Positions 1 to 64,000 are shown, counted from the stretch's first letter. The stretch: 64,000 nucleotides of DNA from Methanosarcina sp. DH2 (GCF_020804225.1 NZ_WJBI01000020.1:1-64000), one strand, 5' to 3'. A program made the numbers and translations. Notes: generated by a model from the letters alone, not told the origin.

Positions 1-146
1 GGGATAGAAATAGTGCTATCAACATCATGAAACGGTTCTTATCACAAAATGCTTTATGGACAAGCTATCAGAAGTTTTCTGATAATCTTCGACAAACAGG
101 GTTACAGATGGATAATTGCATTACTGCAAATATCCAGGTGACGTAA
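1..146 (+). pseudogene. tnpB: C-terminal remnant of IS1341-type TnpB (cut by window edge)
   Basis: Reading from base 3, the frame gives DRNSAINIMKRF and runs 47 codons to a stop at 144-146. The D-R-N-x-A-I-N-I motif is the last RuvC aspartate motif of TnpB proteins (compare HDRDINAAINI in the intact copy at 3760-4875). The rest of the gene lies outside the window, so I cannot say whether it is intact. It is followed by a sequence that matches the right end of the other copy. TnpB is the RNA-guided nuclease of IS200/IS605-type elements. Confidence 0.75.
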
Positions 147-197
147 TTACTCGAAGGAAGCTCCGTCCTCGCCATCAGGCAGGGCGGGGTAGTTCAC
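147..197 (+). other. Right end of IS1341-type element, overlapping putative omegaRNA
   Basis: The segment just after the TnpB stop contains a GC-rich near-palindrome (CCTCGCC ... GGGCGGGG) and ends in GGGGTAGTTCAC. The same terminal string, inverted, is found at 3649-3660 beside the intact tnpB. In this family the 3' end of tnpB plus the right end gives the guide omegaRNA, with the guide read from flanking DNA. Boundary and RNA are inferred from the shared string. Confidence 0.5.
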
Positions 198-348
198 GGC
201 TAGCAAGTATTAACGAAAAAAGGGAAACAATAAAGACCTCTGTTTATTATTCAAACTTTAGGCTAATTTCTGTAAACATAACGTATACAAGCGATCATAA
301 ACTGGATAATTTACGTTCATAATTTCTATCTCTATGGCGTGTTAAAAA

Positions 349-411
349 CCTTTTTCTTTTTCTTTTTTTCTTTTTCTTTTTTCTTTTTCTTTTTTTCTTT
401 TTCCTTATACT
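349..411. repeat. Polypyrimidine microsatellite
   Basis: About 60 bases of C/T only, mostly repeats of CTTTTT and CTTTTTTT. It is a homopurine-homopyrimidine tract in a stretch (198-600) with no gene that I can recognise. On the plus strand it would give a U-rich transcript that could terminate archaeal transcription. Confidence 0.8.
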
Positions 412-601
412 CAGACAAGTCCTTGTTTTTTTGTGCATGATTGATATTTAAACTGAATAAATATTTATAGTAAGTGCAAAGTAGTTATATTAAAGTAAAA
501 ATCTAACAAAATTTTCCAGTAAAGGAAAAACATAAAAATTAGAGTGATTAGCTCAAGAGATAAAATCTTTACATTTAACTCAAATCTTTACACCTAACCT
601 G

Positions 602-928
602 ATGGTGTATTGTTCACCTGCTTTCAGGCCTTCTACAAGGATATCTATGGATTGGTTGAAACCTGTCCGAAATAAGGATCTAATTACCTTAATTTTACAG
701 GAATATGGTTTCAAGATCCATAGAAATGTCCCTTCTGATGCAGAGGATCCAGCTGCTCGAAAGAGATATCTGGGGACACAGGAAAGACATCGAAGAATAT
801 TACAGTTTTCATCTTCAATAATTGAAAAAATAAGGACAATAAAACATGAAGGTAAATCCACTGAGAACATTGAAACAAATGTTTCAAGGAAAAGAAAGCT
901 GAACCTGAAATATTTACTTATCTCATGA
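602..928 (+). CDS. Small hypothetical protein or fragment (108 aa)
   Basis: An open frame of 108 codons starting at ATG, with a basic, polar composition (segments like DPAARKRYLG and QERHRRI) and no signal peptide or membrane segment. No good ribosome binding site precedes the start and I recognise no family. The opposite strand is also open over 580-870, which weakens the case. It may be a fragment of a mobile-element protein. Confidence 0.3.
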   Translation: MVYCSPAFRPSTRISMDWLKPVRNKDLITLILQEYGFKIHRNVPSDAEDPAARKRYLGTQERHRRILQFSSSIIEKIRTIKHEGKSTENIETNVSRKRKLNLKYLLIS

Positions 929-973
929 CCAGGAGAACTCCTACTGAATTCGAGAGGGTAAGATATACATTAG

Positions 974-1104
974 GTATTTTACTGGAGATTAGATCGACAG
1001 AGATATATTGAATCTTTTAAGAGTCCCTATTTATGATTTAATCTCCAGTTAGATTTGAGACTTTTTTAGGATTTGCGCAGTTGAATTGAGGAACCAGTAA
1101 AATA
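974..1104 (+). promoter_or_regulatory. Overlapping alternative hairpins in the leader of the surface-protein gene
   Basis: GTATTTTACTGG at 974-985 pairs perfectly with CCAGTAAAATAC at 1093-1104. CTGGAGATTA at 982-991 pairs perfectly with TAATCTCCAG at 1039-1048. The two stems share bases 982-985, so they cannot both form fully. They lie just upstream of the gene at 1171. They could be a regulatory leader, a pair of terminators, or the remains of an insertion. The pairing is seen; the function is a guess. Confidence 0.4.
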
Positions 1105-1170
1105 CGAATCCAAGGTGCAGATGATTTACGGGTGATAGAGTTTCTACGGGTGATAGAGTTGTTGAATCGA

Positions 1171-3429
1171 ATGTTAAAAATATTTTTTTTTACAGGCTTC
1201 TTTATACTTACATGTGTTCCTGATGTTCTGTGTATGACACCTGCACCAGTAGTTTACGTTGCGGGAGACGGCAGTGGCGATTTCAACTGTTCTGGAGATA
1301 ACGACCAAGTACAAATTAACGAGGCTCTTACATATGTTGCCGGAAACTTAGAATATACAACGGTCTACCTCAAGGGGCCTTTCACATACGTTATAGATGA
1401 TACTCTTCAGATTAGTAGTAACACAATCCTTGAAGGAGATTCCAATGCAACAATAAAGCTAGCAAGGAATGCTCGTTGGTCATCCACTAAACCATTGATT
1501 AAGGAAAAAAGTTTCAACAGTATGAACATTACTATACGCGGTTTTACTATTGATGGAAATCGAGGAGAAAATACCAATGTGATAAGCGGAGGAGGCTATT
1601 ACAACCTTATCCACTTGAGCGATTGCCAGAATATAAGTGTGTATAATATGTATCTGACCAATAACCACGGAGATGGCTTAAAGACTAACAATTGTTCTAA
1701 TGTGAAATCCTATAATAATAAAATATATTCGTTAGGGCATGATGCTCTATATGCCATTGACTGTTCAAACGTGGAAGCCTATAACAATACAATAACCTGT
1801 AGAACGAATAGTGGACTGAGATTGTATAATACAAACCACGCAAGTTTCTATAATAACACTATTACCTCCGAGAATTCAGGAGGTGCAGGAATTGAAATCC
1901 AGAAGGATGGATCGGATTCCGCAATGGATGATATTGAGGTATATAATAACGTAATATACAACACTGCGCTTTCAGGAATCTTTATTTTCGGATCAGGATC
2001 TTATCCTACATCATCTGCAAATATCCACGTCCACCATAACCAGATCTATGATACAGGAACTGATTCAAGCAGCAAAGTGATAGGCGGAATCTTATCCAAT
2101 GGATTCAATGCTCTAATTGAAAACAACGTGATTGATGGTGCATATGGGGCTGGTATTGTGCAGAATAATGCATATTTCTTGGCTCCGACTGGCTCAGGGT
2201 ATGTAATTACAGTAAGAAATAACATAATAACGAATACTCGCATATCAGCAGGCGGAGGAAAAGGGTATGGAATATATAACCTGCTTACAGACACACACTC
2301 CTTTGTCCTGCAAAATAACTCTTTCTATAACAATACAGGTAGCGATTATGCAGGTGTTCAGGCATCACTTTCGGATATAACAACAGATCCTCAATATGCA
2401 GACAGGGATAAACACGACTACCACCTGAAGTCAAAAACAGGTCGCTGGAATGGGAGCAGTTGGGTGAATGACAGTATAAGTTCCCCATGCATCGATGCCG
2501 GATATTCTTTATCGGATTATTCTAACGAACCGGAACCAAACGGAAACAGGATCAACATAGGTCATGATGGGAATACAAGATATGCCTCAAAATCAGAATT
2601 GAATATTTCAAACAATAGTAGTGAAAACAACAGTGATAACAGTGATGATAGTGACAGCAGCGACAGCAGTGACAGTAGTGACGGTAGTGACAGCAATGGA
2701 GGTAGTAGCCACAGCAGCAGTGGTGGAAGCGGCGGCGGCGGTGGTTCCCCTGAACATTCTAGAAACATTGAAGTAAAGGAACTTTCCCAGGTCTTCATCA
2801 CAAACGGGAAAGCTGTAAAGTTTGATTTTACAAATAATGCAACCTGCGTAGTTTCTGTAAGCTTTGATGCAAAAAAAACAGTTGGTAAGACAACAGCCAT
2901 TGTAGAGGTGCTGAAAAATAAATCTACTCTGGTTTCAGACCTACCTTCAGATGATGTATATAAATTCTTTAATCTCTGGGTTGGAAACGGTGGATATGGA
3001 ACCTCAAATACTATAGAAAATCCGGTCGTCTGTGTTAAGGTTGAAAAGGCCTGGATACAGGATAAAAAGATCGACCAGTCTTCTATCACCCTTAATAGAT
3101 ACAATGATACAAAATGGAACCCACTTTCAACCGACCTATCAGGGGAAGATGACACGTACCTGTATTTCACAGCCAAAACCCCGGGATTCTCTCCCTTTGC
3201 AATAACGGGTAAGATTACAGTAAAAGAAGCTGTGATTGAAATACCACCTGAACCTGACACTCAGGATCTTGAACAAAACAATGGAAATACTGGGTCCGAA
3301 ATTGAAACGAAGCCTGAGCAGACAGGAAACGCAAGTATGTCTGGAAAAGAAAACGTAAGTATGCCTGGATTTGAAATGATTTACTGTATTATAGGACTAT
3401 TTGGAGCGTTCCTGTATAATAGAGAATAA
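1171..3429 (+). CDS. Secreted beta-helix surface protein with PGF-pre-PGF domain and PGF-CTERM-like tail
   Basis: The protein starts with a hydrophobic signal peptide (MLKIFFFTGFFILTC). A long right-handed parallel beta-helix region follows, with recurring short N-rich rungs such as VYNNVIYNT and VRNNIITNT, as in NosD/pectate-lyase-like proteins. Then come an Asp/Ser and Gly/Ser low-complexity linker (around 2620-2745), a PGF-pre-PGF type domain, a spacer, and a C-terminal PGFEMIYCIIGLFGAFLY ending in RE. That tail matches PGF-CTERM signals processed by archaeosortase A, so the protein is probably lipid-anchored outside the cell. The frame is open from 1132, but the ATG at 1171 best begins the signal peptide. 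The leader contains ACGGGTGATAGAGTT twice (1129-1158), giving two copies of a strong GGTGAT site. Confidence 0.85.
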   Translation: MLKIFFFTGFFILTCVPDVLCMTPAPVVYVAGDGSGDFNCSGDNDQVQINEALTYVAGNLEYTTVYLKGPFTYVIDDTLQISSNTILEGDSNATIKLARNARWSSTKPLIKEKSFNSMNITIRGFTIDGNRGENTNVISGGGYYNLIHLSDCQNISVYNMYLTNNHGDGLKTNNCSNVKSYNNKIYSLGHDALYAIDCSNVEAYNNTITCRTNSGLRLYNTNHASFYNNTITSENSGGAGIEIQKDGSDSAMDDIEVYNNVIYNTALSGIFIFGSGSYPTSSANIHVHHNQIYDTGTDSSSKVIGGILSNGFNALIENNVIDGAYGAGIVQNNAYFLAPTGSGYVITVRNNIITNTRISAGGGKGYGIYNLLTDTHSFVLQNNSFYNNTGSDYAGVQASLSDITTDPQYADRDKHDYHLKSKTGRWNGSSWVNDSISSPCIDAGYSLSDYSNEPEPNGNRINIGHDGNTRYASKSELNISNNSSENNSDNSDDSDSSDSSDSSDGSDSNGGSSHSSSGGSGGGGGSPEHSRNIEVKELSQVFITNGKAVKFDFTNNATCVVSVSFDAKKTVGKTTAIVEVLKNKSTLVSDLPSDDVYKFFNLWVGNGGYGTSNTIENPVVCVKVEKAWIQDKKIDQSSITLNRYNDTKWNPLSTDLSGEDDTYLYFTAKTPGFSPFAITGKITVKEAVIEIPPEPDTQDLEQNNGNTGSEIETKPEQTGNASMSGKENVSMPGFEMIYCIIGLFGAFLYNRE

Positions 3430-3447
3430 AAATAAAATAAATTGCAG

Positions 3448-3497
3448 TTAGATAGTTAGGATAATTGACCTCACTATCTAATTTCTTACTTTTTTTA
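3448..3497 (+). terminator. Hairpin plus T-run after the surface-protein gene
   Basis: TTAGATAGT at 3448-3456 pairs with ACTATCTAA at 3473-3481, and a run of seven T follows within 10-16 bases. It lies 18 bases after the stop of the surface-protein gene. Archaeal termination depends mainly on the T-run; the stem may protect the mRNA end. Confidence 0.5.
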
Positions 3498-3648
3498 AGT
3501 TCGTTTTGGATTCTTAAAGTTCCTTTTTAAAGAGCTCTTCCAGATAAGTATGATTTTTGCTCAAGTTTTCAAGCTTTTGTTCTTTTAAACTAAGTAAAGC
3601 AACCATTTTTAAATTAAAAATCCGATTATTAAGTTATAGGAATTTAAC

Positions 3649-3800
3649 GTGAACTACCCCACCTGCAAATCTGATGATTTGCGAGGAAGGGGCTTCTTGC
3701 TTCATTCCTCGAACTACTGTTCACAAGTCCACAAGCCCATCCCCTACGTTCCGTAGGTGTCAGATAACTATTAGATTTTGATCTTGAAGAGAGAATTTTT
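3649..3800 (-). ncRNA. Putative omegaRNA (reRNA) overlapping the 3' end of tnpB
   Basis: On the minus strand the tnpB 3' end runs into several short hairpins (CTACGGAACGTAG, and CAAATCATCAGATTTG just before the right end) and finishes at GGGGTAGTTCAC. By analogy with characterised TnpB systems this region is transcribed as the scaffold RNA, with the guide taken from DNA just past the element end (positions below 3649). No direct evidence of transcription is visible here. Confidence 0.45.
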
Positions 3801-4875
3801 TGATATTGATAGCGGCGTTTATATCCCTGTCATGTTTTGTTTTACAATCAGGACATTGCCATTCTCTCACTTCTAAAATTAATTCTTTATTATAATAACC
3901 GCAAACATTACATATCTTACTAGATGGTTCAAACGTCCCTATCCTCAAAACTATTTTTCCGTACCACTCAGCTTTATACATTAGTTTTGTAATAAAGCTT
4001 GACCATCCAGCATCAGATATTGATTGAGCTAGATAGTGGTTCTTTTGCATTCCTTTTACATTCAGAGTTTCCAACGCTATAGCTTGGTTCTCGCTTATTA
4101 ATCTAAAAGAGAGTTGATGTTGGAAATTGGTTCTCTGGCTAGTAATAATCTCATGAATTTTGGCAAGATGATGTCTTGCTTTATTTCTATTTTTAGAGCC
4201 TTTCTGTTTTCTTGACACTCTTTTTTGAAGAACTTTAAGCCTTTGAAGTGAGTTTTTCAGGTATTTCGGATTCTCTATTTTTTCTCCATTGGAAAGAACT
4301 GCAAAATCCTTAATACCTACATCAATTCCTATGGTACTTGATTCTGATATTTCTTGTTTTTCAGGGGGTTCTTCTCCGTCATCTACAAGAATAGATACGA
4401 AGAACTTTCCAGTATTTGATCTTGAAATAGTTGCAGTTTTCATTTCCCCTTCAAATCTTCTATGAAGAACTGCTTCAACTTCACCCAATTTAGGGAGCTT
4501 AATTACATTTCTATCAAAATCTACTGTATAATGTTGTGGTATTTGATAAGACTGTACTGGATTTTTCTTAGATTTGAAATTGGGAAATCCAGATTTTTCT
4601 CTAAAGAATTTTGTAAATGCTGATTCTACATTTACCAAAGAGACAAGTAGAGCCTGAGAATTAGCTTTTTTCAACCATTCATTAGAAGGTTTGACTTCAT
4701 GAACTAAAATCCTTTGTAAGTCAAACCTTGATATTGATTTATTATTTTGCTGATAAGTTTTAATTTTCTGTTCTAAAGCCCAATTATAGACAAATCTACA
4801 TGCACCAAAATGAAGAGTTATTAGTTCTTCTTGATTTTTATTTGGGTAGATTCGGTATTTATAGGCTTTTAACAT
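3760..4875 (-). CDS. tnpB: TnpB RNA-guided endonuclease
   Basis: 371 residues, full length for compact TnpB. The N-terminal wedge/helix-turn-helix region begins MLKAYKYRIYPNKNQ. The RuvC domain has all three acidic motifs: IGIDVGIKDFAVLS, ALETLNVKG and HDRDINAAINI. A zinc finger (CNVCG ... CPDC) lies between motifs II and III. All catalytic residues are present, so it may be active as an omegaRNA-guided DNA nuclease that helps its element persist. The ATG at 4875 gives the canonical N-terminus. Confidence 0.93.
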   Translation of the reverse strand: MLKAYKYRIYPNKNQEELITLHFGACRFVYNWALEQKIKTYQQNNKSISRFDLQRILVHEVKPSNEWLKKANSQALLVSLVNVESAFTKFFREKSGFPNFKSKKNPVQSYQIPQHYTVDFDRNVIKLPKLGEVEAVLHRRFEGEMKTATISRSNTGKFFVSILVDDGEEPPEKQEISESSTIGIDVGIKDFAVLSNGEKIENPKYLKNSLQRLKVLQKRVSRKQKGSKNRNKARHHLAKIHEIITSQRTNFQHQLSFRLISENQAIALETLNVKGMQKNHYLAQSISDAGWSSFITKLMYKAEWYGKIVLRIGTFEPSSKICNVCGYYNKELILEVREWQCPDCKTKHDRDINAAINIKKFSLQDQNLIVI

Positions 4876-5186
4876 ACTATATTATACGGTTTAAAGAGAT
4901 ATATAAATTCCGTTAAACCTATTATAATGAAGTTGACGGCTTTCATCCCCCACCTGTCGGGCTACGCCCTCCGAGGAAGGAGACTTCCCGCCTTAGAGTT
5001 AAAAATTTTTAATTTATGTTCAAATAGGCAAACTGCAGAAATGCAGATTTGAGCAGGAAACTTTTCGATGAGATCCCGATTTTTAGTTTGTTAAACTGTC
5101 CGCCGGAATTTTCCCGCAGAGCAGGAAGAATTATTTATTATATTCTTGCTATTAATTTAAGGGAGCGAAAAAATAAGACGGTACAA

Positions 5187-5783
5187 ATGGATAAGCAATG
5201 GATTCTGGTTACATTCTTGATTCTTGTATTCATAGTCAGCACCGGAGCGGGGCTACCGGGAAAAAGCCCTGAAGTTGAGAGCTCCGAAACCGGTCAGGTT
5301 TGCATTAAGGATAGCTGCTTCTCAGTCGAGATTGCAGCAACCCAATTTCAGAGACAGTATGGACTCATGGATCGGGAATATCTCGATCCTGACAGAGGGA
5401 TGTTATTTGTTTTTGAAAAAGAAGGGAACCATTATTTCTGGATGAAAAACACCCTAATACCTCTGGATATTATCTGGATTAATTCAAGCCAGGATATTGT
5501 CTATATAGAGAGGAACGCTCAGCCATGTACTCCGGATTTTTGTCCATCTATCGATCCCGGGAAAAATGCCAGTTATGTCCTGGAAATAAATGGGGGCCTA
5601 TCCGACAAATATGGTATAAATGTAGGGGATAAAGTAAACATAAGTTATGTAACCTCATCAAATGTAACCTCGTCAAATGTAGCCTCATCAAATGTAACCT
5701 TATTAAATTCGAGAGATAATTTTCTAACTAGAAAACGTGCAGTAGTTTATCACTCATTCTGGAAGTTTAAATGGGCCTTTTGA
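5187..5783 (+). CDS. Secreted DUF192 family protein
   Basis: The ATG at 5187 starts a signal peptide (MDKQWILVTFLILVFIVST). Upstream codons back to 5049 are open but do not look like protein. The DUF192 domain follows, with the family hallmarks QRQYGLMDRE, GMLFVFEKEGNHYFWMKNT and PLDIIWI. DUF192 proteins are small secreted proteins of unknown function. The C-terminus has a low-complexity tail encoded by a 15-bp tandem repeat (about 5648-5700, SSNV units), then a basic and aromatic end (WKFKWAF) that looks like frame run-on. The original stop may have been lost. Confidence 0.8.
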   Translation: MDKQWILVTFLILVFIVSTGAGLPGKSPEVESSETGQVCIKDSCFSVEIAATQFQRQYGLMDREYLDPDRGMLFVFEKEGNHYFWMKNTLIPLDIIWINSSQDIVYIERNAQPCTPDFCPSIDPGKNASYVLEINGGLSDKYGINVGDKVNISYVTSSNVTSSNVASSNVTLLNSRDNFLTRKRAVVYHSFWKFKWAF

Positions 5784-6241
5784 GTGTGTTCAATATGCTT
5801 GGATAAAGTACAGGTGGCTCACTTTGGAAATATTCTCGGAGAATGGTATCCCACTAATTATCTTTATTATCTACAATGATCATATTACAACTTGATTGCA
5901 TAGGCAATTTCATTGATTTCCCCCTTCACTTAATTACTAAAATAATTTAGTTTATTTCTTGTTTCGGTGTGAGTTATTTGTACCTTCATTTCTTATTGAA
6001 AATTCTATAAGACGCTGGAGACCGTCATCCTGAGCGGTACTCTACAAAGGACCTGGAACCTATTGGTGAGAAATCCAGATGCTTCAAAGGTCTCAGCGTG
6101 ACATTTCGAGAAAGATTTCAACAGAGACGCTTTCGTCCCCTTTTCACTCACCAGTTTCATTGACCTGAATGCCTGCCATACTGATGGCTGCCAGAACATC
6201 GAAGAGTTTTACTGTTGTAGCTGCGGTCCACCGCGGCTGTA
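5784..6241. other. Intergenic stretch with bacterial-type repeat sequence
   Basis: No gene is supported. From about 6000 the composition shifts to higher GC. Around 6015-6110 there are strings such as GTCATCCTGAGCG and CTCAGCGTGACA, which recall intergenic repeats of several bacterial phyla. This segment probably arrived with the esterase gene that follows. The origin is inferred from memory and composition, not from a search. Confidence 0.4.
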
Positions 6242-7545
6242 TCACATCGAATCCAGAATAGCCAGCCAGTCGAAATCGGTGAGGTTTTGAGGGGTCAGTG
6301 GGAAATAGGTCATGTTCTTCATACTGCCCGAGCGAGTCGGAAGAGATGCGATTTTCGAGGCTGAAAGCCCCTGACCTCTCTGAGTTGGAATGAACCGCAC
6401 CGGCCCCGGCACTGCAGTCAGCCGCTCCTCAAGAATGCCGGCTTCGGGATGGCTGATGCCATTAGCTTCAGAAACGCCCACTACAGAGCCGATGACGGCA
6501 TATCGCGAGCCGAATATCTCATTGAGGTGAGATCCTACCGGCCACCATATTAACAAATCATTGCCAAGTTGCCATTCTGCCTTTCCGCGCTTCAGGTGGC
6601 TGTTGTGAGCAAAGACAAATACTTTCCCCCTGCCACTTTCACGGGAAACGATATACTCCAGGTTATCCGCCATCATCACTTCACGGATGCCGAGGCCTTC
6701 AACAATCCGTTTCCCTGGCTCCGACTTTCGCGCCAATGTGGCGTGATAGTTTAGCAACTGCCGTGCAATCATTGCATAATGCACGGCTTCCAAATAGCGG
6801 CTTTCATCGCTCTTAGCCACCAGTTCGGGGCGGCGTACGTGCAGCTCTGTAATGAGATCCTCAGTCTCAATTCTCAAAGCAGTCGCTGCTGGTGAAAGGC
6901 CTATCGACTTTGTCGGATCCATCATTGCAGCAGGATTTTCCCAATTGGAGTCAATGCCAAGAAGCGGGTCGATGCGTTCGCGATGCTCTTTTCCGCTGAC
7001 ACTATCAATCGAGACGAGGTAATCGAGAACAAAATGCAGGACCTGGCGCGGACTATCGGTGCAGGTCATTTCGGTCGGGCTGTCGAAGCCGTAAAACCGG
7101 AGTTTAACGCGATGGGAAGGATTGGCGTTGTACCCCCGCATCCACTCAACGAGTTCTCTATTCGCATCGAGTCGGCCGAAACCGTGGCTAAATCCGATTT
7201 CATGTACAGCCTCATACGATTCCGGCCCGCGACCGGCTACGTACTCGTTCACGATATGCGCCCGGGGAAACTGCTCTCGATGGCAATGGCGCTGTAGCCA
7301 TGCTTCTCAACTAGGCGCTGGAAGAGCCAGTTGCGGAGTAGAAGAATGTCCTCGCCGCCGTGGAGTGCTTCTCCAAAGCCAAGCAGCTCCACAGAGTCGT
7401 CAAGTGAGGCGATGACCGTGTCGACGGAGGCGTTGAAGGTTTCGGACGAATCGACGGAGAATGGAATCGCTTCGTGCAGAATCCAATCGTCGAGTGTGGT
7501 ATACACCGGGTCGAAACTTCTCTGAAGCGATGGATTTTCTTTCAT
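6242..7545 (-). pseudogene. Erythromycin esterase-like protein, frameshifted
   Basis: Two minus-strand frames join into one Ere-family protein. The first (7545-7249) starts MKENPSLQRSFDPVY and has GFGEALHGG and AIESSFP. The second (to 6242) continues with HIVNEYVAGRG and has the VFAHNSHLKRG motif. The family uses these His/Glu motifs to hydrolyse macrolide lactones or related substrates. The joint near 7265-7273 needs one extra base within the AGTTTCCCC run (minus strand) to give FPRAHIVNEY. GC content is well above that of neighbouring genes, which indicates transfer from a bacterium. The frameshift could be real or a sequencing error. Confidence 0.8.
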
Positions 7546-7685
7546 TTTCCCAAGACCTCCTGGTAATTAGACCATTCATACATTTTTTACATTAATTCTT
7601 TTTCGTTTAAGCCAACGACTTTTAATTCTTCAGGTGCCGGATCTTTGGGGTGTAACTCTGGGTTTTGTGACCAGCTCATCAAATA

Positions 7686-7940
7686 CTATTGGGAAATAAA
7701 GAATCTTATGGAGAATGGCAAAATTTCAGGTAATAAAAAGATAAGTTTCCGAAGTGGTGCTATTACTTTTTCATTGAGTGCCTCTATTTCTGCTGAATGG
7801 TTTTCGTTTTCGGGCTCATATGTAACTCCCTCAAGTACAGTGCCTTTAAGAGCCTCGAAATTCTTCTCGACCTCAGTAACGAGTCCGTGCGTGTCCTGCT
7901 CATTTCTCAGCCTCCAGGAGCCTGATAAAAGAGATCTCAA
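7686..7940 (-). CDS. Small hypothetical protein or gene remnant (84 aa)
   Basis: The minus-strand frame gives a polar, acidic protein (segments VTEVEKNFEALKG and EIEALNEKVIAPLRKL) that reads more like protein than its plus-strand shadow. The hydrophobic C-terminus (LIFLLPEILPF) may be run-on. No family is recognised and no clear ribosome binding site was found. It is possibly the residue of a longer gene. Confidence 0.3.
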   Translation of the reverse strand: MRSLLSGSWRLRNEQDTHGLVTEVEKNFEALKGTVLEGVTYEPENENHSAEIEALNEKVIAPLRKLIFLLPEILPFSIRFFISQ

Positions 7941-7992
7941 GACTTCAACTTGAGATCAAACACGTTTTTTTCGACATATGTTCAAGTTTCTC

Positions 7993-8030
7993 CTTCAAGT
8001 GAGGAGAATTTCTTCTTCAAGTGAGGAGAA
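7993..8030. repeat. Two direct copies of a 16-bp sequence
   Basis: CTTCAAGTGAGGAGAA occurs at 7993-8008 and again at 8015-8030. The rest of 7954-8267 holds no convincing gene. The frame over about 8078-8170 (segment AKYRIEKEDGSARALW) resembles protein but is short and lacks a start. Confidence 0.6.
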
Positions 8031-8267
8031 ATAGTTACTAAAAACCTAATTTTTTGTTCATGTAAATAAGATCAGGACCTAGCAAAATACAGGATTGAAA
8101 AAGAAGACGGAAGTGCCAGAGCCCTCTGGAAGCCATGGCGAGCAGGAACTACAGCCCAGGCAAAAAGAGGATAAGAAAATAAGAAAAGAAACAATAGCAA
8201 AAAGTTCATAAAGAAATACAGCATTAACAGTGCAAAGACCTTTCATAACTTCCAGAGGAATTTAAAA

Positions 8268-8393
8268 ATGAATTTGTCAGCATCTTACAGGATTAAAACA
8301 GCTCTGACTACTTATTTGTCTTTTTTAGTCGATGCGACAGTTAGTCTGGCCTATTCCAGTATTCGATATCTTGTAATTCGGGCAAGAGGTTAA
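8268..8393 (+). CDS. Very small hypothetical protein (41 aa)
   Basis: An ATG at 8268 is preceded by AGAGGAA at a good spacing and opens 41 codons (MNLSASYRIKTALTTYL ... RYLVIRARG). It is predicted helical with a basic end. I cannot assign a family. It could be the N-terminus of a truncated larger gene. Confidence 0.35.
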   Translation: MNLSASYRIKTALTTYLSFLVDATVSLAYSSIRYLVIRARG

Positions 8394-8439
8394 AGAATAA
8401 AGTGTAAAATAATTCTAAATTATGGAGATCCCCCACATG

Positions 8440-8670
8440 AAACGAAAATTCCAATCAGGAAATGACTATCTCGTTTTGTATGACTGCGGTACTGCCTTTC
8501 TATGCTATGGAAATTCTTCTCCTGTCAAATGCGATTATTACGAAAGTGGAAACATCATAACAATTAGATTAGAAGGGGATACAATGCAGATGAGGATAGA
8601 TGAAGGAGGTGTCATTTCGGTTATCGGTGATAGATGGGAGGAAGTTTATCCTTTCGAAATTGCAGCATGA
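8440..8670 (+). CDS. Small hypothetical protein (76 aa)
   Basis: The ATG at 8440 has GGAG at 8425 at suitable spacing; an in-frame ATG at 8422 would sit before that site. The sequence alternates hydrophobic and polar residues (YLVLYDCGTAFLCYG, IITIRLEGDTMQMRIDEGG), suggesting a small beta-sheet domain. No family is recognised. It converges on the DUF1036 gene. Confidence 0.5.
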   Translation, partial: KRKFQSGNDYLVLYDCGTAFLCYGNSSPVKCDYYESGNIITIRLEGDTMQMRIDEGGVISVIGDRWEEVYPFEIAA

Positions 8671-8715
8671 TATCCTTCATCTTTTCGTGCGTCGTAGATG
8701 TAAACCCACCTTTAT

Positions 8716-9069
8716 TCACGGGAAAAGAGCCTGTGTGTAGGTTTCGTACAACTGCCCGGTATAGATCAGCGTCATCCCGACACGCCATGATCCTGGTGGT
8801 GCAACGTTGATGCAATAATTAAATGGTTCACTTAAGACATTGGCAAACTTATCCTGACCTTGCCATACATGATTCAGGCCTGCCAGATCAGTGGCATAAA
8901 TAAAGAAAGTGGTGCTTGTAGTTGAAAATGCAAAGACCTCTTCGCCGGGATTTATGTTTAACCACCCCATTACGTGCCAGTCACCATTTCCTCTGCATAA
9001 ACCCGGATCGAAGTACGCAACAACAACTGCCACTTTTGCAATATAGTTATTACGAATATTAACATTCAT
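8716..9069 (-). CDS. DUF1036-like small protein
   Basis: 117 residues. The pattern YIAKVAVVVAYFD, GDWHVMGWLNINPGEEV, FFIYATD, HVWQGQ and an F-x-Y/I-x-x-C end fits the DUF1036 family: a beta-rich domain with a conserved G-W-x-x-I-x-P-G motif and a Y-A-x-D motif. Function is unknown; members are often secreted or phage-related, but this copy has no signal peptide. A strong GGGGAGAG ribosome binding site precedes the ATG at 9069, on the side of a long AT-rich upstream region. Confidence 0.6.
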   Translation of the reverse strand: MNVNIRNNYIAKVAVVVAYFDPGLCRGNGDWHVMGWLNINPGEEVFAFSTTSTTFFIYATDLAGLNHVWQGQDKFANVLSEPFNYCINVAPPGSWRVGMTLIYTGQLYETYTQALFP

Positions 9070-9254
9070 TGTCTCTCTCCCCTAATGATACTTGTCGAGC
9101 ATCGGTCATTTTTTTTCTGTTGGGTTATAGTTTACCCTTTTATAATCAAATTTTATTTAAATACATTTTATACATCAATTATTATAAAAACTGTTGATTT
9201 TAATATAAAAATAGCAGAAAAATAAATTCTGAGTAAAGGTAGTAACCAAAGTAG

Positions 9255-9929
9255 TGATGCCTGGCAGCTTAGATACCCTCAAAGCTGACCGGGGCTGACG
9301 GAAAAGGCATCAGGGATCTTATAGGAATAGAGGGGAATTAGCCTGTAAGTACTGGAACGAGTTTTCAAAGGCTATTCCAAAGGAATATGTTTTTTGTTCC
9401 AGGATAGATCAGTACAGAAGATCTGCAGGACCTGGGTATATGGTGAACACCATGCTGAATTATGGCTATTCTCTGCTTGAATCCGAATGCCTTAGAGCCG
9501 TTAATTCTGTGGGTCTGGAGCTCATGTAGGGTTCTTGTATGAAATGACCCCAAGCAAAAACAGCTTAGCCTATGACTTTCAGGAATCTTTCAGGAATCTT
9601 TCAGGTTCCCTGTAGATCTGTCTGTTATCGGCCTGGTTGAAAGTGGGGTTATGGAAACTAAGGATTTCCTAAGGACAGAAAATTACAATCTCAGGCTAAA
9701 GCCTACAGGAGTCAGGAAGATTGTTAATGAGTTTTCCAATACGCTGAATAAAAAGGTAAGTTATCAGGGAAAAGAAAGTACCTGGAGTTATGTTATTTTT
9801 CTGAAGGTAAAGGGGTTAGCCCATTACCTCACAAGCAAAAAGGAAAAACTGGATTTTGTTAAGCCTGAGTATGAGATTGAGAGAATTGATTCCTATGACA
9901 TAAGGCAAAAGATGTATGTGAATTTTTAG
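9255..9929 (+). pseudogene. cas1: Decayed casposon-type cas1
   Basis: Broken frames align with the intact casposase at 16893-18119. Examples are KYWNEFSKAIPKEYVFCSRI followed by DQYRR, NTMLNYGYSLLESECLR, and (9651-9929) TENYNLRLKPTG, VNEFSNTLNKKV and KGLAHYLTSKKEKLDFV. Several stops and frameshifts interrupt it, the region around the catalytic His is damaged, and the C-terminal helix-turn-helix is missing. The copy stops at an IS630 remnant. I take it as the fossil of an earlier casposon; a CRISPR-type cas1 is less likely given the close match to the casposase. Confidence 0.8.
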
Positions 9930-10250
9930 AAAGAATAAAAGAAGAAAATGAGTATGATCCTATAGTTGTACTGGATAACTCAAAAACATATAATGCAGAT
10001 ATTACAGTCAGAAAGGCAGAACAATTGGATATAATATTTGTATTCCTGCCACCATATCATCTGACTTAAACCCAATTGAATTTATATGGAAAAATGTCAG
10101 GAAGAAAATTTTAAAAGAATTCATTGAATCGGTTACGCAACCCGGAAAATTGATTAAAAAGGAATATACCAAGTTAGCTAAATTAAAATCTTTTGCTAAC
10201 AATTGGATTAAATTATTTGATGAACAAATTAAAAGTGCAATTAATTCATG
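9922..10250 (+). pseudogene. IS630-family transposase, 3' fragment with frameshift
   Basis: The frame starting FLERIKEENEYDPIVVLDNS and ending FVFLPPYH carries the middle DDE motif region (VLDNS). A one-base shift is then needed to read SDLNPIEFIWKNVRKK through to KSAINS and a stop at 10250. PPYxxDLNPIExxW is the hallmark of IS630/Tc1-mariner transposases. Only the C-terminal third remains, fused to the cas1 fossil. From 10251 to 10599 I see no gene. Confidence 0.75.
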
Positions 10251-10599
10251 AGTTGACTATAATCTGACTTTATAGAAAAGAACTAATTTTATTAGGACAA
10301 CTTCCTAAAAAACAGTGATGTGGATATTTTTCAGTAGCGTACATTTTTTGTTCTTGTATACATGGAATATTAATAGTTTAAATTAATAATTAATATGAAA
10401 GGCTTTTATATTTTTGTTATAATATGCTTAAGTGTGGGGAAGGATAATATGGGACTGCTAAGTGATTTTTTTCAACTTTCTTGAGCTTCTGTCAAGTCTA
10501 TGGAAGCTAAAGAATTTTTTCAGCTACAGTTGAACCTGTAAATGACCAGCCCCCGTAGGCTTGAAAATACAGTAAATTGTATGAAGAGGTGAAATCTTA

Positions 10600-10773
10600 A
10601 TGAGCCACCAATTTACTCCAAAAAGGAAAGGTCAGAAACCAAAATTCGATCATGAAAAAATCGAAGAACTCCTTAAAGCAGGTGAGAAACCCCTTAAGAT
10701 TATGCTTCTGTTAGGCTGTTCTTATGGGGTTTTACGGTATGTACGAAAGAAAAAGGGAAGAAAGAAAGTATAA
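10600..10773 (+). CDS. Small putative helix-turn-helix protein (57 aa)
   Basis: The ATG at 10600 follows an excellent GAGGTGAAA site (10585-10593). The 57 codons give a basic N-terminus (KRKGQKPKFDHEKIEELL), a helix-turn-helix-like core (LKIMLLLGCSYGVLRYV) and a lysine-rich end. The pattern resembles resolvase-type or IS-associated HTH domains. DNA binding is inferred. Confidence 0.55.
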   Translation: MSHQFTPKRKGQKPKFDHEKIEELLKAGEKPLKIMLLLGCSYGVLRYVRKKKGRKKV

Positions 10774-10893
10774 TTTTAAAAAGATATCATTTATATTCGG
10801 TTAAGATACGATCTGTAAGAAATGTGTTGCTTTTAATGCATTTTCCTGTTAACCTATTATTATTAAGTTTATTGAGTCGTTGGGGTGAAAAAT

Positions 10894-11202
10894 ATGACTA
10901 AAAGACTATTTGCAATCGCTTGTACCTTCTTATTCATAATAGGTCATATGTTCAAGCGAAGGAAACATATGCAAAAATCTCTTGTCTGGAGAGGGTTTCT
11001 AAGCGAATCTATGTTGGTAGACGACTATAGAAATCTATCGCTTTTCAAGAAATTGGTTTTTTGGGTGTATTATCCTTTCTCTTATGCTAAATTTTTATGG
11101 GTTGTTGTATGGGATCGTATTGACAGATTATGCTTTAGAGATTCAAGAGCAAAATATACTAAAACAAGGATGGAATACCAAAAATCCTGTAAAATACAAT
11201 AA
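10894..11202 (+). CDS. Hypothetical membrane-associated protein (102 aa)
   Basis: GGGGTGA at 10882-10888 places the start at the ATG at 10894. One N-terminal hydrophobic helix (LFAIACTFLFIIGHMF) precedes a basic stretch, and a second aromatic hydrophobic segment (LVFWVYYPFSYAKFLWVVVW) lies in the middle. The C-terminus is basic. No family is recognised. Confidence 0.5.
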   Translation: MTKRLFAIACTFLFIIGHMFKRRKHMQKSLVWRGFLSESMLVDDYRNLSLFKKLVFWVYYPFSYAKFLWVVVWDRIDRLCFRDSRAKYTKTRMEYQKSCKIQ

Positions 11203-11220
11203 TATGAAAAGTTATTAGTT

Positions 11221-11328
11221 ATGCTGAAAAAATTACTACTTTCTGGTTTTATTTATTCATCAGAAAGAATGAGACTTTTTATAAAAGATTCTTGTAATTA
11301 TAAATGTTTTTTTTGTTATTCTTGTTAG
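11221..11328 (+). pseudogene. N-terminal stub of a radical SAM protein
   Basis: 35 codons from an ATG end in MRLFIKDSCNYKCFFC, YSC and then a stop. The C-x3-C-x2-C spacing within D-x-C-N-x-x-C-x-x-C is the 4Fe-4S site of radical SAM enzymes. No continuation is visible downstream, so this is a truncated gene. Confidence 0.45.
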
Positions 11329-11413
11329 GGCAACTTTATGAAAAACAGGGATTGTGCATGACCCTTAAACATGCGTTGCGTTTTTTTGACTTACCTATAA
11401 CCCATGAATTTGG

Positions 11414-11444
11414 TGCGAGGGGTGGAATTCGGACTACAAAATCC
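11414..11444 (-). pseudogene. Degenerate tRNA-Leu 3' end (attachment-site remnant)
   Basis: TGCGAGGGGTGG here matches the 3' acceptor/T-arm region of the tRNA-Leu fragment at 24763-24819 in the same orientation, followed by a partly matching ATTCG ... AAATCC. A weaker match (GAATTCGGACCTGCGAATTC) lies at about 12052-12071. Both may mark old integration events. From 11451 to 12192 there is otherwise only a doubtful 66-codon frame at 11850-12050. Confidence 0.4.
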
Positions 11445-12192
11445 GTCTTATCACTATCTATCCCGGCATAATATCATCGCTTTGGCTGTGTCAGTTGTAT
11501 TTATCTTTATCTTTATGAATTTGTTATATATAAGTGGAATAAAAAGAACGAGGAGAATAGATTATTAGTAGAGTTCACTCTAAACTAAAATTTGCTTCTT
11601 AATTAATCCCTTTTCTAATTAAATCATTAAATAAAATAATTTAGCGCCTTCTACTATCGGCAATAATGACAGATATCAAGAATTACGTTCATCTTTTATT
11701 GAGTAAAAATCTAATGAATGGCAAATTTGTTGACAAGACTGTTGGCCACATTAAGACAATTACATTGACGCCAATTCTCAGCACATTAATCCCGGTCTAG
11801 TTCCTCCTATGAATGGCACTTGAGGCTAAATTGAAAATACTTAAAAATAATGCAATATTCCATAAATTCAGAATATAATCATGAAATAAATGGAAATGAA
11901 TCAGTTTATGACTCCTTATTGGTATCAAAAGAGAAGTTAATTTTGTCTATGGCATTTACAAAAAATAATGGCTGTACAAAAATTTTGCATTACTACACAA
12001 AAAATTCGAGTTACCAGTACCATATCCCTTTTAAAAAATTAGATGGATAGAATTCGGACCTGCGAATTCCTTTAATAAAACCTTAATCCAATCATGTTCG
12101 GCCTGGCAAATAACCCTCGCATAATCTGTTCGTAAGTGCTTTTTAAGTAATTGAAATAAGATACAGCCTTTTGAATAATTTCCCAAAATTTG

Positions 12193-12305
12193 TACTGTAC
12201 TCTTGAAAGTTAAGCGGAGTTTACCTGTTACCCCTAATTCATTCTTATCTCGGGTTGCTGTAATGAATGTACTCGTAAAAGTTAAGCGGAGTTTATCTGT
12301 TATCC
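12193..12305. repeat. Imperfect direct repeat of about 35 bp
   Basis: GTACTCTTGAAAGTTAAGCG with its continuation (12196-12232) recurs as GTACTCGTAAAAGTTAAGCG (12268-12304), with period about 72 bp. The segment is also an open frame (12203-12406), but that frame has no start signal. Possibly the relic of a duplicated regulatory or coding segment. Confidence 0.6.
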
Positions 12306-12508
12306 AGAAAAAAATAGAAAAATATGAGAGAGCTTTTGATAGTATGATAGTATATTTAAATTTTCCAAACAGGATATATATGCCAGAATTGATTTGGGTA
12401 CTTTGAGTAATTATGGGACTGTATGAACTTGAGATACAAAATCAAGCACGATTGAACATGGGCAAAGATCGAAAATGAATTATTTGGATAGGAGCACGTA
12501 ATTAAGGA

Positions 12509-13003
12509 GTTGGGCTTATTAACAATGTAAACGAGCAAGAACTTGATGTTAGATTAATTCAGAAAAACGAAAAAAATATAGAGACAATATTTAAAATTGA
12601 TTCTGATGCATTCAATGAGAATTTACTTAGTAACTGGTCATTGGTACCTTTTATCCGATTTGGACACGTTTTCGGTCTCTTTACCTGTAATTCCTTGAAA
12701 GGTTTTGCTATATTTATGAGAGCATGGGATAATCCAGAAATTGCTTATCTGGTGGAGATAGCAATAGAAGGAGAAAGTCAAGGAAAAGGACACGGATACC
12801 ATCTTATGTTACAATCCCTATTACATCTGAAAAATGACGGAATCTCTACCGTTGTTTTAACTGTTGATCCGGACAATTCGCGGGCCCGGCATATTTATTG
12901 TGATAAATTTGGATTTGAATTTATAGAATACCGCAAAAATGAATATGGACAGGGGCGCGACAGATTGTTCCTGAGATTAGACCTGGAGAAATGGACTCAG
13001 TAA
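12509..13003 (+). CDS. GNAT-family N-acetyltransferase, start codon unclear
   Basis: The frame opens after a stop at 12506 and covers a full GNAT domain: strand 1 LDVRLIQKNE, AIFMRAWDNPEIAYLVEIAI, acetyl-CoA loop ESQGKGHGYHLM, VVLTVDPDNSRARHIYCDKFGFEF and a C-terminal strand. Q-x-x-G-x-G/H is the acetyl-CoA pyrophosphate-binding motif, and the fold resembles RimI-type enzymes. There is no ATG, GTG or TTG in the first 40 codons. AAGGAG at 12504 would fit an ATT start at 12518. Either a rare start is used or the start has been lost. Confidence 0.6.
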   Translation, partial: VGLINNVNEQELDVRLIQKNEKNIETIFKIDSDAFNENLLSNWSLVPFIRFGHVFGLFTCNSLKGFAIFMRAWDNPEIAYLVEIAIEGESQGKGHGYHLMLQSLLHLKNDGISTVVLTVDPDNSRARHIYCDKFGFEFIEYRKNEYGQGRDRLFLRLDLEKWTQ

Positions 13004-13302
13004 TCTCTAATTTTCCTCCAGAAAACAGGATAGTTATCAAAACCATTAACCAAAACTACTAACGATCGGTCAATTGAGACTTCACAGAACCGAAACAGTT
13101 AAGATTTAAATACAAATGTGTAAGAATAAAAGGATTTTCGAAGGAAAGGAGGAAAAAGATTTTTAGTTTAAAAATAGACCTCCAAGAGAAGCAGGAATTA
13201 CTTAACCAATTTTTACTTTAAAAAAACTGCTTACCTTCAGTTGTCCAAAATAGTTGTTCAAAATATCAACTGTGTAGATATATATTCTCAGAATAGAGTT
13301 AA

Positions 13303-13316
13303 CAAAAACAGATGCG
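13303..13316. repeat. Casposon target-site duplication, left copy
   Basis: CAAAAACAGATGCG directly abuts the left terminal repeat and recurs exactly at 24753-24766 next to the right terminal repeat. The 14-bp length matches what is known for casposons. The right-hand copy overlaps the 3' end of a tRNA-Leu fragment. Confidence 0.9.
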
Positions 13317-13394
13317 GGGATATAGGTATCTCGAATTTTTTGTACGCTTTTGCATGAGTTATGCACAACCTCTTATTTTGGAAAGTTGCCTCAA
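13317..13394 (+). repeat. Casposon left terminal inverted repeat
   Basis: The outer 54 bp (13317-13370, starting GGGATATAGGTATCTCG) are matched by the reverse complement of 24699-24752 with one A/G difference. A further 24 bp match imperfectly and both ends share GCCTCAA at the inner limit. The high identity suggests recent activity. Confidence 0.93.
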
Positions 13395-14045
13395 ATAAAA
13401 AGTAATTTTTGTTTTCTACAATGCATATCTAAAATGTCAAATTCTTCTTTTCTATTCTGCAATACCCAAGACTCTATTATTAAAAAATAGTCAACCTGTA
13501 GTATACACAGGAACTATTAATTTTAGAGGATATTTTCTCATAAGTATAATAATTAGATCAACATGTGACAAAACAAATCTGTAAAACATTACACATAATT
13601 TATATAACAAGAGATCAACCTTTTACAAAGGTTTCAATGAAAACATTCCAGGAAATTCAAGCAAAAATAGACAGAAGAAAGAGATTAACATATAATACAT
13701 TAAGTCTGACAATTCTCTAAAATTCCCTTATGATTGGTATATAAGAGTAAAAAACCTCTTATATGAATTTTAACAAACTGATTTTAAAAATAATAATTTT
13801 GATTCAAATAGCTGCAGATTGATAGGACGATTAATTTTTTTAACAAATAAAATGGATATAGTTTAATACACTTTAAGATTTGCAGGAAAAAAAGGAAGAT
13901 TAATGCTTATTTTAAAAACCGATAACAAACAAAATCAGACAAAACTCTCTAAATTCAAAAATCATATAGAGAATCTTACAGTATGTATAAAAACAGTGTA
14001 TTAAACTAGAGAAACTTTCTAAAAGGCTATAAAAAAGAGCTTTGC
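13395..14045. other. AT-rich casposon left-end region without recognised genes
   Basis: About 650 bp of AT-rich DNA between the left terminal repeat and the first cargo gene. I see no open frame with a credible start and no clear repeats. The upstream segment 13004-13302, outside the casposon, is similarly empty. Confidence 0.5.
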
Positions 14046-14819
14046 ATGTACGAGACCATACTTAATCCTAACACAGAGAAGTATAAACTTCTAAGACTCA
14101 AAAAAAGCGATATCCTTGAGCTCTTTAGTATATTTCATGAAACATATTCTTTGAAGATAGACAATACTTCTTTTTGTGTGGATATGACAATAAAAACATC
14201 CATTGGAGAGCATAGGAAAATCAAAACGAAAGAAGGACTTGAAAAAATTTTAAATGAACATAATGATGTAAAAAGTATTTCCATTACTATTCTAATGTAC
14301 GACATAAATAATAAAGAAAGAACTTTAAAAGAAAAAGGCTTTTTCGAAGTAACATGCATTGGAAAGTTTGAGCTTAATCAGACTGAGGCAAAGCTTGGTA
14401 TTACAAGAGAGTATTATCCAACATTGGCTGCGGGTATGCAGTCACGTGTAAATAATTTATTGAGGAAAAGAGAAAGTTATTTAAATTACTTTTTTGGATG
14501 GTCAGCTGTAAGTTTCATTGGTTTATTTATCTTATTGATTGAGTATTTCTTTTTGATTTATAAACAGTTACATGGTGTTGAATCACTTATACTTCAAATT
14601 GCTTTGCTGGGATTTCTAGGAGTTTACTTTATTGGGCTAAAAAATAAGGTATATAGAGAAATGCATGTAAGATTTGATTCTCCTGAATATAATGATCAGA
14701 TAAATGAGTTTTTTTTATGGATTAGTGCTCAGATAAAAGCAAATCTGGTCCCTTTTTTATTTGGAATGTTTTCAACCTTAATAACAACATACATTGCTTA
14801 TAGATTGAAATGGATATGA
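14046..14819 (+). CDS. Hypothetical membrane protein (casposon cargo)
   Basis: 257 residues. A soluble N-terminal half of about 150 residues with mixed alpha/beta character (VDMTIKTSIGEHRKIKTKEG) is followed by two adjacent membrane helices (FFGWSAVSFIGLFILLIEYF and LILQIALLGFLGVYFIG). A cytosol-like loop and a third helix near the C-terminus (LVPFLFGMFSTLITTYIAY) complete it. No family is recognised. A soluble sensor-like domain joined to membrane helices would suit a defence or signalling role, but this is speculation. Confidence 0.65.
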   Translation: MYETILNPNTEKYKLLRLKKSDILELFSIFHETYSLKIDNTSFCVDMTIKTSIGEHRKIKTKEGLEKILNEHNDVKSISITILMYDINNKERTLKEKGFFEVTCIGKFELNQTEAKLGITREYYPTLAAGMQSRVNNLLRKRESYLNYFFGWSAVSFIGLFILLIEYFFLIYKQLHGVESLILQIALLGFLGVYFIGLKNKVYREMHVRFDSPEYNDQINEFFLWISAQIKANLVPFLFGMFSTLITTYIAYRLKWI

Positions 14820-15094
14820 GTTCTATGTATTACTATTGTGTTGAGATTAATTGGTAAAATCTACTATTTTTTTATTTGCGCTGTTACTCTTCGAAGGAAG
14901 TAAGAATATTCTTATATTATATAGAGCGATTATAATTTCAAATACATAGGGTAAGAATTTTCATTTTTTAGTTCAATCTTCTTACCTGCAGCATCTTAGT
15001 CTTGCTGCAGCCTAGATCCATATCGAGAGACAGCAAAAATCTTGATGTTTTGACAAAACATAAGGATTTGTTACGTTTAGTTTTCAATGTCAAT

Positions 15095-15223
15095 ATGCAT
15101 AATAAAAAAACGCCTATATTTTTCTTTATGCTTTTTTGCATTTACATGGTTATCGGTCAATTATTGTATATTCCCATATACTATCAAACAGAGAAGTTCA
15201 TAAAAGCTTATTATGAAGATTAG
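15095..15223 (+). CDS. Very small membrane protein (42 aa)
   Basis: From the ATG at 15095 the frame reads MHNKKTPIFFFMLFCIYMV ... KAYYED: a single hydrophobic helix with a charged C-terminus. The frame is open from a TTG at 15002, but that part lacks start signals. It may be a small partner of the preceding membrane protein. No family is recognised. Confidence 0.35.
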   Translation: MHNKKTPIFFFMLFCIYMVIGQLLYIPIYYQTEKFIKAYYED

Positions 15224-15365
15224 TAAAAAACGATAGTTTTAGAAGGGTGAACTTATTTAGTATTTTGAGGATTATTTGGAAAATAGTAACAAATCGATAA
15301 GATAACTTTTATGAAGAGTTCGTTGAAAATCAATAGTTGATATCCTTTAAACCAGGTTTAAAAAC

Positions 15366-16373
15366 TTATACTTGAGGCATACAAAATACATACTTGCGAT
15401 TATCTAGATCTAGATCTTTTACTATATTGACCATTTCTTTGAACTTTCTGTATCTCTTATCTGTTTCTTGTCTGGAAATCCCTTTTTTCAACTGCCACTC
15501 TAAATCAAAAGCAAATGCATAGTCAATTGCTGAGAGTTTCTCTTTAGTATGCATATCAATCAATTGTATCCGAGATGTAGCTAAAAGTGCAATATAACTA
15601 TGATTTTCGTAGAAAGTAATTGAGTTTTCTTTTATGTTTTCGTTATAATAAGGCTTATACAATACATTAAATTGATCAAAAGAAATGTCAGCGCAATGTG
15701 ACAATTGAGGCCCAAATTTTAATTTATTCAAATAAACCTCACTTAATTCGGGTCCATTTATAAGATAATCAATTGTTGTACATTGCCACAACATATCGTA
15801 ATTAGGCCAAATATTCATGAAATCTTCAGTGTACTCTTTTGAAGTGATATATATTTCAACGACGTTAAATTTAGGAAAATCGCTTAAGCTAAAGTCGGAA
15901 GATGATAACGGCTCTCCTTTATAAATGAGATTTCCAAAATCAAAAATATTATCATGTTCCTTTTTTTTATATATCTTTTTGTTACCCTCTTTCACTTCTA
16001 ATTTGCATAGCGGTAGAGGAAAGCAGGTATCTAGTTTAATGTCTATTATCTTTGAAGAGATGTTTCTATATTTTGAAGAATTGTTTTTACATAAACAGAC
16101 ATCGGATTTGTTATCTAGGTATTTTATGTGAACAATTGGATCCTGATCCTTCTTTTGGGCAATTAAATCCTTCTTTTTTGACGAATGATACGTTATTTCA
16201 GCTTTAGATTTAATAGAATCAATAATCTGTGGTGTTTTTTGCCCTAACTCCCATGATTTAGCTAAAAAATTGTTTCCGAGTAAACTGAATTTAAATTCAG
16301 GATATTCTCCTTTACATAATGGAACTATTCTACAAATATCTACACCATTATCAATGATGGCAATATTTTTCAT
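15366..16373 (-). CDS. Hypothetical protein (casposon cargo, 335 aa)
   Basis: A soluble protein beginning MKNIAIIDNGVDICRIVPL, with no membrane segment. It has several Cys in the N-terminal half (VCLCKNN) and a conserved-looking C-terminal half (FAFDLEWQLKKGISRQETDKR). AIIDNGVD at the start recalls the first aspartate strand of subtilisin-like folds, but the later His and Ser motifs are not evident, so I do not claim a protease. It faces away from cas1, and its AT-rich codon use resembles the other cargo. Confidence 0.6.
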   Translation of the reverse strand: MKNIAIIDNGVDICRIVPLCKGEYPEFKFSLLGNNFLAKSWELGQKTPQIIDSIKSKAEITYHSSKKKDLIAQKKDQDPIVHIKYLDNKSDVCLCKNNSSKYRNISSKIIDIKLDTCFPLPLCKLEVKEGNKKIYKKKEHDNIFDFGNLIYKGEPLSSSDFSLSDFPKFNVVEIYITSKEYTEDFMNIWPNYDMLWQCTTIDYLINGPELSEVYLNKLKFGPQLSHCADISFDQFNVLYKPYYNENIKENSITFYENHSYIALLATSRIQLIDMHTKEKLSAIDYAFAFDLEWQLKKGISRQETDKRYRKFKEMVNIVKDLDLDNRKYVFCMPQV

Positions 16374-16558
16374 ACTTTAAATTATTATGTAATATATATT
16401 GAAGTTTGGGGATACTTGTTGGTCATGGTGCAAAAATAATATTTTATCAGTTTGAAAGATATTAGATTAAATTGAAAACACAGGACTTCACTAGATCTTA
16501 CACCATGTGTTTATCCTTGGTAACAGGTAAAAGTTTCATATTAAATTATTTTTTCTTC

Positions 16559-16729
16559 AAGAATAAGCAACCCTGCACTTATAACTACATGTTTCTTTTC
16601 TGGAATTCGAAGTCTTGAAAGGCTGATTGCAGTTTTTACACAACTTCTTAATCAGAGCTCCCCCTCTTCCTTGTGTATGCTTTTCCTGACTTCCTTGTTG
16701 GCTTTTCTTAGGGCTTGTGTATAAAACCT
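16559..16729 (-). pseudogene. Possible small zinc-finger frame, no start codon
   Basis: Between the cargo gene and cas1, a minus-strand frame reads KKLCKNCNQPFKTSNS and ETCSYKCRVAYS to a stop at 16559. C-x2-C-x14-C-x3-C is a plausible zinc-binding arrangement. The frame opens only 56 codons with no usable start, and upstream sequence (to 16880) reads as protein-like pieces in different frames, so it is probably a decayed gene. Confidence 0.3.
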
Positions 16730-16892
16730 ATCACCTTCTCTTCTTGGACTATATGCTCCTCTCCTAGGCTGCTGACGAGTTCATTTTCTCTTCCTTGTGC
16801 TCTTTCTCTTGCTTCTGTGTGCTTCACTAAGCTTGCCTATCTGCTCTTCCTTTCTGCTATCTGTTCATAGAGTGCCTATAAATAAACCGACT

Positions 16893-18119
16893 TTAGGGGT
16901 TAACCTGACCCTCCTGAACCAAGTGTTCCCAAGCCCTAACCCTCTCTAAAACATGGCTGTTAAGACTAAATGGCTTATCGCTTTTTGCGTTTTGCTTCAT
17001 GTAATGCAGAGTCCCCTTAGAAAACCCCAACTTTTTCCAATCATAATAAGAAATACTCAGGATCTTTTGCCTTATTTCGTAGGAATCAACCCTTTGACCT
17101 CCAAACTCAGGGTTAACAAAATCAAGTTCTTTTGTTTTCCCTGCCAGGTAGTGAGCTAACCCCCTGACCTTTAAGAGCAGGGTAGGCCCCCAAGAGGTCT
17201 GTTTATCCCCATAACCTACGGCCTGGTTCAGCATGTTAGAGAACTCATTAACTACTTTCTTGGCCCCTGAACCCCTTAACCTCAGGTTGTAATTCTCAGT
17301 TGTGATAAAGTCTTTCTTATCAATTGTACCACTTTCTACCAGGTTAATAACTGCTAGGTCCACAAGGAACCTGAAAGGCTCCTGAAGGTCATAAGCTAAA
17401 CTGTTCTTGCTAGGGTTCATCTCGTGCAGAAAACCCACATGAGGGTCTAACCCCACAGTGTTTATGACCCTTAGACACTCAGATTCAAGCAGAGCGTACC
17501 CATAATTCAGCATTGTGTTAACCCTATCCCCTGAACCCATAGGCCGCCTGTACTGGTCTATTCTAGAACAAAAATCATATTTTTTAGGGATGGCTTTTGA
17601 AAACTCATTCCAGTATTTCCAGGCCAAACCTCCCTCAACCCCCATAACCTCTCTAATGGTTCTGGCCTCTTCTAATTTTTTGAGTTCATCTGAAACATCA
17701 AAATTGATTTCTGGATATCTTAGTTTAAGATAATCAAGAACCACCTGAGATTTATTAAACTTGGCCTCAATAAACTTTTTTGCAATCTCAAGCCTTTTTT
17801 CCTGATCTTCAAAAGCATGATATTGAGCAAACTTTGTTTTTACATTGGTACTTTCAGGAGGAAGCATTGTTGTTAAGAGTTTGCCATCCCAATTAAGGAT
17901 AGAAATCTGGACATTGTGTTTAATCAACCATCTAATAGCATCCAGGGTTATGTTTCCGCTTCTTCCATAAATGACAATGCTATCAATATCTATTCTTTTT
18001 GGAAAGAAAACGTATTTCTGAGGTTCATCCTCTATCAAGGAACCTCCTTCTTTAATGTGAAGTTTACCCCCCTCAACATGCATATCTATACCATACCCAG
18101 CCAATAACAGAAGTTTCAT
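16893..18119 (-). CDS. cas1: Cas1 integrase of the casposon (casposase)
   Basis: 408 residues. An N-terminal beta domain (MKLLLLAGYGIDMHVEGG ... IVIYGRSGNITLDAIRWL) is followed by the all-helical Cas1 catalytic domain. The expected metal ligands are present: E162 (GVEGG), H232 (FLHEMNPS) and E247 (DLQEPFR). Unlike CRISPR Cas1, it has a C-terminal extension of about 70 residues (KKLGFSKGTLHYMKQNAKS) that looks like a helix-turn-helix, as in casposases. Its start overlaps the stop of the upstream gene (18116). It should catalyse staggered integration giving the 14-bp duplication. Confidence 0.95.
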   Translation of the reverse strand: MKLLLLAGYGIDMHVEGGKLHIKEGGSLIEDEPQKYVFFPKRIDIDSIVIYGRSGNITLDAIRWLIKHNVQISILNWDGKLLTTMLPPESTNVKTKFAQYHAFEDQEKRLEIAKKFIEAKFNKSQVVLDYLKLRYPEINFDVSDELKKLEEARTIREVMGVEGGLAWKYWNEFSKAIPKKYDFCSRIDQYRRPMGSGDRVNTMLNYGYALLESECLRVINTVGLDPHVGFLHEMNPSKNSLAYDLQEPFRFLVDLAVINLVESGTIDKKDFITTENYNLRLRGSGAKKVVNEFSNMLNQAVGYGDKQTSWGPTLLLKVRGLAHYLAGKTKELDFVNPEFGGQRVDSYEIRQKILSISYYDWKKLGFSKGTLHYMKQNAKSDKPFSLNSHVLERVRAWEHLVQEGQVNP

Positions 18120-19021
18120 TTTTTAATCCCCCTAAGATTTGGTATTTGGCCTAGACTGCTAATTGCAGCCTCCCTAGGTTCATTCGGATCTATCGGTTTT
18201 TCACTCAAAATTTCGGCTTGGTTCCTAATTTCAGCTAAGGCATCGGCTGTTTCTATGTTCCCTTCTTTTCTCAGCCTATTTTCTAGATAAAATAACTCTG
18301 TTCTGCCTTCTTCAATTACTCTAACTGTGGACCAGTTCCAATAATCTCCTTTCTGTCTTGATAATATACCTGCTTCGACATCTTTTTTTAACTGTTCAAT
18401 AATAGCCTTATCATTGTAAAATCCAAGTAGCCAGATAACACGCCGCCTTAACATTGTATGTTTCTTATGTTCTTCTGGATATCTTTCTAACAAATCCCTT
18501 AACTTTTCCAGCAAAATTGTTTTATTCCCTGGCTTGATTCCCTTATCAATGATGTGCTTATAAAGAATTTCAAGTAGGTTATCTATCAAACAAGTATCCT
18601 TATTGTCTAAATTTAATACCAAAAGATCGAGTTGACTCGGATTCAAAACATATCTTTTCTCATATCTTTTGATTTCATCCAGCACCATTTTTTTATCAAT
18701 CTCATCCCCTGTTTTGAGAAGGTTAAAAATAGTATCAATATGCCTCGTTCTCTCGATAGAATTCTTGGCAAATACATAAGATGCCTTTCCATCTTCTTTC
18801 TCAATCCCATGTTTTTCGAGATCTTGAAGGTCCTTTAGAATCAAAATCAATTCTGCTTTATGCATATTTGCTAGCTTTCTCTCAATACTCTTTTTGCTGT
18901 ACCCTCTATCACCAGGATGACTTTCTATGAGATATTTTATCAGTTGCCCCCTTCTTACATGACCTTTTTCAGATAAGTAATCAATAACTTCAGTCTCAAA
19001 ATCTACCTCAATTTTTATCAT
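18116..19021 (-). CDS. Casposon HTH protein upstream of cas1
   Basis: About 301 residues from the ATG at 19021, which has GAGGTAA at good spacing; the frame is open further up to 19078 but without a site. The N-terminal part (VIDYLSEKGHVRRGQLIKYL, then GYSKKSIERKLANM) reads as a winged helix. The middle and C-terminal parts are helical and charged, possibly HEAT-like (LLEKLRDLLERYPEEHKK). Its stop overlaps the cas1 start by four bases, so the two are translationally coupled. It may regulate the divergent polB operon or aid integration. Confidence 0.7.
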   Translation of the reverse strand: MIKIEVDFETEVIDYLSEKGHVRRGQLIKYLIESHPGDRGYSKKSIERKLANMHKAELILILKDLQDLEKHGIEKEDGKASYVFAKNSIERTRHIDTIFNLLKTGDEIDKKMVLDEIKRYEKRYVLNPSQLDLLVLNLDNKDTCLIDNLLEILYKHIIDKGIKPGNKTILLEKLRDLLERYPEEHKKHTMLRRRVIWLLGFYNDKAIIEQLKKDVEAGILSRQKGDYWNWSTVRVIEEGRTELFYLENRLRKEGNIETADALAEIRNQAEILSEKPIDPNEPREAAISSLGQIPNLRGIKK

Positions 19022-19115
19022 ATTTACCTCATTTATTTGGTTATATGATATCATATTTAGTATCATTATATACCTCAAATATGTATATAAAAATTCTCTC
19101 CTGTTTCTTACTTAC

Positions 19116-19256
19116 ATGACAAAAAAAATCCGATTATTAGTCAGTTTGCCTCCTTACCTTAAGGAGAAACTCGAAAAGAAATCTAAAGAATTTGGATGCT
19201 CACAAGCTGAAGTTTTGAGAACTTCTTTTATAAGGCTCTTGGAGGCTGAAAGATGA
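19116..19256 (+). CDS. Small ribbon-helix-helix-like DNA-binding protein (46 aa)
   Basis: MTKKIRLLVSLPPYLKEKLE is a typical ribbon-helix-helix strand plus first helix, and FGCSQAEVLRTSFIRLLE is the second helix. The stop overlaps the start of the next gene (ATGA at 19253). As the first gene of the polB operon and divergent from the cas1 operon, it is a good candidate for the casposon's own repressor. Confidence 0.7.
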   Translation: MTKKIRLLVSLPPYLKEKLEKKSKEFGCSQAEVLRTSFIRLLEAER

Positions 19257-19891
19257 GCAGACCAAGATTTTCCAAAGACTACAGAACTTATGGGAAATGG
19301 CTCAAGGCTCAGCCCAGGGATACAAAATACGCAAAGGAGATAATCAGGAAACACAAGTTTTTCCCTGATAAAAGCCTCAGTCAGCTTAGAAATCTAAAGA
19401 TAGGAGATTTCGATCTTAGCCAGAGAGCCTGGAAAACTCTTTCAGCCCAGGATAAGAGAGATAGAAATCTGTCTCTCCAAATTTTAAGAGAAATGAGAAA
19501 AGGTGAAAATCTTTCTTCTGTACTTGAAAAGATAGGCAAAAGGACAGAATTTGCAGTCAAGCATCTTGGAAAGAACCTGTACAAGTCAGGAGGAAACTGG
19601 AAGGTTACAAAAACAGACATTATCCAGGTTAATATGCTGATCTACTCCACAGAAGGACAAAAAACAATTATTACAGCCAGTTCTAAGGATAGGTCTTTGA
19701 TAGGAGAATATTTTGCTAGCGTTCAGAAGGCAATAAAAAACAATGATCCTTCTGTTCTTGCCAAGTTTAAGGATATTCAAATAGTGGATGTTAAAGGCAA
19801 AGTGCACTACTTTGAAACTGATCTTAATAAGCTATATGAAATACTGGAAGCCCAAGAAGAACCTGAATTTTTGGAAATCTATCAGCACTGA
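19253..19891 (+). CDS. Casposon-encoded hypothetical protein (212 aa)
   Basis: A basic, soluble protein starting MSRPRFSKDYRTYGKWLK, helical in the first 120 residues, with an alpha/beta C-terminal part (IIQVNMLIYSTEGQKTIITA). No family is recognised. It is coupled to the RHH gene by a four-base overlap and followed 12 bases later by the HNH gene, so it belongs to the casposon core operon. Nucleic-acid binding is plausible from the charge. Confidence 0.65.
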   Translation: MSRPRFSKDYRTYGKWLKAQPRDTKYAKEIIRKHKFFPDKSLSQLRNLKIGDFDLSQRAWKTLSAQDKRDRNLSLQILREMRKGENLSSVLEKIGKRTEFAVKHLGKNLYKSGGNWKVTKTDIIQVNMLIYSTEGQKTIITASSKDRSLIGEYFASVQKAIKNNDPSVLAKFKDIQIVDVKGKVHYFETDLNKLYEILEAQEEPEFLEIYQH

Positions 19892-19903
19892 GAAGGCGAA
19901 ACT

Positions 19904-20236
19904 ATGGACAAAGACATATACCAAAAAAGTTTGAACAAACAGAAGAGAAAAGGAACACCTTCTCTTTGCTGTGTTATCTGTGGAGAAGATGATCCAGAAG
20001 TTATTGAAATGCATCATATTTTTGGTAGAAATAATTCAGACCAGATTCAACCTCTCTGTAAAAATTGCCATTCCAAGGTAACAGGAGAACAAAACAAGCT
20101 AAGTCCAAAAGCCAGATCTGGAACCGCTTCTCCTGAACAAAAGACAGCTTTTCAGTTAGTTTCTATTGGTGCTTTACTGAAAGAATTAGGGACAAGACTA
20201 ATTGATATTGGAAATGAGATGGTGCTAAATGGCTAA
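19904..20236 (+). CDS. HNH endonuclease of the casposon
   Basis: 110 residues with C-C-V-I-C-G-E-D, then EMHHIFGRNNS and PLCKNCHSKVT: the two CxxC zinc pairs and H-H ... N ... H of HNH nucleases. HNH nucleases are standard casposon genes. The 3' end overlaps the polB start by eight bases. Confidence 0.88.
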   Translation: MDKDIYQKSLNKQKRKGTPSLCCVICGEDDPEVIEMHHIFGRNNSDQIQPLCKNCHSKVTGEQNKLSPKARSGTASPEQKTAFQLVSIGALLKELGTRLIDIGNEMVLNG

Positions 20237-22901
20237 AGTTGCGGTTAGAGGATATACTCAAAGACTTGAGAAAAAAGGAGAGTATAGAGATTTTAGGCAC
20301 TACGATACTCCACTCAGGCATAACAGGGTACTGGTCTTTGATACTGAAACTACTGACGATCAATATCAGAATTTCAAAATAGGATATTTTCAGATCTACC
20401 AGGATGGGTTTATTCAGCATGATGGTTTATTCTATGATCCTTCTACCCTGAATGAAAGGGAAAATAGGACCATGAATACCTATTCAAGAAAACATAATAT
20501 AAGTCTGTATTCTCTGGATGAGTTTATAGATTATGTTTTTTATCCTGAAGTCTTTGGGCTTAAAACCCTCTGCACTGGGTATAACTTGGCTTTTGACCTT
20601 AGCAGGATAGCTAAAAGATCAGGTGATTCTAGGGGAAAGAATAGAGGCGGTTTCACCCTTGCGCTCTCAAATGACCCTTTCAACCCTCCTATAATAATCA
20701 AAAAGCTTGGATATTCTAACAGCTTCAAGTTTACCACCACCAAGCAGAACAAAGGAGAAAGCTGTTTCTCAGGCTATTTCCTGGATACTCAAAGACTGGC
20801 TGAAGTTCTCCTTCAATCAAACCATATTTCCCTAGAGAAAGCTGGAGAGAAACTTAATGCATCTGTTCGGAAGATGAAAGGGATTAAACACGGAAAAGTT
20901 ACTAAAAAATATATTGACTATTTGATAAAGGATGTAGAAACTACCCAGGCTGTATATGAAAAGCTTGTTAAGGAGCTCGACGTTTATCAGATCTGCATAC
21001 CTATAACAAAGATCTTTAGCTCTGCTTCCATTGGAAAACATGCTCTCGACCAGTTAGGGGTTAAACCATTCCTGGAACTGAACTCAGACTTTCCAGACTC
21101 AGTTATTGGAAATATGATGACTTCTTATTTTGGAGGAAGAACAGAATGTAAAATCAGGAAAGAGCCAACAAAGGTTACAGTTCTTGATTTTACAAGTATG
21201 TATCCTACAGTTACAATGTTAATGAACCTCTGGAAATACATCATAGCTGAAAGCTTAGAAATTCAGGATGCTACAGAAGAAACTAGAGAATTTGTTTCAA
21301 AACTGAAGCTTTTAGACCTTCAGAAACAGGATACATGGAAAAAGCTTGTTGTTATGGTCAAGATTCAGCCTGATAATAATATTTTACCTGTAAGGATGGA
21401 TTACAAAGGAAATAATACTGGCTTTAACGTAGGAATCAATTATCTGAGTTCTACCTCTGAGATGTGGTATTCTTTACCGGATGTTATAGGCTCATTTCTT
21501 CTTACTGGCAAAGTTCCAAAGATCATAGAGGCTGTAAAATTTGTTCCTAAAGGAGTACAGATGGGGTTAAGAAAATCCAGGATTCTTGGTGTTGATATTG
21601 ATCCATCAAAGGATAATATTGTTCAGATTCTTGTAGAAGAGAGGCAGAAGATTAAGGAAAAGTCAAAAAAGGCAGATAAAAATGATCCTGAACTTCAGCA
21701 TCTATCAAGCAGAGCTCAGGCTATCAAGATCCTTGTAAACGCTCTCAGTTATGGAATCTTCATTGAACTTAACCCAGAAGATAAGAAAAGTGAGTTTCAG
21801 GTTTATGGGCTTGATAATTTTGTTACAAAGGAAAACAGGTTTGAGAAGTCAGGGAAGTATTTTCATCCTCTCCTGGCTGTTATGATTACTTCAGGAGCCA
21901 GGCTTTTCTTAACAATGGCTGAAGCCAGGTTAAAAGAACTTGGAACAATTCACGCTTACATGGATACTGATTCAGTATTTGTTCCTCCTGAAAAGGCTCA
22001 GAAGCTTGCAGAGTTCTTTCAGCCTCTCAACCCTTACAACATAGAGATTCCATTGCTTAAACCTGAGAAAAAAGATCTCTGGTTTTATGGTATTGCTTCT
22101 AAAAGGTATGCTCTGTACTACTATGAAAATGGAAAAATCAGGTTTATGGAAGATGAAAGGTCTTATAAGCTTCATGGGCTTGGGCATTTAACAAACCCAT
22201 TTCCTAATTCAGTTGAAGATTGGCAGGCTGAAATCTGGCAGGATATTCTTAAACTGCATTATGGGCTAACTACTGGAAGGGATATTGAAGAGAAGTATTC
22301 TAGCCTTTATGCGATTTCCAGGCTTACTGTTAGTACTTCCAATGTGTTGAACAGGTTTAAGAAATTGAATGAGGGAAAACACTGGAAAGAACAGATTAAG
22401 CCTTTTAATTTCTTCCTTGTAGGATTCCAGGCAATTGAAGAAAATGATACAGCTGTTAAGCCTCTGGCTCCTTTTACTAAGGATTATCAGAAGATAGTTT
22501 ATGAGCCGTTTATTGATTATGAAACTGGAGAAACTAAGGAAGGATCTCAATATTTCAAACCATTGAGTAGAACTATTTTGCAGTACGTTGAGCATATGGA
22601 AAATAAGTTTGAAGGAGATATAGGAGTTTTAGAGAGAAAACATGTTCAGGCGGATGATTTATTCTACATAGGGAAAGAAGCCAACAACATTGAGGATCAG
22701 TCTTTAGATGTTACTGGGGCACAAGTGTTCATTAATCAGGAAGAGATTAAGCAGAAGATTTTAGCAATAACACCTGAAGAACGCCGGAAAATAGGAATTA
22801 GTAGAAGTGAACTAGGCTATCTTAAGAAAAATGCAAAAGAGGGAACGTTAAATTTCAACACTAAAAATGTGAGAATAATTACAGAATATTATAGCTCTTA
22901 A
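20229..22901 (+). CDS. polB: Family B DNA polymerase of the casposon
   Basis: 890 residues. The 3'-5' exonuclease motifs are present: VFDTETTDD (Exo I), YNLAFDLSRIA (Exo II) and YLIKDVETTQAVY (Exo III-like). The polymerase motifs are also present: DFTSMYPTV (A, about residue 320), KILVNALSYGIF (B, about 500) and YMDTDSVFV (C, about 579). Length and spacing match casposon PolB. The C-terminal end (EERRKIGISRSELGYLKKNA) closely resembles the C-terminal HTH of the casposase, so the two proteins may share a DNA-binding module. It is expected to replicate the excised casposon. Confidence 0.93.
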   Translation: MAKVAVRGYTQRLEKKGEYRDFRHYDTPLRHNRVLVFDTETTDDQYQNFKIGYFQIYQDGFIQHDGLFYDPSTLNERENRTMNTYSRKHNISLYSLDEFIDYVFYPEVFGLKTLCTGYNLAFDLSRIAKRSGDSRGKNRGGFTLALSNDPFNPPIIIKKLGYSNSFKFTTTKQNKGESCFSGYFLDTQRLAEVLLQSNHISLEKAGEKLNASVRKMKGIKHGKVTKKYIDYLIKDVETTQAVYEKLVKELDVYQICIPITKIFSSASIGKHALDQLGVKPFLELNSDFPDSVIGNMMTSYFGGRTECKIRKEPTKVTVLDFTSMYPTVTMLMNLWKYIIAESLEIQDATEETREFVSKLKLLDLQKQDTWKKLVVMVKIQPDNNILPVRMDYKGNNTGFNVGINYLSSTSEMWYSLPDVIGSFLLTGKVPKIIEAVKFVPKGVQMGLRKSRILGVDIDPSKDNIVQILVEERQKIKEKSKKADKNDPELQHLSSRAQAIKILVNALSYGIFIELNPEDKKSEFQVYGLDNFVTKENRFEKSGKYFHPLLAVMITSGARLFLTMAEARLKELGTIHAYMDTDSVFVPPEKAQKLAEFFQPLNPYNIEIPLLKPEKKDLWFYGIASKRYALYYYENGKIRFMEDERSYKLHGLGHLTNPFPNSVEDWQAEIWQDILKLHYGLTTGRDIEEKYSSLYAISRLTVSTSNVLNRFKKLNEGKHWKEQIKPFNFFLVGFQAIEENDTAVKPLAPFTKDYQKIVYEPFIDYETGETKEGSQYFKPLSRTILQYVEHMENKFEGDIGVLERKHVQADDLFYIGKEANNIEDQSLDVTGAQVFINQEEIKQKILAITPEERRKIGISRSELGYLKKNAKEGTLNFNTKNVRIITEYYSS

Positions 22902-22942
22902 ATGCAAAAAATAATCAATATACCTAACGTCTTAATTATTCT

Positions 22943-24493
22943 TTAAAGTAAAAGCCCTTTTGCTATTTCAAGATTATTTTGAGTCGTTGCATAGTCAAGT
23001 GGATATTTCTCAATTGTATAAACTTTTAGAGCCTCTTTGTAGGCATTAATAGCATTTTGAGCATTAGTTTCCTTATCTCTAACCTCAGCTAAAGTCATAT
23101 ATGCATTTCCAAGATTATATTGAGTACCTGCATAGTTAAGTGGATATTTCTCAATCGTATAAACTTTTAGAGCCTCTTGATACGCATTAATAGCGCTTTG
23201 AGCATTTACTTCCTGATCTCTGACCTCAGCCAAAAGCCTGTATGCAATTCCAAGGTTATTTTGAGCCTTAGCATATTCAATTGGATATTTCTCAACTGTA
23301 CGTATTTCTAGAGCTTTTTGGAAGGCATTAATAGCATTTTGAGCATTAGTTTCCTTATCTCTAACCTTAGCTAAAGTCACATATGCATTTCCAAGATTAT
23401 TTTGAGTATATGCATAGTTAATTGGATATTTCTCAATCGTATAAACTTTTAGAGCCTCTTGATAGGCATTAATAGAATTTTGAGCATTTACTTCCTGATC
23501 TCTGACCTCAGCCAAAAGCCTATATGCACTTCCAAGATTATGTTGAGTCATTGCATATTCAATTGGATATTTCTCAACTGTACGTATTTCTAGAGCTTTT
23601 TTGTAGGCATTAATAGCTTTTTGAGCATTAGTTTCCGTATCTCTAACCTCAGCCAAATCAGAATATGCATTTCCAAGATTATTTTGAGTATTTGCATATT
23701 CAATTGGATATTTCTCAACTGTACGTATTTTTAGAGCTTCTTGGAAGGCATTAATAGCATTTTGAGCATTAGTTTCCTTATCTCCTACCTCAGCCAAAAG
23801 CCTGTATGCACTTCCAAGATTATTTTGAGTCATTGCATAGTCAATTGGATATTTTTCAGGTGTATATAATTCTAGAGCTTTTTGGTAGGCATTAATAGCG
23901 TTTTGAGCATTTGCTTCCTTGTCTCTAACCTCACCTAAACGTACATATACATTTCCAATACTATTTTGAGTATTTGCATATTCAATTGGATATTTCTCAG
24001 GTGTATATATTTCGAGAGCTTTTTTGTAGGCATTAATAGCATTTTGAGCATTAGTTTCCGTATCTCTAACCTCTGACATATCAGAATATGCATTTCCAAG
24101 ATTATGTTGAGTCATTGCATACTCAGCTGGATATTTCTCAGGTGTATATATTTCGAGAGCTTTTTGGTAGGCATTGATAGCGTTTTGAGTATTTGCTTCC
24201 TTGTCTCTAATGTCAGCCAAAGAAATATACGCAGTGCCTATTTCAGCTTGAGCTAAAGCATATTTATCAGGAAATTTATTGTATGATATTTTTAGAATTT
24301 TGTTATATTCATCAATTGCTTCTTCAAATTGACCTTTATTGGAAAAAGAATTTGCTTTATCAAAGCCATAATCAATTTCTTCTTTTATTTTTTGATTATT
24401 AAGATATGAATTGATCACTAAACCTAATACTAGAACAAAAATTCCTACAATTAAAGGGGCAATATAATTTTTATGTAAATCTTCTTTTTCCAT
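22943..24493 (-). CDS. Membrane-anchored TPR protein (casposon cargo)
   Basis: 516 residues. One N-terminal membrane helix (IAPLIVGIFVLVLGLVI) is followed by about ten tetratricopeptide units of 47 residues. Each has the form NAINAYQKALEIYT, EKYPIEYA, TQNNLGNAY and EVRDKETN. Units are nearly identical in protein and DNA (141-bp period), which suggests recent duplication or gene conversion. It is a protein-interaction scaffold on the membrane, with no enzymatic domain. It is convergent with polB inside the casposon, so it is cargo rather than core. Confidence 0.85.
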   Translation of the reverse strand: MEKEDLHKNYIAPLIVGIFVLVLGLVINSYLNNQKIKEEIDYGFDKANSFSNKGQFEEAIDEYNKILKISYNKFPDKYALAQAEIGTAYISLADIRDKEANTQNAINAYQKALEIYTPEKYPAEYAMTQHNLGNAYSDMSEVRDTETNAQNAINAYKKALEIYTPEKYPIEYANTQNSIGNVYVRLGEVRDKEANAQNAINAYQKALELYTPEKYPIDYAMTQNNLGSAYRLLAEVGDKETNAQNAINAFQEALKIRTVEKYPIEYANTQNNLGNAYSDLAEVRDTETNAQKAINAYKKALEIRTVEKYPIEYAMTQHNLGSAYRLLAEVRDQEVNAQNSINAYQEALKVYTIEKYPINYAYTQNNLGNAYVTLAKVRDKETNAQNAINAFQKALEIRTVEKYPIEYAKAQNNLGIAYRLLAEVRDQEVNAQSAINAYQEALKVYTIEKYPLNYAGTQYNLGNAYMTLAEVRDKETNAQNAINAYKEALKVYTIEKYPLDYATTQNNLEIAKGLLL

Positions 24494-24675
24494 ACAATTC
24501 TATTAAGTTTCTTTTTATTAAAAGAACTAGTAAATACATTGTCTTAATAAATAGCACATTTTAAATATTTTCCATATTCTCTCAAAGTAACTGTATTAAT
24601 TTACACGTATTCAGAATAACTCTAAAATTGTAAGAAATTTATATTCATTTAAAAAAGGAACATTTTTTGATTAGG

Positions 24676-24752
24676 TTGAGGCACCTTTCTAAAAATACGG
24701 TTGTGCATAACTCACGCAAAAGCGTACAAAAAATTCGAGATACCTATATCCC
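24676..24752 (-). repeat. Casposon right terminal inverted repeat
   Basis: The reverse complement matches the left end: the outer 54 bp (24699-24752) with one mismatch, then a less conserved inner part ending in GCCTCAA. Confidence 0.93.
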
Positions 24753-24766
24753 CAAAAACAGATGCG
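24753..24766. repeat. Casposon target-site duplication, right copy
   Basis: CAAAAACAGATGCG, identical to 13303-13316. Bases 24763-24766 are also the last bases (minus strand) of the tRNA-Leu fragment, so the casposon entered at the tRNA 3' end. Confidence 0.9.
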
Positions 24767-24819
24767 AGGGGTGGGATTCGAACCCACGAAATCCTTCGAT
24801 ATCGGATCTTAAGTCTAAC
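24763..24819 (-). tRNA. Partial tRNA-Leu(UAA), 3' half only (attachment site)
   Basis: The minus strand reads anticodon loop CTTAAGA (anticodon UAA), variable-arm sequence, T-arm GGGTTCGAATCCC and acceptor CCCTCGCA. The 5' acceptor strand, D-arm and part of the anticodon stem are missing; the sequence diverges upstream of GTTAGA. A 3'-half tRNA beside an integrase gene (24878) is the usual mark of an element integrated into a tRNA gene. The intact tRNA should lie at the other end of that element, which I cannot find in the window. Confidence 0.75.
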
Positions 24820-24877
24820 ATCATATACGATACAAGATTTAAATAAATATTTATAGATTGTATGTAAATCACTAAGT

Positions 24878-26026
24878 ATGAGAAAATTTCCCGAGTTTAA
24901 AGAGCCAAATACTGAAATCATGAATCAATATGCTAGGTACATGAGCCTGATCGGAAAAAAGGACCGCACAATTTTTGGTGACCTCTGGAATTTGAAGCCT
25001 TTTTTTGATTATTTAGGTGAGAAGTCAGCAAAAGAAGTTACAAGGCAGGATATGGAAGACTATATTCTTCATCGAAAACAAAAAGTAGGCCCGACTACGG
25101 TACACAATGGAATAATATCCCTCCGATCCTTCTACAAATGGGCAAAAATGAATGGGGAATATTGTCTTGAGGATGATTTATTTAAAAATATCAAAACAAA
25201 GCAACCTAAAAACAATCTCCCAGTAGATGAAGTTCTTTTACCTGAAGATATCCTAAAAATGCGGGATGTAGCCAACAACCAGAGAGATAGAGCATTAGTT
25301 ATGGTCTTGTGGGATTCCGCAGTAAGGAAGGGAGAGCTTCTTAACATTAACATAGGCCACGTACAATTCGATAAATATGGTGCAGTTGTTATAGTCAACG
25401 GGAAAACTGGGAAAAGGAGAGTACGACTTATAGATTCCGTCCCTGATTTACAGCTATATTTAAATATGCATCCTCTTAGGAATGAACCCGGAGAACCTTT
25501 GTTCATTACGGATCGAAAGTACGATGGCAATTATAGGAGACTCAATGAACAAACTGTTAATAATATACTTAATGCGCTTGCCGAAAGAGCAGGACTTATG
25601 AAAAATGTTTACCCTCATGCTTACCGTCATGGAAAATTGACCTGGCTATCAAAGCAAGGGTTTAACGAGATGGAGTTAAGAATCTTCGCTGGATGGACTA
25701 AGGAGAGTAATATGCCGGCTACCTATCTCCATTTGTCAGGAGCAGATATTGAAAAGAAGATTCTTCAGAAGAGTGGAGTTATTGAAGATAAAACGGAAGA
25801 AAAACAGAAGGAGCTTAGACCTATCGAATGTCCTCGCTGCAAGACAAAGAACCCTGTAGGAGCTAAATATTGCTCAAGTTGTTCTATGATCATTGATCAG
25901 GAAACGGCAATCAAACTCGATGAGACCGAAAAAATATATAGTGAAAGCTTAAACACAATTCTAAGAGGAAAAATTGATGAAATTGTTAAGGAAAGAGTGA
26001 TAGAGATATTAAAAACTATAAAGTAA
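24878..26026 (+). CDS. Tyrosine recombinase / integrase with C-terminal zinc ribbon
   Basis: 382 residues. The N-terminal SAM-like core-binding domain (about 1-100) is followed by the catalytic domain with R150 (DSAVRKGELL), H247-x-x-R250 (HAYRHGK), W273 in the His/Trp position (AGWTKES) and nucleophile Y283 (ATYLHLSG). A zinc ribbon (CPRCKTKN ... CSSC, about 318-336) and a coiled end follow. It starts 59 bp from the tRNA-Leu fragment, so it is the likely integrase of the element to its right. Confidence 0.9.
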   Translation: MRKFPEFKEPNTEIMNQYARYMSLIGKKDRTIFGDLWNLKPFFDYLGEKSAKEVTRQDMEDYILHRKQKVGPTTVHNGIISLRSFYKWAKMNGEYCLEDDLFKNIKTKQPKNNLPVDEVLLPEDILKMRDVANNQRDRALVMVLWDSAVRKGELLNINIGHVQFDKYGAVVIVNGKTGKRRVRLIDSVPDLQLYLNMHPLRNEPGEPLFITDRKYDGNYRRLNEQTVNNILNALAERAGLMKNVYPHAYRHGKLTWLSKQGFNEMELRIFAGWTKESNMPATYLHLSGADIEKKILQKSGVIEDKTEEKQKELRPIECPRCKTKNPVGAKYCSSCSMIIDQETAIKLDETEKIYSESLNTILRGKIDEIVKERVIEILKTIK

Positions 26027-26033
26027 CAGTGAT

Positions 26034-26909
26034 TTAATTAAAAAAACCACCCATTTCCAAACCATTCATTTCCATAGAGACCACTTTTTTAAATAGTCTT
26101 TTAAATTCTTCATCTTCTGACTCATTCGGTTTTATTTTTTGAATTTCTTTAGCATTTTCCTTAATTAACCCATCTGAAATACTTTCATAAACATCCTCAG
26201 AAATATGCCCCGTATAATAATCACATAATGCCAAGCCTTGAAATAAAAAAGCAAGTAGAAAAGGTTCTCCAGTTAAAGTGTATAGTTTATCTTTAATGTT
26301 TTCATCACGGATCCACTTTAAGAATTTTTTATTTTCAGTTTTTATTCTTTGATTTCCACGGACATTAGTGTATAATGAAGAGAACATTAAATGTTTTATC
26401 TCAAGACTTTCAGATATTAATTTTCGTGTTATTTTTTCTTGAATTCTTATCCGAATAGCATATTCATCAGGAGACAAAACAAACCTCAAACAACTTGGGC
26501 TACTCCTTAAGTATGTTTCTATATATTTCGTTTCATAATCATTTGGACTTCTAAAACCACGCTTACAAAGCTCTTCATTAAAATATTTTACAACAGAACA
26601 AACCATTTTTTGATAATGATTTGAACTAACGAACTCTACTATAACTTCATTTTGAAGTTTCAGAATTAGTTTAATAACATCTATGGAATCGCTAAGCCGA
26701 TATACTTCAACTAAGCCTCTTCTCTTGACTCTTTTATAACTTTTTTCTAGAATTCCTTTATCTACAAAACTTTTGCATATTTCGATTGCTCCTGATTCAC
26801 TAATGTTTATTAACCACTGTTTGACACCAGCACATATTTCTTTTGGATATGCAAATTCATTGTTATTTTTTATAAAATAATAAATTATTATTTTCCTTTT
26901 TTCAGTCAT
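26034..26909 (-). CDS. Winged-helix regulator-like protein (291 aa)
   Basis: The N-terminal 80 residues read as a winged helix (MTEKRKIIIYYFIKNNNEFA, then SGAIEICKSFVDKGILEKS). The rest is helical and of unknown fold. It is divergent from the replication genes, and a perfect 15-bp inverted repeat lies 57 bases upstream of its start, so it is a candidate copy-number or lysogeny-type repressor of the element. The family is not recognised beyond the HTH. Confidence 0.6.
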   Translation of the reverse strand: MTEKRKIIIYYFIKNNNEFAYPKEICAGVKQWLINISESGAIEICKSFVDKGILEKSYKRVKRRGLVEVYRLSDSIDVIKLILKLQNEVIVEFVSSNHYQKMVCSVVKYFNEELCKRGFRSPNDYETKYIETYLRSSPSCLRFVLSPDEYAIRIRIQEKITRKLISESLEIKHLMFSSLYTNVRGNQRIKTENKKFLKWIRDENIKDKLYTLTGEPFLLAFLFQGLALCDYYTGHISEDVYESISDGLIKENAKEIQKIKPNESEDEEFKRLFKKVVSMEMNGLEMGGFFN

Positions 26910-26965
26910 AAATTATCAATGAAGTTATATTTGTATTTTAGTATTTAAGTTCACCAGTTCACTTC

Positions 26966-27009
26966 AGTTTACTAGTGAACTAATGAACTAATTAGTTCAC
27001 TAGTAAACT
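26966..27009. promoter_or_regulatory. Perfect 15-bp inverted repeat, likely operator
   Basis: AGTTTACTAGTGAAC at 26966-26980 is perfectly inverted as GTTCACTAGTAAACT at 26995-27009, with 14 bp between them. A further GTTCAC-like copy is at about 26949-26962. The site lies between the regulator (minus) and the genes read rightward, where a divergent operator is expected. Confidence 0.65.
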
Positions 27010-27028
27010 TTTTTTTGATAATATGTAG

Positions 27029-27121
27029 ATGAATCACGATTTTTTAAGTAAGCGGGCTATACTATCGGTGCTAACAGGATTGCAAAAGGACGCAAATCCT
27101 GACGTCCTTATTGCATTGTGA
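27029..27121 (+). CDS. Very small ORF after the operator (30 aa)
   Basis: ATG at 27029 gives MNHDFLSKRAILSVLTGLQK and ends NPDVLIAL. It is the first frame downstream of the inverted repeat. There is no strong ribosome binding site, so it could be a leaderless mRNA product or a chance frame. Confidence 0.3.
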   Translation: MNHDFLSKRAILSVLTGLQKDANPDVLIAL

Positions 27122-27175
27122 TAGCAACTATTGGATAAAACGACATGAATCTAACTTGACAAAGGAGAGATAAAA

Positions 27176-27370
27176 CTGGCTTACTCTGTTTCAAGTGATA
27201 TTAACTGTTCTCAAATTGATGCAAACTTACGAAAGTTACTGCCAGAATCGATTCGGATAATGATTGAAATTGAAGAAAGGGCCCAGGAGGAAATAAAGAA
27301 TATTCTTCAGGATGTTTCAGAAGGAAAAACAACCTTAGATCTAGAAAAACGAAAAAGGGGTATATTGTAA
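27176..27370 (+). CDS. Small hypothetical protein, possible CTG start (64 aa)
   Basis: AAAGGAGAG at 27161-27169 is well placed for a CTG start at 27176; no ATG lies near. The protein is charged and helical (IRIMIEIEERAQEEIKNIL). It is the sort of small gene found ahead of replication genes in plasmids. The start is uncertain. Confidence 0.4.
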   Translation: MAYSVSSDINCSQIDANLRKLLPESIRIMIEIEERAQEEIKNILQDVSEGKTTLDLEKRKRGIL

Positions 27371-27429
27371 TTATCTTCTATATTATTTCGAGAAATTATT
27401 AGTGTATGGTCTAATAGGGGGCCTGGGTT

Positions 27430-27969
27430 ATGAGTAGTAAAGTGTTAAAGAAAATTTGTATTGAAGTTCCTGAAGATCTTGTCCAAGCTATACAAAATGC
27501 AAGAAAAGCAGGTAAAAGATATAAAGGCGATCTATATAGCAACCCTTTAGCGTATGCAGTTGGTGCACTTGTTCTTTTGGGAACTGCAGACAAGAAAGAG
27601 GAGATTCTGAAGGAACGTCTTAAAAATATAGGGATAGAACGTAACTTACTGAATTCCGAGGAACGCTTAATATTAGAGGATCTAGAAGGGATAGAAGCCG
27701 AAAAAAAGACTAAACTAGACTATAATATTAAGAGACAACAAGAAATAAAATTACTTGCTGATAAAATCCTTGAATATTGGGATGATATTGCATTTTTTAA
27801 TAAAAAAAATTGCATTACGTATATCGTTTCGCCCTTTGAGGGAAAGCTAACAAAATCTAGAGTGGAAGCTATATTCCCGTCAGTTTATGAACCTGCTCCC
27901 TCACCTGAAAAAGCATTGACCATTGCAGCTGGCCTTTTGTATTATGACGGAGATGGGTGCAGTGAATAA
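27430..27969 (+). CDS. Hypothetical protein upstream of MCM (179 aa)
   Basis: The N-terminal 60 residues (KICIEVPEDLVQAIQNARKA) may form a ribbon-helix-helix-like or helical DNA-binding unit. The middle is a charged coiled-coil and the end is more globular (YIVSPFEGKLTKSRVEAIF). Its last eight bases overlap the likely MCM start, so the two are co-translated. It may be a replication initiator or accessory factor for the MCM, but I do not recognise the family. Confidence 0.6.
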   Translation: MSSKVLKKICIEVPEDLVQAIQNARKAGKRYKGDLYSNPLAYAVGALVLLGTADKKEEILKERLKNIGIERNLLNSEERLILEDLEGIEAEKKTKLDYNIKRQQEIKLLADKILEYWDDIAFFNKKNCITYIVSPFEGKLTKSRVEAIFPSVYEPAPSPEKALTIAAGLLYYDGDGCSE

Positions 27970-30091
27970 TGATATCTGGGAACCTACGGAAATTGGAATT
28001 AAAATTCCTCAGTTGAAAGGTCTTACCTATTTTTTAGAAACTTATTGTAAAGAAGAAATATCTGAACTTGTGATGAAATATCCACACAAAAACAGCATAT
28101 ACATAGATTTTAGAAAAGTTATACGTTTTAGTAATGGATTAAGGGAAGCTTTGGAAAATAAGTTTGAACAGATGTCTTTGAAATTACAAATGGCTTTAGC
28201 TGACGTGGATCTGATACAGTGCAGTATAAAAAAAATCAATGTAACCAAAATCAAATTTCGAATTAATGAAATACCTACAGATTACAAACAACGTTTGAGA
28301 GATCTAGGAACAAAGGAGATTGGAAAGCTAGTTTGTGTGGATGGTTTTGCTCGTGTAGTTACGAATACAGAATCTAAAGAAGTCAAAACCGCCTTTAAGT
28401 GTCTTAGATGTGGGCATATAACTTTCGTAGAACCGGATGGAAATACAAGTGAGGAGCCATATTTTTGTGAAAATACCACATGTGGAAAAAGTGGGCCTTT
28501 TAAAAAAGAGATTTCCCTTACTGAATTTGTAGACTTTCAAAGAATCATAATTCAGGAATCTCCTGATTCCACGAGAGGAACAAAAACCAGAGATATGATA
28601 ATTGAATGTGATGAAGAATTAACTAATCAGATAGAACCTGGTGAAAGAATCACAGTTATAGGTATTCTGACACTACGGCAAACAGAAAAAGATCGGAAGA
28701 AAACGGTCCATGAAAAGATAATTAAGGCTCTTTCTATTGAAAAACAAAATGTAGGATTTGATGATTATATCCTGACGGAGTCTGATGAAGAGATTATAAT
28801 AAAACTAAGCCGAGATCCAAAAATTAAAGAGAACATCATAGGAAGTATAGCTCCTTCTATTCATGGACATGACCGAATAAAAAAAGGTCTTGCTCTTCAA
28901 CTGTTTTCAGGTGTTCGAAAGATCTTACCAGATGGGACAACTGAGAGAGGAAACATTCATGCGGTATTGATTGGAGAGCCTTCTACATCAAAAAGCCAAT
29001 TATTGAGAAAGATAGTATCGCTTATTCCGAGAGGAGTTTTTTCAAGTGGTCAAACTTCAAGTGGTGTTGGGCTGACGGCTTCTGTTGTAAGAGACCCTCT
29101 CAGTGATGGCTGGATCCTACAAGGTGGAGCAGTTGTAATAGCTTCAGGTGGAATTCTTGCCATTGATGAGATCGGGCAAATTAAAGAGGAGGATAAAAGT
29201 GCGCTTCATGAAGTTATGGAACAAGGAACTGTGAGTATAGCAAAAGCCGGGATAGTTTCTAAGCTTCAAGCTGACTGTGCGGTTCTTGCAGCAGGTAACC
29301 CTAAAAAGGGATATTTTGATCGAAATGATAAAACTCAACATCCATCAGAGCAAATTGGGCTTCCTCCTGCATTATGGTCTCGGTTTGATCTCACTTTTCT
29401 TGTTTTAGATGATCCTGATCCAATTATTGATAAGGAAATTTCGAATCATATTTTACGAAATCATCTGGTTGGCGGAATGATACAGAATCGATTACACTCA
29501 AAGAATCCTATCTACACTGAAGAAAAAGTCAAAGAGGCGAAATTGGAAATTGAGGCTCCGATTTCGGAAGAGATTCTGACCAAATATATCGCATATGCAC
29601 GTACAAAAGTGTTTCCTGTTGCTACCTCCCTCGAAATAAGGGAGAGTATCCAGAATTTTTATTTAGATATTCGGAAAATGAAATCAGCTGATCCTACTTC
29701 TCCTGTACCGATAACACCTAGAAGCTTAGGAGCCTTACAAAGGCTCTCCGAAGCCAGTGCAAGAATGAGGTTATCGAATATTATTTCTGAAGAGGATGTA
29801 CAGTTTGCTATGGAAGTAATGAGGTCCTCTCTAATAGATTTAGGAATGGATGAAAACAATAGATTAGATGCAAATTTATTGAACGGACTACCTTCTCAGA
29901 GTCAGCAAGAGAAAATTGAATGTATAACGCAGACCTTAAACACAAAAAAGGGACATACTGAAGAAGAAGTGGTAGGCCTCATGAAATCATGGTATAAAAT
30001 GTCAGAAGGGGAAACAAGGGGCATAATTAAAAAACTATCTGAAAGAGGGAATATAACTAACATAAACGGACTGTTGAAGTATGTAGTGTAG
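27962..30091 (+). CDS. mcm: MCM replicative helicase encoded by the integrated element
   Basis: About 710 residues. The N-terminal domain has a zinc motif (CLRCGH ... CENTTCGK) and the AAA+ domain follows. It carries Walker A GEPSTSKSQLL (about residue 338), Walker B GGILAIDEIGQI, sensor AAGNPKKG and arginine finger LWSRFDL, with a C-terminal winged helix. I chose GTG 27962 because GGAGATGGGTG precedes it; ATG 27944 and 27953 are alternatives. MCM unwinds DNA at replication forks. Extra MCM genes in archaea often sit in integrated plasmids or viruses, which fits the integrase and att site here. Confidence 0.93.
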   Translation: MNNDIWEPTEIGIKIPQLKGLTYFLETYCKEEISELVMKYPHKNSIYIDFRKVIRFSNGLREALENKFEQMSLKLQMALADVDLIQCSIKKINVTKIKFRINEIPTDYKQRLRDLGTKEIGKLVCVDGFARVVTNTESKEVKTAFKCLRCGHITFVEPDGNTSEEPYFCENTTCGKSGPFKKEISLTEFVDFQRIIIQESPDSTRGTKTRDMIIECDEELTNQIEPGERITVIGILTLRQTEKDRKKTVHEKIIKALSIEKQNVGFDDYILTESDEEIIIKLSRDPKIKENIIGSIAPSIHGHDRIKKGLALQLFSGVRKILPDGTTERGNIHAVLIGEPSTSKSQLLRKIVSLIPRGVFSSGQTSSGVGLTASVVRDPLSDGWILQGGAVVIASGGILAIDEIGQIKEEDKSALHEVMEQGTVSIAKAGIVSKLQADCAVLAAGNPKKGYFDRNDKTQHPSEQIGLPPALWSRFDLTFLVLDDPDPIIDKEISNHILRNHLVGGMIQNRLHSKNPIYTEEKVKEAKLEIEAPISEEILTKYIAYARTKVFPVATSLEIRESIQNFYLDIRKMKSADPTSPVPITPRSLGALQRLSEASARMRLSNIISEEDVQFAMEVMRSSLIDLGMDENNRLDANLLNGLPSQSQQEKIECITQTLNTKKGHTEEEVVGLMKSWYKMSEGETRGIIKKLSERGNITNINGLLKYVV

Positions 30092-30102
30092 GGGGAACGT
30101 AA

Positions 30103-30846
30103 TTGGATTGCGAGGATATTGATTTAGCATTAAAAAAAGAAAAAGAGAATAAGACACTGCCTGCTTTACCGACTACGTTTTACAAAGATGCTGAAGAGTA
30201 TTTACGAAAAGGGGAAGAAGATCTAAAAAAATATAATTCTAGATCAGTTGAAGCTCGTATGATCTCTGAAGAATTAGATACAAGTATAAAGAGGCTTAAA
30301 ATCGTTTTCAAAAGTCGAACAAATAAAATTTTAATGATGATATCCCAGATGAGTGTACTCGATCCTTATGTAAAAACAACTATTCATAAAGATTACAACA
30401 AGCTTCTCCCTGAAGAAAAGAGAGTATACGATATAATAGCTCAAACTCTTGAAGCTATGAGATGTGAAGTTTTGGACCCTGTCATTTCCCCTGGTTCTCC
30501 AAAAGCTATCTGGCCAGAGGTAATAAACTACTCTAATAAACAGCTGAATTCGATTTCTGAAAATAAGTTTCTGGAAGAAATCCAGATCAAAGAAATAGTT
30601 CCAACAGAAAAAGATGAAAGTCCTAAAAAAGACGTTTCTTCAGACCATAGTTCTAATACAATTCAAGAAGTAAAAGAAAACAAAAATGAGTATATGTTAG
30701 TCAGGATTCTCAAAGGAATTCCTACTTTTGTAGGAACAGATAGTAGAAACTATTCTGTAAAAGCAGAAGATATAGTAACACTTCCGATTATAAATGCCCA
30801 ACTGTTAATTAAAAAAAATTTAGCTCAACAAATCAATTCTTTCTGA
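30103..30846 (+). CDS. GINS complex subunit (Gins51-like)
   Basis: 247 residues from TTG 30103, preceded by GGGGGAA. The N-terminal helical A-domain (EARMISEELDTSIKRLKIVF) and a low-complexity linker (about 170-195) lead to a C-terminal B-domain, VRILKGIPTFVGTDSRNYS, then VTLPIINAQLLIKKNLA, the standard archaeal Gins51/Sld5-type signature. GINS activates MCM and contacts GAN/RecJ and polymerase. It lies 11 bases after mcm, as in chromosomal mcm-gins pairs. A mobile element carrying both is unusual. Confidence 0.85.
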   Translation: MDCEDIDLALKKEKENKTLPALPTTFYKDAEEYLRKGEEDLKKYNSRSVEARMISEELDTSIKRLKIVFKSRTNKILMMISQMSVLDPYVKTTIHKDYNKLLPEEKRVYDIIAQTLEAMRCEVLDPVISPGSPKAIWPEVINYSNKQLNSISENKFLEEIQIKEIVPTEKDESPKKDVSSDHSSNTIQEVKENKNEYMLVRILKGIPTFVGTDSRNYSVKAEDIVTLPIINAQLLIKKNLAQQINSF

Positions 30847-30900
30847 AATTTATATCGTTTAAAAATTAATTGAGTGACGAATTACAATAGTGGAAACTCA

Positions 30901-30969
30901 TATAGAGAGTATAGCTCTCTATAGTTCTCTTTTCGATAAAACACTAGGGATAGACTAGCCTAGTGTTTT
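30901..30969. terminator. Two tandem hairpins after the mcm-gins operon
   Basis: TATAGAGAG (30901-30909) pairs with CTCTCTATA (30915-30923). AAAACACTAGG (30938-30948) pairs with CCTAGTGTTTT (30959-30969). Both stems are perfect, and the second ends in TTTTG. They mark the end of the replication operon; the rest of 30970-31225 shows no gene. Confidence 0.6.
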
Positions 30970-31225
30970 GTCCTAATTATAACCTATAGATTTTTCTGTT
31001 CTCTTTTGGAGATTTTTTTCGATCATTTACATTTCTCCCTTTACAATCATAGCAACCCAACTAACCGGTGCATAAACGATAGAAAAATCATATATTTTCA
31101 TATAATTAATATATAGAAATGTTATAAAAATCATATAATAAAAAGATATATATAGATTGAAATACTATTACTGATGGGAGTTAATGGAACTCTCGTAAGG
31201 TGCGAATAGAAAATGGGGTGATAAT

Positions 31226-31540
31226 ATGAAAAAAAATGATTTCAACTCAAGTTCTATCGAAATGAAGTTTAAGTGCCATCAAATATTGTCCGAAAACCTT
31301 GAAGAAAAGTATACTTCTAAAATTCGTTTTGTGCCTGCTGCTTCCGAAGATTCTATTTCAAAATCCTCTGAAATTCCATCCTCTGTTTATGAGGTTTTTG
31401 CAGAGATTGTTCAGGACAATATGGTAAACTCTGTCAGGGAAATTATTGCATTTGATGCTGATTGGAATGTACTGCTCAGTTCATTAAATCTCAATGAACG
31501 GCAATTAGAAAAATTACAAAATTTTTTCAGCAATCTGTAG
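31226..31540 (+). CDS. Hypothetical protein (104 aa)
   Basis: ATG 31226 is preceded by GGGGTGATAAT, a very good site. The protein is acidic and soluble, with a likely globular C-terminal half (VYEVFAEIVQDNMVNSVREI). No family is recognised; probably an accessory gene of the integrated replicon. An AT-rich promoter-like stretch (31125-31160) lies upstream. Confidence 0.55.
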   Translation: MKKNDFNSSSIEMKFKCHQILSENLEEKYTSKIRFVPAASEDSISKSSEIPSSVYEVFAEIVQDNMVNSVREIIAFDADWNVLLSSLNLNERQLEKLQNFFSNL

Positions 31541-31702
31541 ACCGATTTAGTTAATTGATTCTATCCGATTCAGGGTTTACCGTCTTTTGGTATATGAGAA
31601 AGTAGAATTTCTAACTTAATTTTTACTTCGATAAAATAATAATAACAAACATATAAAGTCAAAAACTGCAAAATCTCAATTTCACTGATACTTTAGGAGA
31701 TG

Positions 31703-31741
31703 AATGCGGCTCGCGGGCGGGGGCGAGTTGTGAGTCACCAA
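31703..31741. other. GC-rich island in an AT-rich intergenic region, ncRNA candidate
   Basis: Within the gene-free 31541-31926, a short stretch GCGGCTCGCGGGCGGGGGCG (from 31706) stands out, with stem CTCGC/GCGAG (31710-31714 with 31723-31727). It is followed by the near-palindrome ATGATAT-GAATATATCAT (31741-31760). In AT-rich archaea such islands are often structured RNAs. No known RNA family is recognised. Confidence 0.3.
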
Positions 31742-31926
31742 TGATATGAATATATCATAGGTATCGAAATGGAGATTTTTTCATCCCTTTATATCACGTC
31801 GTATTCACGCAGTTATTCATCTCTAATTCGTGCTATTAGAATGTTGAATTTAAAATAAACAAGTTCAACAAAATTTAACAAGTCTTGTTAGGAGGCCAAT
31901 GAATTCCAAAAATAAATCCTGATAAT

Positions 31927-32235
31927 ATGTGCCAAAGAAGGAGAGTCTCCTGTACCAGATGTGGACATTCCTTTATTAGTAAAGTCAAAGTTCCAACATG
32001 TACGAAATGTAGACGAACGACTACAGTAGACACTGTAAAGGTTAATAAAAGTCTAAGAAATGATGCTGTACTAAAAGAAGTTGCAGAATTGAGAAGAGAG
32101 TTCCAAGAATATAAAAAAATAGTGAATCAGGTACTGAAAGACCATAAAGAGCATATAGAGATGCTAGCTAGATTCAAAAATAAATCAACCATAATTTTAA
32201 ACAAAGTAGGGATTCCGATCTCTAAAGAAGTATAA
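31927..32235 (+). CDS. Zinc-ribbon and coiled-coil protein (102 aa)
   Basis: The N-terminus MCQRRRVSCTRCGHSFISK with PTCTKCRRTT gives two CxxC pairs (zinc ribbon). A coiled-coil of about 50 residues follows (LKEVAELRREFQEYKKIV). The architecture suits a small nucleic-acid-binding accessory protein. It probably forms an operon with the next gene 35 bases away. No closer family is known to me. Confidence 0.65.
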   Translation: MCQRRRVSCTRCGHSFISKVKVPTCTKCRRTTTVDTVKVNKSLRNDAVLKEVAELRREFQEYKKIVNQVLKDHKEHIEMLARFKNKSTIILNKVGIPISKEV

Positions 32236-32270
32236 AGTCTCCAGGAGGAACAGATATCGAAAAGAGAAGT

Positions 32271-33044
32271 TTGGGCATAGTTGGTGGGCCTGCCTATTAT
32301 GAGAGGCTTCAGGATGAAGTGGACCAAAAAGATAAGGTTATTCCCTTAACTATAGGTAGATTTCCTCTTACAGAGGCTTCTAGAAAGCTAACTCATTTAC
32401 CTGATCCTGCGAATGCAGATCCAAATAAAGTAAATGTTCCCTTTCCACTAAAAAAATTAGTATCATGTCCAGTTGACATTGTAGTAAGACAAGGTTGGAA
32501 CAAAAGATATTATCCGGGAAATAAATTGTACAAAGGAAGAGCATATCTGGGAGTAGATCGACATAAACGTCTTTTTTTCCAAGTCGGAATCCAGCTCCCT
32601 GGGCATAAATATATCAAAGTAACAATTTCCAAAAAGTATCTTTTTGAAATGCTAAAGTACCATCTAAAACTAAGACCAATTCCTTCGATTCCTAAAGGTG
32701 ATCATAACTTGTGGTTTGAAAACCCTAAAATTGAAGCCGAACTTAAACGTGAGGATATAGAAAACCTTGATCCTGATACTATAATAGATGAGTATCTAGC
32801 AGCCGTAGCAAACATGGAAAAGGTATTGAACAGCCCATGTGCAAATACTAAGAGGGCTCGGAAACAATATTATGCATTGTTAGCTCTTGAAGATAAAATT
32901 AAATTATGGGCTTTCACACAGGCCTGTAAAAAACAAAATGTAATTCCCGATCCAGATATATACAAAAAAATTGATAAGAGAGCCACAAATTTAACTGCGT
33001 TTAAGGCAGGTCTTCTAACTATAAAAAGTAGAGATGAAATGTGA
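32271..33044 (+). CDS. Hypothetical protein of the integrated replicon (257 aa)
   Basis: A soluble, basic protein (VVRQGWNKRYYPGNKLYKG, then YLGVDRHKRLFFQVGIQ) with a helical C-terminal half. The first possible ordinary start is TTG 32271. The strong AGGAGG (32242-32247) lies nearer an in-frame ATC at about 32256, so an unusual start is possible. No family is recognised. It is the last gene of the replicon's rightward set. Confidence 0.55.
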   Translation: MGIVGGPAYYERLQDEVDQKDKVIPLTIGRFPLTEASRKLTHLPDPANADPNKVNVPFPLKKLVSCPVDIVVRQGWNKRYYPGNKLYKGRAYLGVDRHKRLFFQVGIQLPGHKYIKVTISKKYLFEMLKYHLKLRPIPSIPKGDHNLWFENPKIEAELKREDIENLDPDTIIDEYLAAVANMEKVLNSPCANTKRARKQYYALLALEDKIKLWAFTQACKKQNVIPDPDIYKKIDKRATNLTAFKAGLLTIKSRDEM

Positions 33045-33233
33045 TTGGATATAATATTGAATCCATACTTCCAGAGATTGAGAGAAATTTTAAGTAAGCT
33101 CAAAATTTAACTGCAAGATTCTAATTATTCTTTTTTTGTCAGTCTTTTTCTTATTTGCTTTTATCTCCTAGATTTCTACAGATCCATAGAATCTATTAAT
33201 AAATAGAAATCTTAATGTCCTATTTTTTTAAGG

Positions 33234-33342
33234 CTTACGCATTTGATGTACAAAATCAAGTACAATAAACCTTAAAATCAAATGAACGTTTTTGAGAGTT
33301 GGAGGTTTAAAGTACATTAATTTTTTAGTTCAACTGCGTAAG
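33234..33342. repeat. MITE-like remnant with short terminal inverted repeats
   Basis: CTTACGCA at 33234-33241 is inverted as TGCGTAAG at 33335-33342, and the similarity extends a few bases inward (ATTTGA/GTTGAA). The spacing of 109 bp suggests a small non-autonomous insertion sequence. A related string (GCGCAGTTGAATTG) occurs at 1075-1088. The surrounding 33045-33392 holds no gene. Confidence 0.35.
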
Positions 33343-33392
33343 TTCTTAAGGCTTATAGGGTGAAACTTTTGGTTAATTAGTTTTGCTCTCTA

Positions 33393-34140
33393 CTATTCTT
33401 TCCTGAACATTTGCTTTACCTTAGCGAGCCTTTGCTCCATATCAGGTCCCTCAAGCTCCTCTACAACAGTTTCAAGTAGATCAGGTATTTTTCAGATTCT
33501 GTGGACATTTTTCCATACATTGACCGCACTGAACACATTGAGAAACAAATCCTGGATCTATATTTGAAAATATTCCACTTGTCCATGTTACGTAGTTTAA
33601 ATTTACCCCATCAACATTGCCGAACATATGTAGGTTATTATAAATTCTAAAGCAGGAAGGTATATCAACACTGGAAGGACAGGGCATGCAATACTGGCAG
33701 CCTGTACAGCCAATTTTCCTATATCGACAGTATTTTTGCTTAACCTTACCAATAAGTTGTATTTCGTTTTCTGTAAGTGAATTTGGGTATGCTTCATCTG
33801 CTATTTTCAGGTTTTCTTTTATATGGGATCCCTCGTTCATACCTGAAAGAACGACCGTAACTTCTGGATGATTCCACACTCAGAGAAGAGCCCATTCTAC
33901 AGGTGTGCCTTCCATCTCCACTTCTTTCTAGATATCTTCCCTGCTAGAGGTATTGAGCTGGCAGATAACCTCCGAGCCAGGGTTCCATGATAATTACTCC
34001 AAGATCCTTCGAAGCTGCATATTTAAGTCCTTCAGTTCCTGCCTGATGATTTTGTCCATGAAATTGTACTGACCTGGCAGAATATCTAGGGATATGCGTC
34101 TACAATCCGCTTAAAGTCTTCAATTGACCTATATGTTCGC
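33393..34140 (-). pseudogene. Aldo/keto reductase with ferredoxin domain, decayed
   Basis: The best-preserved part (33481-33879) reads NHPEVTVVLSGMNEG, then CTGCQYCMPCPSSVDIP and CVQCGQCMEKCPQ. This is the C-terminal half of the aldo/keto reductase fused to a 4Fe-4S domain that is common in methanogens. Upstream pieces (SRTYRSIEDFKRIVDAYP near 34140, then NPGSEVICQLN) are in several frames, and the end (TVVEELEGPDMEQRLAKVKQ) needs another shift. At least four frameshifts or stops are present, and the N-terminus is lost at a hairpin at 34171. Confidence 0.8.
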
Positions 34141-34170
34141 GAGAAAAAAGAAGAACGTTGATCCGTTTTT

Positions 34171-34219
34171 GTTCTTCCCCGCATCCTTTTATTGACCGTA
34201 AAAGGATTGAGGGAAGAAC
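34171..34219. repeat. Long imperfect hairpin
   Basis: GTTCTTCCC (34171-34179) pairs with GGGAAGAAC (34211-34219), and ATCCTTTTA (34183-34191) pairs with TAAAAGGAT (34199-34207). Both arms are perfect, separated by an internal loop. It sits exactly where the reductase pseudogene loses its N-terminus, so it may be the end of an insertion element. From 34220 to 34660 I see nothing else. Confidence 0.5.
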
Positions 34220-34667
34220 TGTGTTTGTTTTCCGAAAAATGTTCTCAAAACTTAAAAAATGAGAATATTTAAGCAGAAGGAAAAACCTTCAGCTTGTTAA
34301 TTTTCCCAAAACATAATATGTATTCGAAGATAAAAACATATCGTTTCTAACAGCAGACACTCTGTGTAAAACTCCATTTAAAGGTAAATATATCACTTGC
34401 AGGAGTGTATGTTTTATCCAAAATGAGAAAAAATACTATTTTTACCCTTTTTCTTCAAACCAATCCTTTTATAGAGAACAAATCACAATGTAATTGTATC
34501 TTTTATTGCATGATATGAGTTACTCATTTTAGAAATATCAAATTTTCATAGGATTTTCATATTCATCAGGAAATTATTTAGAAAAAGAGGGGAAAATATT
34601 ATTTTTCATGATCATACTAATAAGAAATAAAGTGTTAATTTTTACTCAAATCACAGAACATTCTAAA

Positions 34668-35223
34668 TGTGATAAATGTGATAGCCCTCCGAAGATATAC
34701 GGGGATTTTTTGGGGGGTTTTCATACCGTTACCTTTAAATAGCCTACATTTCATATGGAATATCTAAAGAAAGAGGGGTTATTCGGCTAGTGGATGCTAT
34801 ATAAAAAAAGAAGATTTTAAGAAGAAAAAAAAATATCTATAGATCTTCGGACGGCTATCACGTTATCACACTATCACATTTTAGATGTGATAAATGAATT
34901 TGTCATGTAAAGTAAAAATTGTCTAGTATTCTGTATAAACCTTTAATGATAACTTTTCTCTTCTAAAATTCATAGTATCAAATTGTTAAAAAATGTTGAG
35001 TATAAATTTTTTCAGTTATCACATAGGGTAAAAATGCACTGAATATGTGATAAAATTTAATTTTTTGAAAATTTATTTTCAACTTATCTTATAAATTATG
35101 TTGCTTATTTTATCACTAATCTCTTATTATTCTTTTATCACATGTAATAATGTGATAACTCTAAAAAACACTCATTTTTGGCAAATGACAAATGTGTGAT
35201 AAATTTGTGATAAATTTGTGATA
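34668..35223. other. Iteron cluster, putative replication origin
   Basis: TGTGATA or its complement TATCACA occurs at least ten times in 560 bp (34668, 34677, about 34864, 34872, 34886, 35016, 35046, 35136, 35151, 35195, 35206, 35217). The last three are spaced exactly 11 bp apart (TGTGATAAATT units), one helical turn. An inverted pair of longer blocks (GATAGCCCTCCGAAGAT near 34680 against ATCTTCGGACGGCTATC near 34844) flanks an AT-rich segment. The arrangement is that of plasmid origins. The nearby MCM-GINS genes support this; origin activity is inferred. Confidence 0.6.
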
Positions 35224-35781
35224 GCTCTGTGACGACTCTATCAAATCACCCAATTTTAGGCATTTTGTATTATTATAGCGTTACTTTTTTTAAGTCATTA
35301 TTTATATCGTCTATCTTTATCTGTATTATTCTATCTTGTTTTGTCATAATTTCTTGTTCTGGTCCGCTTCATAGAGTTTTTATACGGGCAGTCATGGCTC
35401 TATATGGTATCTCTCTTATTTTCTCCTTCTCAAGCCACACTTTTCTTACCTTTTCTGATCTCTTTATATTATGAAGCGTAAAACCCCTAGTCTTTAGAAT
35501 TGACTGTTTTACAGATAAACACCGTTATTTAAACAATCTGATACCATTTTAATGGAATTTTTGAGGATACCTACTTTGTAATAGAATATACTTCCTCATT
35601 CATTCTAACCTCTTTTATGAAAGTCTAAGCTCCAAATACTCAGTCTGTCGGATTCCAATTGGTAAATTTTCCTTATGACCTGCCTCTTTAAGTACAGCAA
35701 CTCATATAGAAAACAAATAGTACTGAGAAACTATAACAGAAATCTTAATTGAACGAAAAAAAGAGTTGAGAATGAGATTAA
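35224..35781. other. AT-rich stretch with a broken minus-strand frame
   Basis: On the minus strand, about 35486-35256 reads like protein (VWLEKEKIREIPYRAMTARI, stop, then MTKQDRIIQIKIDDINNDLK) but with an internal stop. The plus-strand frame 35229-35474 is hydrophobic and looks like its shadow. Nothing else is recognised here. Confidence 0.3.
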
Positions 35782-35864
35782 TATGGGAGAAGGAATTTGA
35801 ACTTATAAACACCTGTGCGATAGGATTTTGAGTCGAACACAGTTGACCACTTTGTTACTCCTGC
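35782..35864 (-). pseudogene. Degenerate tRNA-Leu(CAA) copy
   Basis: The minus strand aligns along the whole length with the intact tRNA-Leu at 49079-49161, keeping the D-arm (GGTCAAC) and anticodon loop CTCAAAA (CAA), but with many substitutions in the acceptor and T-arm that break pairing. Similarity continues about 60 bp past the tRNA 5' end (to 35924, matching to 49220). So a segment of about 140 bp was duplicated. The stretch 35925-36377 shows no gene. Confidence 0.75.
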
Positions 35865-36377
35865 CTGTTTTATAATTACCTGACTAGTCTAAATATCATC
35901 TATTCTTCCTGATTATATCTTGAGTGTTTCTCCTCTAGCTTTGCTGTGCAGTCATAAAATATTGATTTTTGTTTTGATTTACTAAAATTTTTAATGTTAA
36001 GTACTGAAACCTTTTTCGGTAAGGCAGCAACAAATGTAAACTGTACCGAATTTAGTTTTGACTCGGATCCGATCATGAAAAGAAGGAAATCAATGTCATT
36101 TACGGTAAAAAACAGAAATATAGTGACATTGAACTAGTACCATGTAATCTTCAAGTTAAACGCCAAATTGTAGTAAGGGCAAATTCAACTTTAGATTTTA
36201 TGGAAATTTTTATACATAAGCTGAGTATAGATAAAGCTCTCTAAAAAACTTAGATAGAGTTTATTCATTTAGGCAAGCAATCGAATCTTTATTTGTTAGC
36301 ACATTTTTTTTTGATTGGGAATTGGAAGTGATTAATAAAAACATAAAATTTAAGCTTTCTTAATTCATTCTTTTTCT

Positions 36378-38504
36378 ATGTCTGAAATTTTGAGAGATTC
36401 AGCAGAGGATTGCTTCCAAAAGACCTTTTCCATAATTCAAACAGAGAAGTCGGTTGATATTTTAAAAGAACTTGAAAAAACCGAAGAAATCACAAATCTA
36501 CTCTTAAAGAATCAGGAACACGAATTTTTTAAAGAAAATCTCCAGATAAAATTACACTATGTTTTCAGTATTGGATATTTCGTACAAAGTAAGGGACTTT
36601 TTTCTCAAGCACAAAATTTCTATGAACTATCCTTTTTAATCTCTCAAAATCTCCTCCAAATAGATCCTAAAAACGTATTATACAAATCTCACATAGGAAC
36701 TATTTTTAACAATCTTGGTGCCTTGCTCTGGACTATGGGTAGACACGAAGAAGCAAAACAAAAATACGAAAAAGCTCTCGAAATTTATGAAAACTTACTC
36801 CAAACCGATCTAGAAAACTTAGAGTACCAATCAAGTGTTGGAGGGACACTCAATAACCTGGGAAACCTGCTTAAAGACATGGGTAGACTCAAAGAAGCAA
36901 AACAAAGATACGAAAAAGCACTTTCAATTTATGGGAAATTGCTCAAAACATATCCAGAAAATATAGAGTATCAATCAGAAGTTGGAAAGATATTCAATAA
37001 CCTTGGTGCTTTGCTTTCTGATATGGGTCGTCTCAAAAAATCAAAACAAAAATATGAAAAAGCGCTTGGCATTTACAGGAAATTGCTTAATACATACCCC
37101 GAAAATGTAATGTACCTGTCCGATGTAGCAATGACATTCAACAACCTAAGCCTCTTGCTTTCTGATATGGGTAGGCTTGAAGAAGCAAAACAAAGATACG
37201 AAAAAGCTCTTGAGATTTATGAATACTTACTTAGTAGAGATTCAGAAAACGAATTGTACCAATCATACGTGGGAACGACACTCAACAATCTCGGTACCTT
37301 ACTTTCTGATATGGGTAGGCTTGAAGAAGCACAACAAAGATACGAAAAAGCTCTTGAGATTAACGAAAACTTACTCCAAACAGATCCTGAAAATGTATGG
37401 TATCAATCAAGTATATCAACGTTGCTTAACAATCTCGGGAACCTACTAAAAAACATTGGTCGTCTCGATGAAGCAAAAGAAAGGTACGAAAAAGCTCTTG
37501 AAATGAGGGAAGACTTACTCCAAACAGACTCAGAAAATATATTGTACCAATTAGACATAGCAATGATTCTCAATAATTTCGGCTTCTTGCTCTCTAACAT
37601 GGGTTGGATCGAAGAAGCGAAAGAGAAATATGAAAAAGCGCTTGAAATAAGGGAAAAATTACTCAATACAGACCCCAAAAATATAGCGTACCAATTGTAC
37701 ATTGGCACGACACTCAACAATCTTGGTATCTTGCTTTCTGATATGGGTTGTCTCAAAGAAGCAAACCAGAGGTACAAAAAAGCGCTTCAAATTTACGAAA
37801 ATTTACTTCGTAGAGATCCCAAAAATGTATTGTACCAATCATACGTTGGAATGACCCTCAATAATTGTGGTGATTTATTATATAGACAGGAAAACTACTC
37901 AGCCGCTATAGACTTTTATCTAAAGGCACTGGAAGACTATATATTAAATTCTTCAAACTTAGACTTACTGTTTAGAATTTATGCATCAATTGGAAGGTGT
38001 TATGAGAAACTGGATAACTGCGATAGCGCTTATATCAATTACAAACAATCCATAGAATCCATCGAGTCCATTAGAAGTCAATGTTCAATCGAAGAGATTA
38101 AAATGGATATAATGTGGGACAAAGGCATACCATATACCGAACTGGTTTCTCTCCTATATGCAAAAATGAACAAAGTAAGCGAAGCATTGGAGTATATAGA
38201 GAAATCTAAATCACGTGCATTGCTCGATTTACTTCGTTTTGTAGAGATTGAAATACCACAAGAAGTACCAGAAAACCTGAAATCAGATGAATTAAAACTT
38301 GTTAAACAAATAAGAAATCTAAATCGACAGATGAAAACAGTAAATAACCAAGAATTAATGTCCATTTCTAAACAAATTATGAAATTACAGTCTGAACTCA
38401 CTGAACTCTATAATAAAGTAGCTGATTTTGCACCTGGATATGTAGATTTAAGAAAAGGCAAGCATCTCAAAATTGATGGAATAATAGAACTTTTGAAAAC
38501 ATGA
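36378..38504 (+). CDS. TPR protein ending in a CHAT-domain start (sensor 1)
   Basis: 708 residues. About nine tetratricopeptide units of 48 residues (NNLGNLLKDMGRLKEAKQRY, EKALEIYENLLQTDPEN) cover residues 90-490. A less regular helical region ends in the linker ALEYIEKSKSRALLDLLRF. The last 25 residues, FAPGYVDLRKGKHLKIDGII and then ELLKT, are the piece that normally opens a CHAT domain. The protein stops there, with no CHAT core and none decayed downstream. It is separated from the operon below by 437 bp, so it is probably transcribed on its own. It is lower in GC than the next three TPR genes. Confidence 0.85.
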   Translation: MSEILRDSAEDCFQKTFSIIQTEKSVDILKELEKTEEITNLLLKNQEHEFFKENLQIKLHYVFSIGYFVQSKGLFSQAQNFYELSFLISQNLLQIDPKNVLYKSHIGTIFNNLGALLWTMGRHEEAKQKYEKALEIYENLLQTDLENLEYQSSVGGTLNNLGNLLKDMGRLKEAKQRYEKALSIYGKLLKTYPENIEYQSEVGKIFNNLGALLSDMGRLKKSKQKYEKALGIYRKLLNTYPENVMYLSDVAMTFNNLSLLLSDMGRLEEAKQRYEKALEIYEYLLSRDSENELYQSYVGTTLNNLGTLLSDMGRLEEAQQRYEKALEINENLLQTDPENVWYQSSISTLLNNLGNLLKNIGRLDEAKERYEKALEMREDLLQTDSENILYQLDIAMILNNFGFLLSNMGWIEEAKEKYEKALEIREKLLNTDPKNIAYQLYIGTTLNNLGILLSDMGCLKEANQRYKKALQIYENLLRRDPKNVLYQSYVGMTLNNCGDLLYRQENYSAAIDFYLKALEDYILNSSNLDLLFRIYASIGRCYEKLDNCDSAYINYKQSIESIESIRSQCSIEEIKMDIMWDKGIPYTELVSLLYAKMNKVSEALEYIEKSKSRALLDLLRFVEIEIPQEVPENLKSDELKLVKQIRNLNRQMKTVNNQELMSISKQIMKLQSELTELYNKVADFAPGYVDLRKGKHLKIDGIIELLKT

Positions 38505-38940
38505 ACTTAGGCAAATCTATATTTTTAATATTATTGAGCCTATAGCTTATTCATAGTTTTTATTTTTCTGGAAATGTAAAAAGTCAACTTTATAGTATTT
38601 CATATAGGCACTGATAATTTATCATCATAGTGGCAATTGTAATCTGCTCAACAATTGTTACATTCTCACTGCTCATCAAGTGTTTCGTACAACCTTGATG
38701 AAGAAGTTAATTCAATACTCAAAATCAACTCATTTAAATCTTTCTTTGAGTGACGAGTTGTTTTTACTATAAAATGAATTCCGCAAGTTTTAATAAATAA
38801 AAATCAACTTGACTTTATAATCGAATTGTTATTTATTTCACCTTTTAACTTGACACTATACTATAACATTTTACAAATGACTGCGAATAATTATAATATG
38901 TAGAATATGGCATAAACTGTTATCAGGAAGTGAGCCAACA

Positions 38941-40734
38941 ATGTCACAGGCAACTTCGAAAGATTATGAGATGCTTTATGAAGAAGCCGAAAACTATCTT
39001 GCCGCTGGAGATTTTGAGCGTGGAATCGCTCTTTTAGCGCAGGCAAGTATGCTTGCCGAATCTTTGGGGAAGATACTCGCACAAGGTGCTATTCTCAATA
39101 ATCTGGCGCTGGCTCAGAAGCATGCTGGCCAAACTAATGCCTCACTGGATACTATAATAAAAGCTGTTGATCTTTTGAGACGCGCTGGGGCTCAGGCTGA
39201 ATTGGCTGAAGCTCTTAGAAATGAAGGTTTCATCGAGAGAGAGTTAGGTAATCTGGATGCAGCCATACAGCATCATACAGCTGCCTTTACAGTTTTTGAA
39301 GCCATAAACGACGGTCTTGGCATGGCAAAGATACTTATCGACATGGGACTGGACTACAAGGATCAGAGCCAACTTACAATGGCACATGCCAGTTTTGAGC
39401 GTGCCCTCGCACTGCTGGCAGATTATATAGAACCAAGCGTCAAAGCACATGCCTTGATTGGGTTGGGTCTCACATCGGAGAAGTTGCATAATATTAAATG
39501 TGCTCGTCAATACTACCTGGAAGCTCTGAAAGCATATCGTGAGGCTAGTGATCTTGAGAATGAAGCCATGACGCTGCATAATCTTGGACAACTATACGAC
39601 AATCAGCAGAAATTTCAAATTGCACTGAACTACTACAGGCAGTCATTGGAGATCAACTTGGAAATCGGTTCAAAAGGGGGTGTGATAGCAGACCTTTCTT
39701 CGCTGGCAGCTATATATCAACTAACCGGAGATCTAGAGCAATCCCGGCAAATGCATGAACATGCGCTTAATCTACAAGAAGAAATAGGAGATCGTCTAGG
39801 GCAGGTGTGGACTTATAGTGACCTGGGGATCCTGGTAAGAGACGCCGGACAATTCAATGAAGCTGAAAGATACTTGGCCAATGCACTGAGACTGGCTCGA
39901 GAGATAGGAGATCCACATGAAATACATAATGTACATTTTAACCTTGGCGACATTCACATGTTAGGAGGATATTTATTTAACTGGAATAATGTTCCAGGAA
40001 ACGATAACGAAAGGCTAATAGAACTTCTAATACAAAAATTTAGAGCTAGTTGGGTAAAAACTTCAAAGATTGAAAAGATCAATAATGGGAATACTATAAA
40101 GATTTCCTCTGAAAATAATTCTCTTTTTTTGAAACTCAACTATGATATCGATAGGGAATTCCTGACAATTAATGATATTAGAGCTGACGAATTAGTTGTG
40201 ATGGCAGAAAACGATGAGCGAGGTGTATATTTAGCTAGTCGATTAAATGACGCTGCTAATAACTATGTAGCTGCTGTAGATGCATTGGAATCGGTACGAC
40301 ATAGGCTTTTACTGGAAGAGGAAGCAGTGAGTTACTTCGATGAACCTCATTTAGAAGCATATGACCGGCTTGTAAGACTTTACGTCCGTGGTCTCAGTAA
40401 TCCCACACAGGCGCTGATATGGGAAGAGCGGGCAAAAGCCCGGGAATTTTTGAGACGCTTGCGATTAAGCGATATCTCAAGGCCATATCAAATTCCAAAG
40501 GAACTCATTGATCGAGAAACTCAATTATTGACTCGATTACGCCAAACCGCATCTGCCATATCAACAGCTAGCGAATCAAATAGGTTAGTTGCAGTGAAGG
40601 AATATGAATCAATAGAAATTACACTTCGTGGTATTTGGATGGAAATAAAGCTCTTCAACCCTGAATATGTAGCACTAAGGTATGGAGAGCCGGCTTTGTG
40701 GGAGGATATACAAAAATGTCTGCGACTAACATGA
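38941..40734 (+). CDS. TPR protein ending in a CHAT-domain start (sensor 2)
   Basis: 597 residues. TPR units (GAILNNLALAQKHAGQTN, ALNYYRQSLEINLEIGSKGG) cover about 20-340. An interrupting segment (about 345-430) is followed by the helical linker ALIWEERAKAREFLRRLRL and the end NPEYVALRYGEPALWEDIQK. It ends at the same point of the CHAT domain as its neighbours. It begins the operon that includes the CHAT gene. The units resemble those of bacterial TPR-CHAT proteins. Confidence 0.85.
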   Translation: MSQATSKDYEMLYEEAENYLAAGDFERGIALLAQASMLAESLGKILAQGAILNNLALAQKHAGQTNASLDTIIKAVDLLRRAGAQAELAEALRNEGFIERELGNLDAAIQHHTAAFTVFEAINDGLGMAKILIDMGLDYKDQSQLTMAHASFERALALLADYIEPSVKAHALIGLGLTSEKLHNIKCARQYYLEALKAYREASDLENEAMTLHNLGQLYDNQQKFQIALNYYRQSLEINLEIGSKGGVIADLSSLAAIYQLTGDLEQSRQMHEHALNLQEEIGDRLGQVWTYSDLGILVRDAGQFNEAERYLANALRLAREIGDPHEIHNVHFNLGDIHMLGGYLFNWNNVPGNDNERLIELLIQKFRASWVKTSKIEKINNGNTIKISSENNSLFLKLNYDIDREFLTINDIRADELVVMAENDERGVYLASRLNDAANNYVAAVDALESVRHRLLLEEEAVSYFDEPHLEAYDRLVRLYVRGLSNPTQALIWEERAKAREFLRRLRLSDISRPYQIPKELIDRETQLLTRLRQTASAISTASESNRLVAVKEYESIEITLRGIWMEIKLFNPEYVALRYGEPALWEDIQKCLRLT

Positions 40735-40783
40735 ATTGCAAGTGAGTATAAGAGAGGTAATTGGGTGGAAGAAAGTGATTAAT

Positions 40784-43120
40784 ATGAATTCTACTCATGA
40801 TCTACAAAATTCGCTGATCGAAGCTCAGCGCTTGTTTTATCTCGGTCAACTGTCTAAGGCAATAAGTCTGGCACAGAGAGCTGCAGAATCACCTGCTTTG
40901 ACTCTACAGGCACGCTTACTTATGGTTCGTTGTCTATTTTCTCAGGGAAAATTTTGCGATGCTGATGCTACTTGCAGTTTGTCACTTGAAACATCATTGT
41001 CAGATAGCGAGGGTATACGGGAATTACGTTTGTGGCATGGTTTTCTTCAAATTTATCTGGCAGGAAATCCAACTGCTGCCCTGGTTGAGTGTGAGGATGC
41101 AATATCATGGGCCAAATCACAGCCAGATAGCCTACACCTCATTGCAGTAGCTAATGACCTGATGGCTCGTGCAAAAGCCATAGCAAGTGAATGGAGTTTG
41201 GCACCCCCATCCAGTTTGACGGAGGCTCGTGTTCTATCCGCCAGGGCAGCCGAAGCCTACCGGGATCACGGTGATTTTTTAGAGTCATTGAGTGCCATGA
41301 TCAAGCAGGGTCAATTCTACCTGATGGGTATTAAAAAAGATCGAGATACTGCCAGGAAAATTTTACAGGAAGTGCAAATTCAGGCATTGGTAACCGGGAA
41401 TAATGTACTCCAGGCTGAAGCAGCATTACATACAGCTGAGTTGGACTTTGAAGACATGCTTGCCCGGCGAGCAGTAGAACAGGAAATTAGAGTAGAAAAT
41501 ACTCCATACAAGTACTCACTGGCCCTGTACAATGCGACTGAACATGCTCTTGGTCCAGCAGATGTCTTATTAAGCTTAGGACGTAGCCTTGTCAATACAG
41601 GCTTCGACGGCATTAATGTCCTGAATCAAGCACTAAATATCTACAGTCAGGAAGATAATCTGGCTGGCATAAACAGCGCGCTAAGTTCCCTTGGCACATG
41701 TTATTTGCAGCAAGGGAGGACGGCCGAGGCGTTACATTGCCATCAACAAGCAGTAAAAGTTGCTGAAAAAATGTGCTTTCCCTTGGGACAGGCTACTGCT
41801 TACATGGGCATAGGCGACTATTTCTATCGAACCGGCGACTATGCTCGCGCTCTTGGTGCTTATGAAAAGACCGGAACCATTGCTGCGTTCTCTGCTGTGC
41901 GGACAATGTTGAATCTGGCTCTAGCTAATGCTTATATTTCGATGAACCTGCACGACAGGGCAGAAGTAACTTGCAGAGCAGCTATTGAAACTCTGAGATT
42001 ATCTGGCCCAAATGAACGCCTATCATTAGCATATTATATTCTGGGTAACATCCAGGCAAGCAATGGTGACTGGGCAGTCGCTATCGAAACCTGGAAAGAT
42101 GGTCTGGCTGTGGATAAATCCATAAATAACCGACATGGCCAGGCGGAAAAACTGCAGTGTATTGCCCAAGCCACGGTTATGCAGCATTATCTTCCAGGCG
42201 GTCTTCCCATCCCTGATTTAGCTTACAAAGAAGCAACATCTCTCTACATGCAGGCAATTGTCCTGCTAAGAGAAATTGGGGATCAGCAAGCTACTGCAGC
42301 TATTGCCAGCATACACCAGTTGCTTGGACAGACTGCTGTCACATGTGGACATTTTTTAGATGCCCTGCAATATCTGGAGCAGGCCCGTAATGGTTACGCA
42401 GCCATTGGCCTGGCTATGCAAACCGCTACTACTGACGTCTTATTGGGTTTGCTCTGTCACGACCTTGGAGGCAGAGGAGCTCCTGATCTCTACGCCGAGG
42501 CTGAACGCTGTCAGGAACGAGCTCTGAACTACTTCAAAGAAGCTGGTATGCTTGAGATGACCTGGAAAGTCCGTTTCTACTCCGCTCACACTGCCTTCCG
42601 GCGCAGTCTGTTGGCTATTAATAGCGATGAACAGCAAGCATACTGGCAGAATGCTGCTGAAAGGCTGGAAGAAGCCGCAGTTGACATTGAGATGGTGAGA
42701 GGTCGTTTCATTGAGGTAGATCTTATTGCAAGGGAAAACGCTCGACTTGGACTGGTGAACGATGAGGAAAAGGTTTACGCATTTGCTATACAAATGCATT
42801 TCCTGTATTTGAAGAACACAAAGAGCGCATTCAACTGGCTGGAAAGACTCAAGGGGCGAGTTTTTCTTGATGCTTTGTCACTTACGCCTCTGCGCTCTCC
42901 TATTCTGACAGACACTACACTTATTGATAGCGAAAAGGAGCTGATGAAGGATCTAAAAAATGCTTCATCTCAGAACCAAGTAGTTGATTTGAATAAAAGA
43001 GTGCATGTTCTCTGGGATAGAATGGCTACTGATCCTGCTGCAACTGAGTACGTGACCCTTAGGCGTGGAGAGCCCGTCAATTGGGAAAATATAAGAGTAC
43101 TGCTTCAGCCTCTGTTGTAA
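40784..43120 (+). CDS. TPR protein ending in a CHAT-domain start (sensor 3)
   Basis: About 778 residues from ATG 40784; GTG 40775 in the same frame is an alternative, and the TTG at 40736 is unlikely. It is almost wholly helical, with degenerate TPR units (GTCYLQQGRTAEALHCHQQA, GDYFYRTGDYARALGAYEK). The linker FNWLERLKGRVFLDALSL and the end TEYVTLRRGEPVNWENIRVL are the CHAT opening segment. It starts 50 bp after sensor 2 and ends 11 bp before sensor 4. Confidence 0.85.
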   Translation: MNSTHDLQNSLIEAQRLFYLGQLSKAISLAQRAAESPALTLQARLLMVRCLFSQGKFCDADATCSLSLETSLSDSEGIRELRLWHGFLQIYLAGNPTAALVECEDAISWAKSQPDSLHLIAVANDLMARAKAIASEWSLAPPSSLTEARVLSARAAEAYRDHGDFLESLSAMIKQGQFYLMGIKKDRDTARKILQEVQIQALVTGNNVLQAEAALHTAELDFEDMLARRAVEQEIRVENTPYKYSLALYNATEHALGPADVLLSLGRSLVNTGFDGINVLNQALNIYSQEDNLAGINSALSSLGTCYLQQGRTAEALHCHQQAVKVAEKMCFPLGQATAYMGIGDYFYRTGDYARALGAYEKTGTIAAFSAVRTMLNLALANAYISMNLHDRAEVTCRAAIETLRLSGPNERLSLAYYILGNIQASNGDWAVAIETWKDGLAVDKSINNRHGQAEKLQCIAQATVMQHYLPGGLPIPDLAYKEATSLYMQAIVLLREIGDQQATAAIASIHQLLGQTAVTCGHFLDALQYLEQARNGYAAIGLAMQTATTDVLLGLLCHDLGGRGAPDLYAEAERCQERALNYFKEAGMLEMTWKVRFYSAHTAFRRSLLAINSDEQQAYWQNAAERLEEAAVDIEMVRGRFIEVDLIARENARLGLVNDEEKVYAFAIQMHFLYLKNTKSAFNWLERLKGRVFLDALSLTPLRSPILTDTTLIDSEKELMKDLKNASSQNQVVDLNKRVHVLWDRMATDPAATEYVTLRRGEPVNWENIRVLLQPLL

Positions 43121-43130
43121 GAGGGATGAT

Positions 43131-45794
43131 ATGGAATCGAAGACAAATCCTTTGAACGCTTATGTTCCCCAAGAAACGGCTGATCTTTTTTGGCATCTAG
43201 CAAAACAGATGGCATCGGGTTTGCTTACACTGGACGAAACTATTGGCGAATTATATAATTCCACAGTGGGAGAGAATTTGACACTTAATCAGGTAATAGC
43301 ACTGGATGCTGCCACTAGAACACTATTGGATAAGTACTCTGACATAGCACTTGCTTTGGGCCGTATAAATTACGAATTGGCGCGAATTAGTAATCAGACT
43401 GAGTTTTCAGGATATTGTGGGTTGACTTTGGCGCTAGCTCATCGGAAACTGGGGCAACTTAAAGACGCCATAGCGATCCTCGAAAAATCAAGAGACTATT
43501 TCCGGCAAGCCAATAATTTACAGAATGAAGGTTTAGCTGTGGGCAATCTTGGAAATGTGTACTTCGAACTGGGTAGGGTGGATCGAGCACTTGATTACCA
43601 TAAGGCTGCCTTAGCTCTATTCCATGAAGTTGGAGACGATGTTAATGAAGGATTGTGGCTGGGCAACCTGGGTACAGCTTACAGTGCAATAGGAGATCAC
43701 GGGAAAGCAATCTCCTTTTATATGCAAGCATTAGAGCTTGCACGCAAGCTTGATGATAATATCCAAGTGGGTCGGCGCTTGAACGATTTAGCTTATGAAC
43801 ATATTGAGCTCGGTAAGTATCAAAAAGCCTTGGAGCTATACCAAGAAGGGCTTGTTGTTGCCCATGACACTGGTGAGCGACGATTAGAAGGTCGTTGCCT
43901 TGGAGGTATCGGTACCGTTCACCACCGACAGGGTAATGTACGCCAGGCAGTCGAATTCTACCAGCAAGCCTTGACTATGTCTATGGAGACAGGAGATCGC
44001 CGCATGGAGGGGGTATGGCTGGGAAGTTTGGGCAATGCTTTCAATGATTTAGGAGATTACCCAAAAGCTATTGGTTATCTGGAGCGTGGTTTAGCTATTG
44101 CTCGCCAGGTAAGGGATCGACCCCATGAGGTAATATGGCTGATTGGATTGGGCTTAGTGCATGATGATCTCAATGAATATCGTCAGTCTTTGTCATTATT
44201 TGAACAGGCATTAAGCCTTGTTCAAGAAATTGGGGATAAACAACAGGAGAACAACTGTCTTGGACATATAGGGTTGATTTATGGTAAGTTGCATGATCTT
44301 GAGCGCGGAATTGCTTTCCTGCAGAAAGCATTAGCAATTGCACAAGAAATCAGTGATCGGCCGCGGGTAGGAGTTCACCTGGGTAATCTGGGCATTTTAT
44401 ATCAAGAATTCCATGACTATCCAGAAGCTATCGAATCTTACGAGCAGGCACTAGCTATTGCACAGGAACTAGGTGACCAGCGAAATGAACAAACGTGGCT
44501 AGGTAACCTGGGTCTCGCCTACCGTAATCTGGGCTATTACCAAAAAGCAGTTGACTTTACGGAAAAATCTCTCAAAATTATTCGCCAGCGAAATGATCGT
44601 ATAGCTGAAGCCCATCAACTTGCAATCCTTGGCTTGCTTCAACGTGATATAGGGCAGTACCGTCTTGCTATTGCCAACCTTCAAGAAGCACTGGCTATAA
44701 CATGTGAATTAGATGACAGATGGAATGAGGTCTTGCGATTGAATAACTTGGGCTTGGTCTATGTGGCACTCGGCGATTACAAACAAGCTGTATTATTGCA
44801 AAAAGAAGCTTTGAGAATCGCACAAGAGACTGAAGATGAAGAAGGTGAGTTGACCATACTTGGCAGCCTCGGTAGTACATATTTTTCTCAGGAAGACTAC
44901 AATCAGGCAGCTGAATTCTATCAGAGGAGTCAAGCTTTAGCTCAAAAGTTAGGAGACAGGCAAATAATAGCTAGCACATTTGGTGGCCTGGCTAATGTTT
45001 ACTATGTTCAGGGCAATTATAACCAGGCCATTAGCACTTACGAGAAAGCACTTGAAGGTTCTCGACAAATTGGTGATCGTAGAAATGAGTGCATATGGCT
45101 GAACAACTTAGGGCAAGTCCATCGCTCTCTTGCTCGAAAACAGTTCCGTGAAGATCAGCGCGCTGTTTACCTTCAGAAAGCCAAAGAGTATGTTCAAAAG
45201 GCTATCACTCTGGCATACAAAATTTCCTTTAGCGATGCCGAAATGACAGGTCAAACAAACCTTGGTCATATTTATGCTTTAGATCTGGAAGATACTAAAA
45301 GTGGCCAGATATGTTATAAAAATGCTATTGAACTCCTTGAAAGGACACTAGGTATGCTAGTCGAAGAGTCACATCGCATAGGATTTTTTGGACAGGCACT
45401 GGATGCTTATAATGGACTGATGGCATTATACCTGGCACAGGCAAACTGGCGAGATGCTTGGACAACGATTGAAAAAGCCCGCTCACGTACTCTAGTCGAA
45501 CAACTTGCCCAGACTTCGTTTTCTCCTCAATCTTCAATAGATATTTCACTTCTTAATGAAGAAGCCCAGTGGCTTACGGAGTTACGTCGTTTAAACCTAG
45601 CACTGCGAAATGCTTCTGCAAATGAAGCGACTCGTCTGGCTAATAAAATAGAAGTTGCACAGAAAGCCCTAGATATCGTACTGGAGAGAATGGACACAAA
45701 TGCGCCAGATTATGTTGCTTTACGGCGTGGTGTGGCTGCAAAATTCTACGAAGTGAAAAATTTATTGAAGTACACAAAACAAATAGATGTGTGA
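43131..45794 (+). CDS. TPR protein ending in a CHAT-domain start (sensor 4)
   Basis: 887 residues, start ATG 43131 with GAGGGATGAT. It has about fifteen clean 40-residue TPR units of the Kinesin-light-chain type (LGNLGNVYFELGRVDRALDY, HKAALALFHEVGDDVNEG). The linker TTIEKARSRTLVEQLAQ and the end APDYVALRRGVAAKFYEVKN again stop at the CHAT opening. It has the longest TPR array of the set. A 152-bp gap to the CHAT gene could hold an internal promoter. Confidence 0.87.
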   Translation: MESKTNPLNAYVPQETADLFWHLAKQMASGLLTLDETIGELYNSTVGENLTLNQVIALDAATRTLLDKYSDIALALGRINYELARISNQTEFSGYCGLTLALAHRKLGQLKDAIAILEKSRDYFRQANNLQNEGLAVGNLGNVYFELGRVDRALDYHKAALALFHEVGDDVNEGLWLGNLGTAYSAIGDHGKAISFYMQALELARKLDDNIQVGRRLNDLAYEHIELGKYQKALELYQEGLVVAHDTGERRLEGRCLGGIGTVHHRQGNVRQAVEFYQQALTMSMETGDRRMEGVWLGSLGNAFNDLGDYPKAIGYLERGLAIARQVRDRPHEVIWLIGLGLVHDDLNEYRQSLSLFEQALSLVQEIGDKQQENNCLGHIGLIYGKLHDLERGIAFLQKALAIAQEISDRPRVGVHLGNLGILYQEFHDYPEAIESYEQALAIAQELGDQRNEQTWLGNLGLAYRNLGYYQKAVDFTEKSLKIIRQRNDRIAEAHQLAILGLLQRDIGQYRLAIANLQEALAITCELDDRWNEVLRLNNLGLVYVALGDYKQAVLLQKEALRIAQETEDEEGELTILGSLGSTYFSQEDYNQAAEFYQRSQALAQKLGDRQIIASTFGGLANVYYVQGNYNQAISTYEKALEGSRQIGDRRNECIWLNNLGQVHRSLARKQFREDQRAVYLQKAKEYVQKAITLAYKISFSDAEMTGQTNLGHIYALDLEDTKSGQICYKNAIELLERTLGMLVEESHRIGFFGQALDAYNGLMALYLAQANWRDAWTTIEKARSRTLVEQLAQTSFSPQSSIDISLLNEEAQWLTELRRLNLALRNASANEATRLANKIEVAQKALDIVLERMDTNAPDYVALRRGVAAKFYEVKNLLKYTKQIDV

Positions 45795-45946
45795 AGTACA
45801 ATGAAGGCATTATTTTGTCTTCTCACTCAAATAATAACGTTGTGAACTGGACAAGAATAACATCATTATACTGTTTTCTATCAATGTGATAGTTGAAAGT
45901 TTTTAGAAGTAAATAAGCGAAGATACAGCTTAGCAGGTGAGAAATC

Positions 45947-47284
45947 ATGTCAATTAAACGTGTTGTTTTGGCTGAATACTATACCACTGATGACATGACT
46001 TTACTGTTCATCATCCGAGAGGATTTTGATGAGCCACATGTGGTTGAAATTAAAAAGCAGTTAAAAGAAATAAGACAATTTGTCAACGAACATTTCAGCA
46101 AACAGATTAATAAGGAGGGGAATGTCGTAAAAACGACTGGTCAGAAAGTGAAAAGTCTGGATGAAAATGCCTTCCAGAACTTTTTTGAACCTTTTGTCGC
46201 TCCTCTAATGTCACTTTCAACTAAAGGCGATTTGATGACGAATGAGGGTGATATCATCTGGTTTGTGCCTCATGACATGCTCCATTATGTACCTTTGCAT
46301 GCAATCAAAGCCGAGGGGCGCTATCTTATCGAACGCAACCCAGTTTGCTATACTCCCAGCGCTTCAGTAATGAAATATTGCCAAGCGAAAAGCAAAGGCA
46401 GACTTGAGAAAGCGCTGGTGCTTGGGGATTCTCGCAATGACCTCATTCATGCAAGAGAGCAAGCCCAAGCAGTTGCCGAGCTCTTTTACACAAAGCCTTA
46501 TCTTAACGGGCAAGCCACTAAGTCGCTGGTTAAAGAAAAGTTGGAGAAAGAAGGTAGTGATATCGATATATTGCATTTCTCCTGCCACGGTAAGTTTGAT
46601 CCTTACGAGCCTCTCAAATCCTGCATAGTACTTGCGCCTGAGCAAGATATAGATAAAAATTCAAGTGTGGAAAACGAAGGAAGATGGAACTTGACTGCTG
46701 AGGAAATATTTGGTATGGAAATGCATGCCGATCTTGTGACAATAAGTACATGCGAAAGCGGAATTAATGATCGTAAGCCTGGAGATGAGTTGATTGGTCT
46801 TACCAGATCTCTCATATATGCCGGTACACCATCTGTAGTTGTCAGCCTCTGGTCTGTAGACGAGATTTCTACAAGCATTCTCATGCGTAAGTTCTACCAG
46901 GCGTTAACTGAAGCGAACAAAGCTGAAGCATTACAAAAAGCGCAAATTGAGTTGATGAGGTTAACTGCTGAAGACGTAATTGCTTACTGCAAAGAAGCAA
47001 AAGGGAATCTCATTGGCCCTGATGCTCTTAATGCTCAAAGATTATTAGATCGAAATATTGCGGATATGCAGTACAATGCTAGAGATTTTGAAGAAGCATT
47101 GAATGGTTACACCAAGCTATGTCATGGCTTAAATCCTAATAGTAAAGAGTATAAATATCTCAAGAATATGATATCTGCTTGTAGTCTTGCTATGAACAGA
47201 CCAAAGCCTATTAACTATGAGATTAATATGTTTTCTCGCCCATATCATTGGGCATCTTTCATTCTGGTGGGATATTGGAAATGA
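45947..47284 (+). CDS. Stand-alone CHAT caspase-like protease
   Basis: 445 residues, start ATG 45947 with GGTGAG. It begins RVVLAEYYTTDDMTLLFIIR, the strand that in ordinary TPR-CHAT proteins directly follows the segment ending sensors 1-4. The catalytic dyad is present: His214 in LHFSCHGKFD and Cys269 in TISTCESG, with GLTRSLIYAG and VVVSLWSVDE after it. The domain's last strand SRPYHWASFILVGYWK comes only after an inserted segment of about 75 residues (365-430) that looks like a TPR-type helical hairpin. CHAT proteases are clan CD peptidases used in conflict systems such as Craspase and gasdermin activation. Confidence 0.92.
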   Translation: MSIKRVVLAEYYTTDDMTLLFIIREDFDEPHVVEIKKQLKEIRQFVNEHFSKQINKEGNVVKTTGQKVKSLDENAFQNFFEPFVAPLMSLSTKGDLMTNEGDIIWFVPHDMLHYVPLHAIKAEGRYLIERNPVCYTPSASVMKYCQAKSKGRLEKALVLGDSRNDLIHAREQAQAVAELFYTKPYLNGQATKSLVKEKLEKEGSDIDILHFSCHGKFDPYEPLKSCIVLAPEQDIDKNSSVENEGRWNLTAEEIFGMEMHADLVTISTCESGINDRKPGDELIGLTRSLIYAGTPSVVVSLWSVDEISTSILMRKFYQALTEANKAEALQKAQIELMRLTAEDVIAYCKEAKGNLIGPDALNAQRLLDRNIADMQYNARDFEEALNGYTKLCHGLNPNSKEYKYLKNMISACSLAMNRPKPINYEINMFSRPYHWASFILVGYWK

Positions 47285-47299
47285 TAAAGGTGGTCAAAT

Positions 47300-47875
47300 G
47301 TGTATTTAGTTAAGGAGCATATGACAAAAGATTTTGTTAAACTATCCGAGACTTTAACTCCTGCAGAGGCCAGATCTCAACTGAAGGATAACAACTATGG
47401 AGTAGTTGTTGATAGCAATGATACACCGATTGCATTAGTACTAGTCGAAGATCTGGAGCAGGCTACAAAACGTAAAATACCATCGCTGAAAAATCTTTTA
47501 GCAAATATACCCTTAATGGTTACTGTAGGTAGTGAAGTCGAAATTAAGGAATTTTTTAAAGTAGCGACATTGTTTGACATTGGGGGTGCAAGTGGCGCTG
47601 TGGTTTTGAGAGATGAAGAGATAGTTGGAGTGTTACCAGCTGAGAATGTTAAAGAATTTCTGTGTAGTGGGTATGAGATACCATCAAATGAGATGGATTG
47701 GAATCTATTCGGAAATTCGAATGACTCAGTGCTAGGAGGAATTCACCAACTACCACGTGGCAGCGTAATATGTCTAGAATGTGGTTTTAATAATTCACTC
47801 GATTTTCTTGATAGGAACAATTTGCCTTTCTGTCAGAACCCAGACAAACCTTCTCACAAATTGTTATTACCCTAA
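47300..47875 (+). CDS. CBS-domain protein with C-terminal zinc-binding region
   Basis: 191 residues. GTG 47300 with AAGGTGG fits the full first CBS motif (YLVKEHMTKDFVKLSETLTP); ATG 47321 would cut into it. Two CBS repeats (NYGVVVDSNDTPIALV and SGAVVLRDEEIVGVLP) form a likely adenosine-nucleotide-binding pair. The C-terminal part has CLECGFNNS and a later Cys (FCQNP), a possible zinc site. It starts 16 bp after the CHAT gene. A nucleotide sensor controlling the protease or membrane protein is a reasonable inference. Confidence 0.8.
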   Translation: MYLVKEHMTKDFVKLSETLTPAEARSQLKDNNYGVVVDSNDTPIALVLVEDLEQATKRKIPSLKNLLANIPLMVTVGSEVEIKEFFKVATLFDIGGASGAVVLRDEEIVGVLPAENVKEFLCSGYEIPSNEMDWNLFGNSNDSVLGGIHQLPRGSVICLECGFNNSLDFLDRNNLPFCQNPDKPSHKLLLP

Positions 47876-47887
47876 AGGAATGATTGC

Positions 47888-48793
47888 ATGTTCAGTGATG
47901 TCCTCGAAGAAGTAACCAGCACTACAGGCAACCGTTTTATCATGACAGCTCTATTTCCAAGTCTAATTTTTTGGGGATTATTAATAACCGTCCTCATCAT
48001 AGGATCAGGAAATCTATCTGTAGCTGTGAACATATGGAATGGACAAGACGGTATTCTAAAGTCTTTCCAGATAGTAGGTTTCATAGCATGGGTGACCTTC
48101 TTCGCAAGCATCTTATCAAGCCAATCGGTTGCAATCCTACGCTTTTATGAGGGCTACTGGAAATTTCCAATGAGTAAAAAATTAGGAGATAGAGGAATAA
48201 AAAAACACAAAAGGAAGTTAAAAAAAATAAGTGTAGAAATGACTCAAAATAAAAATCGTTACGAAGATATATATCTTTTTTATCCTCTGCCTACCCAACC
48301 TGAACAGGTAATGCCAACATTACTGGGCAATATACTGAAAAATTCAGAGCTATACCCTTATGATCGTTATAATATTGATGCCGTTCTAATCTGGCCTCGT
48401 TTATATCACATTTTACCTGGAAGCTTTATACAGACTATTGCCGAGGCTAGAGGTTCATTAGATTTTATGCTAAGGATTTCTTTCCTCAGTGGTTCTTTTG
48501 CTCTTCTATGTTTCGTTTTTCTATTTATCGCTTTACTACTTCCAGGCAGAGCCATATGGTGGTTTATCTTCGTATTTCTGTGTGGTGGTTTATTAGTCGC
48601 TTGGCTGGCATACAAAAGTTCATTGGGCAGTGCAGTATTGTATGCTCATCAAATCAAATCAGCTTTTGACCTTTACCGTAGAGAATTACTAAGACAGATG
48701 AATTTCTCACTACCAACTACCCTAAAAGATGAGCAAGATTTATGGGAAGAAATTTGTCTATTTCTCTATCGGAACATTCCGGGGAAATTTTAA
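47888..48793 (+). CDS. Membrane protein of the CHAT operon
   Basis: 301 residues. Membrane helices: FIMTALFPSLIFWGLLITVL, IVGFIAWVTFFASILSS, FLSGSFALLCFVFLFIALLL and IWWFIFVFLCGGLLVAWLAY. A charged loop of about 130 residues lies between the second and third, and a soluble C-terminus ends the protein. It starts 12 bp after the CBS gene with AAAGGAATGATT, so it is in the same operon. It is not a recognised pore family. Membrane location next to a CHAT protease makes it a candidate effector or anchor, but that is inference. Confidence 0.75.
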   Translation: MFSDVLEEVTSTTGNRFIMTALFPSLIFWGLLITVLIIGSGNLSVAVNIWNGQDGILKSFQIVGFIAWVTFFASILSSQSVAILRFYEGYWKFPMSKKLGDRGIKKHKRKLKKISVEMTQNKNRYEDIYLFYPLPTQPEQVMPTLLGNILKNSELYPYDRYNIDAVLIWPRLYHILPGSFIQTIAEARGSLDFMLRISFLSGSFALLCFVFLFIALLLPGRAIWWFIFVFLCGGLLVAWLAYKSSLGSAVLYAHQIKSAFDLYRRELLRQMNFSLPTTLKDEQDLWEEICLFLYRNIPGKF

Positions 48794-49078
48794 AGTTCTT
48801 CTTTCCCTCAAAAATTTGATATATAATTAAGCTTGACCGCATGTATTGTGAATTCTTGGGCACTGATCCCGTAATTACTCTCGTTCACTACTTGCAACTA
48901 TGCCGTATGTCAAGTTGTTGGTCTCCAAGTAAAAGACAAAAATTTCCATTTCCACTTTCGGATACAGTTCGTAAATTTATTTGGATTCTTGCCGCAACTT
49001 AATAAAATGTAAATGGAAATAAATAAATTAAGAGAATAAGAGTAATTAAGCAAAAGCAGAAAATTCTAATAAATTTAG

Positions 49079-49161
49079 TGCGGGAGAAGAGATTCGAACC
49101 CCTGAACGCCTGCGCGAAACGATCTTGAGTCGTTCACCGTTGACCGCTTGGTTACTCCCGC
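49079..49161 (-). tRNA. tRNA-Leu(CAA)
   Basis: The minus strand folds as a class II tRNA. Acceptor GCGGGAG pairs with CTCCCGC (discriminator A), the D-arm is AACCAAGCGGTCAACGG, anticodon stem AACGA/TCGTT surrounds loop CTCAAGA (anticodon CAA), there is a long variable arm, and the T-arm is GGGGTTCGAATCTCT. 83 nt without encoded CCA. A decayed copy is at 35782-35864 and an integrase gene begins 242 bp away. Confidence 0.95.
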
Positions 49162-49402
49162 CTGTTGCCAAATTACTGATTAGTCTAAATATTATCTAGT
49201 CTTCCTGATTATATCTTGAGAATTCTTTTCCTACGTTAATGGGAAATAATTTCAAATCTCCGGATTAGTTAATGCGATCAAATGCAGTAGTTTTCACATA
49301 AAACTACTGTATTTTGCTCTGTATCTCAACGGATGATCCTTGAAGAGAACAATATTCAATCAATAATAAAGTACTTTTAGGAAAACAACTGTATGATATG
49401 TT

Positions 49403-50014
49403 GTGAAAGAAAAATATCCAGTTTCTGGATTTACCAGGGACAAAGAAGCCATTTACGTAAATGGAATTCGTGTCTTTGTTCCTGCAGAATATGATATATT
49501 TAAGGCAACAATCCCGAAAAAGAGACATAAAGCCCTTTTTGAGTTATCTACAATAACCGGTATGAGATATGCCGAAATTCAAAGACTGCATGGCCATCCG
49601 GAGTGGTATTCTGAGAATAGAAACCAGATCCGACTTAATGAAGAGGCACAGAAGAAGGCAAAGAGGAAAGCAAAGGAAAGGACAGTAGACTTGCTGCCTT
49701 CTACTCTCCCCTATATTCTCGACCAATTTTTCAATGGGCCTACTCCTCCTGATATTGACACCTGGAATCAGAACCTCAAAAGATGGGCTGTCAAAACTGA
49801 CTTTAATCCTTTTGGGATCTCAGCTAAAACCACCAGAAAGAGCATCGAGTCGTGGATGTTAAGCTCAGGAGTACAGCCTTTTAAAGTTTACCAGAGGCAG
49901 GGCCATGATCCCGAGACATCTCTTTATCATTACCAGGGACTAAGCTTTACGGATTTGGAGATGGACCAGATCAAAAAAAGGTTAATGGAATGGGGAATTC
50001 TTAGGACTGATTAA
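49403..50014 (+). CDS. Tyrosine recombinase (short archaeal integrase)
   Basis: 203 residues from GTG 49403. The catalytic domain alone is present: R55 (ITGMRYAEIQ), T143-x-R145 in place of H-x-x-R (KTTRKSIE), H168 (QGHDPETS) and nucleophile Y177 (LYHYQG). The missing N-terminal core-binding domain and the altered H-x-x-R box recall integrases of archaeal tRNA-integrating elements. It sits next to tRNA-Leu(CAA) and could have moved one of the flanking islands. Confidence 0.8.
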   Translation: MKEKYPVSGFTRDKEAIYVNGIRVFVPAEYDIFKATIPKKRHKALFELSTITGMRYAEIQRLHGHPEWYSENRNQIRLNEEAQKKAKRKAKERTVDLLPSTLPYILDQFFNGPTPPDIDTWNQNLKRWAVKTDFNPFGISAKTTRKSIESWMLSSGVQPFKVYQRQGHDPETSLYHYQGLSFTDLEMDQIKKRLMEWGILRTD

Positions 50015-50295
50015 GTAGACAGAATTTTCCAGAACCATTTCCAAGATTTTAGGGTTTTTTTTTGACTGAAAATAAGTACCCAAAAGACAAAGACTTCGAT
50101 TCCGATACAAAAATAAAATAAACTTATGGCATGTATTTTGGTCTTGATAAAACTCTACGATCAATTAATTCTTGAGTAAGATCACATTGTCTAATCCAGT
50201 TTTACAAGTATAAAGAATTTCCATAGAATAGTTGTTTTGAGAAATGAACTCACTTTCTGAAACCCTTCATACATACCATATCTTTTGTATATCCA

Positions 50296-50529
50296 CTAGG
50301 TGGACTCGTGTCTAACATTCCCCTTTACTCTCAGGACAATAGAAGAAGCAGTAGAGGAAGGAAAATGTTTTATTAATTTTTCAAAAATTTCATAAAAAGA
50401 ACATTTAAGAAGGTAGTTTGCGGCGATTACTCTCGCACTATCTCTTTTGACATCCTCCGGCGATAATAATCTATGTGCCAGTCCTAAAAATTGAAGATGA
50501 TTCCCAAAGTTAATACGAACTTTAAACAC
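50296..50529 (-). CDS. Possible small protein or remnant (77 aa)
   Basis: The minus-strand frame from a GTG reads MFKVRINFGNHLQFLGLAHR and continues with a plausible helical stretch (DVKRDSARVIAANYLLK). It runs on past 50296 in a less protein-like way. No family and no strong start site. The rest of 50015-50679 shows no gene. Confidence 0.3.
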   Translation of the reverse strand: MFKVRINFGNHLQFLGLAHRLLSPEDVKRDSARVIAANYLLKCSFYEIFEKLIKHFPSSTASSIVLRVKGNVRHEST

Positions 50530-50679
50530 AGTCTAAATCATGGAATAGGTAGTACGAAATAGAATCTAAAATATGTTAGGATTTGTAACATTTACAAATC
50601 TTACATATAATTATTTTATATATCATCGAGATCACAACTACTTCACATTTAATCGATAGTACTGTCGCAGGTATTAATA

Positions 50680-53610
50680 ATGGACATAAAACCAGGAGAT
50701 ATCGTAGATCTGCGCCACAGACTCTGGCGTATTGATTTTGTAGATCAAAGGGAGAAGATCTTCCAAGCAACAAATATTGATGGGGGAAGACCTAGAAAGC
50801 AAAAATTCTACTATCCGCTAGAATCCGTAAACGAATCTCATATACCTGAACCTTCACTTGACAAAATTGGAGATTCTGCTACAAACAAGCTACTCATCCA
50901 GTCCTTCCGTTATTCAATTCTCCACGGTTCAGCTCCCCTTCTGAGCCTTCAGAGAAGCAGTGTAATTCCCACGCATTATCAGCTCGTGCCTGTTGTCATG
51001 GCTTTGAATAAGAGTGAAAGGGTCAGAATGCTAATTGCAGATGACGTGGGGCTGGGAAAAACCGTGGAAGCTGGCCTTATTGCTACTGAGTTGATGGCAA
51101 GAAACTTGGTGTCCCGAATCCTTGTAATATGTCCAAAAAACCTGTGCGAACAGTGGCGTGATGCGCTCCATTCTTTTTTCCAGATCGACGCGAAGGTTAT
51201 TTCTTCAGTTCACAGAAGGGTGCTTGAAAGAAATCTACCGCCTGGAGCAAGTCCGTGGAAACATTATCCCTTCCTGATTGCATCTATAGACTATACGAAA
51301 AAAGACCCAACGAAATACCAGGTTCTAGAGGTGCCCTGGGATCTCGTGATTGTGGACGAAGCACACATAGCCTCAAAACCTCACCAAACTGCTGAAAAGC
51401 AGAGTGTGTCAATGGAGAGGTACAATTTCGTAAAAGAGCTCGCTGCCCAGAAGCAGATAAAGAATCTCCTTTTTTTGACTGCAACTCCCCATAACGGATA
51501 CACGGATACTTACGCAAGTCTCCTTGACATGCTTGACTGCGGAATCGTGAGTGGGCCTCCAAATGAACCCAGAATCGACAGGGAAATTGCAAAACACCAC
51601 GTCTGCCAGAGGCGAAGAAAAGATGTGGAAGAATGGTTTCAGGAGCATTCCGAAGAGGAAAATCCGTTTCCAGAAAGAGATCAGGATGAAATTGCCATTG
51701 ACCTGGCACATGAGGAAGAAAAGGAAATTATTGAGAAACTTGAAAGGTATGGGAAAGGAATCCTGACTCTTGCCGAGGGGGGGAGCCACAAGGTACGCAT
51801 GACTGCTCAATGGGTTGTGATGCACCTGCAGAAAAGGGCTCTTTCTTCTCCAGATGCCCTGAAGATATCTTTGAAAAACCGCCTGGGGCGTGTTGTTGAC
51901 AAAATAAACAGGGAAGAAGTCTCTGACGATATAAGCATCAGCGTGGCCCAGGCAAAGGCAAGCGCCCTGGATGAAGAACTTGTCGATGAACTGAGCGATG
52001 AAGAAGTTTCAACTAGGATGGACCAGACCGCCTTTGGCTCACTTGAGGCCCTGAAGGCTGAAAAGGAAGATATTGAGGAGCTTGTCAAAATTGCCAGCAG
52101 GATCACAGCTGCAAAGGACAGTAAGCTTAAACGGCTGACGAATCCAAAGAACGGGATTTTGAAGACAGCACTTTCGGGCGTGTACGGAACGAAGAAAGCC
52201 ATCATATTTACCCGATATAAGGATACGCTGGAGTATCTTGAACGGGAGATTCCAAGACAGCTAAGGACTACAATTTCTCCCGAAGAAGTCTTTACAGTCC
52301 ATGGTGACCTTACGGATGCTCGTCGAAACGAAAAGCTTGTGGAGTTCCAGAACCTTGAGAAGGGGATTCTGATTGCAACAGACTGCATTAGTGAGGGAAT
52401 TAACCTGCAACACATGGCAAACCAGGTGATCCATTACGAACTTCCCTGGAACCCTAACCGCCTCGAACAGAGAAACGGGCGTGTGGATAGGTACGGGCAG
52501 AAATCCAGGAAAGTGTACATCCGAACATTGGTGATGAATGATACACTGGACGCTACTATCCTCAGGGTGCTGGTCAGGAAAGCAAAGCAGATCCGCGAAG
52601 ATTATGGATTTGCACCTCCGTTTTTTGGGGACGACAGCAATGTATTGGACATGATCCAGGACATCGGCATGGAGAAATTGCCTGTTTCCCAGCGCTCACT
52701 TTTTGAGTTTGAGGGCGTCTCAAGAGTAGGTGAGGAGAAAGTCCCTGCTCATGAAAAAATAAATCCATTTGATAATGAAGTTCTGGAGAACATCAAGGCT
52801 GAGAGTTTCTATGGGCAGACTGATGTGGACCTTTCGGAAATCAGGAGGCGCCTGAAGGAAACCGAGGATTCTATAGGGACTCAGGAAGAGTTCAGGACCT
52901 TTGTCCTGAATGGGTTGAGGAGCTTTGGCTGTACTGTGACTGAAAACAGGGACCTTCAAAAGAGCCTCAAAATTGAGTTATCAAACCTGTTTAAAGTGGG
53001 GGGTTACGGGGATACTATCGAGAAAGCAACATTTGATCCGAAAGTGGCAATTGAAAACAGTGATGTTGAACATTTGAATGTTGGGCATCCATTTATCAGG
53101 CGTCTTTTTGAGCTCGTGAAAAACTCTGTTTTTGACTCGAAGAAGGAAGAGTACGGGCGGACTGCAGTAATCAGTACTGCGGAGGTCGAAAAGGTGACTG
53201 CAATCTATTACTTCCTTGTACGCTTTACTGTGGGCACTGAATCTGTCCGCATAATTGAGGAAATTATCCCTGTTGCATGTAATCTTGTTGAAAGAAAAGC
53301 CCTTTCCCAGGAAGAGATATACGAGCTTATGAGAGCAAAACCTGCAGCAAACCGCAGGCCGAAAGAGGATTACCTGCGGCATCTTGAGCTTGCAATGAAA
53401 CCTGAGATGTATCAGAAACCCTTTGAGACTACGGTTAGCGAGCATGTGGAAAAGATAAAGAAGGAAAGAACTGCCCTCAAAGAGAAGCTTATGCAGGACC
53501 ACGAAAACAATGGGTGGCTGGAAGGGATTGACAGGATTGAAAGGGCTTCAAGCGACCTTGTAGCGCTAAGGTTGTATGAACCTGTGCCCAAGATGGAGGT
53601 GAAACAGTGA
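50680..53610 (+). CDS. SNF2-family helicase (DISARM DrmD-like)
   Basis: 976 residues. The SF2/SNF2 motor has Walker A ADDVGLGKTVEAG (about 120), VICPKNLCEQWR, DEAH box VVDEAHIA (about 224), LFLTATPHNGY, and C-terminal lobe motifs IATDCISEGINLQ and QRNGRVDRYGQ (about 600). A long C-terminal region of about 330 residues follows. The length, the motif set and the overlapping methylase gene downstream match the drmD-drmMI pair of class 1 DISARM. DNA translocation to act on unmodified invading DNA is the expected role. Confidence 0.8.
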   Translation: MDIKPGDIVDLRHRLWRIDFVDQREKIFQATNIDGGRPRKQKFYYPLESVNESHIPEPSLDKIGDSATNKLLIQSFRYSILHGSAPLLSLQRSSVIPTHYQLVPVVMALNKSERVRMLIADDVGLGKTVEAGLIATELMARNLVSRILVICPKNLCEQWRDALHSFFQIDAKVISSVHRRVLERNLPPGASPWKHYPFLIASIDYTKKDPTKYQVLEVPWDLVIVDEAHIASKPHQTAEKQSVSMERYNFVKELAAQKQIKNLLFLTATPHNGYTDTYASLLDMLDCGIVSGPPNEPRIDREIAKHHVCQRRRKDVEEWFQEHSEEENPFPERDQDEIAIDLAHEEEKEIIEKLERYGKGILTLAEGGSHKVRMTAQWVVMHLQKRALSSPDALKISLKNRLGRVVDKINREEVSDDISISVAQAKASALDEELVDELSDEEVSTRMDQTAFGSLEALKAEKEDIEELVKIASRITAAKDSKLKRLTNPKNGILKTALSGVYGTKKAIIFTRYKDTLEYLEREIPRQLRTTISPEEVFTVHGDLTDARRNEKLVEFQNLEKGILIATDCISEGINLQHMANQVIHYELPWNPNRLEQRNGRVDRYGQKSRKVYIRTLVMNDTLDATILRVLVRKAKQIREDYGFAPPFFGDDSNVLDMIQDIGMEKLPVSQRSLFEFEGVSRVGEEKVPAHEKINPFDNEVLENIKAESFYGQTDVDLSEIRRRLKETEDSIGTQEEFRTFVLNGLRSFGCTVTENRDLQKSLKIELSNLFKVGGYGDTIEKATFDPKVAIENSDVEHLNVGHPFIRRLFELVKNSVFDSKKEEYGRTAVISTAEVEKVTAIYYFLVRFTVGTESVRIIEEIIPVACNLVERKALSQEEIYELMRAKPAANRRPKEDYLRHLELAMKPEMYQKPFETTVSEHVEKIKKERTALKEKLMQDHENNGWLEGIDRIERASSDLVALRLYEPVPKMEVKQ

Positions 53611-56600
53611 ACTCAAATGGTTCAGGGTACATCAATGTATCGGGGAGTTTGATAACCTCACAGTTGATTTCCTCGATGCATGGGGAAAGGGTGAACTTTG
53701 ATTATGCCAATCCTTCCACTTTCAAGGTCCCCTGGAATCCAGATGACACAGCTCCTGATGAAAAGGAATACGAGCTCAGAGTAAAGGATGCCTTTGAGAG
53801 CCTGAAGCGCCGCTGGGACACATACGGAGAAAAACTGAGGTCCATGGACCCAAAGGATGCCCGCAATTACTGGCAGAGGCCCCTGCTTGAAGCCCTCGGT
53901 TTTAACATCGCGCATACTTCGGCTCATAGAGAGATCAGCGAAAACCTGAAGTTTAACTTTTCACACAGGGGATGGCGAAAAGAGCCAGATGTGCCAAACC
54001 CGCCTGTGGTACATATTATTCCTCCTTCCCAGGGACTTGATGAGCGCCCTGTGCGTGGAGAACCGAGTGCTCATGACGCTCTGCAGGGTTTTTTGAATAC
54101 TGAGGACGACAAATGGGCTCTTCTGACGAATGGCCTGTTCCTGCGCCTTCTGCGAGACTTCCACCATACCACTGTAAAAGGATACGTTGAGTTTGATATC
54201 GAGGCAATTTTTCACAACCGCCTTTATTCGGATTTCCAGGCCCTTTACAGGTTTGCCCATGCAAGCCGCTTTGCTCCTGTGCCTTCAAAGAAAACCCCCA
54301 AAAAAGTTGAGGTAAATGAAGAAGGCGAGGAGATTGCAGTTGAACAAGAGACTACCGAGATATACCTTGAGAAATACTTCAAGCACAGCCAGTCCGTAGG
54401 TGAGTCGATAGGCAAGAACCTGAGGGAAAACGTGGTGAGAGCTATCGAGGCTTTTGGGAACGGTTTTCTCAGGAATTACCTGATAGAGAAGTTAAGGGAC
54501 GATGAAAAGGAGTGTCATGCTTATTATGAAGAAATCCTGCGGGTAATCTACAGGATCATCTTTCTCCTCTATGCAGAACAGAGGGCCCTTATCGGAGGAC
54601 ACGGAACCCCTGGCCATGATCTGTACTTAGAGAACTACAGCATCACAGCCCTTCGGGACTTTGCAGCTGAGACCATAGAAGACAACAACTTCCAGCACGA
54701 CTCCCACACCGACCTCTGGGAAGGGCTGCTTGTTACTTTTAAAATGATTAAGGAAGGGGTGGAAGAACTCGATATTTATCCTTACAACGGCATGCTCTTC
54801 GACATTTCCGCCGACAACTACGTGGGCAAATTCTCCTGCAAAAACAGCGAGTTTCTCGAAGCTGTCCGTTTTCTGACCCTTACGGAAATCGACGGGGTCA
54901 GGCAGACCATCTCCTACGCGGACCTTTCCGTAGAAGAGTTCGGTTCGATCTACGAAAGCCTCCTCGACTACGCCCCAAGGATCACCTCAGCCCCTGAAGA
55001 AATCGAGGGCAGGAAATATGCCCCTAACCGTTTCATCCTCGACCCGAGGGGTTCGGACCGAAAGTCCACGGGCTCCTATTACACAAATCCTGGCCTTGTC
55101 CAGGAATTAATTAAAAGTGCACTTATTCCAATCATGGAAGCCCGCCTGAGCGAAGTTGCTGACACCCGCTCGGCAAAAGAAAAAGCTCTCCTCTCCATCA
55201 AGGTCTGCGACCCTGCCTGCGGAAGTGGAGCTTTCCTTATTGCAGCCTGCAACAAGCTCGGAAGAGAACTTGCAAAGATAAGATCAGGCGAAGAGCTCCC
55301 AGCCAAGGACGTTGAACAGGAGGCCAGACGTGACGTCCTTCTTCATTGCATCTATGGAGTGGATATTAACCCCATGGCCGTGGAACTTGCCAAAGTCTCC
55401 CTCTGGATCAATGCAGCCGTACGGGAAAAACCCTTAAACTTCCTCGACCACCACATCAAATGTGGAAATTCCCTTGTGGGTGTAACCCCAGAGCTTATGG
55501 AAAAGGGAATCCCTGACGGAGCCTTCACCCCCGTAGAAGGAGACGACAAGAAAGTTGCTTCTTATTTCAAGAAGATCAACAGAGAGCAGAAAAAGAACAA
55601 ATCCGTTACTGGATGGCTTATAAAGGAAGGTACTGCAAGGGTCTGTTCCAGAGAGTTCGCCAAACTCGATGAAGAAATAGAACTGACACCACACGAGGTA
55701 AATGAAAAAAGAGCCCACTATGAAGCTCTCCTCGCCAGCAAAGAATACAATCGCCTGAAATTCCTCGCTGACCTCTGGACAAGTGCCTTCTTCTGGCCCC
55801 TCACTGAAGAAAAGGAAGACGTGGTAACAAACGGCCTTTTCATGGCTTATGCCTCAAATGACCTCCTGGACCCCTACCCCGAAATTGTCCAGAAAGTCAA
55901 CTCTTTTGTCCAGGAATACAAATTCTTCCACTGGCACCTCGAATTCCCCGACGTCTTCAGTGGAGAAAACCAAGGATTTGACTGCGTACTAGGAAACCCA
56001 CCATGGGAGAGAATAAAACTACAGGAAAAAGAATTCTTCGAATACCGCTCCCCCGAAATCGCAAATGCCAGCAACGCCTCCCAGCGTAAAAAACTCATCC
56101 AGAAACTTTACGAAAAAGACCCCGCCCTTAACCAGGCTTTCAGAAAAGCAAAACGCATGAGCGAGTGCGAAAGCCTTTTTCTTCACGAGTCTGACCGATT
56201 CCCCCTCACAGGCAAAGGCGACATCAACACTTATGCTGTTTTTACTGAATTAACACGGTCAATCATAAATCTATGTGGAAAAACAGGCATCATCGTTCCA
56301 ACGGGAATTGCTACTGATTTCACTTATTGTGACTTTTTTAGTGACATGATGAAAAGAGAGCAATTAGTTAGCTTATACGATTTTGAGAACAAAGAAGGAT
56401 TATTTCCAGGGACACATAGACAGTATAAGTTTTCTCTTTTGACTATTTCTGGAGGGTACATACCTAAAGCACAATTTGCCTTTTTTTTGCATAATGTAGG
56501 CGAAATAAACAAAAACAGATACTTTACTTTAGGCTATGATGATCTATCTCTAATTAACCCAAACACTCGAACAATACCAATTTTAAGGAGCCTTCTGGAC

Positions 56601-57611
56601 GCTGAATTGATTAAGCGAATTCATAGAAATGTCAACGTCCTAATTGATGAATCCAATCAAAATAATCTGTGGGGAATTACATTTGACACAATGTATCACA
56701 TGACTAACGATAGTCATCTTTTTTATTCGGAAAATTCTTTAAATGAAAATGGATATATTTTGGAAGGAAATCTTTTTACCAGTGATGAAGAAACATATCT
56801 TCCATTATATGAAGGAAAAATGATTTATCAATTTGATCACCGATTTGCAAACATCAACGAAAAAGATTCAGGAAATGAAACTGTTCCAAATAAAGATTCA
56901 AACAAAGATCCAGAAGTTTCTGTGATCCCACGTTATTGGGTAAAATATTCTGAAGTTTCATCACATCTAAATGGAAAAAAATATATTTTAAGTTTTAGAG
57001 GGATCACGAATCCAGAAAATGAGAGGACGATGATCTCAGCGATATTACCTCTGTGTGGATGTGGAAACTCATTACCTCTTATTTTGATAGATGATCACAA
57101 AGCAACCAAGTTGTCGTTACTTGTTGCCTGTTTAAACACATTTATTGTTGATTGGGCTTCTAGAATGAAAACCCCAAGTCGAAATATGAACTTTTTCATC
57201 ATAAAGCAACTGCCAGTAATCGAACCAGGTAGATACACACAAAATATAATTAATTTAGTTGTTCCTCTCGTTGTTGAACTCACCTACACCGCCTGGGATC
57301 TCAAAACCTTTGCTGAAGATGTTCTTGAAGAAATAGGCCCTGAAAAGTGGAACGAATGGTTCTCAGAAAACCCGCTTGTGGACGGAATTCCGCAGCCTTT
57401 CAAATGGGATGAAGAGCGGCGGTTGAATTTGAGGTGTGAGTTGGATGCGGTTTATGCGCATTTGTATGGGATCTCGAAGGATGACCTAGATTATATTCTC
57501 GGGACGTTTCCGATTGTGAGGAAGAAGGATGAGGGGAAGTATGGGACGTACAGGACGAGGGATTTGATTATGGGGCATTATGAGAAGTATGAAGGGATTG
57601 TAAAGGAGTAA
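53607..57611 (+). CDS. Large N6-adenine DNA methylase (DISARM DrmMI-like / Eco57I-type)
   Basis: 1334 residues; GTG 53607 overlaps the helicase stop and follows a perfect GGAGGTGA. An N-terminal helical region of about 500 residues precedes the methylase domain with motif I DPACGSGAFLIA (about 534) and motif IV GNPPWERI (about 794), that is N-P-P-W for adenine methylation. A specificity-like region (about 870-1225) and a conserved C-terminal 100 residues ([16 protein letters not shown] onward) follow. Codons for the specificity region (about 56225-57285) are markedly AT-rich while both sides are GC-richer, suggesting a swapped segment. The last 100 codons are copied twice downstream. Confidence 0.85.
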   Translation: MNSNGSGYINVSGSLITSQLISSMHGERVNFDYANPSTFKVPWNPDDTAPDEKEYELRVKDAFESLKRRWDTYGEKLRSMDPKDARNYWQRPLLEALGFNIAHTSAHREISENLKFNFSHRGWRKEPDVPNPPVVHIIPPSQGLDERPVRGEPSAHDALQGFLNTEDDKWALLTNGLFLRLLRDFHHTTVKGYVEFDIEAIFHNRLYSDFQALYRFAHASRFAPVPSKKTPKKVEVNEEGEEIAVEQETTEIYLEKYFKHSQSVGESIGKNLRENVVRAIEAFGNGFLRNYLIEKLRDDEKECHAYYEEILRVIYRIIFLLYAEQRALIGGHGTPGHDLYLENYSITALRDFAAETIEDNNFQHDSHTDLWEGLLVTFKMIKEGVEELDIYPYNGMLFDISADNYVGKFSCKNSEFLEAVRFLTLTEIDGVRQTISYADLSVEEFGSIYESLLDYAPRITSAPEEIEGRKYAPNRFILDPRGSDRKSTGSYYTNPGLVQELIKSALIPIMEARLSEVADTRSAKEKALLSIKVCDPACGSGAFLIAACNKLGRELAKIRSGEELPAKDVEQEARRDVLLHCIYGVDINPMAVELAKVSLWINAAVREKPLNFLDHHIKCGNSLVGVTPELMEKGIPDGAFTPVEGDDKKVASYFKKINREQKKNKSVTGWLIKEGTARVCSREFAKLDEEIELTPHEVNEKRAHYEALLASKEYNRLKFLADLWTSAFFWPLTEEKEDVVTNGLFMAYASNDLLDPYPEIVQKVNSFVQEYKFFHWHLEFPDVFSGENQGFDCVLGNPPWERIKLQEKEFFEYRSPEIANASNASQRKKLIQKLYEKDPALNQAFRKAKRMSECESLFLHESDRFPLTGKGDINTYAVFTELTRSIINLCGKTGIIVPTGIATDFTYCDFFSDMMKREQLVSLYDFENKEGLFPGTHRQYKFSLLTISGGYIPKAQFAFFLHNVGEINKNRYFTLGYDDLSLINPNTRTIPILRSLLDAELIKRIHRNVNVLIDESNQNNLWGITFDTMYHMTNDSHLFYSENSLNENGYILEGNLFTSDEETYLPLYEGKMIYQFDHRFANINEKDSGNETVPNKDSNKDPEVSVIPRYWVKYSEVSSHLNGKKYILSFRGITNPENERTMISAILPLCGCGNSLPLILIDDHKATKLSLLVACLNTFIVDWASRMKTPSRNMNFFIIKQLPVIEPGRYTQNIINLVVPLVVELTYTAWDLKTFAEDVLEEIGPEKWNEWFSENPLVDGIPQPFKWDEERRLNLRCELDAVYAHLYGISKDDLDYILGTFPIVRKKDEGKYGTYRTRDLIMGHYEKYEGIVKE

Positions 57612-57749
57612 AATTACTTTTAATCCTTTTCCAGAAAGTGGAGACAAAATTAACATTGGAGGTCATTATTTAGGTTATTTCATGGGGATATTTATCCCTT
57701 ATTTAGGAGAAAATATTAAAAAATTAAATAGTCACTTAAATAATATAGA
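57612..57749 (+). pseudogene. Interrupted short reading frame at the insertion site
   Basis: A frame without a start (NPFPESGDKINIGGHYLGYF, then PYLGENIKKLN) runs from just after the methylase stop into the element at 57759. If the element and one target duplication are removed, it continues ECRKSL to a stop near 60410. It is probably the tail of an unidentified gene, already truncated before the insertion. Confidence 0.35.
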
Positions 57750-57758
57750 AGAGTGTAG
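57750..57758. repeat. 9-bp target-site duplication, left copy
   Basis: AGAGTGTAG abuts the left inverted repeat at 57759 and recurs exactly at 60390-60398 after the right inverted repeat. Confidence 0.8.
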
Positions 57759-57856
57759 GGCTTTGTGTAAAAAATAGCTTCTGTGTAAAAAATCAAATTT
57801 AACTTATAGTTACCACAATAATTATTAATAAATAAGTCATAAAATAGTCATATTAA

Positions 57857-58033
57857 ATGACTAAAATAACCAAATCTGGAACACAACTCAAAATATCTAT
57901 CCCAAAAGAAATCATACAACTTACTGGATGGGATGAAAACACTGAATTGATATTATTCCCATATATCAAAGATCCAGATGAGAAAGTAACAGCAGAAACA
58001 CCAATAATAATCAAAAAAGTTGAATCTAAATGA
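57857..58033 (+). CDS. AbrB/SpoVT-like small protein (58 aa)
   Basis: MTKITKSGTQLKISIPKEII then QLTGWDENTEL is the swapped-hairpin AbrB pattern (x-x-S-G-x-x-x-x-x-I-P-K-E-I). AbrB-type proteins are dimeric DNA-binding regulators and common antitoxins. As the first gene of the cassette it probably represses the operon. Too short for many gene finders. Confidence 0.7.
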   Translation: MTKITKSGTQLKISIPKEIIQLTGWDENTELILFPYIKDPDEKVTAETPIIIKKVESK

Positions 58034-58052
58034 CATATAGGATGTGTAATCT

Positions 58053-58634
58053 ATGAAATTTTCACTTGATAGTATTGCTGAAGATTTATCCTATCTCAAC
58101 ATTGCAATACTTGAACTGTTGGAATCAGATAATCAAAGTCCTATTGAAGGAAACACTGCATTCCAAAAAGAAATGTTTTTGATAGGAAATTTCATAGATG
58201 ACGTTGGTGAAGATGCAGAGTTTATCCCCCACTCTTTTGGGCCATATAGTGAAGCAGCAGAAGTTAGTTTAAATGATCTCATATCACTTGGACTTGCTAG
58301 AAAAGAATACAAAAACAATTACAAAATAACCGATGCTGGTAGCCGCGTTCTTAAGATCGTTCAAAAGCGTTTTTCAGATGAAGAGCTTGAGTCAATTGCG
58401 GATTTCAAAAGATTTTTGGGAGAACTAACTGTTGATGAAATTCTTCTTTTTGTCTATGCATCATATCCTAAGTACACCATTGAATCTACTGTATACAAGC
58501 GTATTATGAGAAAAAGACTTAGTGATGCAATTTCTATATATAAAAAAGGATTGATTAGCTTAGAAAAAGCTGCATTTTTGGCTGGAATGAATATAGAGTC
58601 ATTTCTTGATACATTGAAGGAGGCACAAATATGA
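58053..58634 (+). CDS. Antitoxin-like protein with C-terminal UPF0175 domain
   Basis: 193 residues. The N-terminal part (FIPHSFGPYSEAAEVSLNDL, then GLARKEYKNNYKITDAG) reads as a winged-helix unit with resemblance to SocA/DUF4065-type antitoxins. The C-terminus, YKKGLISLEKAAFLAGMNIE and SFLDTLKE, is a UPF0175 signature, a family paired with DUF3368 PIN toxins. Its stop overlaps the next start (ATGA), as in toxin-antitoxin operons. Confidence 0.7.
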   Translation: MKFSLDSIAEDLSYLNIAILELLESDNQSPIEGNTAFQKEMFLIGNFIDDVGEDAEFIPHSFGPYSEAAEVSLNDLISLGLARKEYKNNYKITDAGSRVLKIVQKRFSDEELESIADFKRFLGELTVDEILLFVYASYPKYTIESTVYKRIMRKRLSDAISIYKKGLISLEKAAFLAGMNIESFLDTLKEAQI

Positions 58635-59128
58635 AAATATTTGATACCTCTTCAATTGTGTGCTTATTAAGGGAAGCGGAATGTCCTGAGGCTTTTGAAA
58701 TATGTAAAAAATATGGTTATGAACTTGGAATTACTAAGCAAGTTTATGAAGAACTCAAAGAGAATCCTGAAACTTTTGATTTATTTCAATCCCATACTAA
58801 TTTTGTAATTCTTGATGATGTTCATGAAAATTGTCTATCCAAGATTTCAGATAGATATCCTTGGATGCATAAGGGGGAACTTAGTGTTGTTTGTGCGGGT
58901 ATAAATAAAAAAAATAATGGTCATACATATCATTGCATTATTGATGAAAAGGCAAGAAAATTGAAAGATGTATATGACCTAAAAATAAACGGTACAATCG
59001 GAATGCTAATATGGCAAAAAAATGAACTAAGTGAATTGACAAGTTCAGAATGTGAGAAATTATATTACAAAATAAAAGAATCACCTTTTTGGATTAAAGA
59101 TGATATTCTTAGAGGATTGTTAAAATGA
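58631..59128 (+). CDS. PIN-domain ribonuclease toxin (DUF3368-like)
   Basis: 165 residues with the PIN acidic residues: FDTSSIVCLL (D5), E in QVYEELKEN, GELSVVCAG (E), and IIDEKARK (D). The following LKINGTIGMLIW matches the G-T-x-G-x-L end of DUF3368 PIN proteins. Expected to be an RNase neutralised by the upstream UPF0175 protein. Overlaps both neighbours by four bases. Confidence 0.75.
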   Translation: MKIFDTSSIVCLLREAECPEAFEICKKYGYELGITKQVYEELKENPETFDLFQSHTNFVILDDVHENCLSKISDRYPWMHKGELSVVCAGINKKNNGHTYHCIIDEKARKLKDVYDLKINGTIGMLIWQKNELSELTSSECEKLYYKIKESPFWIKDDILRGLLK

Positions 59129-60291
59129 CTAAAGAAACAAAAATTCGTCAATATTCAACTGCAGATGATACCGAATTGAGGTCTTTTAATATTCATCTTG
59201 GCGATAAAACAATTAAAACACCAACAAAAGCAGTCCTCACAAATAATTTCTATAAGGAAACTACGTTTCCAAGCGATTTATCCGATATACAAGAATTGTT
59301 TGTACGACTTGATGATAAAACGCTTGTCAAAGCAGATAATGATAATAAATATTCATCTAAGAAAAACAACGATTTGGGAAAACAAAAAGATAAAGCAAAT
59401 GGTTGCCCTCATTTTTGCCTATTAGAATTTAAAAATAAAGGAGAAGAATGGAGATATCCTACAGAATATGAGATTGAAGTATTGACAAACCTTGCTTATT
59501 CACATTCCAGTATCACCCCCATTCCCTCAATTCCTAAAGTAGCTAGAAAATTAGATCCTGAAAATTTTGATTTCTTCTTAGAATACTTAGACACATGTTA
59601 CAATAGTATTGAAGTTAGAAATAAAAAAAGTATTTTAGGATATATACCAGCTGTAGCACCTGCTTATGGGAGAGCACTTATTAATTTTTACTTAGATAGA
59701 GGAATTAATGCCTACTATATTGATTTTGATGGGACTATGGTAAAATCTCGTGCTGATACAATAAATGCTATGAAGGTAGAACTTGCAAAACGTGGGTATG
59801 AAGAAAATAACTTTTTCCATTATGTAAATGCAAGCTATGGAAAAGCAATTAACGATGAAAAGGTACTTTCTGCAAGAGATCTTTTAGGTTTTGGTTATGG
59901 ATTGGACAGTCTTGGAGGTGTTCATGCAGGACCAAGAAGAGATAAAGCATTCTATGAAAAACTTAAAGAAATGAAAGATGTAACCAGAAACGTCAATAGG
60001 TTGCTTAATGTAGAAGATTATGGTTACTATCGCTTTGACACTATAAAAGACAATATAGAAAGCTTCTATCCAGAAAATGCATTAATCGAAAAAGAAGAAC
60101 TTTTTATAAATGTAGAAAGTAGAGTACAAAATTATCTAAAAATAGTTAATTTGCAACAGCAATGCATTGAAGCTGATAAGTTAACTCAAATTGTAGATGA
60201 GAATCCCGACAAATCATTAGACTATTACAAATCAAAAAAGAATGTAAAGGATACTGATTTGAAAGACCTCTCTAAAAATGTAATACATTGA
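59125..60291 (+). CDS. Unknown protein translationally coupled to the PIN toxin (388 aa)
   Basis: A soluble protein. A low-complexity charged segment (about 65-95) precedes an alpha/beta core with IPAVAPAYGRALINFYLDRG, NAYYIDFDGTMVKSRADTI and LGFGYGLDSLGGVHAGPRR. The alternating strands and Asp/Gly/His/Arg motifs suggest an enzyme, perhaps a TIM-barrel (TGT-like) or a HAD-like fold, but I cannot settle either. It is the fourth gene of a cassette in which the other three look like a toxin-antitoxin module. Confidence 0.6.
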   Translation: MTKETKIRQYSTADDTELRSFNIHLGDKTIKTPTKAVLTNNFYKETTFPSDLSDIQELFVRLDDKTLVKADNDNKYSSKKNNDLGKQKDKANGCPHFCLLEFKNKGEEWRYPTEYEIEVLTNLAYSHSSITPIPSIPKVARKLDPENFDFFLEYLDTCYNSIEVRNKKSILGYIPAVAPAYGRALINFYLDRGINAYYIDFDGTMVKSRADTINAMKVELAKRGYEENNFFHYVNASYGKAINDEKVLSARDLLGFGYGLDSLGGVHAGPRRDKAFYEKLKEMKDVTRNVNRLLNVEDYGYYRFDTIKDNIESFYPENALIEKEELFINVESRVQNYLKIVNLQQQCIEADKLTQIVDENPDKSLDYYKSKKNVKDTDLKDLSKNVIH

Positions 60292-60341
60292 ATACTATTT
60301 GTTTTTGTTATGGGTTATTCATAAATATCATAACTTAATTG

Positions 60342-60389
60342 GGCTTTGTGTAAAAAATCAAGGCAAAAACTTATTTTTTACACAAAGCC
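60342..60389. repeat. 48-bp palindromic right end of the transposase-less element
   Basis: GGCTTTGTGTAAAAAAT (60342-60358) is inverted as ATTTTTTACACAAAGCC (60373-60389), so the right end carries the terminal repeat twice, head to head. The left end has a second partial copy (TGTGTAAAAAATC at about 57784-57796) in direct orientation. It may itself be a MITE. Confidence 0.75.
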
Positions 60390-60398
60390 AGAGTGTAG
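60390..60398. repeat. 9-bp target-site duplication, right copy
   Basis: AGAGTGTAG, identical to 57750-57758. Confidence 0.8.
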
Positions 60399-60563
60399 GA
60401 AAAGTCTATAATTCACAAAATTTAGCCTATTTTATCATTGCAAATAAATCAAATATTCTGTATAGTGCCGATCTATAGTTTAAACCAAAATAATTCTAAA
60501 AATATAGTATCTGCCTGCAATCTCAAAAAAGAGTGCATAAAGAAGTTTAATAATTTCGCACGG

Positions 60564-60869
60564 CCTTTTGCTGAAGATGTCCTCGAAGAAATAGGCCCTG
60601 AAAAGTGGAACGAATGGTTCTCAGAAAACCCGCTTGTGGACGGAATTCCGCAGCCCTTCAAATGGGATGAAGAGCGGCGGTTGAATTTGAGGTGTGAGCT
60701 GGATGTGGTTTATGCGCATCTTTATGGAATCTCAAAGGATGACCTGGATTATATTCTCGGGACTTTCCCAATTGTGAAAAGGAAGAATGAGGCGAAGTAT
60801 GGGGTGTATAGGACGAGGGATTTGATTCTGGAATATTATGAGAAGTATGAGGGAGCATTAAAAATATAA
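60564..60869 (+). pseudogene. Partial copy B of the methylase 3' end
   Basis: This aligns at about nine bases in ten with 57307-57611: [18 protein letters not shown] through to EKYEGALKI and a stop. It starts within the methylase C-terminal region and has no upstream methylase sequence. The frame is intact for 102 codons, joined upstream to unrelated AT-rich DNA (open from 60438). Confidence 0.88.
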
Positions 60870-61003
60870 TTCCTCTCCTACTCTTTGTACTTTTTGATGC
60901 TTATTGCTATAAAATATAGCTAAGTAGAAATGTTTGTTTGAATCATAATTAAAGTTGAAACTTGAATTTATCAATAAAAGCAGCAATAAAACAGGAATTT
61001 TTT

Positions 61004-62125
61004 ATGAGCAAAAATATTGAATCTAGTGTTTTTTTTGAAGACGATCCCTCTTGTCTGAGTAAACTTAAATCATGTGCTTTCTTCTGGGAAAAAATATGTG
61101 TATATCCTAGTTTTATCCAAGATTTATCAAATATGTCTCAGGAATCTCAGGAATATAGAGACTTAGAGACTTTAATAAATGCAAAGGTAATAAAATTCGC
61201 AGTTGAAAACGAAGCAGAGTTTGAAAGTAACTTATTTGATAGTACCTACTGCCACATGGATAAGAACCTAAGAGATTATTTGTATAAACATTCGAATGAT
61301 TTTATTGTTAAAACGACAGTTCCAGAAAATTCTTATGACATCATAAAGAACGCTTCATCGTGCGAATATAACAATGATGCCTTAAAGAAGACTTTAGACG
61401 ATTCTCTCTACAATTCAATAAAAAATAGTGTACTAGAGGACATGTCTCCTAGTTTGAAATATAGTTACTATGATCCACGTAAAGAAATTCAAAAAATTGC
61501 ATTGGAAGCTGTGGAAACTGCTATAAGTATTCAATATTCGCAGTATCAGAAACGAGAGGAACATATACGATATGGTTTTGAATGGTTAAATGAAAGCCTC
61601 ATTTTAAAAAGTTCAGTTAGCTCCTCAATCTTAACCAATGAATATCTTTACTCATATTATAATTATAAACTTAATAATTTCAAAATCAGTGATGCCAATT
61701 TGTATCTTAAAGGACTTGATGCTGCTATTCCCCTTGTAAGCAAAAAAAATATTGATGATTTTAGTTTGGAAGATATCTTGGAAATAAGGAAAATGAAAGA
61801 ATGGAAAAAAGCAATGGGTAGATTGGGCGAAATCTGTTCCACATCTAAATATCACCATGATACTAAAGAGTTCCAAGAAGAAATAAACCAAGAGATTGTG
61901 GGTGAAATTCTTGATGCATTTGATGACACAAGACAAAGTAAACAGGACTTAGTAACTAGTGGCACAAAAAATGCAGCTTGGACAGCAGTATCTTTCATTC
62001 CAGTAGTAGGTGCACCTATTTCAGCTTTAGGAAGTATGGGGGATACGGTGGCATCTTATTTTATCAATGAAAGGAAACAAAAAGCTCTTCCAGTCTTCAT
62101 GACTAATATTCGAAAAATGAAATAA
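61004..62125 (+). CDS. Unknown cassette protein with hydrophobic C-terminal segment
   Basis: About 373 residues from ATG 61004 (AGGAA at good spacing); the frame is open from 60962. It is mostly helical and acidic (SVFFEDDPSCLSKLKSCAFF, then ALDDTRQS-like regions). Near the end is a hydrophobic, glycine-rich stretch (WTAVSFIPVVGAPISALGSM) that could insert in a membrane, followed by a basic tail. It is the only gene between methylase copies B and C. No family is recognised; its place among defence cassettes suggests an effector. Confidence 0.6.
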   Translation: MSKNIESSVFFEDDPSCLSKLKSCAFFWEKICVYPSFIQDLSNMSQESQEYRDLETLINAKVIKFAVENEAEFESNLFDSTYCHMDKNLRDYLYKHSNDFIVKTTVPENSYDIIKNASSCEYNNDALKKTLDDSLYNSIKNSVLEDMSPSLKYSYYDPRKEIQKIALEAVETAISIQYSQYQKREEHIRYGFEWLNESLILKSSVSSSILTNEYLYSYYNYKLNNFKISDANLYLKGLDAAIPLVSKKNIDDFSLEDILEIRKMKEWKKAMGRLGEICSTSKYHHDTKEFQEEINQEIVGEILDAFDDTRQSKQDLVTSGTKNAAWTAVSFIPVVGAPISALGSMGDTVASYFINERKQKALPVFMTNIRKMK

Positions 62126-62218
62126 TAATATTAATGATATGAATTGTAAAATACTCTGTCTTGTAGGGATGCTTATTTTAGTCAATTTTAGTACGTTGTG
62201 AATATCAACCTAAAAACG

Positions 62219-62484
62219 AGAACCCGCTTGTGGAAGGGGTTCCACAGCCTTTCAAATGGGATGAAGAGCGGCGGTTGAATTTGAGGTGTGAGCTGGATGC
62301 GGTTTATGCGCATTTGTATGGGATCTCGAAGGATGACCTGGATTATATTCTCAGGACATTTCCAATTGTCAAGAGGAAAGATGAGGCGAAGTATGGGGTG
62401 TATAGGACGAAGGACTTGATTATGGAGTATTATGCCAAGTATCAACGAGAAAGTGTGTTTGGAACGGGTAGAGGTACAATTTAA
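62219..62484 (+). pseudogene. Partial copy C of the methylase 3' end
   Basis: Aligns with the last 90 codons of the methylase ([20 protein letters not shown] onward). It starts about 60 bp later in the gene than copy B and ends in a different tail ([14 protein letters not shown]). Separated from copy B by one cargo gene. Confidence 0.88.
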
Positions 62485-62491
62485 AAAAGGT

Positions 62492-63916
62492 TCATTCTAT
62501 TAATTTTTTGAAGTCCTCATCCGCCCACAACTCTTTAAAGATCTCATTATTTTTCACTTTTTCTTTGTACGAGGAATCAAGTTCAATAGTACGCTTTAAG
62601 TTGAAGATTGCTTGATCTTTATTTTTCATAAGGGAATAGGCACACGCACGGTTGAACCACGCAGTTGAATCTTGAGGATCAAGCCCTATAACTTTGTCAT
62701 AGGATTCTATAGCTTTTTCGTAATTACCTAACTCGCAAAGAACACTTCCTTTGTTGTACCAAGGATTTGAATTTTGAGGGTCAAATTTTATAGCTTTTTC
62801 ATAAGCTTCTATAGCTTTTTCATAATAACCTAACTTACAAAGAGCATTTCCTTTGTTGTACCAAGGATTTGAATCTTGGGGATCAAGTTCTATCGCTTTT
62901 TCATAAGCTTCTATAGCTTTTTCGTAATAGCCTAACTCGTAAAGAACAATTCCTTTGTTGTTCCAAGGATTTGAATCTTGGGGGTCAAGTTCTATTGCTT
63001 TTTCATAAGCTTCTATAGCTTTTTCGTAATAACCTAACTCGCAAAAAGCATTTCCTTTGTTGTGCCAAGCTTCTAAACATTGCGGGTCAAGTTCTATTGC
63101 TTTATCAAGAGCCTCTATTGCTTCACCATAATTATCCAACTCATGAAGAATAACTCCTTTATTGTACCATGCTTCTGGCATTTGAGGGTTAAGTTCTATT
63201 GCTTTATCGAATGTCCCAATCGCTTCATCGTAATTACCCAACTTTCCAAGAGCAACTCCTTTATTGCACCACACTAATGGGTCTTGAGGATCAAGTTCTA
63301 TTGCTTTATCAAGAGCCTCTATTGTTTTTTCGTAATCTCCTAACTCGTAAAGAACATTTCCTTTGTTGTGCCAAGCTTCTGAATATTGTGGGTTAAGTTC
63401 GAATGCTTTATCGTAAGCCTCTCCATTGACTTGTTTGTCTATTTCTAAGATCTTATCCAAACGTTCACCTTTTAGTTCTAAGACTGTGTGTAAGTTAGCT
63501 TCCAGGTTTAACTCAAATCGTTTGAAATCTTTATCCCAATCAACCTCTCTGTAGTGTTCCCACCATATGCCACGCTGGTCTACAATCCCATCAGGTTCAA
63601 ATTTATAATCTGAAATTATTCTACCCTTTCCAACAATCTCTGTCTCATCTTTTACGTATATGATATCACCGATTTCCATTTTATATGCCAACTTTTTTAG
63701 ACTGCCTTGGCAAGCTTTTTTATTAGGAAGTCTTTCTCTCCACAATCTGTCATATTCTTTTTCACTAATTTTTGAACAGTCTCCAACAACAGGTTCATAA
63801 ATACTATCTCCAGTTTCTATATAATAACCAATAGCAGCAATGCCTTGGTAACGACATTGTTCCCATGCGCTTTTTCCTCGACTGCCCCATTTAAAAGCCA
63901 TTCTCCAATACTTCAT
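62492..63916 (-). CDS. EVE/PUA-like domain plus TPR repeat protein
   Basis: 474 residues. The N-terminal 150 residues start MKYWRMAFKWGSRGKSAWEQ and include CRYQGIAAIGYY, MEIGDIIYVKDETEIVGKGRI and GIWWEHYREVDW, the strand pattern of EVE/PUA-like domains that read modified DNA bases in McrBC-type systems. Ten or so canonical 34-residue TPR units follow (YEKAIEAYEKAIELDPQDSN, PWYNKGNALCKLG), nearly identical in DNA (102-bp period). It is convergent with methylase copy C. A modified-base sensor on a TPR scaffold is the best guess. Confidence 0.7.
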   Translation of the reverse strand: MKYWRMAFKWGSRGKSAWEQCRYQGIAAIGYYIETGDSIYEPVVGDCSKISEKEYDRLWRERLPNKKACQGSLKKLAYKMEIGDIIYVKDETEIVGKGRIISDYKFEPDGIVDQRGIWWEHYREVDWDKDFKRFELNLEANLHTVLELKGERLDKILEIDKQVNGEAYDKAFELNPQYSEAWHNKGNVLYELGDYEKTIEALDKAIELDPQDPLVWCNKGVALGKLGNYDEAIGTFDKAIELNPQMPEAWYNKGVILHELDNYGEAIEALDKAIELDPQCLEAWHNKGNAFCELGYYEKAIEAYEKAIELDPQDSNPWNNKGIVLYELGYYEKAIEAYEKAIELDPQDSNPWYNKGNALCKLGYYEKAIEAYEKAIKFDPQNSNPWYNKGSVLCELGNYEKAIESYDKVIGLDPQDSTAWFNRACAYSLMKNKDQAIFNLKRTIELDSSYKEKVKNNEIFKELWADEDFKKLIE

Positions 63917-64000
63917 TTTAAATCACATATTTTACTTTCTATTTGAAATAGATTAGAATTGACACTTAGTTTTGATTTAATACATTTTAATCTTTTTTAT

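Follow-up and report, generated by a model that had tools for sequence, protein, structure and literature searches.

What is the element that lies between two identical 14-bp repeats in the genome of Methanosarcina sp. DH2, where did its parts come from, and does its setting beside a tRNA-Leu sequence tell us how it arrived? We analysed a window of 64,000 nucleotides of contig C17, for which a sequence-only reading had described a complete, recently integrated and possibly mobile casposon. With very little doubt, the element is an intact family 2 Methanosarcina casposon of mosaic make-up that sits on the 3' half of a tRNA-Leu(UAA) gene, apparently split by an integrase element. The casposon kind itself is known; notable here are the mosaic of two casposon lineages and the split tRNA-Leu target, and these are the parts worth the attention of specialists.

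Anatomy of the casposon

The casposon spans 11,436 bp (13317-24752) and has eight open genes (Table 1). Its left terminal inverted repeat (TIR) starts with GGGGATATAGGTATCTCG at 13316/13317 and the right one ends at 24752/24753; the 54-bp repeats show one mismatch over 55 aligned bases (98.2%), and a weaker inverted repeat runs on past them to about 113 bp. The inverted-repeat score was 111 bits, whereas 20 shuffles gave no more than 41. The target-site duplication (TSD) CAAAAACAGATGCG is identical at both ends and has no third copy elsewhere within the 64-kb window. The earlier description of 54-bp TIRs with a single differing base and an exact 14-bp TSD was thus accurate, and TIRs, TSD and gene set together uphold the call of a complete casposon.

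Table 1. Features of the casposon and of its immediate surroundings (window coordinates).
Feature	Position	Strand	Basis or remark
Older casposon cas1 remnant, with frameshifts and stops	9329..9920	+	Homology search
Decayed casposon end beside a tRNA-Leu 3' fragment	11319..11447	-	Junction search
Second decayed casposon end with a tRNA-Leu-like remnant	11997..12072	-	Junction search
Left TSD, CAAAAACAGATGCG	13303..13316	.	14 bp; final G common to the TIR start
Left TIR, 54 bp	13317..13370	+	Alignment to right TIR, 98.2% over 55 bp
257-aa protein, predicted C-terminal membrane region	14046..14819	+	Membrane call is a sequence reading
335-aa protein, without assigned family	15366..16373	-	Family searches; relatives survey
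cas1, casposase, 408 aa, C-terminal HTH	16893..18119	-	PF01867 4.9e-70; 6opm_A 2.6e-203
HTH-HEAT protein	18116..19078	-	AlphaFold2 model; likely start ATG at 19021
212-aa conserved casposon protein (p212), second putative HTH protein	19253..19891	+	Conservation; model
HNH endonuclease, 110 aa	19904..20236	+	HNH families E ~1e-3; motif reading
polB, family B DNA polymerase, 890 aa	20229..22901	+	Profile and motif search
TPR protein, 516 aa, 141-bp DNA repeats	22943..24493	-	N-terminal membrane helix by reading
Right TIR, 54 bp	24699..24752	-	Alignment to left TIR
Right TSD	24753..24766	.	Minus strand is CGCA-TCTGTTTTTG
3' half (nt 33-85) of tRNA-Leu(UAA), anticodon break, casposon target	24763..24815	-	Sequence comparison
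Tyrosine integrase of the neighbouring element, outside the casposon	24878..26026	+	PF00589

The general marks of a casposon are all present: TIRs with a flanking TSD, a family B DNA polymerase gene, and a Cas1 homologue that has its active-site residues and lies outside a CRISPR-cas locus, those CRISPR arrays that were located in the host being on contigs C25 and C26 and not on C17. This Cas1 shares 72.6% identity with the M. mazei casposase 6OPM over 401 aa, and 84% along residues 341-401; in 6OPM numbering it keeps the active-site residues E162, H232 and E247, as well as R191 and R192, which contact DNA. The cas1 gene is therefore open with its catalytic motifs, as had been claimed, and the reading of polB, HNH and both putative DNA-binding genes as open also stood.

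In PolB we found the Exo I, II and III, PolA and PolC motifs, together with a motif-B-like KILVNALSYG that did not match the canonical pattern applied. A 36-residue alignment shows that the PolB C-terminus resembles that of Cas1, such that both proteins carry similar C-terminal HTH regions. The HNH gene, a predicted endonuclease kept across other casposons, scored slightly under the Pfam cut-offs (E ~1e-3), with the CVIC, HH and CKNC motifs present. The HTH-HEAT protein was modelled with AlphaFold2 (mean pLDDT 83.6) as a winged-helix-like N-terminus followed by helical repeats, whose fold matches were mostly of the armadillo/HEAT type at E values above 0.001; on this model, HEAT repeats follow the HTH part towards the C-terminus. 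Full Methanosarcina casposons conserve the 212-aa protein, as do most other family members compared, but a PDB fold search with its fairly confident model (82.9) gave no match, so that structural support exists for only one of the two proposed DNA-binding proteins. Family 2 casposons are marked by a Cas1-like PolB C-terminus, an HNH gene and two HTH proteins, one of them with HEAT repeats (PMC4046053), and we assign the element to this family because its PolB C-terminus, HNH gene and HTH-HEAT gene fit these marks.

The cargo, which the sequence-only reading had listed as three proteins carried alongside, is uneven in its distribution. Relatives of the TPR protein recur at 63% identity within a G007 casposon region and at 61% in a Methanococcoides casposon (L053). 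Only seven other genomes out of 186 of the order encode a relative of the 335-aa protein, in one case at a distance of about 2.5 kb from cas1 remnants, and for the 257-aa protein the same 186 genomes gave no relative. No Pfam, NCBIfam or PADLOC family was found for the 335-aa protein, nor any relative in viral contigs. Among the cargo, PADLOC gave weak matches for the TPR protein alone, which hit TPR-type models and PDC-S39.

The nearest characterized systems are the M. mazei casposons (MetMaz-C1 and MetMaz1FA1A3-C2), which share the family 2 gene set, the 14-bp TSD composed of CGCA and an AT-rich part, the tRNA-Leu 3' end as target and a TIR start of GGGATATAGGTA (PMC6977970, PMC10359463), as well as a casposase 73% identical to the Cas1 described here and with the same active-site residues. 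In contrast, the matching TIRs are longer here (54 versus 31 bp), the cargo is different, cas1 and polB form a mosaic, and a half tRNA-Leu(UAA), from a split gene, is the target. By analogy with these published relatives, Cas1 would bind both TIR ends and join their 3' ends to the target with a spacing of 14 nt, spanning the tRNA-Leu 3' end (last 4 nt plus 10 nt), and host repair would then yield the 14-bp duplication; the element would be copied by PolB, and the HNH and HTH proteins are predicted to assist.

A split tRNA-Leu(UAA) and its neighbouring integrase element

In M. mazei, the target consists of the last 4 bp of tRNA-Leu (CGCA) plus 10 bp (PMC6977970). The TSD of the present casposon, read on the minus strand, begins with those same four nucleotides and overlaps the end of a tRNA-Leu 3' half, an overlap that the sequence-only reading had not noted. 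Five junctions of the DH2 genome place the TIR start exactly 10 nt past the tRNA-Leu 3' end, and others place it about there; the constancy of this register in decayed and live junctions lends in vivo support to a target rule measured in vitro.

ARAGORN called no tRNA at 24763-24815 because nucleotides 33-85 alone remain. Over its last ~50 nt, this half shows 100% identity with the tRNA-Leu(UAA) found in three congeners (G007, G009 and G022), in which the gene occupies a conserved locus with the same adjoining chromosomal genes. The matching 5' half, together with those chromosomal genes, lies on another contig of the DH2 genome (C25:782532-782573). With the 5' half on C25 and the 3' half on C17, the tRNA-Leu(UAA) gene is therefore split at the anticodon, and the casposon target, from these comparisons, is the 3' half and not an intact tRNA gene. 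The TSD plus 30 bp of tRNA is enough in vitro (PMC6977970); the 53-nt half spans this stretch and therefore should suffice, which suggests that half a tRNA gene may serve as a casposon target. No exact empty site was found in the relatives checked, the nearest case being G009, where, at the orthologous locus, an intact tRNA-Leu precedes what we read, from sequence and synteny, as a decayed TIR scar. In G007 a different casposon occupies the orthologous intact tRNA-Leu, with no integrase element between.

An unrelated tyrosine-integrase element, whose integrase gene starts 63 bp from the tRNA half, appears to have cut the tRNA-Leu(UAA) at the anticodon. The five closest integrase loci examined outside the DH2 genome (G013, G007, G004, G015 and G022; 54-72% identity) all adjoin a tRNA-Leu 3' piece, mostly broken at or near the anticodon; the piece is decayed in G007 and G004 and of the tRNA-Leu(CAA) type in G022. 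In G013 both tRNA halves are on one contig, on either side of about 33 kb (C21:14941-48220; L165, L164), and an intact tRNA-Leu(UAA) lies about 100 bp from the 5' half. A 10-bp core, GACTTAAGAT (24806-24815 in the window), and split tRNA halves are seen in both DH2 (window 24763-26026 and C25:782532-782760) and G013, with an intact tRNA-Leu(UAA) about 100 bp from the 5' half, and the two DH2 junctions imply, on our reading, a site ATGTTA-GACTTAAGAT-ATAACAT with inverted arms.

This arrangement resembles the tRNA-dependent lysogeny of mycobacteriophages (PMC10865867), and integrase elements that split tRNA-Leu through the 10-bp core could possibly represent an archaeal form of tRNA-dependent integration; a review of archaeal integrases describes integration as restoring the tRNA gene (PMC8371274). 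We propose, tentatively and aware that the odds are somewhat against it, that casposons and tyrosine-integrase elements alternate at the same Methanosarcina tRNA-Leu locus, the latter cutting at the anticodon within the core without rebuilding the tRNA and leaving a replacement tRNA-Leu. If so, each integrase round would displace a 3' half that is still a working landing pad for casposons, which would explain why many casposon remnants lie on such halves.

We also considered C17:24766-70452 as one whole integrase element ending at an intact tRNA-Leu(UAA). This reading was dropped because the matching 5' half and chromosomal flank are on C25, and because the sequence downstream of the relatives' tRNA-Leu(UAA) also adjoins the C17 copy; a later rearrangement is likely from this layout. 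Genes for an MCM helicase and a Gins51-like protein near the integrase (27923-30846) suggest that the neighbouring element replicates. Farther along, at 49078-50014, an intact tRNA-Leu(CAA) has a 203-aa integrase-like ORF about 240 bp off, a possible second element boundary. Candidate defence genes encode a DrmD-like helicase (best 1.3e-122) and a DrmMI/type IIG-like methyltransferase (1e-86) at 50680-57611, and, just past the window, a DruE-like protein of 1781 aa (C17:64582-69927, 2.1e-131).

Relatives, mosaic origin and age

The DH2 genome contains one further full casposon (C29:240462-258828) and many cas1 fragments, a tally of remnants that, drawn from Cas1, TIR and tRNA searches, is a lower bound. 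The full C29 copy keeps an exact TSD and TIRs that agree over about 31 bases, and adjoins a tRNA-Leu remnant; it stands in tandem with a dead casposon, the pair covering C29:235175-258895, and one TSD, CTTAATTTAGTGCG, is common to both. Tandem casposons are already known (PMC9939771, PMC10359463), and the polarity of this pair is the one that entry of new copies at the end nearest the tRNA would produce, by comparison with CRISPR arrays. Just upstream of the casposon described here, the dead cas1 and the two decayed end/tRNA junctions of Table 1 add remnants that the sequence-only reading had not mentioned. Matches to the query Cas1 were obtained in a search of 31 Methanosarcina genomes, 27 of which gave hits that mix high-identity casposon-like fragments with CRISPR-type Cas1 at ~28-30%. 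The best Cas1 identity found in the search for a donor copy was 84%; viral contigs yielded no casposase relative, and among the plasmid matches listed there was solely CRISPR-type Cas1, every one below 60% identity.

Comparison with seven other Methanosarcina casposons, and trees of 18 and 15 rows, gave two different sets of nearest relatives. Cas1 is closest to C29 and G007a (83-84% identity) and groups with them (support 100/99), whereas p212, HNH and polB taken together are closest to G007b, G009 and G011 (86-88%, against 70-74% to C29 and G007a) and group with these (100/100). Taken singly, p212, HNH and polB are 80-94% identical to those of the casposons of Methanosarcina sp. 2.H.T.1A.6 (L046, G011) and G009, in which Cas1 is only 72-76% identical and the p335, p257 and TPR cargo is absent. 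Conversely, the C29 copy and the G007 copy at C1:2712158 have Cas1 83-84% identical, but polB only 72-75% and HNH 50-53%; this G007 copy, at the orthologous tRNA-Leu, also has the 63% TPR relative. From these comparisons the element reads as a recombinant, with cas1 from one Methanosarcina casposon lineage and p212-HNH-polB from another. Casposons would then swap casposase and replication blocks, as seen in an apparently young and intact mosaic, and such exchange matters to the question of how one element might acquire the Cas1 of another. The CRISPR adaptation module is proposed to derive from casposons.

Could the conflict between cas1 and polB come from unequal rates or hidden paralogy and not from recombination between casposons? 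The small size of the trees and an HTH-HEAT gene too divergent for use leave this some room, but we judge it improbable: the nearest neighbours are opposite with 100% support each, AU tests reject the swapped positions in both directions (p 0.0067 and 0.0074, values somewhat optimistic because the clades were named after the identities had been seen), and DNA identity steps abruptly at ~18.9-19.1 kb, at the boundary between cas1/HTH and p212. About as improbable, in our estimation, is that the recombinant casposon was carried in on the neighbouring integrase element instead of inserting into the chromosome by itself. It does abut the tRNA half beside the integrase, and Krupovic and colleagues are said to have described, in 2016, M. 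mazei casposons inserted into other mobile elements; nevertheless, relative to the split tRNA the casposon is on the chromosomal side, outside the integrase element, and the different G007 casposon sits at its intact tRNA-Leu without any such element between.

Insertion by the casposon itself leaves its age to be considered. TIR identity was rejected as a clock: it is weak evidence of age because the casposase recognises the TIRs and selection may hold both alike. An old, immobile casposon, kept by selection on its cargo or Cas1 and with TIRs that look young since they are conserved casposase-binding sequence, would accord with the TIRs as functional sites, with the agreeing TIR bases and exact TSD of the C29 copy and with the recurrence of the TPR cargo in other casposons. 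Even so, it is an unlikely account, given that the noncoding TSD copies are identical, that the same genome holds many decayed casposons, and that none of the 30 other Methanosarcina genomes searched gave a match to the insertion together with its two flanks. Because its neighbours have rotted and the 30 congeners, most of them with rotted copies, do not have it, a young insertion is favoured, and this casposon copy is probably young, without a date. The claim of recent integration thus holds on absence from congeners and on the rotted copies, but not on the TIR identity. Current mobility is plausible by analogy with MetMaz-C1 of M. mazei Go1, whose movement in vivo has been published (PMC10359463).

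A role for host CRISPR immunity against the casposon found no support, as none of 123 spacers read from arrays on C25 and C26 matched it. Elsewhere in the genome, a TIR-like sequence (88%) at C12:2132-2187, near which neither a casposon gene nor a tRNA-Leu remnant was detected, is a possible solo TIR. Finally, C30:17050-20011 contains an HNH-like gene and a polB of casposon type that has diverged to 37-46% identity and lies in two frames, perhaps of a second casposon lineage.
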